Source: Actinomycetota bacterium (GTDB lineage Bacteria > Actinomycetota > Acidimicrobiia > IMCC26256 > PALSA-610). From it: DNA of 39,412 nt. Shown one piece after another: positions 1 to 39,412 of the stretch. The notes beneath the pieces were generated by a model, which ran no database searches, was not told the origin of the DNA, and was given only the letters and a program-made list of their open reading frames with translations. Where the stretch lies: assembly GCA_003134555.1 (NCBI GenBank), contig PLBO01000111.1, forward strand, positions 1 through 39,412. The letters are read 5' to 3'. The stretch's first letter is position 1. Every line of letters begins with the position of its first letter. Made by a program: the position numbers and the translations under genes.

Positions 1-43
1 GAGAACTCCGGCATCGGCGGATTCGCATCGTTTCTCGCCATGT

Positions 44-631
44 CTATGTCTCTGTCGTTGTTACTGGGCGGCCGTAGGCGGAGGTGCGCTTGGCGCGGCG
101 GAGACGGGAGAAGATGGTCCCGCCGGTGATGGGGCCGGCGTCGCTCGTCGCGCTGGCCTCGGCGACGGCGGGCTTCTCCTGCCCGCGCTTCTGCCAGGCC
201 GCGAAGAACGCGACGTTCAGACCGAGCACGACGACGTAGATCACCGCGGCAACCGCGTCGAGGAACTTGTCGCGCGTGATGTCGAAGGGAATGAGCCGGT
301 TCTTGTGCAAAAGGAACGACGAGCTGTCGAAGTTCAGGTACGAGTTGCCGAACGTGAGCCACTCGTGCGGGATCACGCCGTACCCGAGTGCGAACATGGT
401 CCATACGAACATCGCGCCGATCACGCACTGTGCCCACGTCGGAGGTTCGAGGGAACGCTTCGGTGTGCGGATGACCTTCGCCGCGGCGGCGAGCCCGATC
501 GTGAAGAGCACGATGCCGTACAACAACCGCGCGGCCTTGCGCAGCCACGGGAGGTGCAACCCGAAGATCGTCCGCGGCAGCAGGTTGGGGATGTGCACCG
601 CGAGGAGGTGCCATACGTGGTTGTCGCGCAT
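44..631 (-). CDS. Hypothetical integral membrane protein (195 aa)
   Basis: I do not recognise this family. The protein has about three hydrophobic segments, near residues 36-52, 66-86 and 124-147, and a hydrophilic Ala/Thr/Arg-rich C-terminal tail from about residue 148, so it is probably an inner-membrane protein with a soluble tail. A loop rich in aromatic residues lies between segments 2 and 3 (around residues 85-120). The ATG at 631 follows an AAAAGGAG ribosome-binding site 11 bases upstream, and a TAGCGT box lies further upstream at 683-678. It is divergent from the reductase gene at 761. GC-rich codon use matches its neighbours. Function unknown; that it is a real gene is fairly sure. 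Confidence 0.7.
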   Translation of the reverse strand: MRDNHVWHLLAVHIPNLLPRTIFGLHLPWLRKAARLLYGIVLFTIGLAAAAKVIRTPKRSLEPPTWAQCVIGAMFVWTMFALGYGVIPHEWLTFGNSYLNFDSSSFLLHKNRLIPFDITRDKFLDAVAAVIYVVVLGLNVAFFAAWQKRGQEKPAVAEASATSDAGPITGGTIFSRLRRAKRTSAYGRPVTTTET

Positions 632-677
632 GCTCCCCGGCGCTCCTTTTCACGTCGGCCGTACCGCTCTTGCTACC

Positions 678-683
678 ACGCTA
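678..683 (-). promoter_or_regulatory. Likely -10 box (TAGCGT) for the 195-aa membrane protein
   Basis: On the minus strand TAGCGT lies 46 bases before the ATG at 631, leaving room for a short leader with an AAGGAG ribosome-binding site. The same hexamer precedes several other starts in this window. No convincing -35 was seen. Confidence 0.4.
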
Positions 684-740
684 GAGGCGGCCGCGGCACA
701 TTGTGCGCCAAGCCCGATCACGCTTCGTTTCCGACCCTCC

Positions 741-760
741 GAGCATGTGATCATGTGCTC
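741..760. promoter_or_regulatory. Imperfect inverted repeat touching the reductase start codon
   Basis: Arms GAGCA and TGCTC flank a central TGATCA palindrome, with two mismatched bases on each side. The element ends immediately before the GTG at 761. It may be an operator or a leader hairpin for the reductase gene. The 129-base divergent region 632-760 holds nothing else recognisable. Confidence 0.3.
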
Positions 761-2032
761 GTGACCGCGCGCGCGCCGAATGATTTTCCTGGCGATTTCG
801 ACGTGCTGGTCGTCGGCGCGGGACCGTCCGGTTCCGCGGCGTCCTACTGGCTCGCGTCGCGTGGTCATCGAGTCCTCGCGATCGAAAAGAAGCACTTTCC
901 GCGCGAGAAGACCTGCGGCGACGGGCTCACGCCGCGTGCCGTCCGCCAGCTTCACGACATGGGGCTCGCGGATCGCCTCGCGGGCTTCCAACGATTCGAC
1001 GGTCTGCGTTCGATCGCGCACGGCGTCACGCTCGAGCTCGCCTGGCCCGATCATCCGGATTTCCCGTCGTACGGCTACGTCGTACGACGCCGTGAGCTCG
1101 ACGAGATGGTCGCCGAGCAAGCGGTCAAGGCGGGCGCGACCATCTGGCAGGGCGCGGAGGCGGTCGCGCCGGTGGTCGAAGGGGGGCTGCTCGCGGGTGC
1201 GATGGTGCACGATCACGACTCCGACACGGTCGTTCCCGTCCGCGCCCGCTACGTGGTCGTAGCCGACGGCGCCAACTCCCGTTTCGGGCGGGCTCTCGGT
1301 ACGGCCCGCGACCGCTCCTACCCGCTCGGTATGGCGATTCGCGGCTATTTCACGAGTCGATTCCATGACGAGCCGTGGATCGAGAGCCACCTCGACCTCC
1401 GCGACCGGGATGGAAACCATTTGCCCGGTTATGGGTGGATATTTCCCGTTGGTGACGGTACCGTGAACGTAGGCGTCGGGTTGCTCTCGACGTTCCAGGG
1501 CTGGAAGCACGTCAACACGTCCCACCTGATGGAGGCGTTCTGCGAGACCGCTCCGGCCCGGTGGGGACTGTCGCCCGAGACGGCAACGTGCGCGCCCACC
1601 GGCGGCCGGCTCCCGACGGGAGGATCGGTGACGCCGCGGGTCGGCCCGACGTTCCTGGTGGCCGGCGACGCGGCCGGGTTCGTGAACCCGTTCAACGGCG
1701 AGGGCATCTCGGTCGCCTACGAGACCGGGCGCCTCGCCGCCGACGCGGTCGATCTCGCGCTCACCTCCGGCAATGGGTTGGCGCTGCAGACCTACGAGAC
1801 GCGGCTCGAGGAGGTCTACGGCCTCTACTTCAAGTTCGCCCGCATGTTCGTGCGCGCGATCGGCAACCCCGCGGTGATGCGCGAGCTGAGCCGCGTCGGA
1901 ATGCAGAGCCGCACCCTGATGGAGTGGGCGCTGCGGATCATGGCCAACCTGCTGCGTCCCGACGAAGTCGGGCCGGCCGAGGCCGTGTACCGCACGCTCG
2001 CCGCGCTCGTACGGGTCGCGCCCGAACCGTGA
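761..2032 (+). CDS. Geranylgeranyl reductase family FAD-dependent oxidoreductase (menaquinone reductase-like)
   Basis: A 423-residue flavoprotein of the geranylgeranyl reductase family, related to MenJ of mycobacteria, which saturates a double bond in the menaquinone side chain. Seen: an N-terminal Rossmann dinucleotide motif VVGAGPSGSAA (about residues 16-26), the family motif REKTCGDGLTPRAV near residue 48, and a second FAD motif with GDAAGFVNPFNGEGI in the C-terminal half. The open frame extends far upstream, but similarity begins only after 761, so GTG 761 is preferred; GTG 755 is also possible. The stop overlaps the GTG of the next gene, so the two are translationally coupled. Its place a few genes before a complex I operon suits a role in making the quinone acceptor. 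The exact substrate (menaquinone or other isoprenoid) is inferred. Confidence 0.85.
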   Translation: MTARAPNDFPGDFDVLVVGAGPSGSAASYWLASRGHRVLAIEKKHFPREKTCGDGLTPRAVRQLHDMGLADRLAGFQRFDGLRSIAHGVTLELAWPDHPDFPSYGYVVRRRELDEMVAEQAVKAGATIWQGAEAVAPVVEGGLLAGAMVHDHDSDTVVPVRARYVVVADGANSRFGRALGTARDRSYPLGMAIRGYFTSRFHDEPWIESHLDLRDRDGNHLPGYGWIFPVGDGTVNVGVGLLSTFQGWKHVNTSHLMEAFCETAPARWGLSPETATCAPTGGRLPTGGSVTPRVGPTFLVAGDAAGFVNPFNGEGISVAYETGRLAADAVDLALTSGNGLALQTYETRLEEVYGLYFKFARMFVRAIGNPAVMRELSRVGMQSRTLMEWALRIMANLLRPDEVGPAEAVYRTLAALVRVAPEP

Positions 2033-2745
2033 CCACGCCCGCGCCGGCGCCGACGCTCGTCATCGCGCATCGCACGGCTCCCCGTGATGCCCGCGAGAAC
2101 TCGCTCGACGGCATCGCGACCGCGGCCGGGTTCGGCGCCGACGTCGTCGAGGTCGACGCGCGTCGCAGCCGCGACGGCACCGCGGTGCTCCTCCACGATC
2201 CGTGGCTCCTGCGGGTGCAACACCTGCCGCTTTCTGTGAAGTGGGTTCGGGATGCGCGGCTGGCGCGCCTCGGCGTTCCGACCCTGGCGGACGCGCTCGA
2301 GGTGGCGGGTGAGGTGGGAGTCCGGCTCGCGGTCGACACCAAGGACGCGGGCGCGGCTGCGGCCGTGCTCGGCGCGGTGCGGACCGGCGGCGACACCGAC
2401 CGGGTGCTGTTGTGGTCGCAACACATGCCCGTCGTCCGGTCGTACGTGCGCGCGTTGCCCGACGCGGAGGTCGCGCTGTTGCGCGACACGTTCGAGCCCG
2501 CGGCTCACGATCGGCTGCTCGCCGATGCCGCGGCGATCGGGGCCCGCGCGGTCTCCGCCCACGAAGACGCGGTCACGCCGGCTTTCATCGCCGCCGCCGC
2601 GGATCGCGGCCTCGCCGTCTACTGCTGGTACCAGCATCTCGACGTGCAGCGCGCCCGTCTCGCCGACGTGTCGGCGGCGGGCCTTGTCGGGGTCGTCACC
2701 GACTGGCCGGCCGACGCGCGTGAACTGCTACGCGGCGACGGGTAG
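2029..2745 (+). CDS. Glycerophosphodiester phosphodiesterase
   Basis: A 238-residue GDPD-family protein with a TIM-barrel fold, expected to hydrolyse glycerophosphodiesters to glycerol 3-phosphate and an alcohol. Seen: the N-terminal AHRTAPRDARENS segment (the usual HRG...PEN motif, with Thr in place of the Gly), VEVDARRSRDG carrying the metal-binding Glu and Asp, and LHDPWLL with the second catalytic His. The C-terminal GVVTDWP also matches the family. Length is normal for a bacterial cytoplasmic GDPD and no signal peptide is seen. GTG 2029 overlaps the upstream TGA as GTGA, so it is cotranscribed with the reductase. Its own stop lies inside a long palindrome that also carries a likely promoter box for the next gene. 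Confidence 0.85.
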   Translation: MTTPAPAPTLVIAHRTAPRDARENSLDGIATAAGFGADVVEVDARRSRDGTAVLLHDPWLLRVQHLPLSVKWVRDARLARLGVPTLADALEVAGEVGVRLAVDTKDAGAAAAVLGAVRTGGDTDRVLLWSQHMPVVRSYVRALPDAEVALLRDTFEPAAHDRLLADAAAIGARAVSAHEDAVTPAFIAAAADRGLAVYCWYQHLDVQRARLADVSAAGLVGVVTDWPADARELLRGDG

Positions 2746-2757
2746 CCTGCTACCCGT
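2738..2757. promoter_or_regulatory. 20-bp palindrome holding a stop codon, a TAGCCT box and a start codon
   Basis: Two perfect 9-base arms, ACGGGTAGC and GCTACCCGT, flank a CT centre. The palindrome contains the TAG stop of the phosphodiesterase (2743-2745) and a TANNNT -10-like box (TAGCCT, 2743-2748), and covers the first two bases of the GTG (2756) of the next gene. It could be an operator, or a hairpin ending the upstream transcript, though no T-tract follows. Confidence 0.45.
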
Positions 2758-3085
2758 GTGCGCACAGTGTGTGAGCAAGGCCGATGTCGTGGTCGGCAGC
2801 ATCGGGTTGGCGGCGTTCCTGTTCAAGGGCCCCTGCGAGGACGCGCTGGTCGCAATGGGCCTTCTGCCCGAGCCGCACCCGCTCGCCGTCGGCATACGCA
2901 CCGTCAACTTCCTGCGCGACCTCGACCTCGACCCGGTGCAGATCCTGGGTGACGACGTCGTGGAGGCGGTCGACACCGTGCTCGCCTTCCCGCGTCAGGT
3001 GGTCTTCCGGCGGACGTTCCGCCAGGCGATCGCCTTGATGCTGCCGCTCTCCATACGTTCCCAGAGGGTGTTCGCGACGAAGTAG
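2756..3085 (+). CDS. Small hypothetical protein with N-terminal CxxC
   Basis: A 109-residue product of unknown family. It starts VCAQC, giving a CxxC pair at residues 2 and 5, followed by a short hydrophobic stretch (residues 10-23) and an acidic Leu/Asp-rich region around residues 48-75. Codon third positions are overwhelmingly G or C through this part, as in the neighbouring genes. The frame is preceded by a TAGCCT box 7 bases before GTG 2756, fitting a leaderless transcript. Its last 30 codons overlap, tail to tail, the 3' end of the minus-strand DUF457-like gene and are basic and less convincing, so the tail may be incidental. Function unknown. Confidence 0.55.
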   Translation: MCAQCVSKADVVVGSIGLAAFLFKGPCEDALVAMGLLPEPHPLAVGIRTVNFLRDLDLDPVQILGDDVVEAVDTVLAFPRQVVFRRTFRQAIALMLPLSIRSQRVFATK

Positions 3086-3912
3086 ACGGCGCCGAGCAGG
3101 AGCAGCGCGACCGGGAGCACGATCCAGGGCGTGACCTGCGGCAACGTGACGTGCTGCACCCACCAGGGGCCGGTCCACGACAGGTCCCAGGGGTACCCGT
3201 GGTGCTCGACGCCGTTGATGACGGGCCGCGCCACGACGTGCGCCCAGGTCGTCCACGCGATCATCCGGCACACCCCGTAGAAGAAGACGCCGCGATACAG
3301 GGCGAGCAGGCCCCGCTCGTCCAACCACCTCCCGAGCCATGACCACACGTGCGGATCGGCGGGCACGACCCTCGTGCGCCAGAACTCCCGGGTCAGCACG
3401 CGCCACGACCCGAGCACGACGAAGAACCAGAACAGGTCCATCACGAAGCCGAGGCTGCTGTAGTACGCGGCGGCGTCGAGGTACTTGCCGCCCTTCACCG
3501 TCGCCGCATACGCCCAGGTGTGAAGGCTCCAGTTCAGCGTCGAGAACGGGAACAGGAGCATCGTGCCGATGCTGTCGTTCACGTCGGTGAGCACGTGCGC
3601 CGCGAATCCCAGCAGGAACCCGATGGTCCAGGCCCGGTTGTGCTTCCAAGCCCAGATTCCGAGGCACACGAGCGCGCCGAAGAAGAGCGTGTGGCTGATG
3701 CCCATGCCCGGCCAGCCCCGGTGCCACTGATAGGGCTTCGTCGCGCCGTAGTGGTGGCCGTTGAGGTTGAAGCCGTAGACCCAGAACTTGGCGAGGAAAT
3801 CCGGGGTGAAGTCGCCGAAGAAGATCGCGAACCAGCTGATCTGGCCCACCATCTTCTTGGGGAGGTGTGCCTCGACCGCGTAGATCTCGAACTGGTGGGC
3901 CGCCCAACTCAT
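2995..3912 (-). CDS. YdjM/DUF457-like membrane-bound metal-dependent hydrolase family protein
   Basis: A 305-residue polytopic membrane protein. The N-terminus (MSWAAHQFEIYAVEAHL) and the pattern HRGWPGMGISHTLFF followed by AAHVLTDVNDSIGTMLLFPFS match the spaced His/Asp motifs of the YdjM/DUF457 family (membrane-bound, putatively metal-dependent hydrolases; E. coli YdjM is LexA-regulated). About five to six hydrophobic segments are visible, with a last one near residues 273-292 and a basic end. It is longer than YdjM itself, with an extra Trp-rich C-terminal half. It follows the 82-residue membrane gene by 10 bases on the same strand, so they form one unit. Substrate unknown; the family assignment rests on motif recognition only. 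Confidence 0.65.
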   Translation of the reverse strand: MSWAAHQFEIYAVEAHLPKKMVGQISWFAIFFGDFTPDFLAKFWVYGFNLNGHHYGATKPYQWHRGWPGMGISHTLFFGALVCLGIWAWKHNRAWTIGFLLGFAAHVLTDVNDSIGTMLLFPFSTLNWSLHTWAYAATVKGGKYLDAAAYYSSLGFVMDLFWFFVVLGSWRVLTREFWRTRVVPADPHVWSWLGRWLDERGLLALYRGVFFYGVCRMIAWTTWAHVVARPVINGVEHHGYPWDLSWTGPWWVQHVTLPQVTPWIVLPVALLLLGAVYFVANTLWERMESGSIKAIAWRNVRRKTT

Positions 3913-3922
3913 CTTGGCCCGC

Positions 3923-4171
3923 TCACTCCGGATCCTCGATGCGACCGCGCGGGGGCCGCACGGGCCGGCGCCGGACCAGCTTGACGAGCGCGGGTAGACC
4001 CCACACCCACGCGACGAGCCAGAACGGTCCGACGATCCAGTCGAGCAACCACTTGTTGTAGATCGACAGCGTGATGTAGGTGACCGCCGCCGACGCGTAC
4101 AAGAAGAAGTCGACGTACTTCGAGGGGGTCCCGGGCGCCGGAAGCGGCGCGGGACGCGACGGCTCGCTCAT
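3923..4171 (-). CDS. Small hypothetical membrane protein (82 aa)
   Basis: An 82-residue protein with a Pro/Ala-rich N-terminus, a hydrophobic region at about residues 20-62 that could form two membrane spans (rich in Tyr and Trp), and a strongly basic Arg-rich C-terminus. Family not recognised. A TAGCGT box lies 9 bases before its ATG, fitting a leaderless transcript, and it is divergent from nuoA with only 69 bases between the two start codons. It precedes the YdjM-like gene by 10 bases, so the two are probably cotranscribed. Confidence 0.65.
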
Positions 4172-4180
4172 CGCGGGCGA

Positions 4181-4186
4181 ACGCTA
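4181..4186 (-). promoter_or_regulatory. Likely leaderless -10 box (TAGCGT) for the 82-aa gene
   Basis: TAGCGT on the minus strand ends 9 bases before the ATG at 4171. That spacing places the transcription start at or next to the start codon. Confidence 0.5.
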
Positions 4187-4202
4187 GTGCGTGCAGACGC
4201 TT

Positions 4203-4220
4203 CGCTCGCCCGGGCGAGCG
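4203..4220. promoter_or_regulatory. Perfect 18-bp palindrome in the nuoA divergent promoter
   Basis: CGCTCGCCCGGGCGAGCG is its own reverse complement. It lies between the two divergent TAGCGT boxes. Counting 17 bases upstream from either box puts both -35 hexamers on the same bases, 4204-4209, inside the palindrome. It is a candidate operator controlling the first complex I operon and the minus-strand pair together. No regulator for it is visible. Confidence 0.45.
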
Positions 4221-4226
4221 GTCGGG

Positions 4227-4232
4227 TAGCGT
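4227..4232 (+). promoter_or_regulatory. Likely leaderless -10 box (TAGCGT) of the first nuo operon
   Basis: TAGCGT ends 8 bases before the nuoA ATG at 4241, so transcription probably starts at the start codon. There is no Shine-Dalgarno sequence between them, which agrees with a leaderless message. Confidence 0.5.
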
Positions 4233-4240
4233 CGGGCGCG

Positions 4241-4714
4241 ATGAGCGAGTACCTCCCGATCCTGGTGATGGCCGCGCTCGTCGTCGCGTTCGTGATGCTG
4301 TCGTTCATAGCGTCGCAGCTGCTCGCGCCACAACGTCCGAACTCGGCCAAGCAGGCCCCGTACGAGTGCGGGATCGTGCCCGAGCAGGAGCCCGCGGAGC
4401 GCTTTCCGGTCAAGTTCTATCTCGTCGCGATGAGCTTCATCGTGCTCGACGTCGAGATCGTCTTCCTCTATCCGTTCTCGGTCGTGTTCCGCGGCCTGGG
4501 TGCGTTCGGTCTGTTTGCAATGGCCACGTTCGTGCTCACGTTGCTCGTTCCGTTCGCGTACCTGCTGTCGGTCGGCGCCCTCGAGTGGGGGCCGGTGCGC
4601 GACGTGCTCGAACGGTTGCCCGGCCCGCTGTTGCGCACGAACGCTGCGGTGTACGACCCCACCGGCGACGACGCGGATGTCGACGAAGCCCGGCCCGACG
4701 TCGAGGCGGCCTGA
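4241..4714 (+). CDS. nuoA: NADH-quinone oxidoreductase subunit A (operon 1)
   Basis: NuoA is a small three-helix membrane subunit of complex I near the quinone tunnel. Seen: the YECG motif (about residues 45-48) on the first cytoplasmic loop and [12 protein letters not shown] in the second helix, both family signatures. At 157 residues it is longer than the usual 115-125 because of a hydrophilic, acidic C-terminal extension (from about residue 128). A longer frame from 4187 exists, but ATG 4241 is chosen because it begins at the conserved N-terminus and follows the TAGCGT box by 8 bases. The stop overlaps the nuoB ATG as TGATG. First gene of a 14-gene operon. Confidence 0.95.
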
Positions 4715-5256
4715 TGGGTCTCGATCAGGTCCCGCACAACTTCGCGACCGCGCGTCTCGAAGACGTCGTGCGCTGGGGCCGGCGCAACTCCGTTTTTCCC
4801 GCCACGTTCGGTCTCGCCTGTTGCGCGCTCGAGATGATGGCGGCGGGTGCGGCGCACTACGACCTCGCTCGCTTCGGTATGGAGGTGTTCCGCGCCAGCC
4901 CGCGTCAAGCCGATCTCATGATCGTCGCGGGGCGCGTCTCGCAGAAGATGGCGCCGGTACTGCGGCAGGTGTACGACCAGATGGTCGAGCCGAAGTGGGT
5001 CATCTCGATGGGCGTGTGCGCGAGCAGCGGTGGAATGTTCAACAACTACGCGATCGTGCAAGGCGTCGACCAGATCGTTCCGGTCGACGTGTACGTGCCG
5101 GGCTGCCCGCCCGGGCCCGAAACCTTGATGCACGGCATCCTGACGTTGCACGAGCAGATCCGCACGGGTGAACTGCTGCAACGGCGTGAGGCGTCGCCGA
5201 CCGGCGGCGCGGGGATCGATCTCGGTCGCGAGCCCGCCGGGCTCCCGACTTCCTGA
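4714..5256 (+). CDS. nuoB: NADH-quinone oxidoreductase subunit B (operon 1)
   Basis: NuoB carries the terminal [4Fe-4S] cluster N2, which hands electrons to quinone. The four expected ligands are present: the adjacent pair C36-C37 (GLACCALE), C102 (GVCASSGG) and C131 (GCPPGPE). At 180 residues the length is normal, with a poorly conserved C-terminal tail of about 25 residues. ATG 4714 shares a base with the nuoA stop. NuoB docks with NuoC, NuoD and NuoI on the cytoplasmic side of the membrane arm. Confidence 0.96.
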
Positions 5257-5281
5257 CCACCACTCGAGCAAGGCGACGAGA

Positions 5282-5860
5282 ATGGCGGACGACACGGCTC
5301 GTGAAGAAGATCACGAGCCTGCGGTGAACGGCGACGAGTCCGTATCGGCGTCCGTAGGGGACGACGTCGCGGCCGCGGTCGTCGCGCGCTTTCCGGGATC
5401 GGTGTTCGTCGAGAGTCACGGCCAACCCGTCGTCTACGTCGACCGGTCGGTCATCGCCGACGTCGCCCGGTTGTTGCGCGACGAAGAGCAGTTCACGATG
5501 CTCATCGACACCGTGGTGGTCGACCATCTCCTCGACGGGTCGCGCGTGAGCATCGACGGCGTGACTCCCGAACGGTTCGAGGTCGTCGTCAATTTCCTGT
5601 CGCACGCGCGCAATCGCCGGATCCGTATCGTTTGCGAAGTGCCCGCTGCCGATCCGACGGTTCCGTCACTCACGCCGGTGTACCTCGGCGCCAACTATGC
5701 CGAGCGCGAGTCGTACGACCTGTTCGGCATCACGTTCGAGGGACATCCCGACCTGACGCGCATCCTCATGCCCGACGACTGGCACGGGCACCCGCTGCGC
5801 AAGGACGATGCCGCGGCCCGGGTTCCCGTGACCTTCAAAGGCGACCCGAGCCCGCGATGA
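5282..5860 (+). CDS. nuoC: NADH-quinone oxidoreductase subunit C (operon 1)
   Basis: A 192-residue NuoC (30-kDa subunit), a structural part of the quinone-reducing module. Seen: the family signature ERESYDLFGITFEGHPDL followed by RILMPDDWHGHPLRKD in the C-terminal third. The first 25 residues are acidic and variable. The 25-base gap from nuoB is one of the few non-overlapping junctions in the operon. ATG 5282 is preceded by an AAGG element. It ends in ATGA with nuoD, so the two are coupled and NuoC and NuoD are separate proteins, unlike the fused NuoCD of E. coli. Confidence 0.94.
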   Translation: MADDTAREEDHEPAVNGDESVSASVGDDVAAAVVARFPGSVFVESHGQPVVYVDRSVIADVARLLRDEEQFTMLIDTVVVDHLLDGSRVSIDGVTPERFEVVVNFLSHARNRRIRIVCEVPAADPTVPSLTPVYLGANYAERESYDLFGITFEGHPDLTRILMPDDWHGHPLRKDDAAARVPVTFKGDPSPR

Positions 5861-7149
5861 CCGACGCGTCGAGGAGGGAAGCGGAGCGCCTCGAGCGCCA
5901 GACCGACGAGGGCGCGCAGGAGCTGCGCCCGACGACGCGCGAGGTGGTGCTCGCGGGCGGCGGGATGTGGCCGCAGGACGATCTCGGCGACACGATGATC
6001 ATCAACATGGGCCCGCAGCACCCGTCGACGCACGGCGTGTTGCGCCTCATGATGGAGCTCGACGGCGAAGACGTCCTGCGCATCAAGCCCGTCATCGGTT
6101 ACCTCCACACCGGCATGGAGAAGACCGGTGAGGAGCTGACCTACGTGCAGGGCACGACGAACGTGACGCGCATGGACTACGCGTCGAACTTCGCCAACGA
6201 GCTCGTGTACTCGCTCGCGGTCGAGCGGCTGCTCGATGTCGAGGTGCCGGAGCGCGCGGTCTGGATCCGCATGATGATGTGCGAGCTCTCGCGCATGTCG
6301 TCGCATCTCCTGTTCCAGGCGACGAACGGCATGGACATCGGCGCGGTGTCGATGATCATCTACGGATGGCGCGAGCGCGAAGAGGTCTTGCGCTACTTCG
6401 AATACGTCACCGGGTTGCGCATGAACTGCAACTACATACGTCCCGGTGGCGTCGCGGCCGATCTTCCCGACGGTTGGCAGGCGCGTGTGCTCGACCTGTG
6501 CGACACGGTGGAGGCCGGCGTCGCCGAATACGACGAGCTCCTGTCGCAGAACCCGATCTGGCTGGAGCGCACCGTCGGCATCGGTGTCATCACCACCGAA
6601 GAGTGCCTCGATCGCAGCGTCACCGGACCGATACTGCGTTCGACCGGTTTCGCCTGGGACCTGCGAAAGGCGCAGCCGTACCTCGCTTACGACCAGGTCG
6701 ACTTCGACACGATCTACACGAACAACGGCGACGTCTACGACCGCTATCGCATCCGGCTCTACGAGATTCTCGAATCGGCGAAGATCGTGCGCCAGTGCGT
6801 GGAGAAGATGCCCACCGGCGACTACCGGGTGCAGGACAAGAAGCTCACACCGCCGCCGCGGGAACGAATCGACGAGTCGATGGAAGCGCTCATCCACCAC
6901 TTCAAGCTGTTCACCGAAGGTTTCAAGGTGCCGGCCGGGGAGACGTATGTGGCGGTCGAGTCGCCGCGGGGCGAGATCGGCTGCTACATGGTGAGTGACG
7001 GATCGAGCAAGCCCGTACGTATGCACATTCGGGGGCCCTCGTTCTACAACCTGCAATCGATCGATCCGATGGGGTCCGACAGCCTGGTCGCCGACGCGGT
7101 CGCAATCGTTTCGAGCATCGACCCGATCATGGGTGAGGTGGACCGGTGA
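5857..7149 (+). CDS. nuoD: NADH-quinone oxidoreductase subunit D (operon 1)
   Basis: A 430-residue NuoD (49-kDa subunit) that forms the quinone site with NuoB. Seen: GPQHPSTHGVLRL (residues 52-64) with the quinone-binding His, Tyr96 in ELTYVQ matching the conserved quinone Tyr, and an intact C-terminal GEVDR. Position 85, in GYLHTGMEK, is Thr, as I recall for Thermus Nqo4. At the matching position, mitochondrial NDUFS2 and the NuoD of operon 2 have Arg. An N-terminal extension of about 45 charged residues precedes the conserved core. ATG 5857 overlaps the nuoC stop. Confidence 0.96.
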   Translation: MTDASRREAERLERQTDEGAQELRPTTREVVLAGGGMWPQDDLGDTMIINMGPQHPSTHGVLRLMMELDGEDVLRIKPVIGYLHTGMEKTGEELTYVQGTTNVTRMDYASNFANELVYSLAVERLLDVEVPERAVWIRMMMCELSRMSSHLLFQATNGMDIGAVSMIIYGWREREEVLRYFEYVTGLRMNCNYIRPGGVAADLPDGWQARVLDLCDTVEAGVAEYDELLSQNPIWLERTVGIGVITTEECLDRSVTGPILRSTGFAWDLRKAQPYLAYDQVDFDTIYTNNGDVYDRYRIRLYEILESAKIVRQCVEKMPTGDYRVQDKKLTPPPRERIDESMEALIHHFKLFTEGFKVPAGETYVAVESPRGEIGCYMVSDGSSKPVRMHIRGPSFYNLQSIDPMGSDSLVADAVAIVSSIDPIMGEVDR

Positions 7150-7640
7150 GTTTCTTCGACGAGTCGAACGTCGCGAAGGCGAAGGAGATCCTGGCGCGCT
7201 ACCCGCGGCCGAAATCGGCGATCTTGCCGCTCGCGCACCTCGCGCAGGACCAGAACGGTTGGCTGTCGCCCGAGGCGATGGAGCAGATTGCCGACCTCAC
7301 GGGCACCACTCCGGCCGACGTGCTCGGCACCTGCTCCTTCTACACGATGCTCAAGCGGCGTCCCTGCGGGAAGTTCGTCGTATCGGTGTGCACGAACGTG
7401 ACGTGCCTCGTCACCGGCGGTCCCGAAGTGCTCGACCACCTGGAGGCGCGCTACGCGTCCGAGCCCGACGTCACGGTCGAGGAGGTCGAGTGCCTCGCCG
7501 CATGCGACGGTGCGCCCGCGCTGCAGGTCAACTACGAATTCCACGAGCGGGTGTCGCCGAGCTCGGCAGTCGAAATCGTCGAGGGCTACAGGTCGGGCAC
7601 GCGCCGGGCGCGCACGGTGTCGGGAGCAACCGTTGCCTGA
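7146..7640 (+). CDS. nuoE: NADH-quinone oxidoreductase subunit E (operon 1)
   Basis: A 164-residue thioredoxin-fold subunit (24-kDa) of the NADH module. The four cysteines binding [2Fe-2S] cluster N1a are C82, C87, C116 and C120, with the normal Cx4C...Cx3C spacing. Starts at GTG 7146, overlapping the nuoD stop as GTGA. With NuoF and NuoG it forms the NADH dehydrogenase tip, and it has no counterpart in operon 2. Confidence 0.95.
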   Translation: MSFFDESNVAKAKEILARYPRPKSAILPLAHLAQDQNGWLSPEAMEQIADLTGTTPADVLGTCSFYTMLKRRPCGKFVVSVCTNVTCLVTGGPEVLDHLEARYASEPDVTVEEVECLAACDGAPALQVNYEFHERVSPSSAVEIVEGYRSGTRRARTVSGATVA

Positions 7641-8967
7641 TGCACCTGTCGCCCCCGGAGTGACGGAGACGCGGATCGTCACGAAGCGGCTGCGCGATCG
7701 TCCCGACGACTCGTGGACGATCGACGGCGCGCTCGCGTCGGGCGCGTACGAACAGCTGCGGGCCGTGCTCGCGAAGGGCGATACGGCCGACGTGCAGGAA
7801 CAGGTGAAGCTGTCGGGCCTGCGGGGCCGGGGCGGCGCGGGCTTTCCGACTGCGCAGAAGTGGTCGTTCCTGCCGCCCGACTCGTTCCCGCGTTATCTGG
7901 TGGTGAACGCCGACGAAGGCGAGCCGTCGACGTTCAAGGACCGGATGCTCCTCGAGCGCGATCCGCACCAACTCGTCGAAGGCATCGCGATCTCGTCGTA
8001 TTCGGTGAAGTGCAACGTGGCCTATGTATACGTGCGCGGCGAGTTCGCGCTCGGCTACGAACGGCTCGCCCGCGCCATCGACGACGCGCGCGCGAAGGGT
8101 TTCCTCGGCCGCGACATCCTGGGCTCGGGCTTCGACTGCGACATCGTCGTGCACCGCGGCGCCGGTGCGTACATCTGCGGTGAGGAGACGGCGCTACTCG
8201 AATCGCTCGAAGGCAGTCAGGGCATGCCGCGCATCCGGCCGCCGTTCCCGGCGATCGAGGGCTTGTACGCGAAGCCGACCGTCGTCAACAACGTCGAGAC
8301 GCTGTCGACCGTGCCGCACATCGTGCGGATGGGTGGCGAGGAGTACGCGAAGCTCGGCGTCAACCGTTCGACCGGCACTCGCATCTTCTCGGTCTCGGGC
8401 CACGTGAACCAACCGGGCAACTACGAGGTCGAGCTGGGCATGACGTTCCGCGATCTGTTGTACGGCCTCGCGGGCGGCGTGCGCGAGAACCGCAAGATCA
8501 AGTTCTTCATCCCGGGCGGCGCGTCGTCGCAATGGCTCACGGGAAGCGACGAGCATCTCGACGCGCCGCTCGACATGGACTTCGTGCAGCAGACGTTCGG
8601 CGTGATGCTCGGTTCCGGGGCGATCATGGTGTACGACGAGACGGTCGACCCGGTGCTGATCGCGTGGCGGCTCGCGAAGTTCTTCGCGCACGAGTCGTGC
8701 GGCAAGTGCACGCCGTGCCGGGAAGGCACGGGCTGGATCGAGAAGGTGCTCTACCGCATGTCGCACGGCCTCGGTCGCCCCGCCGACCTCGACCTGCTCG
8801 TCGACGTCGGCGGCAACATCTCGCCCGGCGTCGTGAACGCGCCGTTCGTCCAGACCACCATCTGCCCGCTCGGCCCGTCGGCGGTGAGCTGCATCGCCAG
8901 CCTGAACAAGTTCTTCCGCGACGAGGTGCTCGAGCGCCTCCGCAACGATGCCGGAGCGCACGCGTGA
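7633..8967 (+). CDS. nuoF: NADH-quinone oxidoreductase subunit F (operon 1)
   Basis: A 444-residue NuoF (51-kDa) that binds NADH, FMN and [4Fe-4S] cluster N3. Seen: the glycine-rich GLRGRGGAGFPT near residues 62-73, GAGAYICGEETALLESLEG in the FMN/NADH fold, and ligands C356, C359 and C362 (ESCGKCTPC) plus C411. C362 and C411 are separated by 48 residues, about eight more than in E. coli NuoF. TTG 7633 is chosen because a GGGAG ribosome-binding site sits 6 bases upstream and the start overlaps the nuoE stop. GTG 7660 would remove nine residues but has no properly spaced site. Confidence 0.95.
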   Translation: MPDAPVAPGVTETRIVTKRLRDRPDDSWTIDGALASGAYEQLRAVLAKGDTADVQEQVKLSGLRGRGGAGFPTAQKWSFLPPDSFPRYLVVNADEGEPSTFKDRMLLERDPHQLVEGIAISSYSVKCNVAYVYVRGEFALGYERLARAIDDARAKGFLGRDILGSGFDCDIVVHRGAGAYICGEETALLESLEGSQGMPRIRPPFPAIEGLYAKPTVVNNVETLSTVPHIVRMGGEEYAKLGVNRSTGTRIFSVSGHVNQPGNYEVELGMTFRDLLYGLAGGVRENRKIKFFIPGGASSQWLTGSDEHLDAPLDMDFVQQTFGVMLGSGAIMVYDETVDPVLIAWRLAKFFAHESCGKCTPCREGTGWIEKVLYRMSHGLGRPADLDLLVDVGGNISPGVVNAPFVQTTICPLGPSAVSCIASLNKFFRDEVLERLRNDAGAHA

Positions 8968-11552
8968 CGACCGCCGAACCCCAAGCGCAGAAGACCACCG
9001 TGACCGTGACGGTCGACGGCGTCACTTTCGAGGCGCAACCCGGCGAGCTCGTGATCAAGGCCGCGCAGGAGCATGGCGTCTACATCCCGCGTTTCTGCTG
9101 GCACGAACGGATGGAGCCGGTCGGCATGTGCCGGATGTGCCTCGTCGAGATCGAGGGTGGCCGCGGCTACCCGCCGGCGTGCACCACGCCCGTCGCCGAC
9201 GGCATGGTGGTGCACACGCAAACCGACGCGGTGAAGCAGATCCAAGACGGTGTTCTCGAGTTCCTGCTCATCAACCATCCGCTCGACTGCCCCGTGTGCG
9301 ACCGCGGCGGCGAATGCCCGCTGCAGGACCAGACCCTCGCGTTCGGTCCGGGCGAGTCGCGGTTCGTCGAGGAGAAGCGTCACTTCCCGAAACCGATCCC
9401 GCTGAGCGAGTTGGTGCTGCTCGATCGCGAGCGCTGTATCCAGTGCGCGCGTTGCATTCGCTTCGCCGACGAGATCGCGGGCGACGTTTTGATCGACTTC
9501 GTCGACCGCGGCGACCGGATGCAGGTCTTGAACTTCGAAGAGCAGCCGTTCGACTCCTACTTCTCGGGCAACACCGTGCAGATCTGCCCGGTCGGCGCGC
9601 TGACCGCGAGTCAGTACCGGTTCCGCGCGCGGCCGTGGGACCTGTCGACGGTCGAAACCTCGTGCACGACGTGTTCGATGCATTGCCGAGGTGCAGTGCA
9701 GTCGTCGTCGAATCGCCTCGTGCGTTTGCTGGCGGTCGATTCCGAGCCGGTCAACCACGGATGGCTCTGCGACAAGGGTCGGTACGGGCTCGAGTGGGTG
9801 CACTCCGAACACCGGCTGATCGAGCCGCAGGTTCGCGACGGCGGCGTCTGGAGCGAGGTGTCGTGGCCCGACGCGCTCGACCGCGCGGCCGACGCCATCG
9901 AGACGGCCAAGGAGCTCCACGGCGCCGACGCGATCGCGGTGCTCGGCGGCGCGCGCGGTACGAACGAGGACGCGTACGTCTGGTCGGTGCTCGCCAAGGG
10001 CGTGATCGGCACCGACAATGTCGACGCGCAGCTCGGCGACGGCCTTCCCGCCGAATTCGTGCTCGGGATGGAACGGGCGGAGATCGCCGATCTCGACCGG
10101 GCCCGCGCGATCGTCGTCCTCGATCACGACCTCCGCGACGAGGTTCCGGTTCTGTTCCTGCGCCTCCGCCGGGCGGTGCTCGAGCTCGGGGTGCCGCTCG
10201 TCGACCTCGCGCCCGCGGCGCACGGCCTCTCGGCGCACGCCGCCGTCATCGCGCGCACCGTCCCGGGCGAGCCCCTCGCCGCGAACGTGCACGACGAGAT
10301 CTCGAGAGCATGTGAGGGCCGGCAAGGTCGCGTGGTCGTGGTCGTCGGGCGCGGCAACCTCGCGGCGGCAGCCGATTCGATCGTGGGAGCCGCGGCGGAG
10401 CTCGCCCGGGTGCACGACGTGCGCTTCCTGTCGGCTTTGCGGCGCGGGAACGTGCACGGCGCGCTCGACGCGGGTCTCGCACCCGGCTTCCTGCCCGGAC
10501 GCACCACCCTCGACGCCGGCCGCGCGTGGTTCACCGACCAGTGGGGCGGCGTACCGGCCGAACGCGGGCTCGACGCCGAGGGCATCCTGCGCGCCGCGGC
10601 CGACGGGAAGATCCGCGTGCTCGTGCTCGTCGGCGCCGATCCCGTGAGCGACTTCCCCGACGCCACACTCGCGCGCCGGGCGATCGACGCGGTCGACACG
10701 ATCATCGCGGTCGACGGGTTCGAGTCGGAGTCGACGAAGCGGGCCGAAGTGTTCCTGCCGTGCACGCTGTGGGGCGAGAAGGCGGGCACGGTCACGAACC
10801 TCGAGGGTCGGGTGCAACGTGTCGGTCGCAAGGTCGCCCCCGAGGGCACCGCGATGGACGACTGGCGCATAGCGGCGGAGCTCGCACTACGGCTCGGGCG
10901 CGACCTCGACCTCGCAACGGTCGACGAGGTGACCGACGAGATCGCGCGCGTCGCCCCCGCGTTCGCGGGCGTGACGTCCGAGCTGGTGAAGAGCGCGCGC
11001 GACGGAGCCGTCCTCCCGGTGGCCGGGCACCTCGACGAGATCGTGCTCCGAACCGGCGAGCTGTCGATCATGGCCGACGACGGATCGGGGACCTCCTGGG
11101 ACCCGATCAAGGTCCACGGTGAGGCACCCGAGGAGCCCGCCGACGAGAGCGAGGTGACCGCGCACGTCGACGCGCCGGCGCTGCACGTGTGGGATCGCCG
11201 CGCGCCCCAGCCCGAAGCACCGGCGCGCGACGCGTACGCTCTGCGCCTCGTGGTGGGTCGCGCGCTGTACGACGATGGTCGCCTGGTGTCGGAGACGCCG
11301 CTCCTGCAACGCCTCGTGCGCGATCCGGATCTGCGCGTCCACCCGAGCGATCTCGCCCGGATCGGTGTGGATTCCGGCGGCCAGGTGAAGGTGACCTCGA
11401 CGCGGGGCTCGCAGGTCGTCGCCGTGCGCGCCGACGCCGGGGTGCCGGCGGGCATCGCGTGTATGGACTTCTCGGCCGACGCGCTCGGCGCCGCGCTGCT
11501 CGTCGACGCGGGTCAGCCGGTGGTCGACCTCCGGGTGGAGAGCCTGCGGTGA
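8964..11552 (+). CDS. nuoG: NADH-quinone oxidoreductase subunit G (operon 1)
   Basis: An 862-residue NuoG (75-kDa), the largest subunit of the NADH module, carrying several clusters. Ligands seen: [2Fe-2S] N1b at C45, C56, C59, C73; [4Fe-4S] N5 at H105, C109, C112, C118; N4 at C158, C161, C164, C208; and the off-path cluster N7 at C234, C237, C241, C269. The rest is a molybdopterin-oxidoreductase-like fold with no sign of cofactor activity expected in complex I. N7 is found only in some bacteria, as in E. coli and Thermus. GTG 8964 overlaps the nuoF stop. Confidence 0.95.
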
Positions 11553-12754
11553 GTCACCTGCTCGCGCTCGACCCGCTGCTGCGGGGCTCGGTGACCTGGT
11601 CGGTGTTCGTGGTCGTCGTCATCAAGGTCGCCGTCGCGTTCGTGATCCTGCTCGTCTCGGTGATGCTCTACATCTGGGCGATGCGCAAGGTCATCGCCGA
11701 CATGCAGAACCGCATCGGTCCGAACCGGGCCGGGCCCTACGGCGTGCTGCAGACCCTTGCCGACGGCATCAAGCTCTTCTTCAAGGAACAGTCGATTCCC
11801 AACTCGGCCGACCGGCCGGTATTCCGGCTCGCGCCGTATCTGTCGATCATGCCGGCGTTCCTGATGTTCTGCGTGGTACCCATCGGCGGCACCGTGTCGA
11901 TCCTCGGGCATCAGACATTCCTGCAGGTCGTCGACCTGCCGATGGGCGCGCTGTTCATCCTCGCGATGTCGGGCCTCGGTGTGTACGGCGTGATGCTCGC
12001 GGGCTGGTCGTCGGGCTCCAAGTACCCGCTGCTCGGCTCGGTGCGCGCGTCCGCGCAGCTGCTCTCGTACGAAGCGGCCTTCGGTCTCGCAATCCTCGGC
12101 GTGCTGATCCAGGCGGGCACGCTCTCGACGCACGAGATCGTCGCCCAGCAGTCCTGGACGAACGCATGGTCGTTCGTGTCCCACTGGTTCTGGTTGAAGA
12201 CCTTCGTCGCCTTCGTGATCTTCCTCGTCGCGGCGACCGCGGAGACGAACCATCCACCGTTCGATCTCGTCGAAGCCGAACAAGAGCTGGTGGGCGGCTT
12301 CAACACCGAGTACACGGGCATCCGGTTCGCGATTTTTTATCTCGCCGAGTTCATGAACGTCATCACGATGTCGGCGATCGCGGTCACATTGTTCCTCGGC
12401 GGACCGTCGGGGCCGGGCCTCGGCTTCCTCGCTCGCGACAACGTGCTCAACGTGTGGGTCATGCCGGTCGTCTGGTTCGTAGTGAAGGTGCTCGCCCTTC
12501 TGTTCGCGACCGTGTGGGTACGAGCGTCGTTGCCGCGAATGCGCTACGACCGTCTGATGTCACTCGGGTGGAAGTGGCTCATCGAGATCGCAATCCTCTG
12601 GGTTCTCGTCACCGCCACCGTGCAGGTGGCGATCGTCGAGGATTGGAACCGGCTCGTCGCGGCCTCCATTGCGGTCGGCGCTGCGGTCGCGGCCTATGGC
12701 GTGCTGTACGCGTCGATGCCGAAGTCGGGCGAGCAGATCGAGGAGTTCCGCTGA
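11549..12754 (+). CDS. nuoH: NADH-quinone oxidoreductase subunit H (operon 1)
   Basis: A 401-residue NuoH (ND1), the membrane subunit that forms the quinone entry channel. Seen: [22 protein letters not shown] after the first helix, and the family loop [19 protein letters not shown] with NTEYTG and the following Glu. About eight or nine hydrophobic helices are visible. It is about 50 residues longer than NuoH of operon 2, mainly at the C-terminus. GTG 11549 overlaps the nuoG stop as GTGA, and its own stop overlaps the nuoI ATG. Confidence 0.95.
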
Positions 12755-13365
12755 TGGGGCGCTTCTCCGGATTCCTCGTGACGCTGCGCCAAATGGGCAA
12801 GCCGCGCCTCACGACCGAGTACCCGAAGGTGAAGCACGACAAGCCCGAGCGCCTTCACGGCCGGCACGTCCTCAACCGCTACGAGGACGGCATGGAGAAG
12901 TGCATCGGGTGCGAGCTCTGCGCGGGCGTGTGTCCGGCGCGCTGTATCTACGTGCGGGGCGCCGACAACCCGATCGACGATCCCGTGTCGCCGGGGGAGC
13001 GTTACGGCTTCGTCTACGAGATCAACTACCTGCGCTGTATCCACTGCGACCTGTGCGTCGAGGCGTGCCCGACCGAGGCGATCACCGAGACGAAGTTGTT
13101 CGAGTTCTCGTTCACGAACCGGAGTGATGCGATCTACACGAAGGACCAGCTCCTCGTCGACGACGCGGGTCGCGCGCAGCGACTGCCGTGGGAGTTGTGG
13201 CTGGGCGGAGAGGACGACGCGACGAGCGCGTGGATGCGGGCGACCTCGCCGTCGGGTGCGAGCGCATACGAAGGACGCGTCAGTTGGTCGGGCGAGCTCG
13301 GCTTCGGTGTCCGTCCGCCCGAGCACGGCCAACAACCCGCGAACCCGAAGCCGCAGGACGACTAG
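12754..13365 (+). CDS. nuoI: NADH-quinone oxidoreductase subunit I (operon 1)
   Basis: A 203-residue ferredoxin-like subunit (TYKY) binding the two [4Fe-4S] clusters N6a and N6b. Ligand sets are C50, C53, C56, C60 ([11 protein letters not shown]) and C95, C98, C101, C105 ([11 protein letters not shown]), each with the normal CxxCxxCxxxC spacing. After the second cluster the chain carries a long hydrophilic tail of about 85 residues, longer than in the operon 2 copy. It passes electrons from NuoG to N2 in NuoB. ATG 12754 shares one base with the nuoH stop. Confidence 0.95.
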
Positions 13366-13940
13366 TGGAAGCCGTCGTGTTCTTCGTGTGCGGGGCCGCC
13401 GTGATCATCGGCGCGCTCGGCGTCATCGCCGGGCGCAACCCGGTGCACTCGGCGCTGTTCCTGTTGCTCACGCTGGTCAGCATCGCGGTGCTGTACCTGC
13501 AGCAGCACGCGGCGCTCGTCGCCGCGGTCCAGATCGTCGTGTATGCGAGCGCCATCGTCGTGCTGTTCCTGTTCGTGATCACGCTGCTCGGGGTCGACAA
13601 GGGGGAGGCGCCCGACGACGCCCATCCGGTGCAACAGGTAGCGGCCGTCGTGCTCGGCGTGCTGGTCCTCACGGGAATCCTCGTGCTGGTGCACGGCAAC
13701 CGCTGGGTCACAGGGGCGCACTCCACGCGTGGCGCGCTCGGCGCGGCCGATTCGGGCAACGTGGAGACGCTCGCGAAGAGTCTGTTCACCGACTTCGTCT
13801 GGGCGTTCGAGATGACTGCGGTGCTGCTCGTGATCGCCGTCGTCGGCAGTGTGGTGCTCGCCCGCCGCAGCGGTCATCGCGCCGATGCCCCGTCCGCAGA
13901 AGCTCACGCGACCGAACCGGGCGAGAGGTCACCCGCGTGA
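13365..13940 (+). CDS. nuoJ: NADH-quinone oxidoreductase subunit J (operon 1)
   Basis: A 191-residue NuoJ (ND6) with five hydrophobic helices. The conserved third helix reads [21 protein letters not shown], which contains the pi-bulge region important for coupling. The GTG at 13365 shares a base with the nuoI stop, and the open frame further upstream is antisense-like shadow. A soluble Ala/Glu tail of about 25 residues ends the protein. Confidence 0.92.
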
Positions 13941-14263
13941 GTGCGCTCGCCTACCCCGATCACATCACGGCCACCTACTACCTCGTCCTCGCGGCCATCC
14001 TCTTCACGATCGGCGCGGTCGGCCTGCTGGTGCGCAAGAACACGCTCGTGATGTTCATGTGCATCGAGCTGATGCTCAACGCGGCCAATCTCACGTTCGT
14101 CTCGTTCGCCAACGCGTTGAACGACATCAGCGGTCAGGTGATCGTGTTCTTCACGCTGGTCGTCGCCGCGGCCGAGGTGGCGGTCGGGCTCGCGATCATC
14201 GTCGCCATCTTTCGCCGCCGCCAGTCCGTCAACGCCGACGACGTCGATCTGTTGAAGGGCTGA
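13937..14263 (+). CDS. nuoK: NADH-quinone oxidoreductase subunit K (operon 1)
   Basis: A 108-residue NuoK (ND4L), three membrane helices. The two buried glutamates needed for proton translocation in E. coli (E36, E72) correspond to E44 and E80 here ([12 protein letters not shown] and [10 protein letters not shown]). GTG 13937 overlaps the nuoJ stop as GTGA. The C-terminus DDVDLLKG is typical of actinobacterial NuoK. Confidence 0.94.
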
Positions 14264-14270
14264 TCCGACG

Positions 14271-16250
14271 ATGAGCGCCCGGAACCTTCTCGACCTCGCG
14301 TGGGTCATCCCCGCGTTGCCGGCGCTCGGCGCGGTGGTGCTGCTCCTGGTGGGCAAGCGCATCGGCGAGCCGAAGGCGGGCTGGCTGGCCACCGCGCTGA
14401 TGGCGCTGTCGTTCGTCGCGTCGGTAGTCGCGTTCTTCGCGTTGCGCTCCCTGCCCCCGGACGCGCGCTCGAACGTCTCGCAGGGCTTCACCTGGATCCA
14501 GGCGGGCACCTTCCGGGTCAACTTCCGCTTCCTCGTCGACCCGCTCTCGTCGACGATGACGCTGTTCGTCACCGGCGTCGGAACGCTCATCCACCTCTAC
14601 GCGGTCGGTTACATGCACGGCGACGAGCGCTTCTCGCGGTTCTTCGCGTACATGAACCTCTTCGCGGCGTCGATGCTCGTGCTCGTGCTCGGGTCCAGCT
14701 TCCTTCTGACCTTCATGGGCTGGGAGGGAGTGGGCCTCTGTTCCTACCTGCTCATCTCCTTTTGGTTCGAGCGCAACTCGGCCGCGGTCGCGGGCAAGAA
14801 GGCGTTCATCACGAACCGGGTCGGCGACTTCGGGTTCATGCTCGCGATGTTCCTCATCTTCCAGAAGGTCGGGACACTCGACTACTCCGCGCTCGGCGCG
14901 CTGCCGAAGCTGCCGCAGTCGGCCGTGACGGCGATCGCGCTGCTGTTGTTCCTCGGCGCGATGGGCAAGAGCGCGCAGCTCCCGCTGCACATCTGGCTGC
15001 CCGACGCGATGGAGGGCCCTACACCGGTCTCGGCCCTGATCCACGCGGCGACGATGGTCACGGCCGGTGTCTTCCTGCTCGTGCGCGCGCACGTGTTCTT
15101 CGACCTGTCGAACCATGCCGGCACGGTCGTGGCGTGGGTCGGCGCGATCACCGCGCTCTACGCGGCAACCGTCGCGCTCGCGCAGAACGACATCAAGCGT
15201 GTTCTCGCGTACTCGACGATCAGCCAGCTCGGCTACATGTTCCTGGCCGTCGGCGTCGGCGCCTACAGCGCGGCGATCTTTCACATGATCACCCATGCCT
15301 TCTTCAAGGCGCTCCTGTTCCTCGGCGCGGGCTCGGTGATCCACGGGATGCACGACGAGCAGGACATGCGCCGCATGGGTGGGTTGCGCAAGTACATGCC
15401 GATCACCGCGGGTACGTTCATCGTCGGTTGGCTCGCGATCGCGGGCATCTTCCCCTTCGCGGGCTTCTGGTCGAAGGACGAGATCCTCGCCAAGGCCTGG
15501 GTCAGCCACAGCTACGCGCTCTGGGCGGTCGGCGCCGCGGGGGCGTTGATCACCGCGTTCTACATGACCCGCCAGGTGTGGCTCGTCTTCTACGGTCCGG
15601 AGCGCTGGCGCGACGACGCGGGCCTGGTCCAAGGATCCGGCGACGCGCACGAGGGCGACGAGGTGAACGTCGGCGGCGCGCACGGTGGGAGCGCGCCGCA
15701 CGAGTCGCCCTGGACCATGTACCTGCCCCTGGTGGCGCTCGCTCTGCTCTCCGTCGCCGGCGGTTTCATCGACCTGCCGTTCACGAACCAGAAGCTCAAC
15801 GTGCTCGATCGCTGGCTCGAGCTTCCCGAACCGACCACCGTGTCGCACTTCTCGACCGGGTTGGTGCTCTCGACGGTCGCACTCGTGCTCGGCGTCGTCG
15901 GGATCCTCGTAGGTGTCGCGGTCTACCGGAACGGGTTGCGGCGCGACGGTACCGATCCGGGTGTGGAACGGCTCGGTGGCTTTGCGGGTGTGCTCCAGAA
16001 CGCGTATTACCTCGACGCCGGTCTCGCGCGATTCGTCAGTGGTCCGGTCACCGCGTTCGCACGCTTCCTCAGTGACGGCGTCGACCGCGCCGGAATCGAC
16101 GGTGCCGTCAACGGGATCGCGGCCGGGGCGCGCGCGGGCGGCGGAACGCTCCGGCGGGTCCAGACCGGTCTCGTGCGGAACTACGCGCTCGGCATCGCGC
16201 TGGGAACGGTGCTGCTCCTGTTGTACGTGGCGACGCGGGTGAGTTTCTGA
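14271..16250 (+). CDS. nuoL: NADH-quinone oxidoreductase subunit L (operon 1)
   Basis: A 659-residue antiporter-like NuoL (ND5), the distal proton-pumping subunit. Seen: the key Glu at residue 152 in GWEGVGLCSYLLI, the GKSAQLPLHIWLPDAMEGPTP signature, and a C-terminal extension with GIDGAVNGIA leading into the last helix, which belongs to the long lateral helix that clamps the membrane arm. A Gly/Asp/His-rich hydrophilic loop lies at about residues 448-480. ATG 14271 follows nuoK after 7 bases. Confidence 0.95.
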   Translation: MSARNLLDLAWVIPALPALGAVVLLLVGKRIGEPKAGWLATALMALSFVASVVAFFALRSLPPDARSNVSQGFTWIQAGTFRVNFRFLVDPLSSTMTLFVTGVGTLIHLYAVGYMHGDERFSRFFAYMNLFAASMLVLVLGSSFLLTFMGWEGVGLCSYLLISFWFERNSAAVAGKKAFITNRVGDFGFMLAMFLIFQKVGTLDYSALGALPKLPQSAVTAIALLLFLGAMGKSAQLPLHIWLPDAMEGPTPVSALIHAATMVTAGVFLLVRAHVFFDLSNHAGTVVAWVGAITALYAATVALAQNDIKRVLAYSTISQLGYMFLAVGVGAYSAAIFHMITHAFFKALLFLGAGSVIHGMHDEQDMRRMGGLRKYMPITAGTFIVGWLAIAGIFPFAGFWSKDEILAKAWVSHSYALWAVGAAGALITAFYMTRQVWLVFYGPERWRDDAGLVQGSGDAHEGDEVNVGGAHGGSAPHESPWTMYLPLVALALLSVAGGFIDLPFTNQKLNVLDRWLELPEPTTVSHFSTGLVLSTVALVLGVVGILVGVAVYRNGLRRDGTDPGVERLGGFAGVLQNAYYLDAGLARFVSGPVTAFARFLSDGVDRAGIDGAVNGIAAGARAGGGTLRRVQTGLVRNYALGIALGTVLLLLYVATRVSF

Positions 16251-17848
16251 TGTCGCCCCTGCTCGGTGAAGTCATCCCGGTGACGTCGAAGCTCGGCTAC
16301 CCGTTGCTGACGTTCCTCGTGTTCCTGCCCGCGATGGGCGCAGTGGTCGCGATGTTCGTGCCGGCCCGACGACCGGAGCTCACGCGCGCAGTGGGCTACG
16401 TGACCAGCGTGGCCACCTTCGGGATGGCGCTGTTCCTGCTCACGCAGTTCGACACCAACCCGCTGAAGCCCGGCTTCCAGCTCTTCGAAGACCATTCGTG
16501 GATCGGCGCGCTCGGCGTGCGCTGGACGCTCGGCGTCGACGGGATCAGCTTGTTCATGGTGGCGCTGAGCGCGCTGCTTTTCCCCGTCGCGCTCCTCGCG
16601 TCGGCGAACATCTCCAAGCCGAAGTCGTTCACGATCTGGATGCTCCTGCTCGAGTCGGCGATGATCGGCGTGTTCCTCGCGCTCGACGCGATGGTTTTCT
16701 TCATCTTCTTCGAGTTCGTGCTCGTGCCGATGTACTTCCTCATCGCCGGTTGGGGACACGACAACCGGCGCTACGCGGCGATGAAGTTCTTCTTGTTCAC
16801 GATGGCGGGTTCCGCGTTCTTGTTCGCCGGGATCCTGTCGGTCGCGTTCATGCGTCAGCATTCGACGCACGTGTTGACGTTCGACGTTCGCGCCCTCACC
16901 GACTGGGCCGCCGCACACATCCACGGTGGTACGGCGAAGGTGCTCTTCGTGGCGTTCGCGGTCGGTTTCGCGGTGAAGGTTCCGCTGTTCCCCTTCCACA
17001 CTTGGCTCCCCGACGCGCATACCGACGCGCCGACCGCGGGCTCGGTCGTGCTGGCCGGCGTGATGCTCAAGATCGGCGCGTACGGGTTCCTGCGCTTCGC
17101 GATCCCGTTCTTCCCGCAGGCGGCGGTCGATCTCGCACCGTTGCTCCTCGTGCTCGCGGTCGTCGGGATCACCTACGGCGCGATCGTCGCCGCCATGCAG
17201 CCGAACCTGAAACGGATCATCGCGTATTCGTCGGTGGCGCACCTCGGGTTCGTGGTGCTCGGCGTCTTCGCGCTGACGAACCAGGGGATCTCGGGCGGGC
17301 TGTTCACGATGCTGTCGCACGGCCTGACCACCGGCGCATTGTTCTTGTTGGTCGGCATGCTCTACGACCGCCGGCACACGTACGAGCTGAGCGAGTTCCG
17401 CGGCATCTGGAAGGTGGCGCCGGTGTTCGGCGGCCTGTTCGTCGCCGCGACGTTCGCGTCGATCGGCCTGCCGGGGTTCTCGGGTTTCGTCGGCGAGTTC
17501 CTTTCGTTGCTCGGCGCGTTCCTCACCAGCCGTTGGTACGTGGTCGTCGCCTCGACCGGCGTGATCCTCGCCGCGGTCTACTTGTTGTGGGCGGTGCAGC
17601 GCGCGTTCACCGGTGAGCCCGACGACGCGAACCGGGCAACTCCCGACATCGGCGCGCGTGAGATCGTGACCGTGCTGCCGTTGCTCGGCTTGTCGCTGTT
17701 CCTCGGCTTCTACCCGAAGCCCGTTCTCGACCGGCTCCAGCCGTCGGTCGAGGCACTGATCCATCACGTGGAGCTCAACAGCGACTACAAGGCTCCGACG
17801 GTGCCACCCGCTCCGGTCGCGGCACCAGAGCAAGGGACCGGCAAGTGA
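16250..17848 (+). CDS. nuoM: NADH-quinone oxidoreductase subunit M (operon 1)
   Basis: A 532-residue antiporter-like NuoM (ND4), about 14 helices. Seen: the channel Glu at residue 155 in FFEFVLVPMYFLI, and VKVPLFPFHTWLPDAHTDAPT with the conserved Lys and His. The C-terminus is a Pro/Ala-rich tail of about 25 residues. ATG 16250 shares a base with the nuoL stop, and the gene ends in GTGA with nuoN. Confidence 0.95.
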   Translation: MSPLLGEVIPVTSKLGYPLLTFLVFLPAMGAVVAMFVPARRPELTRAVGYVTSVATFGMALFLLTQFDTNPLKPGFQLFEDHSWIGALGVRWTLGVDGISLFMVALSALLFPVALLASANISKPKSFTIWMLLLESAMIGVFLALDAMVFFIFFEFVLVPMYFLIAGWGHDNRRYAAMKFFLFTMAGSAFLFAGILSVAFMRQHSTHVLTFDVRALTDWAAAHIHGGTAKVLFVAFAVGFAVKVPLFPFHTWLPDAHTDAPTAGSVVLAGVMLKIGAYGFLRFAIPFFPQAAVDLAPLLLVLAVVGITYGAIVAAMQPNLKRIIAYSSVAHLGFVVLGVFALTNQGISGGLFTMLSHGLTTGALFLLVGMLYDRRHTYELSEFRGIWKVAPVFGGLFVAATFASIGLPGFSGFVGEFLSLLGAFLTSRWYVVVASTGVILAAVYLLWAVQRAFTGEPDDANRATPDIGAREIVTVLPLLGLSLFLGFYPKPVLDRLQPSVEALIHHVELNSDYKAPTVPPAPVAAPEQGTGK

Positions 17849-19350
17849 TCGGCGCCGGCGTCACACCGATCGCGCATGCTCCGGTCGACTGGTATGCGAT
17901 CGCGCCGGAGATCGCGTTGTTCGCGGCCGCGATCCTCATCGTGGTCCTTCGGTCGGTCGCGCGTCACGACCCGAAAGTGCACCAGGCGTCGATGCTGATT
18001 GCGATCGCCGGTGTCGCGGCATCGGCCCTATTCACCGGGGTTCAGTGGGCGTTCGTACACTCCAACGGGCCCTACCAGGCCATGAGCGGGCTCGTCGCGG
18101 TCGACGGCTTCGGCGTGTTCGTGAAGTCCGTGATCCTCGGCGCCACGCTGCTCGCCCTGTTGTTGTCCGGCGGCTACCTGCGGCGCGAGCACCTCGAGAG
18201 CCCCGAGTACTTCGCGCTGATGCTGTGCTCGGCCACAGGCATGATGCTGATGGCGTCGGCGAACGATCTCATCACCATCTTCTTGTCGCTCGAGATTCTT
18301 TCGATCGCGTTGTACGTGCTTGCCGCGTTCGACCGCCGTCGCCTTTCGTCACAGGAGGCCGGCCTCAAGTACTTCCTGCTCGGCTCGTTCTCGTCGGCGG
18401 TGTTCCTCTACGGCATCGCGCTCGTCTACGGCGCCACCGGAACGACAAGGCTGAGCGGCATCGCGCAGTTCCTCGCGAAGATCGTGCTCCTGCACGACGG
18501 CGTGTTGTTCGTCGGGCTTGCCTTGCTGCTCGTCGGGCTCGGCTTCAAGGTCGCCGCCGCGCCGTTCCACATGTGGACGCCCGACGTGTACCAGGGCGCA
18601 CCTACGCCGGTGACCGCGTTCATGGCGGCAGCGACCAAGGCCGCCGCGTTCGCCGCCGTGCTGCGCATCTTCGTCGGCGCGTTCCGGCTGTACGACGTCG
18701 ACTGGCGACCGGCGGTCTTCGGGCTCGCCGTGCTCAGTTTGTTGGTGGGCAGCATCGCGGCCGTCGTCCAGACCGACGTGAAGCGGATGCTCGCCTACCA
18801 GTCGATCTCGCACGCCGGCTACGTGCTCATCGGCGTTCAGGCGGCGACCGACAAGGGCACGAGCGCCGCGCTCTTCTACGTCTGCACGTACGCGGTGATG
18901 GCCACCGGCGCGTTCGCGATCGTGATGCTCGTCGCGCGCCGGGGCGACGACCGGCACGAACTGACCGACTATCGCGGGCTCGCGTCGGCGCGACCGGTGC
19001 TCGCCGGCTTGCTCACGTTGTTCCTCTTGGCCCAGGCCGGAGTTCCGCTCACCGGCGGGTTCGTCGCGAAGCTTTCGGTGTTCAGCGCGGCGATCGACGT
19101 GGGGCAATACTGGCTCGCGCTGGTCGGCATGCTCGCGGCGGTGATCGGCGCCTTCGTCTACCTCCGCATCGTGCTCGCGATGTACGCGCCACCCGACGAC
19201 GAGGCCGCGCCCGAGGGCCCTCGGATCGTGGTCGACGCGGGAACGGGTGTCGCGCTGACGATCGCCGCCGGCGCCATCGTCTTCCTCGGCGTGGTCCCCG
19301 GCATCGTGCTCGACTTCGCCCACGCCGCCACCCAGCTCCTCGCCCGCTAG
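17845..19350 (+). CDS. nuoN: NADH-quinone oxidoreductase subunit N (operon 1)
   Basis: A 501-residue antiporter-like NuoN (ND2), with about 14 helices. Seen: FLSLEILSIALYVLAAF with the conserved Glu, GLGFKVAAAPFHMWTPDVYQGAPTP, and DVKRMLAYQSISHAGYVLIG. It is the last gene of operon 1. GTG 17845 overlaps the nuoM stop. Only 8 bases separate its stop from that of the convergent propeller gene. Confidence 0.95.
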   Translation: MIGAGVTPIAHAPVDWYAIAPEIALFAAAILIVVLRSVARHDPKVHQASMLIAIAGVAASALFTGVQWAFVHSNGPYQAMSGLVAVDGFGVFVKSVILGATLLALLLSGGYLRREHLESPEYFALMLCSATGMMLMASANDLITIFLSLEILSIALYVLAAFDRRRLSSQEAGLKYFLLGSFSSAVFLYGIALVYGATGTTRLSGIAQFLAKIVLLHDGVLFVGLALLLVGLGFKVAAAPFHMWTPDVYQGAPTPVTAFMAAATKAAAFAAVLRIFVGAFRLYDVDWRPAVFGLAVLSLLVGSIAAVVQTDVKRMLAYQSISHAGYVLIGVQAATDKGTSAALFYVCTYAVMATGAFAIVMLVARRGDDRHELTDYRGLASARPVLAGLLTLFLLAQAGVPLTGGFVAKLSVFSAAIDVGQYWLALVGMLAAVIGAFVYLRIVLAMYAPPDDEAAPEGPRIVVDAGTGVALTIAAGAIVFLGVVPGIVLDFAHAATQLLAR

Positions 19351-19374
19351 CTCGGCGGTCAGGGGAGGGTGGCG
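19326..19374. terminator. Possible shared terminator between nuoN and the convergent propeller gene
   Basis: An inverted repeat, CGCCACCC at 19326-19333 and GGGTGGCG at 19367-19374, spans both stop codons. A shorter CTCC/GGAG pairing lies inside it. There is no T-tract and the loop is long, so this is only a weak candidate. Confidence 0.25.
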
Positions 19375-20453
19375 ATCTGTTGGAGGCCGTCGGTTCCTGC
19401 GATGACGCGCGTCTCCACACCGTCGGACGCGCGCAGAATCGCGATGTCTTGGTCTTGGACGACCAGGAGCGCGCGACTGTCCGGTGTCCACGTGAACGGG
19501 AGCGACGGGCTCGGAGAGTTCCGGCTGTGGGTCCGAGCGACCTCGCCGCCGGTCTTCGGGTCGAGGATGTACACGTCGGCGAGCGTCGTGGCGAGCGCCA
19601 GTCGCGTACCGTCGGGTGAGAACGCGGCGAACTCCGGCACGCGCGACAGCTGGACGGTCGTGACGGTAGCTCGAGGCAGGTCGACGACCTCGAGTGAGCA
19701 TCCGTTGTAACCGCACCTGTTCTTGAATGCGACAGTCCGTGGTCCGGTGGTGAGGAGCTGCGCACCGAGAGGTTCGATCGGTCGAACCGTGCCGTTCGAC
19801 CACAGGACCCACCCGGAGTGCACGTCGAGGGCGACGAACCCGTCCGCAACGGCGGCGACGACGCGCAGGCCAACGGGTTCGCGCTCGAACTCGCTCCGGT
19901 GATCGAGACGAAGGGTCCCGTCGTCGCGCAAGAGCCACCACCGCCCGGGCGTGACCGCCCGTATCGCGACGTCACGCGACGACAGGGTGCGCGTCCCGAT
20001 CGGCTGAGTGGACACCAGCGTCTGCTGGAATGTCGACGCCAACAGGTTCGATCCGCTCTGATCCGTGATTGTGGCGTGACCCTCGGGCAGCGCGACGAGC
20101 GTCTCGGGTCCTGTGTCGTCGAAGACATAGAGCCGGTCGTCGATCACGGCGGCGAAGCGGCCGGACCCGACACTCTGCAGCGCGGTGCGCAACACGGGCG
20201 CGAGAACCGCGACGCGATCCACGTGAGGCTCCGAGGCTGGTGTCGTCGGCGCCGGGGGCGCATGGCCGCCCCGAGTCGTCAGCGCGATCGCGGCCCATGC
20301 CGCCAAACCGACTCCGACGAGGCCGATCCAGATCCACGCCGGCCGGCGGTCGCGCCGCCGCTCGAACCGTAATGGGTCGTCGCCCGGTTCGAGATCGACC
20401 GGTTCGAGATCGACCGGTTCGAGGTCGACCGGTTCGAGATCGTCCTCTGCCAT
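19359..20453 (-). CDS. Membrane-anchored beta-propeller-like protein with N-terminal DLEPV repeats
   Basis: A 364-residue protein: a cytoplasmic N-terminus with four DLEPV/DLEPG pentads (about residues 5-24), a short basic stretch, one membrane helix near residues 39-58, and a large domain predicted outside the membrane. That domain has propeller-type repeats such as AAFSPDGTRLALATTLADVYILD and TWTPDSRALLVVQDQDIAIL, as in WD40/TolB-like folds, and one close Cys pair (CGYNGC). A longer frame exists upstream, but ATG 20453 is supported by a TACGTT box 6 bases before it. No enzyme motif is seen; a sensor or scaffold is possible. It diverges from the LPRTG protein gene. Confidence 0.7.
   Translation of the reverse strand: MAEDDLEPVDLEPVDLEPVDLEPGDDPLRFERRRDRRPAWIWIGLVGVGLAAWAAIALTTRGGHAPPAPTTPASEPHVDRVAVLAPVLRTALQSVGSGRFAAVIDDRLYVFDDTGPETLVALPEGHATITDQSGSNLLASTFQQTLVSTQPIGTRTLSSRDVAIRAVTPGRWWLLRDDGTLRLDHRSEFEREPVGLRVVAAVADGFVALDVHSGWVLWSNGTVRPIEPLGAQLLTTGPRTVAFKNRCGYNGCSLEVVDLPRATVTTVQLSRVPEFAAFSPDGTRLALATTLADVYILDPKTGGEVARTHSRNSPSPSLPFTWTPDSRALLVVQDQDIAILRASDGVETRVIAGTDGLQQIATLP
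20386..20445. repeat. Four tandem 15-bp repeats
   Basis: The unit GGTTCGAGATCGACC on the plus strand occurs at 20386, 20401, 20416 (one change) and 20431 (two changes in the last bases). It is in frame within the propeller gene and encodes the repeated acidic pentad DLEPV, so copy number could vary without a frameshift. Confidence 0.85.
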
Positions 20454-20459
20454 GCGCGA

Positions 20460-20465
20460 AACGTA
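20460..20465 (-). promoter_or_regulatory. Likely leaderless -10 box (TACGTT) for the propeller gene
   Basis: TACGTT on the minus strand ends 6 bases before the ATG at 20453, with no ribosome-binding site between, as expected for a leaderless message. Confidence 0.4.
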
Positions 20466-20479
20466 CGCCTCGGGGGGGT

Positions 20480-20485
20480 TAGCGT
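20480..20485 (+). promoter_or_regulatory. Likely -10 box (TAGCGT) for the LPRTG protein gene
   Basis: TAGCGT ends 46 bases before the preferred ATG at 20532. Transcription would start near 20492, downstream of the alternative GTG start at 20484, which therefore cannot be used from this promoter. Confidence 0.45.
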
Positions 20486-20531
20486 GATGGCGCGTCGTTG
20501 TCGGCGCGTGGTTACGACGAGGAGGTCCGCG

Positions 20532-21026
20532 ATGCGTCGGATATTCGCCCTCAGCGGGATGATCCTGGTCGTCGTCCTCGCCGCCGCGGCGCCGGCGTCG
20601 GCCGCGACGATCGCCGTCTCGCCGACCTCCGTGCAGACCTCGGGCACGGTCACGGCATCGGGCGACGTCTTGGTCAACGGCACGCGCACCTGCGCAGTCG
20701 GCGACGATGTCACGTTGATCTCGAACGCGTTCGTCGGCTTCTCCGAGTTCGCCGGAGAGGGCGCATTGGTTCTGCCGGTCGACTCGACCGGCCACTTCAC
20801 CACCACAGTGGCGCTCAAGCCGTCCGTCGCGGCCGGCACCTACACGATCACGGGGCGGTGTGGCGGTGGCAACCTCGCCGTCTCCGCGACCTTGACGGTC
20901 ACGGGGCTCCCGAGGACGGGCGCATCGTTCGGCCCGCTCTCGGTCGCGCAGGTCGTGGCGATCTGTCTCGCGCTCGTCGTGCTCGGTGCCGGCCTGTTGC
21001 GAACCGGACGCCGCCGCGTGACCTGA
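20532..21026 (+). CDS. Secreted protein with C-terminal LPRTG sorting signal
   Basis: A 164-residue exported protein. The N-terminus MRRIFALSG and a hydrophobic run ending in APASAAT form a signal peptide, probably cut after ASA near residue 25. The mature part is Thr/Val/Ser-rich with a likely Ig-like beta-sandwich and one Cys pair. The C-terminus has LPRTG (about residues 127-131), a hydrophobic stretch and the basic end RTGRRRVT, the three-part cell-wall sorting signal recognised by sortases. ATG 20532 is chosen because a perfect AGGAGGT site sits 5 bases upstream; the longer frame from 20484 would put Arg-rich residues before the signal peptide. Ligand or role unknown. No sortase gene is in the window. 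Confidence 0.75.
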   Translation: MRRIFALSGMILVVVLAAAAPASAATIAVSPTSVQTSGTVTASGDVLVNGTRTCAVGDDVTLISNAFVGFSEFAGEGALVLPVDSTGHFTTTVALKPSVAAGTYTITGRCGGGNLAVSATLTVTGLPRTGASFGPLSVAQVVAICLALVVLGAGLLRTGRRRVT

Positions 21027-21032
21027 CGGCCT

Positions 21033-22052
21033 TCAGGCGCCTCGGCGGAGGCGGAAGCGGCGGCGTTGCTCGCGTACCAGGGCCTCGTCTACTGCCGTCG
21101 TCGCGACGGCGGCTGCCTCACGTGCATCGGCCAGCTCGCGCTCGTACTCGTCGAGCTTCGCCATCGAAAGTTTGTAGGCCGACTCGATCAGCTCGTGCGC
21201 GCCCGAGAAGTCGAAGAGGTCGCGCGTGTCGCGCGGGCGCGGGAGATCGATGATGTCGACGTGCTCGATCGCCTGCCGGCGCTCGAGCTCGTAGCGTTGG
21301 TTGCGCGCGTGCATGAAGCTCGTCATCACGACGTCGAGCGGTGAGCGCACCGCGTGATCGCCCACGCCCGCGGAGACGTTCAGGACGAACACGCGATCGA
21401 CCGGACCCGAGAGTGCGTGCCAGAGCGGCACGTTGTTCACGACGCCGCCGTCGACCAGCCGGCGCCCGCCGTGCACCACGATCGGGAAGACACCAGGGAG
21501 CGCGGAGCTCGCGAGCAGCGCGGGCTTCAGCGGTCCGCGCGCGAGGACCACTTCCTCGCCGGTATCGAGATCGGTCGCGATCACACGCAACGGGATCTCG
21601 AGATCCGAGAAGGAGCGAGCCGGCGTCGAGTGGTGGATCAGGGCGGCGAGGCCGTCGTTGTCGAACAGATGGGTGCCGCGGCGCACGATGTTCCACGCCC
21701 GGTGGATACGCCCGCCGGGAAAGACGTGGTCAGCCTGGAGCTGCTCCCAGACGGACGCGAGCTGCGCGACGCCGGTGAGGTTGGGTGCGTAGGCGACCGC
21801 GGCCCCGTTGAGCGCGCCGGCCGAGGTCCCGATCACGACGTCGGGCACGATGCCCCGCTCGAGGAGCGCCCGCAGCATCCCGACCTGGCTCACGCCCTGG
21901 TTGCCGCCGCCCGAGAGAACGAACGCGGTGAGCGGTCGCGGCGGCTGGGAAGCGCGGCGCGCCCGGTGACCGGCGGGGAAGGGCAGCCTCGTTCCCATGG
22001 TCGGTTCATCGGCCGGTTCGCGCTGTGGCTTGCGGGTGATCGCGGTGGACAT
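21033..22052 (-). CDS. Patatin-like phospholipase family protein
   Basis: A 339-residue patatin-family serine hydrolase, related to RssA/NTE-type lipases. Seen: the oxyanion-hole motif SGGGNQG (about residues 47-53), the nucleophile elbow GTSAG with Ser77, and the catalytic Asp in VDGGVVNN (Asp201). These form the Ser-Asp dyad expected to cleave acyl esters of phospholipids. The C-terminal 70 residues are charged and probably helical. No signal peptide, so it is likely cytoplasmic or membrane-associated. ATG 22052 is preferred because a TACCGT box lies 9 bases upstream. Other in-frame starts are 22142, whose codon overlaps the promoter box of the second nuo operon, and 21998. Confidence 0.85.
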
Positions 22053-22061
22053 CTCGATGCC

Positions 22062-22067
22062 ACGGTA
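22062..22067 (-). promoter_or_regulatory. Likely leaderless -10 box (TACCGT) for the patatin-like gene
   Basis: TACCGT on the minus strand ends 9 bases before the ATG at 22052. This supports that start over the longer frame from 22142. Confidence 0.4.
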
Positions 22068-22111
22068 CCGAGGCCCGGGCGGGCGACAGTCGCCGCGAAA
22101 ACCCGCTCCGC

Positions 22112-22126
22112 ACGGTTCGTCACCGT
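22112..22126. promoter_or_regulatory. Inverted repeat ACGGT-N5-ACCGT upstream of the second nuo operon
   Basis: A 15-bp inverted repeat centred about 25 bases upstream of the TATACT box, overlapping the expected -35 region. It is a candidate operator for operon 2 or for the divergent patatin gene. Confidence 0.3.
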
Positions 22127-22141
22127 AAAACTGCCCCCGCA

Positions 22142-22147
22142 TATACT
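22142..22147 (+). promoter_or_regulatory. Likely -10 box (TATACT) of the second nuo operon
   Basis: TATACT matches the -10 consensus at five of six positions and lies 38 bases before the nuoA2 GTG. A GGAAG ribosome-binding site sits just ahead of that start. The -35 region, GTCACC at 17-bp spacing, is poor. Confidence 0.45.
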
Positions 22148-22185
22148 CCGCCCGACCCCTGAACCAACCGGCGACGGAAGCGCGC

Positions 22186-22548
22186 GTGACCGAGTTCTAC
22201 AGGCAGTATCTCGCCGTCGCGGTCTTCGTTCTGGCCGCATTCCTGATGGTCGGTGCGATGCTCGGCGTGGCGCGTCTCTTGCGCCCGAAGGTCCCGCAGG
22301 ACGAGAAGTACATCACCTACGAGTCGGGCTCCGACCCGCTGCCGTTGTTCGGCCAGATGAACGTCCGTTATTACATCTACGCCCTGCTTTTCGTGATCTT
22401 CGACGTCGAAGCCGTGTTCATCTTCCCGTGGGCCGTGAACGTCGAGGGCCTGGGGTGGTTCGGGCTGGTCGAGATGAGCGCATTCGTCGCAGTGCTCCTC
22501 CTCGGGCTGGCGTACGTCTGGCGGAAGGGGCTCTTGCGGTGGGCCTAG
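22186..22548 (+). CDS. nuoA: NADH-quinone oxidoreductase subunit A (operon 2, NdhC-like)
   Basis: A 120-residue three-helix NuoA of normal length. Where operon 1 NuoA has YECG, this copy has YESG, followed by [30 protein letters not shown]. The YESG form and the [17 protein letters not shown] pattern resemble NdhC of cyanobacterial and chloroplast NDH-1. It begins an 11-gene operon. GTG 22186 is preceded by GGAAG. Its last ten bases overlap the nuoB2 start. Confidence 0.95.
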
Positions 22549-23048
22549 TCAGTTCGGGCAAAACACCGAAACCGCTCCAACACCTCCTGAACTACAGCCG
22601 TAAGTACTCGCTGTGGATGCTGCAGTGGGGTCTCGCGTGCTGCGCGATCGAGATGGGCGCCGCGCTCGCGGGCCCGCGCTACGACGTGATGCGCCTCGGC
22701 GTGATCCCGTTCCCGGCGAGTCCGCGCCAGGCCGACCTCATCGTCATCTCGGGAACCGTCACCGACAAGATGGCGCCGGCGATCAAGCGTCTCTACGAGC
22801 AGATGCCCGACCCGAAGTACGTCATCTCCATGGGTTCGTGCGCGAATTGCGGCGGTCCCTACTGGGACTCGTACTCGGTCACGAAGGGCGTCGACCAGAT
22901 CATCCCCGTCGACGTCTATGTCCCCGGATGCCCACCCCGACCCGAGGCGTTCATCCAGGGGATCGTGCTGTTGCAGCAGCGCATCATGAGCGAAGACCCG
23001 GCCGAGCGTTGGCGCGGCGCGACGCGGGAGCCGATCGTCGTTGGCTGA
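22539..23048 (+). CDS. nuoB: NADH-quinone oxidoreductase subunit B (operon 2)
   Basis: A 169-residue NuoB with the cluster N2 ligands C34-C35 (GLACCAIE), C101 (GSCANCGG) and C131 (GCPPRPE). C104 in GSCANCGG is an additional cysteine absent from the operon 1 copy. GTG 22539, with AAGGGG 8 bases upstream, overlaps the end of nuoA2 by 10 bases. The far upstream open frame is antisense to the patatin gene and is not used. Confidence 0.95.
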
Positions 23049-23715
23049 CGAAGCCGCGACCGAAGCGGTGCCCGCGCTGCGCGAGCAGGCGGTCGACGCG
23101 CTCGCACGTCTGCAGTCAGAACTGGGAGACGCGATCGTCGAGCACGGCGCCGCGTTCGGCGACGTCGTCGTGCGGGTGCGACGCGACGCGTGGCGCCGCA
23201 GCGCGCAGGTCTGCAAGGAGCAGCTCGGCTGCGACTACCTCTCGTTCATCGGCGGCATCGACTGGATGCCCACCCCCGCGGTCGCCGAAGAGGGTTCGGG
23301 CGACACGTCGACGCCCGCGCAGCCGAAGGAACAGACCTACGGGACCGCGGGGAGCGACGGCCGGTATCAACTGCTCGCGCTCGTCGAGTCGACGCGGCGC
23401 AAGAGCTGGCGCGTGATCCTGAAAACCGATCTCCCCGACGGCGACCTGCACGCGGAGTCGTGGGTGTCGGTGTATCCGGGCGCCGATTGGCACGAGCGCG
23501 AAGCGTGGGAGATGTACGGCTTCGTGTTCGACGGTCATCCGAGCCTGCGGCACCTCTATCTCCCATCGGAGTTCGAGGGGCATCCGCTGCGCAAGGACTA
23601 CCCGTTGCTCGCGCGCGAGGTGAAACCCTGGCCGGGGTTGGTCGACGTCGAGCCCATGCCCGGTGCGGCGACCGACGGTGACGGCGACGCCGAAGGCGCG
23701 GGTGAAACCGAGTGA
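23041..23715 (+). CDS. nuoC: NADH-quinone oxidoreductase subunit C (operon 2)
   Basis: A 224-residue NuoC, about 30 residues longer than the operon 1 copy. Seen: [20 protein letters not shown] and [17 protein letters not shown] in the C-terminal half, the family signature. A low-complexity Gly/Ser/Thr/Pro/Glu insert lies near residues 80-100, between two core strands. It starts with TTG 23041, overlapping the nuoB2 stop, with a GGGAG site upstream, and ends in GTGA with nuoD2. Confidence 0.92.
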
Positions 23716-24908
23716 CGACCACCGACCTACCGCCGCCGGGCGAGCTTCCCGAGATCGCCGTCGACCCGGCCGCGTTCCGCCACCTCGCCGACGCGCAGGT
23801 GAACGTCGAGCTCGACACCGGCGACATGGTGCTGAACATCGGCCCGCAGCACCCGGCCACGCACGGAACGTTGCGCCTCGTCGTACGCCTCGACGGAGAG
23901 CGAGTGGTCTCGGCCGACCCGATCATCGGTTACATGCACCGCGGCTACGAGAAGCTGACCGAGTTCCGCACCTACCCGCAGATCACCACGCTCATCAATC
24001 GCATCGACTGGCTGTCGTCGTTCGCGAACGAGGTCCCGTTCATCGACGCGGCCGAACATCTGATGGCGATCGAAGCCCCGCCGCGCGCGCAGTACTTGCG
24101 GACGATCCTGACCGAGCTGTCGCGCATCGCCACCTTCGTGCTGTTCCTCGGCGAGATGGGGCTGCAGGTCGGCGCGATCACCCCCGCGTTCTACGGATTC
24201 CGCGACCGCGAGTACGTGCTGAACCTCATCGAGGCGGTCACCGGCGGTCGGTTCCACCCGAACTTCAACCGCATCGGCGGCATCAAGGACGACCTGCCGT
24301 GGGGTTGGATCTCGGAATGCCGCGGTGTGATGAACAAGGTGCTCGCGTCGTGCGACGAGTTCGACGACCTCGTCGTCGGCAACCCGATCTTCCAGAAGCG
24401 CACGCGTTCCATCGGCATCATCCCGCAGGAGCTCGGCGCCGCGTACGGCGTGTCGGGTTCGAACCTGCGGGCGTCGGGCGTCGACTGGGACCTGCGGCGC
24501 GACGGTCCGAAGTACCTCGTCTACGACGAGCTCGACTGGCAGGTCTGGACGCACCCCGACGGCGACTCGTTCGCGAGGTACTGGGTGCGCCTGCAGGAGA
24601 CGCGTGAGTCGGCGCGCATGGTGCTGCAGATGCTCGACCAGATGCCCAGCGGTCCGCTGATGGCGAAGGTGCCGCGCATCATCAAGGTTCCCGCGGGCGA
24701 GGTGTTCGTCAACACCGAGAACCCGCTCGGCGAGATGGGTTACTACGTGATCTCGAAGGGCGCGACCGGTCCCTTCCGCACCAAGATCCGCAGCGCGTCG
24801 TTCAGCAACGTCTCGATCCTGCCGTGGCTGCTCCGCGGCGTGTACGTGCCCGACATCGTCACCATCCTCGCGAGCCTGTACTTCATCCTCGGAGACATCG
24901 ACCGGTGA
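23712..24908 (+). CDS. nuoD: NADH-quinone oxidoreductase subunit D (operon 2)
   Basis: A 398-residue NuoD. Seen: [15 protein letters not shown] (residues 44-58) with the quinone-site His, Tyr88 in EFRTYPQ matching the quinone-binding Tyr, and the C-terminal GDIDR. Arg77 in GYMHRGYEK (codon 23940-23942) aligns with Arg85 of mature bovine NDUFS2, the residue dimethylated by NDUFAF7 in mitochondria; operon 1 NuoD has Thr there. A methyltransferase of that family is encoded at the end of this operon. GTG 23712 overlaps the nuoC2 stop. Confidence 0.95.
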
Positions 24909-25948
24909 TCTCGCTCGACGTCGGTTGGGGAACCACTCTCGCCATCAAGACGGTCGTCGTGCTCGGCATCGTGCCGCTCACCGCGCTCATTCTCGGCTAC
25001 GTCTTCCTGCTGAAGATGATGAGCCACATGCAGAGCCGGCTCGGTCCCATGGACCCGGGCGGTTTCCACGGCTGGTACCAACTGATCGGCGACGGCATCA
25101 AGTTCCTCCAAAAGGAGGACATCACGCCGGCCGAAGCCGATCGCCGCGTGTTCGCGCTCGCGCCCGCGATCGTCGTGCTGTCGACGTTCCTCGTGTTCGT
25201 CGTCATCCCCGCGGGTCCGCGCGTCGCCGTGGCCTCGCTCGACTCGAAGTCGGCGTTCGACGGTGTGGGCGTGTTCTACGCACTCGCCGTCTCGTCCCTG
25301 TCGGTCATCGGTGTGTTGATGGCCGGGTGGGCCAGCTCGAACAAGTACGCGCTGCTCGGCGCGCTGCGGGCCGCGGCCCAGCTCATCGCGTACGAGCTCC
25401 CGCTCGTGCTCGCGGTCGTCGGTGTGGTGATCCAAACCGGCACGATGAGCCTGCAGGGCATTGTGAGCTTCCAGCAGAACGGTTCGCTCTTCGGCTGGAG
25501 CGGCCTCGGCTTCCCGCTCATCCTCACGCAGTTCGTCGGCTTCGCGCTCTTCATGGTCGCCGCGCAGGCGGAGCTGACCCAGCCACCGTTCGACATGCCG
25601 GTCGCGGAATCGGAGCTCGTCGCCGGCTACATGGTCGAGTACACCGGATTCCGGTTCCTGTTCTTCTTCATCGGGGAGTTCGGCACCGCGTTCGCGTTCG
25701 CCGCGCTCGCCGCCACCATGTTCCTCGGTGGTTGGTCGGTTCCGTGGGTACACGGCACCGCGGCCGACTTCCTCGGGCCCGTGGTGCTCTTCGCCAAGGT
25801 GATGTTCGTCGCGTTCTTGATGTTCTGGGCGCGCTTCACCTACCCGCGTTTTCGTGAAGACCAGCTGCAGGCGATCGCGTGGAAATGGCTCATCCCGATC
25901 GCGTTGGCGAACATCCTCGCAACGGGCGTATTGAAGGTGGCGTTCTGA
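24905..25948 (+). CDS. nuoH: NADH-quinone oxidoreductase subunit H (operon 2)
   Basis: A 347-residue NuoH (ND1) with about eight helices. Seen: [23 protein letters not shown], a variant of the usual NRIGPNRVGP loop, and [19 protein letters not shown] with [20 protein letters not shown] 24905 overlaps the nuoD2 stop as GTGA. Downstream, its TGA overlaps the ATG of a nine-codon mini-ORF that leads to nuoI2. Confidence 0.94.
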
Positions 25949-25977
25949 TGGGCGGGCAGATGGGCGGGAAGCGATGA
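25948..25977 (+). CDS. Nine-codon mini-ORF bridging nuoH2 and nuoI2
   Basis: ATG at 25948 shares its A with the nuoH2 TGA, the frame reads MGGQMGGKR, and its TGA (25975-25977) overlaps the nuoI2 ATG (25974). It restores the stop-start overlap used at nearly every other junction across what would otherwise be a 25-base gap. It may serve only to carry ribosomes to nuoI2. Whether the peptide matters, or is translated at all, is unknown. Confidence 0.35.
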
Positions 25978-26456
25978 AGCGCGAGATCAAGGGCATGCTC
26001 ACGGGCCTCGGCGTCACGTTCCGCACGATGATGAAGCCCGCGGTGACGGTCCAGTATCCGCACGAGCGGGAAGACCCGGCGCCGCGCGCCCGCGGTGTGA
26101 TCGCGCTCAAGGAGGAGAACTGCACGGTGTGCATGCTGTGCGCACGCTCGTGCCCCGACTGGTGCATCTACATCGAGGGCCACAAGGAGCAACGCCCGCC
26201 GCGCCGCGAAGGTGGTCGGCCCCGCAGCGTCAGTCTTCTCGACCGGTTCGACATCGACTACGCGCTGTGCATGTACTGCGGCATCTGCGTCGAGGTGTGT
26301 CCGTTCGACGCGTTGTTCTGGAGCCCCGAGTTCGAGTATTCCGAAACCCGGATCGCCGACCTGCTCCACGACAAGTTCAAGCTCGGCGAGTGGATGGCGT
26401 CGGTGCCCGAGCCCGAGCCGCTCGAGATGGGCGCCGAGGTGAAGGGCAAGAAATGA
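25974..26456 (+). CDS. nuoI: NADH-quinone oxidoreductase subunit I (operon 2)
   Basis: A 160-residue ferredoxin-like subunit with two [4Fe-4S] ligand sets: C50, C53, C56, C60 ([11 protein letters not shown]) and C99, C102, C105, C109 ([11 protein letters not shown]). A basic Pro/Arg-rich insert (residues 71-86) separates them. In the absence of NuoE, F and G this subunit would be the entry point for electrons, as in ferredoxin-dependent NDH-1, where NdhI binds ferredoxin. ATG 25974 has a GGGAAG element just upstream. Confidence 0.94.
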
Positions 26457-26944
26457 TCGCGGAGAACGTGGTCTTCGGGATCATCGCGGCGGCGATGGCG
26501 CTGGGCGCGATCGGCGTCGTGCGCACGAAGAACGTCGTGCACGCCGCGCTCTATCTCGTGGTCGTTCTCGCGGGCGGCGCCGCGCAATTCATCTTGCTCG
26601 GCCAGGAGTTCGTCGCGTGGGTGCAGGTGCTCGTCTACATCGGCGCGGTGATCGTCCTGTTCCTGTTCGGCATCATGTTGACCCGAGCCCCGATGCACCC
26701 GAAGGACTCGCTCGACAACGACCTCCGCTGGCCGGCGGCCGTCACCTCGCTCTTCTTGGTGGGGATCCTCGTCGGTCTGCTCGTGCACACGTTCCACGCC
26801 GACAAGGTCGACGTGCAGAGGCCCGTCCGCACGGCCGACGTCACCAGCTCGATCTTCACGACCTACATCGTCCCGTTCGAAGTCGTCGGCGTTCTCCTCC
26901 TCGGCGCGCTGATCGGCGCGGTAGTCCTGGCGCGGAAGGACTAG
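26453..26944 (+). CDS. nuoJ: NADH-quinone oxidoreductase subunit J (operon 2)
   Basis: A 163-residue NuoJ (ND6) with five helices. The conserved third helix reads [21 protein letters not shown]. It is shorter than the operon 1 copy because it lacks the soluble C-terminal tail. ATG 26453 overlaps the nuoI2 stop as ATGA. Confidence 0.93.
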
Positions 26945-26947
26945 GGG

Positions 26948-27247
26948 ATGCTGCTCAACGAGTTCCTGATCCTCGCCGCGTTCCTGTTCTGCACCGGGGT
27001 GTACGGCGTGCTCGCGCGCAAGCACGCGGTGCTCGTGCTCATGAGCATCGAGCTCATGCTCGCGGGCGTGAACATCAACCTCGTGGCGTTCGGCGCGTTC
27101 CACAACAGCGACATCGGTCAGGTCTTCGCGCTTTTCGTGCTCACGATCGCCGCGGCCGAGGTCGGGATCGGGCTCGCGATCGTCCTGCTCATCTACCGCA
27201 ATCTGCACAGCGCCGACCTCGACGACGTCGACAGCTTGAAGGGCTAA
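26948..27247 (+). CDS. nuoK: NADH-quinone oxidoreductase subunit K (operon 2)
   Basis: A 99-residue NuoK (ND4L). The buried proton-path glutamates are E35 (MSIELMLAGVNI) and E71 (IAAAEVGIGL), one position from E36 and E72 of E. coli. Three helices are visible. It ends DDVDSLKG, like the operon 1 copy. A GGAAGG site lies upstream of ATG 26948. Confidence 0.94.
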   Translation: MLLNEFLILAAFLFCTGVYGVLARKHAVLVLMSIELMLAGVNINLVAFGAFHNSDIGQVFALFVLTIAAAEVGIGLAIVLLIYRNLHSADLDDVDSLKG

Positions 27248-27254
27248 CGGGCGG

Positions 27255-29426
27255 ATGTTCTTTCTCGACCAGGCGTGGCTCGTCCCGCTGATCCCGGCGA
27301 TCTCGTTCGTCGTGATCCTGCTGTTCGGCAAGCGCATGCCGCGCCAGGGTTCCGAGGTCGGAGTCGTCGCGGTCGGCGCCTCCTTCCTGCTTTCTTGTGG
27401 CGCGGTGGTGCGCTGGATCCTCCGGGTCCACGACGCCGAGGGTGGTTCCGCGCTCGGCGCGTTCGGTCGCAGCATCGGTCGGATCGGCGCCGATCATGCC
27501 GAGGTACCGGTCCTGCCCGTCCTGCACCACGTTACCTGGTTCCAGAACGGCGGAGTGCGCCTGACCGCAGGCATCCAGATCGACGGGCTCGCGGTGGTGA
27601 TGATGTTCGTCGTCACCCTGATCTCGCTACTGGTGCACGTGTACTCGCTGGAGTACATGCGGGGCGATCGCCGCTTCACGTACTTCTACGCGGCGCTCTC
27701 GCTCTTCACCGCGTCGATGCTGCTGTTGGTCGTGGCCGACAACACCCTGCAACTCCTCGTCGGCTGGGAGCTCGTCGGTGTGTGCTCGTTCATGCTGATC
27801 GGCCACTGGTGGGAGGAGAAGCCGAACAGCGACGCGGCGTTGAAGGCGTTCCTCACCACGCGTACCGGCGACATCGGTTTGCTCACCGGCGTGATCATGA
27901 CGTTCTTCATCGTGCAACGCGCGACCGGTGTCGGCTCGTTCAACATCGTCGCGCTGAACCAGGCCGTCTCCGACCCGAGCTCGAAGGTGGGCCACACGCT
28001 CATCTTGTGGTGCGCGGCGGCGTTGATGCTCGCGATCGTCGGCAAGTCGGGCCAGTTCCCGCTCCACACCTGGTTGCCCGACGCCATGGCCGGTCCGACT
28101 CCGGTGTCGGCGCTGATCCACGCCGCGACGATGGTCGTGGCGGGCGTCTATCTCGGCGCGCGCGTCTATCCGGTCTTCTTCCACGGGTTCTCGATCGGTG
28201 ACGGCGGGGTCAACCCCATGGCCGCGATCGGCGGGATCACCGTGATCGTCGGGGCCTTGCTGGCGTTCGTGCAGGACGACATCAAGAAGGTGCTCGCGTA
28301 TTCCACGATCAGCCAGCTGGGATACATGGTGATGGCGCTCGGCGTGGGCGCGTGGACGGCGGCGGTGTTCCATCTCTTCACCCACGCATTCTTCAAGGCC
28401 GACCTCTTCCTCGGCGCCGGGTCGGTGAGTCACTCGGGATCGCACCACTCGTTCGACATGAAGACCGACATGGGCGGACTGAAGAAGTACATGCCGCAGA
28501 CGTACAAGACGTTCGTGATCGGCACGCTCGCCCTCGCGGGGATCTTCCCCCTCGCCGGCTTCTGGTCGAAGGACGAGATCCTGGTCAATGCCGGCCACAA
28601 CAACTACAAGCTCTTCCTCGTCATCGGTCTGGTCGGCGCGTTCATGACCGCGGCCTACATGACACGATGCGTCTACCTGACGTTCCACGGCGAGTACCGC
28701 GGCGGTCACGAGCCGCACGCGATCCCGCACGTCGACGAGGCCGAGCACGATCCCATCGACACGCCGGCGTCGGTCGAGCACGACGCGGAGGTGCACCCGC
28801 CGCACGAGAGCAACCGTCTGTTGACCGGTCCGCTCTGGGTGCTGTCGTTCTTCGCGGTGTTCGCGGGCTTCTTGAACTTCCCGCACTTCAGCCGGTTCGA
28901 GAAGTGGTTCCAGCCGCGCTATCCGGCCGGGTTCGCCGAGATCCTGCACCCGGTCGCGTTCAATCCGATCCTCGCGACGGTCTCGGTCCTGATCGCGGGC
29001 GCGGGAATCGGGATCGCGTCTGCCTACTACCTCGGGAAGTTGCCGCAGGGGCTCAGTGAGCGCAACGCGATTGCTCGTGCGGGCAAGCGTTTCCTCGTCA
29101 ACAAGTACTACCTCGACTACGTGTACGAGAACGTGATCGTGGCCGGGATCAAGGGCCCGATCTCGACCGGGGTGTACTGGTTCAATCAGAACGTCATCGA
29201 CAACGTTCTCAACTACACGGGGCGCGGCGCGCAAGCCCTCGGTCGCGCGACCTACGAATACGTCGATCAAAAAGGCGTCGACGGTTTGGTGAACGGCATC
29301 GCGACGCTCACGGGTGAGTCCGGCGGCGAGGTGCGCAAGATCCAGACCGGTCGCCTCCAGTTCTACGCACTCGTGCTCGTCGCGGCCGTCGTCATCTTCG
29401 CCGGCGTCCTCTGGATCTCCACCTAG
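27255..29426 (+). CDS. nuoL: NADH-quinone oxidoreductase subunit L (operon 2)
   Basis: A 723-residue NuoL (ND5), about 60 residues longer than the operon 1 copy. Seen: the channel Glu172 in GWELVGVCSFMLIG, GKSGQFPLHTWLPDAMAGPTP, and DDIKKVLAYSTISQLGYM. The C-terminal part has KYYLDYVYENVIV and GVDGLVNGIA leading into the last helix, as expected for the lateral helix. A hydrophilic loop at about residues 480-515 contains seven histidines among many Asp and Glu. An additional luminal or external loop sits near residues 60-95. Confidence 0.95.
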   Translation: MFFLDQAWLVPLIPAISFVVILLFGKRMPRQGSEVGVVAVGASFLLSCGAVVRWILRVHDAEGGSALGAFGRSIGRIGADHAEVPVLPVLHHVTWFQNGGVRLTAGIQIDGLAVVMMFVVTLISLLVHVYSLEYMRGDRRFTYFYAALSLFTASMLLLVVADNTLQLLVGWELVGVCSFMLIGHWWEEKPNSDAALKAFLTTRTGDIGLLTGVIMTFFIVQRATGVGSFNIVALNQAVSDPSSKVGHTLILWCAAALMLAIVGKSGQFPLHTWLPDAMAGPTPVSALIHAATMVVAGVYLGARVYPVFFHGFSIGDGGVNPMAAIGGITVIVGALLAFVQDDIKKVLAYSTISQLGYMVMALGVGAWTAAVFHLFTHAFFKADLFLGAGSVSHSGSHHSFDMKTDMGGLKKYMPQTYKTFVIGTLALAGIFPLAGFWSKDEILVNAGHNNYKLFLVIGLVGAFMTAAYMTRCVYLTFHGEYRGGHEPHAIPHVDEAEHDPIDTPASVEHDAEVHPPHESNRLLTGPLWVLSFFAVFAGFLNFPHFSRFEKWFQPRYPAGFAEILHPVAFNPILATVSVLIAGAGIGIASAYYLGKLPQGLSERNAIARAGKRFLVNKYYLDYVYENVIVAGIKGPISTGVYWFNQNVIDNVLNYTGRGAQALGRATYEYVDQKGVDGLVNGIATLTGESGGEVRKIQTGRLQFYALVLVAAVVIFAGVLWIST

Positions 29427-29444
29427 GCAAGGGGAATCAGCTCG

Positions 29445-31067
29445 ATGAATTGGTTCGACTCCTGGGCGTTGACCCTCGTGGTCTTCATACCGGCCATCGG
29501 CGCGGTCATTTTGATGCTCATACCGCGCGAGCAGGAAGACGCGATCAAAGAGGTCACGCTCTTCACGACCCTCGCCACGCTGGGCTTCACGATCGGCACC
29601 CTCATCAAGTTCGACTACGGCCGGACGAGCACACTGCAGTTCAGCGTCGACAAGAACTGGATCGACGTCATCAACAGCCACTACCACGTGGCGGTCGACG
29701 GCATTTCGCTCCCGATGCTCGCGTTGTCGTCGTTCATCACGGTGTTGTGTGTCATCTACTCGTGGAACCATTTCCCCGAGCCGCACAACCCCAAGGCCTT
29801 CCTCATCCTGTTGCTCATCCTCGAGGTCGGGATGAACGGAACGTTCGTCGCGCAGGACCTCATCCTGTTCTTCATCTTCTTCGAGATTGTGCTGCTCCCC
29901 ATGTTCTTCATGATCGGGGTGTGGGGCGGTCCCAACCGTGAGTACGCGTCGATCAAGTTCTTCCTGTTCACCCTGTTCGGCTCGGCGCTGATGCTGCTGT
30001 CGTTCCTGGCGCTCTATTTCAAGGTCGACGTCCCGGGCGTCGGGCACACGTTCGACATGGTGTTGCTCTCGAAGGCCGCGGGCGCCGGACTGGTGCACAG
30101 CACCCAGCTCCTGATCTTCGGTGGCTTGTTCATCGGCTTCGCGATCAAGGTGCCGATGTTCCCCTTCCACACCTGGTTGCCCGATGCGCACACCGAGGCG
30201 CCGACCGTCGGGTCGGTGCTCTTGGCGGCGATCCTGCTGAAGCTCGGCACGTACGGGTTCATCCGCATCGCGCTCCCGATCCTTCCGGAGGCCGCGAAGA
30301 GCTGGGCGCCGTGGATCGGCCTGCTGTCGGTGATCGGCATCATCTACGGCGCGCTCGGCTGTCTCGCGCAAACCGACATGAAGCGTTTGATCGCCTTCTC
30401 GTCGGTGGCGCACATGGGTTTCGTGATGCTGGGAATCTCCACACTCACGACCTTCGGTATCAACGCCGCGATCTTCGGGATGGTGGCGCACGGCCTCATC
30501 ACCGGCATGTTGTTCTTCATCGCGGGGTCGGTGCAGCACAACTACGGCACCCGCGAGCTCTCGCGGCTCGGTGGATTGCTCAAGCAGGCACCGAAGATGG
30601 GCTGGATCCTCGGCTTCTGCGCGATGGCAAGCCTCGGACTCCCCGGGCTCGCGGGATTCTGGGGCGAGTTCCCGGCCGTCCTGTCGACCTTCAACCCCGG
30701 CGGCGATCTCTCGCAGCCGCTTTTCCGCACCTACATGGTCATCGCCGCGATCGGCACCGTCCTCGCGGCCGGCTACCTGCTCTGGATGTTGCAGAAGGTC
30801 GCGTTCGGCACACCGAAGCCGGAGTTCGCCGACGCGCACATCCACGACGTGACGACGTACGAGTGGACGGCCTGGGTACCGATCCTCTTGCTGATCGTCG
30901 CGCTCGGCATCTTCCCGAACATCATCTTCCGGGTCACCGACGACGCAGTGGCCTGTCAGACCGCGGCGCCATTCGTGTCGAAGACCACCGTTCCGATTTC
31001 GCCGTCGGTCAAGTGCCCGGCGTCGCCGTTGGCGGCGCAGACGACCGCGAAGGTCTCCGGGCGCTGA
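29445..31067 (+). CDS. nuoM: NADH-quinone oxidoreductase subunit M (operon 2)
   Basis: A 540-residue NuoM (ND4) with about 14 helices. Seen: the channel Glu147 in FFEIVLLPMFFMI and IKVPMFPFHTWLPDAHTEAPT. After the last helix comes a 45-residue Thr/Ser/Pro/Ala-rich tail with two cysteines (in VACQT and VKCPA), not seen in the operon 1 copy. ATG 29445 follows an AAGGGG element after an 18-base gap from nuoL2. Confidence 0.95.
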   Translation: MNWFDSWALTLVVFIPAIGAVILMLIPREQEDAIKEVTLFTTLATLGFTIGTLIKFDYGRTSTLQFSVDKNWIDVINSHYHVAVDGISLPMLALSSFITVLCVIYSWNHFPEPHNPKAFLILLLILEVGMNGTFVAQDLILFFIFFEIVLLPMFFMIGVWGGPNREYASIKFFLFTLFGSALMLLSFLALYFKVDVPGVGHTFDMVLLSKAAGAGLVHSTQLLIFGGLFIGFAIKVPMFPFHTWLPDAHTEAPTVGSVLLAAILLKLGTYGFIRIALPILPEAAKSWAPWIGLLSVIGIIYGALGCLAQTDMKRLIAFSSVAHMGFVMLGISTLTTFGINAAIFGMVAHGLITGMLFFIAGSVQHNYGTRELSRLGGLLKQAPKMGWILGFCAMASLGLPGLAGFWGEFPAVLSTFNPGGDLSQPLFRTYMVIAAIGTVLAAGYLLWMLQKVAFGTPKPEFADAHIHDVTTYEWTAWVPILLLIVALGIFPNIIFRVTDDAVACQTAAPFVSKTTVPISPSVKCPASPLAAQTTAKVSGR

Positions 31068-31068
31068 C

Positions 31069-32583
31069 GTGCTGTCTGCCGCGACCGTTCACATCGCGAC
31101 GCCCGCCTTCGATTGGCACGCGTTCGCCCCCGACCTCGTGCTCGTCGCGACGATGGTCGTGGTGCTCGTCGCGGATCTGCTGTTGCCCGACCGCGAGTCG
31201 TGGCGCACGTCGAGCATCGCCGCGGTCGGCCTGCTCGGCGCGCTGGTTCCGATCGCGACGTTGGTGCACTCCGGGCACGACCGAAACCTGTTCAACGGGG
31301 CGTACGTCGTCGACCACTACGCGCTTGCCTTGAAGGCCTTCTTCATCATCGCGACGTACATCACCGTGTTGCTGTCGGTCGACTACATCCGCGAGGGCGA
31401 CTACTACAAGGGCGAGTTCTACTTCCTGCTGCTGGTGTCGACGTTCGGCATGAGCATCATGGCAAGTTCGCGCGATCTCATCTCGTTGTTCGTCGCGCTC
31501 GAGACGATATCGATTCCCACCTTCGTGCTCGCGACCTTTCGCAAGCACGATCGCGCCTCGAACGAAGCGGGCGTGAAGTACTACCTGATCGGGGTTCTGT
31601 CGTCGGCGTTGATGCTGTACGGGATGTCACTCATATATGGCGTCACCGGCGCCACCAAGTTGTCGGACATCGCCGCGTACATGTCGCAGCACGGGACGGT
31701 TCCCCTGGTCGCGGTCGCGATGTTCCTCTCGCTCGTCGGGTTCGCGTTCAAGGTCAGCGCGGTGCCCTTCCATTTCTGGGCCCCGGACACCTACGAAGGC
31801 GCACCCACACCAGTGACCGCGTTCCTGTCGGTCGCTTCCAAAGCCGGCGGGTTCGTCGCGCTGATCAACATCGTGTACTTCGGCTTCTTCTTGCCGAACG
31901 GTCGCGCCGCCGACTCGTGGTGGCCGGTGCTCTGGGTGCTCGCGGCGTTGTCGATGACACTCGGCAACCTCGTCGCGCTCCGCCAGACCAACATCGTGCG
32001 CATGCTGGCGTACTCGTCGGTGGCGCAGGGTGGGTTCATGCTCGTCCCGTTCGCGGCGGCCGGCATCGCCGGCGCCGACGGTCATCCGGGCAAGGCCGCG
32101 GCGGCGATGAGCGCAGTTGTCATTTACCTGTTGATCTACGGCGCGATGAACCTGGGCGCGTTCGCGGTCGTGATCGCGGTCGCGAGGCGCACGCGCAGTG
32201 CCGAAATCTCCTCGTACGACGGATTGTGGGAGATCGCCCCCGGTCTTGCGGTCGTGATGGGGATCTTCCTCGCCTCCCTCGCCGGTGTCCCGTTCTTCGC
32301 GGGCTGGTTCGCCAAGTTCGTGATGTTCCGGGCGATCATCGACGCCGGTACCGGCTGGGCGATCGCGCTGGGCATCATCGCGGCGGTCAACTCGGTGATC
32401 GCGTTCTTCTATTACGCCCGCCCGATCCGGGCGATGATCTTCCACGCGCCCACGACCGAAGACCGCACCCCGATCGTCATTCCCCAGCCGCTCTTTGCCG
32501 CGATCGCCCTGACCGTTTCGGTAGTCGTGGTCGTCGGCATCTACCCGCAGGTCTTCGCCCGGGTCGGAGAGCTCGCGTTCTGA
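31069..32583 (+). CDS. nuoN: NADH-quinone oxidoreductase subunit N (operon 2)
   Basis: A 504-residue NuoN (ND2). Seen: FVALETISIPTFVLATF with the conserved Glu, GFAFKVSAVPFHFWAPDTYEGAPTP, and NIVRMLAYSSVAQGGFML. It is the last nuo gene of operon 2. GTG 31069 follows the nuoM2 stop by one base. The methyltransferase gene begins 22 bases after its stop. Confidence 0.95.
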   Translation: MLSAATVHIATPAFDWHAFAPDLVLVATMVVVLVADLLLPDRESWRTSSIAAVGLLGALVPIATLVHSGHDRNLFNGAYVVDHYALALKAFFIIATYITVLLSVDYIREGDYYKGEFYFLLLVSTFGMSIMASSRDLISLFVALETISIPTFVLATFRKHDRASNEAGVKYYLIGVLSSALMLYGMSLIYGVTGATKLSDIAAYMSQHGTVPLVAVAMFLSLVGFAFKVSAVPFHFWAPDTYEGAPTPVTAFLSVASKAGGFVALINIVYFGFFLPNGRAADSWWPVLWVLAALSMTLGNLVALRQTNIVRMLAYSSVAQGGFMLVPFAAAGIAGADGHPGKAAAAMSAVVIYLLIYGAMNLGAFAVVIAVARRTRSAEISSYDGLWEIAPGLAVVMGIFLASLAGVPFFAGWFAKFVMFRAIIDAGTGWAIALGIIAAVNSVIAFFYYARPIRAMIFHAPTTEDRTPIVIPQPLFAAIALTVSVVVVVGIYPQVFARVGELAF

Positions 32584-32605
32584 CGCGAGCGGCGCGCGTG
32601 CTGAC

Positions 32606-33748
32606 GTGAGTCCGGTCGCCGCTCATCTCGCCCAGTTGATCCACCGTGAAGGGCCGATCACGTTCGATCGGTTCATGGAGGTCGCCCTCTACGGAGAGGG
32701 TGGCTTCTTCGCGACGGGCCACGGCGCGGGCCGGTCCGGGCGCGACTTCGTCACGAGTCCCGAGGTCGGTCCGCTGTTCGGTGCCTGTGCCGCGCGCGCG
32801 CTCGACCGGCTGTGGCGCGCCCTCGACGAGCCCGACCCCTTTCTCGTCGTCGAAGCGGGAGCCGGCAACGGTCGCCTCGCGCGCGAGGTGCTGCGCGCCG
32901 CGCCCGCGTGTCTGCCCGCGCTGCGGTACGTGCTCGTCGAGCGGTCGGCCGCGCTGCGCGCCGAGCAACGCGAGCGACTCGCGCTGGAACCGGCCGACGA
33001 GGCGCTCGGGCCGTTCGTACGGCGCACCAACGAGGACGAGGCCGTGCCCGCGCTGTCGGCCGGGCCGGTGTTCACCGCGCTCGAGGAGCTACCCGCGCTC
33101 TCGGCCAACGGCACCGTCGTGATCGCGAACGAGCTGCTCGACAACCTGCCCTTCGGGATCGCGCAGTGGGACGGACGGCGTTGGCTCGAGGTGCGGGTCG
33201 GCCTGCGCGGACCCGATCGGTTCGAGGAGGTGCTCGTGCCGACCGACGCCGACCTCGGTTACTCCGTACCGCCGGGTACCCGCGTTCCGATCCCGCGAGG
33301 TATGGAGGAATGGTGGCGCGCGTGCGACGGGGTGGTGCAGCACGGCTTCGTGCTCGTCATCGACTACGCGACGGCGATGGCCGAGCTCGGTTCCCGGCCG
33401 TGGCTGCGTACGTATCGGGCGCATGCGATCGGCACCGATCCGTTGGACGCGCCGGGCGAGCAGGACATCACGGCCGACGTCGTGCTCGAGCAGCTGGATA
33501 CCACTGCCCCGTTCCCGCGCGTGCGCACCGACCGGCAGGCCGATTGGCTGCGCGCGCTCGGCATCGACGAGCTCGTGGACGAGGGCCGCCGCACGTGGGA
33601 AGCGGGCGCGGAGCGCGGCGACATCGAAGCGCTCGCGGGGCGCAGCCGCGCGACCGAAGCCGCCGCGCTCACCGACCCCGGCGGTCTCGGCGCGCACTGC
33701 GTCCTCCTGTTCGGCGCCGGCGGCGCCGGAGGCGCCTTCACGTGGTGA
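32606..33748 (+). CDS. MidA/NDUFAF7-family SAM-dependent methyltransferase (DUF185)
   Basis: A 380-residue class I methyltransferase of the DUF185 family (MidA; human NDUFAF7). Seen: the family block GRDFVTSPEVGPLFG (about residues 45-59), the SAM-binding loop VVEAGAGNGRLA (81-92), ERSAALRAEQ, and NELLDNLPFG (175-184) corresponding to the NELLDALP motif. In mitochondria NDUFAF7 symmetrically dimethylates an Arg of NDUFS2 and is needed for complex I assembly. Here the gene starts at GTG 32606, 22 bases after nuoN2, with no visible promoter or terminator between, so it looks like the twelfth gene of operon 2. The natural target would be Arg77 of the operon 2 NuoD (inference). Confidence 0.88.
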   Translation: MSPVAAHLAQLIHREGPITFDRFMEVALYGEGGFFATGHGAGRSGRDFVTSPEVGPLFGACAARALDRLWRALDEPDPFLVVEAGAGNGRLAREVLRAAPACLPALRYVLVERSAALRAEQRERLALEPADEALGPFVRRTNEDEAVPALSAGPVFTALEELPALSANGTVVIANELLDNLPFGIAQWDGRRWLEVRVGLRGPDRFEEVLVPTDADLGYSVPPGTRVPIPRGMEEWWRACDGVVQHGFVLVIDYATAMAELGSRPWLRTYRAHAIGTDPLDAPGEQDITADVVLEQLDTTAPFPRVRTDRQADWLRALGIDELVDEGRRTWEAGAERGDIEALAGRSRATEAAALTDPGGLGAHCVLLFGAGGAGGAFTW

Positions 33749-33754
33749 GGTGAC

Positions 33755-33760
33755 TAGCCT
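33755..33760 (+). promoter_or_regulatory. Likely leaderless -10 box (TAGCCT) for acs
   Basis: TAGCCT ends 8 bases before the acs ATG at 33769, the same spacing as at nuoA. It suggests acs has its own promoter rather than depending on operon 2. Confidence 0.45.
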
Positions 33761-33768
33761 CCGCGTGC

Positions 33769-35724
<1,956 letters not shown>

Positions 35725-35772
35725 CGCGTTCTGCCGTACTTCCCGGAGCACTGGACATGGAAAGCGGGGCCC

Positions 35773-36219
35773 GTGGTCCCGGCGCGGGCGGTCGTCGTCG
35801 ACATCGACGGTGTGCTCTCCGACGCGTCACTCCGGCAGCACTACCTCGAGTCGCCGCGCCAGGACTGGCGTGCCTTCTTCGAGGCGTGCGGCGAAGACCC
35901 GGTGATCGAGGAGGTGCACAGGCTGCTCGATCTCCTCGACCCCGGGCTACAGATCGTGCTGCTCACCGCCCGGCCGCACCGGGTCGAGTACCTGACCGAG
36001 GCCTGGCTCCGGCGGTACGACATCCGCTGGGACCTCTTGATCATGCGGCCGTGGGGCGACTACGAGCTGGCGCGCGACTTCAAGCAGTCGACCGTCTGGG
36101 AGCTGCGCTCGGCCGGGTTCGAGCTCGCGCTCGCCTTCGAGGACGACCGACGCAACGTGGCCATGTTCCGGTCCGAGGGCATCCCGTGCCTCTACGTCCA
36201 CTCGGGTTACTACGACTGA
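35773..36219 (+). CDS. HAD-like phosphatase domain protein
   Basis: A 148-residue protein with HAD-superfamily motifs: VVVDIDGVLSDAS (Asp10 and Asp12 as nucleophile and acid/base), LLTARPHR with the motif II Thr, and AFEDDRRNVAMF with the acidic motif IV. The order and short length resemble the phosphatase domain of T4-type polynucleotide kinases and acid-phosphatase-like HADs. No kinase domain is attached. GTG 35773 is the only standard start before motif I; the frame also runs upstream to the acs stop, so an unusual CTG start is possible. Substrate unknown. Confidence 0.7.
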   Translation: MVPARAVVVDIDGVLSDASLRQHYLESPRQDWRAFFEACGEDPVIEEVHRLLDLLDPGLQIVLLTARPHRVEYLTEAWLRRYDIRWDLLIMRPWGDYELARDFKQSTVWELRSAGFELALAFEDDRRNVAMFRSEGIPCLYVHSGYYD

Positions 36220-36233
36220 CCTCGCGGGTACGC

Positions 36234-36252
36234 CGCCTGCGCAGCGCAGGTG
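36234..36252 (+). other. Small hairpin after the HAD-like gene
   Basis: CCTGCG, loop CAG, then CGCAGG (36236-36250), extended by a G-T and a C-G pair. No T-tract follows, so it is not a standard intrinsic terminator. The rest of the 100-base gap before htpX holds only the htpX ribosome-binding site. Confidence 0.3.
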
Positions 36253-36319
36253 ATTCGCAGCCACCTCTCAGGCATTTCTGGTTCCATACCGATGTTCTCC
36301 GATCCGGAGGTAACACGGA

Positions 36320-37186
36320 ATGTTCAAGAACAACGTCAAGACGGTCGTGCTGCTGACTGCGCTCGCCGCGCTCTTCATGGGTGTTGGCGCCTTCTTCGGC
36401 CAGGGCGGCTTCATCATCGGGCTCATCCTGGGGATCGTCTTCGTGGGCGGCTCCTACTGGTTCTCCGACAAGATCGCGGTCCGCGCTGCGGGCGCGGTTC
36501 CGGTCTCGGAAGCCGACGCACCGCAGCTCTACGCGATCGTGCGCGACCTGACGCAGCGCTCGGGCATGCCCATGCCGGCGGTCTACATCAGCCCCGCTTC
36601 CCAACCGAACGCGTTCGCCACGGGCCGCAACCAGGAGCACGCGGCGGTCGCGGTGACGCAGGGCCTGCTCCAGGTCCTCGACCAGGAGGAGCTCCGCGGC
36701 GTGCTCGCACACGAGCTCTCGCACGTGCGCAACCGCGACATCCTCATCGGGTCGGTCGCCGCCGCGGTGGCGCTCGGGATCACCTTCCTCGCCCGCATGC
36801 TGATGTGGGGCGCCCTGCTCGGCGGTGTGGGCGGGAACAACCGGAACGGCGAAGGCGGCAACATCTTCGGCCTGATCGCGATGATGATCTTCGCCCCGGT
36901 GGCGGCGGCGCTGCTGCAGATGGCGCTCTCGCGCTCGCGTGAGTTCGAGGCCGACCGCAGCGGCGCGGAGTTATTGGGCACCGGCGAGCCGCTCGCGCGC
37001 GCGCTCGAGAAGATCGAGGCGTACGCGAAGCAGATCCCGATGAACGTCGACCCCGCGCTCGCGACCGCCTACATCATCAACCCGCTCACCGGCCGCAAGG
37101 CGAACTTCGCGAACCTGTTCCGCACGCACCCGCCGACGGAAGAGCGCATCGCTCGCCTCCGTCACCAGCACACGCACATGCACTGA
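36320..37186 (+). CDS. htpX: HtpX-family membrane zinc metalloprotease
   Basis: A 288-residue M48-family protease of the inner membrane, expected to degrade misfolded membrane proteins. Seen: two N-terminal helices (about residues 7-26 and 29-48), the zinc-binding HELSH at 131-135, two further helices (145-165 and 180-203), and the third ligand Glu208 in SREFEADRSG. Residues 170-182 form a Gly/Asn-rich loop. The protein ends in a His-rich HQHTHMH. ATG 36320 follows a strong GGAGG site. It is convergent with yajQ, with overlapping hairpin sequence at the two stop codons. Confidence 0.93.
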   Translation: MFKNNVKTVVLLTALAALFMGVGAFFGQGGFIIGLILGIVFVGGSYWFSDKIAVRAAGAVPVSEADAPQLYAIVRDLTQRSGMPMPAVYISPASQPNAFATGRNQEHAAVAVTQGLLQVLDQEELRGVLAHELSHVRNRDILIGSVAAAVALGITFLARMLMWGALLGGVGGNNRNGEGGNIFGLIAMMIFAPVAAALLQMALSRSREFEADRSGAELLGTGEPLARALEKIEAYAKQIPMNVDPALATAYIINPLTGRKANFANLFRTHPPTEERIARLRHQHTHMH

Positions 37187-37213
37187 CCGCGGCGGCGTAA
37201 GCACCGCCGGTCA
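37184..37213. terminator. Possible two-way terminator hairpin between htpX and yajQ
   Basis: TGACC-G-CG-GCGG pairs with CCGCC-GGTCA around a short loop (two-base bulge). The hairpin includes both convergent stop codons. No T-tract is seen on either side, so termination is not certain. Confidence 0.4.
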
Positions 37214-37699
37214 GTCGCGGAAGTTCGTGAACTGCAGGGGCACGCCGAAGTCGTGCTCGCGCAGCTTCTGGATTGCGGCCTGCAGGTCGTCGCGCTTCTT
37301 GGCGGTCACACGCAGCTGATCGCCCTGCACCTGATGCTGCAGACCTTTGAGCCCGAGCGTCTTGACGAACTTGCCGATCTCGCGTGCCTTCTCGTCGTTG
37401 ATCCCGACGTGGAGCGCCACGGTCTGGCGGGCGCGACCGCGTGAAGCCTCTTCTACCTTGCCGTAGTCGATCGCCTTCAGCGACACCTTGCGCTTGACGA
37501 GCTTCTCCTCGAGCACCTGCGCGACGGCCTTCAGCCGTTCCTCCGACGCCGACTCGAGCGCGATCTCGTTCTCCTTCAACTCCACCACGCTCTCGGTGCC
37601 CTTGAAGTCGAAGCGATTCGCCAACTCGCGGCTCGCTTGATCGACGGCGTTGCGGACTTCTTGGAGGTCGACCTCGGATACCACGTCGAAACTCGGCAT
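37211..37699 (-). CDS. YajQ family nucleotide-binding protein
   Basis: A 162-residue YajQ/DUF520 protein. The whole chain matches the family: MPSFDVVSEVDLQEVRNAVDQA at the start, NRFDFKGTESVVEL, and the C-terminal DDLQAAIQKLR and FGVPLQFTNFRD. Members have two RNA-binding-like folds, and some bind cyclic di-GMP and act as transcription co-regulators, as in Xanthomonas. Whether this one does cannot be seen. ATG 37699 has a GGGAG site 8 bases upstream, and a likely -10 (TAATCT at 37740-37735) overlaps that of the divergent tRNA-Tyr. Confidence 0.93.
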   Translation of the reverse strand: MPSFDVVSEVDLQEVRNAVDQASRELANRFDFKGTESVVELKENEIALESASEERLKAVAQVLEEKLVKRKVSLKAIDYGKVEEASRGRARQTVALHVGINDEKAREIGKFVKTLGLKGLQHQVQGDQLRVTAKKRDDLQAAIQKLREHDFGVPLQFTNFRD

Positions 37700-37733
37700 G
37701 TCTATGACTCCCTCGCTGCGCGTGCGCGGTCGC

Positions 37734-37740
37734 TAGATTA
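37734..37740. promoter_or_regulatory. Overlapping divergent -10 boxes of tRNA-Tyr and yajQ
   Basis: TAGATTA reads as TAGATT on the plus strand, 6 bases before the tRNA, and as TAATCT on the minus strand, 35 bases before the yajQ ATG. Both fit TANNNT. If both are used, the two promoters compete for the same bases. Confidence 0.4.
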
Positions 37741-37745
37741 GATCC

Positions 37746-37828
37746 GGGTCGGTACCCGAGTGGCCAAAGGGGATGGGCTGTAAACCCATTGCGTTACCGC
37801 TACGTTGGTTCGAATCCAACCCGGCCCA
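37746..37828 (+). tRNA. tRNA-Tyr (GTA)
   Basis: An 83-base class II tRNA. The acceptor GGGTCGG pairs with CCGGCCC (one G-U), the anticodon stem ATGGG/CCCAT holds loop CTGTAAA with anticodon GTA at 37780-37782, a long variable arm follows as expected for bacterial tRNA-Tyr, and the T arm is GTTGG-TTCGAAT-CCAAC. The 3' CCA is not encoded. A T-rich run (TTTCTTTTT) follows about 4 bases later and may end transcription. Confidence 0.97.
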
Positions 37829-37842
37829 CTGGGTTTCTTTTT

Positions 37843-37965
37843 CGCAGTCTTGCTTCGTGGCTCGCTGCGCTCGCGATATGAGGCTGCGCCTGCGGTCCGC
37901 GAGCTTCCGGCGCCCTTCGGGCTGCTCCGGGCGCGCCGCAAGAGCCACCGCGGAGCGCATGTTCC
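37843..37965. other. Intergenic stretch between tRNA-Tyr and the GNAT gene
   Basis: About 120 bases with no convincing gene. One inverted repeat, GCGCCC at 37910-37915 and GGGCGC at 37929-37934, could be a weak hairpin near the 3' end of the minus-strand acetyltransferase transcript. Confidence 0.3.
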
Positions 37966-38472
37966 TCACAACATTTTCTGCATCAAGACCACGTCTAGCC
38001 ACCGGTTGAACTTTCGGCCCACCTCGCGTTCTCGGCCTACTTGATCGAAGCCGCAGGCGGTGTGGAGCGCGATCGATGCGTCGTGGTCGCCGACGATGCG
38101 GCCGACGACGGAGTGGAAGCCGTGGTCGCGCGCCAGCTGCACGAGATCGCCGAGCAGGAGGCGTCCGACACCCCGCCCGCGGAGGTCGCGCCGGACGTAC
38201 ACCGAGTCCTCGACGGTCGTCGCGTACGCCGGGCGGGGCCGGTAGGGCGAGAGCGATGCGAAACCGCCCACGTCACCGTCGTCGTCGACGGCGACGATCG
38301 CCGGGTGGCCGCCCGAATGCTCGTCGATCCAGGCGAGCTGCTCGGCGAGGGAGCGGGGGCGGAGATCGAACGTCACCGTCGACTCGAGCACCTCGATGTT
38401 GTAGATCGCGCTCAGCGCATCGGCGTCACGACGGTCGACGAGACGGGTTCGGTACGCGTGGGGCGCGGGCAC
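37966..38472 (-). CDS. GNAT family N-acetyltransferase (phosphinothricin acetyltransferase-like)
   Basis: A 168-residue GCN5-related acetyltransferase of the PAT/Bar and YncA (MnaT) type. Seen: RLVDRRDADALSAIYN at the N-terminus, VEDSVYVRRDLRGRGVGRLLL containing the acetyl-CoA-binding RGRGVG loop, and HDASIALHTACGFDQVG in the C-terminal part. The usual substrates of this group are small amines such as methionine sulfoximine or phosphinothricin; the actual one is unknown. GTG 38472 is chosen because a TAGCGT box on the minus strand ends 7 bases before it. TTG 38496 would lie upstream of that transcription start. Confidence 0.85.
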   Translation of the reverse strand: MPAPHAYRTRLVDRRDADALSAIYNIEVLESTVTFDLRPRSLAEQLAWIDEHSGGHPAIVAVDDDGDVGGFASLSPYRPRPAYATTVEDSVYVRRDLRGRGVGRLLLGDLVQLARDHGFHSVVGRIVGDHDASIALHTACGFDQVGREREVGRKFNRWLDVVLMQKML

Positions 38473-38479
38473 GGAGGTG

Positions 38480-38485
38480 ACGCTA
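38480..38485 (-). promoter_or_regulatory. Likely leaderless -10 box (TAGCGT) for the GNAT gene
   Basis: TAGCGT on the minus strand ends 7 bases before GTG 38472, the spacing seen at other leaderless starts here. It decides between two in-frame starts. Confidence 0.45.
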
Positions 38486-38519
38486 CGCAACGGCAAGCCG
38501 GAGAGCCTGCCTGCTCGGC

Positions 38520-38525
38520 TAAACT
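38520..38525 (+). promoter_or_regulatory. Possible -10 box (TAAACT) for the tRNA-Thr/tRNA-Met/tuf cluster
   Basis: TAAACT matches the consensus at four of six positions and ends 11 bases before tRNA-Thr. No clear -35 is seen. It may drive both tRNAs and tuf. Confidence 0.35.
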
Positions 38526-38536
38526 CGTCGGGCTTC

Positions 38537-38609
38537 GCCCCCTTAGCTCAGTTGGCAGAGCACTTCCATGGTAAGGAAGGGGTCTACGGTTCAAGTCCGT
38601 AAGGGGGCT
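38537..38609 (+). tRNA. tRNA-Thr (GGT)
   Basis: A 73-base tRNA. The acceptor GCCCCCT pairs with AGGGGGC, the anticodon stem CTTCC/GGAAG holds loop ATGGTAA with anticodon GGT at 38570-38572, and the T arm is TACGG-TTCAAGT-CCGTA. CCA is not encoded. It lies 33 bases before tRNA-Met on the same strand. Confidence 0.97.
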
Positions 38610-38642
38610 CGTTGGGGCAGGCCGAAGTGGTCTGCTTCGCAC

Positions 38643-38716
38643 GGCGGAGTAGCTCAGTTGGCAAGAGCACACGGCTCATAATCGTGGGGTCGCGGGTTCG
38701 AATCCCGCCTCCGCTA
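38643..38716 (+). tRNA. tRNA-Met (CAT), elongator type
   Basis: A 74-base tRNA. The acceptor GGCGGAG pairs with CTCCGCT (G-U at the first pair, as I recall for actinobacterial elongator tRNA-Met), the anticodon loop is CTCATAA with CAT at 38677-38679, and the T arm is GCGGG-TTCGAAT-CCCGC. The anticodon stem lacks the three G-C pairs of the initiator tRNA, and the overall sequence is unlike tRNA-Ile2. CCA is not encoded. Confidence 0.95.
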
Positions 38717-38753
38717 CCCACCACACACCGGCAACACCCGAAGGTGACGCATC

Positions 38754-39412
38754 ATGGCGAAAGCGAAGTTCGAGCGGACGAAGCCGCATTTGAACATTGG
38801 GACGATTGGTCATATTGACCATGGGAAGACCACGTTGACGGCGGCGATTACCAAGGTTCTGCATGATCAGAACCCGAAGAATTCGTTTACGGCGTTTGAT
38901 CAAATCGATAAGGCTCCGGAGGAGAAGGCGCGGGGAATCACGATCTCGATTGCGCATGTGGAGTACGAGACGGAGAACCGTCATTACGCGCATGTGGATT
39001 GTCCGGGACATGCGGATTACATCAAGAACATGATTACGGGTGCGGCGCAGATGGACGGCGCGATTTTGGTGGTGGCGGCGACTGATGGTCCGATGCCGCA
39101 GACGCGTGAGCATGTGTTGTTGGCGCGTCAGGTGGGGGTGCCGTCGATCGTGGTGGCGTTGAATAAGTCGGACATGGTCGATGATGAAGAGATTTTGGAG
39201 TTGGTGGAGCTCGAGGTCCGGGAGTTGTTGAACGAGTACGAGTTCCCGGGTGACGACACGCCGGTGGTGCGGGTGTCGGCGTTGAAGGCGTTGGAGGGTG
39301 ATGCAGAGTGGTCGGCGAAGATTTTGGAGTTGATGTCGGCGGTTGATTCATTTTTGCCGGAGCCGACTCGGGATGTGGATCGTCCGTTCTTGATGCCGAT
39401 CGAGGACGTGTT
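38754..39412 (+). CDS. tuf: Translation elongation factor Tu, 5' part (cut by window end)
   Basis: The first 219 residues of EF-Tu, the GTPase that brings aminoacyl-tRNA to the ribosome. Seen: P-loop GHIDHGKT (19-26), the switch I region with ARGITIS (59-65), DCPGH (82-86), NKSD (137-140) and SAL (175-177), which complete the guanine-nucleotide site. ATG 38754 follows AAGGTG by 8 bases. It sits behind tRNA-Thr and tRNA-Met, reminiscent of the tRNA-tufB operon of E. coli, and is not next to fusA here. Codon use differs sharply from the neighbours: TTG, CAT, ATT and GAT are common, and a hand count gives 32 G/C in 38821-38880. Confidence 0.97.

Follow-up and report, generated by a model that had tools for sequence, protein, structure and literature searches.

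A MidA/NDUFAF7-type methyltransferase gene at the end of a second complex I operon and its association with Arg-type NuoD in Actinomycetota

Gene organization of the locus

The DNA analysed here is a stretch of 39,412 nucleotides (hereafter, the window), which is one contig of a 4.6-Mb draft genome (98% complete) whose closest named relatives are Acidimicrobiia MAGs. It contains two nuo operons. Operon 1 carries a 14-subunit nuo set (about 4.7-19.3 kb of the window) and operon 2 an 11-subunit set at 22186-32583 (nuoA, B, C, D, H, I, J, K, L, M and N), nuoE, nuoF and nuoG being absent from the gene content of this interval. The final nuo gene of operon 2 is separated from midA by 22 nt, with the end of nuoN2 at 32583 and the midA start codon at 32606. 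A first-pass annotation had reported a MidA/DUF185 gene 22 bases after nuoN2, together with an Arg in NuoD2 (MHRGYEK) and a Thr in NuoD1 (LHTGMEK); the gap, the PF02636 assignment and both codons were confirmed. The relevant features are as follows.

4711..5256, + strand: nuoB1 (start approximate); top PDB matches were the 8E9G NuoB chain and T. thermophilus Nqo6 (2FUG/4HEA)
4933..4935, + strand: Arg codon of NuoB1, aligned with T. thermophilus Nqo6 Arg83
5857..7149, + strand: nuoD1, Thr-type, in the 14-subunit operon (PF00346, 7e-113)
6109..6111, + strand: Thr85 codon of NuoD1 (GYLHTGMEK)
22186..22548, + strand: nuoA2 (PF00507)
22545..23048, + strand: nuoB2, PSST homologue, start codon uncertain (PF01058, PDB NDUFS7 matches)
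22755..22757, + strand: Thr codon of NuoB2, the switch counterpart of NuoD2 Arg77
23041..23715, + strand: nuoC2 (PF00329)
23712..24908, + strand: nuoD2, 49-kDa homologue, Arg-type, proposed substrate (PF00346, NCBIfam NuoD)
23940..23942, + strand: Arg77 codon of NuoD2 (GYMHRGYEK), proposed symmetric dimethylation site
24905..25948, + strand: nuoH2, start approximate (PF00146 in the ORF 24824-25948)
25974..31067, + strand: nuoI2, J2, K2, L2 and M2, assigned from the gene content of operon 2
31069..32583, + strand: nuoN2, final nuo gene of operon 2 (PF00361, TIGR01770)
32606..33748, + strand: midA, DUF185/COG1565 class I SAM methyltransferase, NDUFAF7 homologue (380 aa, GTG start)
33769..35724, + strand: acetyl-CoA synthetase-like gene (PF00501), by synteny the usual downstream neighbour of midA in Acidimicrobiia and probably outside midA function

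The midA product and its known relatives

The product of midA matched PF02636 (Methyltransf_28, that is, DUF185/MidA) at 1.1e-38, with 133.5 bits against a cut-off of 23.3, and no other PF02636 gene occurs in the genome, which is 98% complete. Among PDB entries, MidA proteins were the only ones related to the midA product in sequence (1ZKD, 4F3N/4G67 and Dictyostelium NDUFAF7 5ZTZ), the best match being 1ZKD, a DUF185 protein of Rhodopseudomonas palustris (E 2e-20). A structure search with the AlphaFold model (mean pLDDT 89) recovered six MidA chains (E 1.7e-22 to 3.5e-20, TM 0.72-0.75) before the next fold (E 5.4e-6, TM 0.34), so that the Dictyostelium, R. palustris and Burkholderia MidA structures were 14 orders of magnitude in E-value ahead of other methyltransferases. 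In the family alignment, the glycine-rich SAM motif VVEAGAGNGRL was present and the family-invariant residues E176, D179, D253, Y254, G284 and D287 were all kept. The gene beside the second complex I operon is very probably the bacterial form of human NDUFAF7.

In human cells, NDUFAF7 dimethylates Arg85 of NDUFS2, and its knock-down harms complex I assembly (PMC3829151). Symmetric dimethylation of the corresponding Arg is found in cow, human, Pichia and Paracoccus denitrificans; E. coli has the Arg, but without modification (PMC3750175). For bacterial MidA, and for activity of the Dictyostelium enzyme in vitro, a review refers to Shahul Hameed et al. 2018 (PMC9006661). The protein described here shares with human NDUFAF7 and Dictyostelium MidA (5ZTZ/5ZU0) the PF02636 domain, the fold and a target Arg in the HRGxEK motif of NuoD/NDUFS2. 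In contrast with these systems, the predicted enzyme is encoded inside an actinobacterial 11-subunit nuo operon, and the same cell also encodes another complex I, in which the site is Thr. P. denitrificans also has a bacterial Arg-type NuoD, in which Nqo4 Arg65 was found to be symmetrically dimethylated by mass spectrometry (PMC3750175), but in our genome the Arg occurs only in the 11-subunit paralogue and the 14-subunit NADH-oxidising complex has Thr.

The Arg/Thr site of NuoD and its partner in NuoB

Arg77 of NuoD2 is equivalent to bovine Arg85 and Yarrowia Arg121 (PMC3750175, PMC8042128), and Yarrowia Arg121 mutants lose cluster N2 (PMC8042128). In Thermus, Thr is found at the NuoD site and Nqo6 Arg83 occupies the same space, which was described as an 'intersubunit residue switch' (PMC8042128). 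Both operons of the window are reciprocal in this sense: NuoD1 Thr is paired with NuoB1 Arg, and NuoD2 Arg with NuoB2 Thr, the switch region of NuoB2 resembling mitochondrial NDUFS7. Operon 1 therefore has the Thermus thermophilus form and operon 2 the Yarrowia form (PMC8042128), with the difference that here the two forms are paralogues in a single genome. Among 149 Actinomycetota genomes (the phylum sample described below), for which the switch residues were hand-transcribed from pattern matches, all 113 adjacent NuoD/NuoB pairs were reciprocal (67 Thr/Arg and 46 Arg/Thr), and the same pattern was seen by inspection across our survey of 58 genomes of the order. The description of NuoD1 as a 'built-in unmodifiable paralogue' in the first-pass annotation thus needs to be qualified. 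Thr does make the site unmodifiable, yet it is half of a known intersubunit switch with NuoB1 Arg; it has its own explanation and did not arise as a 'control'.

Linkage of midA to nuoN2 and to detached nuoD2

The adjacency of nuoN2 and midA, which had been expected to be conserved in relatives, was found in all 29 loci of the order besides the window, with nuoN2 immediately upstream of midA. We also collected 80 named Acidimicrobiia loci by MidA similarity, 76 of which had enough upstream sequence; nuoN2 lay no more than 400 nt from midA in 73 of these, and NuoD2, where visible, contained GYMHRGYEK (41 out of 41). Recurrence across the order and the class shows that this adjacency is not due to chance. 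It should be noted that these loci are related and were selected by similarity, and thus they were counted as one conserved arrangement. Three records (L111, L137 and L138) are titled Bifidobacterium breve and carry acidimicrobial nuo2-midA contigs; these titles are probably wrong.

More telling are the cases outside the class in which nuoD2 is detached from nuoB2. Fifteen such genomes were identified in three clades of the NuoD2 tree (three f41 genomes of 7.9-9.7 Mb, G116, G138, eight f30 and two f29 genomes), and in all of them the detached nuoD2 was the only Arg-type copy, located either on a different contig from nuoB2 or 129-320 kb away from it. In 14 of the 15, midA was on the same contig as nuoD2 and 0-7 kb from it. 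The arrangement differed among genomes: midA abutted nuoD2 co-directionally in G160, was convergent with it at 34-374 nt in G137, G179, G079 and G063, divergent in G077, located 1.9-2.8 kb upstream in G138 and G116, and convergent at 0.6-6.7 kb in the remaining ones. In the fifteenth genome (G159), the two genes were on separate contigs. The fact that orientation varies while proximity is kept points to nuoD2 and midA as a functional pair, in which the partner is NuoD2 rather than the whole operon. This result is stronger than anything foreseen from the window. On the other hand, midA was not near nuo in families f24 and f59.

We take the f41 genomes to be Streptomyces, since a detached nuoD2 has been published for streptomycetes. 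The second nuo cluster of Streptomyces is likewise a set without the N-module, with nuoD2 apart from the rest (PMC8388888, PMC3765725), whereas nuoD2 of Acidimicrobiia remains inside the operon. A neighbouring midA is not mentioned in the parts of these papers that were consulted (PMC8388888, PMC3765725).

Co-occurrence of MidA with Arg-type NuoD

MidA was present in 52 of the 58 genomes of the order. To cover the phylum, we used 149 Actinomycetota genomes sampled evenly across it; scoring of Arg-type NuoD included HRA/HRS forms, six MidA-less and six MidA-positive genomes being assigned through protein searches. MidA was detected in 45 genomes, and 44 of them had Arg-type NuoD. It occurred in only one of 21 Thr-only genomes (G145) and in none of the 52 genomes without detected NuoD. 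The MidA-less genomes comprised 32 Arg-type, 20 Thr-only and 52 with no NuoD detected. The difference in MidA presence between Arg-type and Thr-only genomes gave a Fisher p of 9e-6, a value that ignores kinship. These data bear out the expectation that MidA tracks the Arg-type (HRG) rather than the Thr form of NuoD.

With kinship taken into account through the NuoD1 tree, 5.4 of 9 independent pairs showed a joint change of MidA and the Arg/Thr-only state, and 6.7 of 8 a joint change of MidA and non-Phe Arg-type NuoD2 (median p 0.016); opposite changes occurred in neither comparison. Joint absence of nuoD2 and midA was observed in genomes whose neighbours on the tree have nuoD2 (G028 beside G027, G112 beside G058, and G189 beside G116/G138). 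No specific co-divergence of MidA and NuoD2 could be observed: MidA distances correlated at 0.79 with NuoD1 and 0.79 with NuoD2, and partial correlations (0.30 and 0.31) gave no discrimination between them.

Individual genomes were inspected as possible exceptions. G145 (95% complete; L041, L069 and L070) has two MidA genes and only Thr-type NuoD; either its nuo2 operon was unassembled or lost, or its MidA has another substrate. G016, with two Thr-type NuoD and MidA, could be discarded as an exception: its midA follows a nuoN2, which implies that a nuo2 operon exists and that nuoD2 is unassembled. G191 (family f34; L211, G191:C498) carries an acidimicrobial-type nuo2-midA contig, with NuoD2 73% identical, beside a NuoD of its own, and is probably a chimeric bin.

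Arg-type lineages without MidA

The first-pass annotation had cautioned, from the E. coli case, that Arg alone does not imply methylation. This caution was justified, as E. coli Arg is unmodified (PMC3750175) and the 32 Arg-type Actinomycetota genomes without detectable MidA indicate that Arg can work without MidA, as in E. coli. It is therefore suggested that Arg does not always need MidA for complex I assembly.

In most of the MidA-less Arg-type lineages examined, the residue at Arg+2 is Phe (HRGFEK, HRAFEK, HRSFEK or HRCFEK). MidA was missing with 18 of 19 Phe-type (HRxFE) NuoD as against 8 of 51 other Arg-type NuoD. According to the NuoD2 tree, this Phe was gained about four times, almost always in the opposite sense to MidA; the association of Phe with MidA absence comprised four independent pairs, almost all of which agreed with it, and these are too few for significance (p 0.125). 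HRxFEK, which is almost never accompanied by MidA, was seen in G066, G067, G070, G080, G081, G084, G092, G106, G128, G139, G150, G161, G180, G190 and G200 (loci L052-L059 and L182-L187); G096 is the exception that has HRxFEK together with MidA. It is possible that Phe compensates for missing methylation. However, the E. coli motif is HRGAEK and its Arg is unmodified, so that Phe would not be required. In G195, MHRGYEK was found without detected MidA, and its nuoD2 lies at a contig end.

Gene order was compared between the window (32606-37186) and L052, L053, L054, L058 and L059. In Acidimicrobiia the usual order is nuoN2-midA-acs-htpX, whereas in MidA-less lineages nuoN2 is usually followed by a gene for an HtpX-type peptidase, which suggests that midA was cleanly lost or inserted. 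As for a substitute for MidA at the nuo2 end of MidA-less Arg-type lineages, most loci examined had an HtpX-like M48 peptidase there and no methyltransferase was seen.

Proposed role of MidA and alternative explanations

On the basis of current results, midA is likely to encode an actinobacterial NDUFAF7, that is, a SAM-dependent arginine methyltransferase that symmetrically dimethylates Arg77 of NuoD2. The earlier suggestion that MidA may be dedicated to complex I no. 2 appears well supported at the genomic level; methylation of Arg77, its symmetric form and its role in cluster N2 and assembly are extrapolated from mitochondrial and Paracoccus work. In the proposed mechanism, MidA would be made from the nuo2 operon, the linkage co-producing enzyme and substrate. 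By homology, it would bind SAM and dimethylate Arg77 of newly made, unassembled NuoD2, and the modified side chain would pack against cluster N2 in NuoB2. NuoD1 could not be modified at its Thr85 site, nor would this be required, since an Arg is provided by NuoB1 from the opposite side.

Several alternatives were considered. First, the Arg/Thr split might be unrelated to methylation and reflect an old switch between two complex I lineages, with midA near the Arg-type form by chance. The switch is indeed perfect in all 113 pairs whether MidA is present or absent, FEK-type lineages retain Arg without MidA, and gene order is inherited vertically among close relatives. However, passive linkage fails to explain why midA stays beside nuoD2 after the latter left the operon, or why both genes are repeatedly absent together from genomes that are neighbours on the tree. 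We accept the old switch and reject the chance proximity of midA, which makes this explanation as a whole improbable. Second, the substrate of MidA might be a Nuo subunit other than NuoD, some other protein or DNA, MidA being either a general factor of complex I-2 or an unrelated enzyme. The two MidA genes of G145, which has no detected Arg-type NuoD, the unlinked midA of f24/f59 and a preliminary result on DNA methylation by Wolbachia MidA (PMC12455994) would fit such a role. It is even less probable than the first alternative, given that in the detached cases the neighbour of midA is nuoD2 and not nuoN2 or the residual operon, that the family has a defined Arg substrate in NDUFS2 of human cells (PMC3829151), and that genomes without detected NuoD lack MidA. 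Finally, a degenerate or chaperone-like MidA that assists assembly without methyl transfer, leaving Arg77 unmodified, could draw on E. coli working with an unmodified Arg (PMC3750175), but the kept SAM motif and invariant residues and the high-confidence MidA fold make it very unlikely.

Returning to MidA as the methyltransferase of NuoD2, a broader and more tentative hypothesis may be formulated: nuoD2-midA of Actinomycetota would be a two-gene modification module, kept together outside the operon and beside a paralogous complex I that met an equal structural demand with an Arg on NuoB, and Arg-type lineages without midA would have taken Phe at Arg+2 as an evolutionary bypass of methylation. 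A proteobacterial origin of MidA was reportedly proposed by Shahul Hameed et al. 2018. The best PDB sequence match of the window MidA is proteobacterial (R. palustris 1ZKD). The gene is, however, found widely among Actinomycetota and in linkage with the operon, and MidA methylation of NuoD would, if the hypothesis is true, be no proteobacterial peculiarity. A bacterial NDUFAF7 system as such is already known from the dimethylated Arg of P. denitrificans (PMC3750175), and thus is not new in itself; among the papers available to us, none on actinobacterial NuoD methylation was found. The novelty lies in two complex I paralogues of one actinobacterial cell that solve the problem in opposite ways, and in the nuoD2-midA pair, which persists through rearrangement. 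One cell with presumably methylated Arg on NuoD in one complex I and Arg on NuoB in the other would offer a built-in comparison, the effect of Arg dimethylation being otherwise hidden because replacing the Arg destroys cluster N2 (PMC8042128). Through the nuoD2-midA pair of genomes that appear Streptomyces-like, a test would be possible in easily manipulated laboratory strains with the 14-subunit complex I intact, and Arg-type lineages without MidA provide natural controls and a candidate compensating residue.

Other features of the window

Given the missing nuoE, nuoF and nuoG, ferredoxin or a shared N-module of operon 1 are candidate electron donors of complex I-2. At 22713-22715, the NuoB2 residue is Pro (FPASPRQ), in contrast to the Arg of NuoB1 and bovine PSST (FRASPRQ). 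In mammals this Arg is hydroxylated by NDUFAF5, and thus complex I no. 2 lacks this second modification site. Between both nuo operons there is a gene for a patatin-like phospholipase (21033-22142, - strand), and genes for tRNA-Tyr, tRNA-Thr and tRNA-Met are located 3' of the nuo/midA region (37746-38718).
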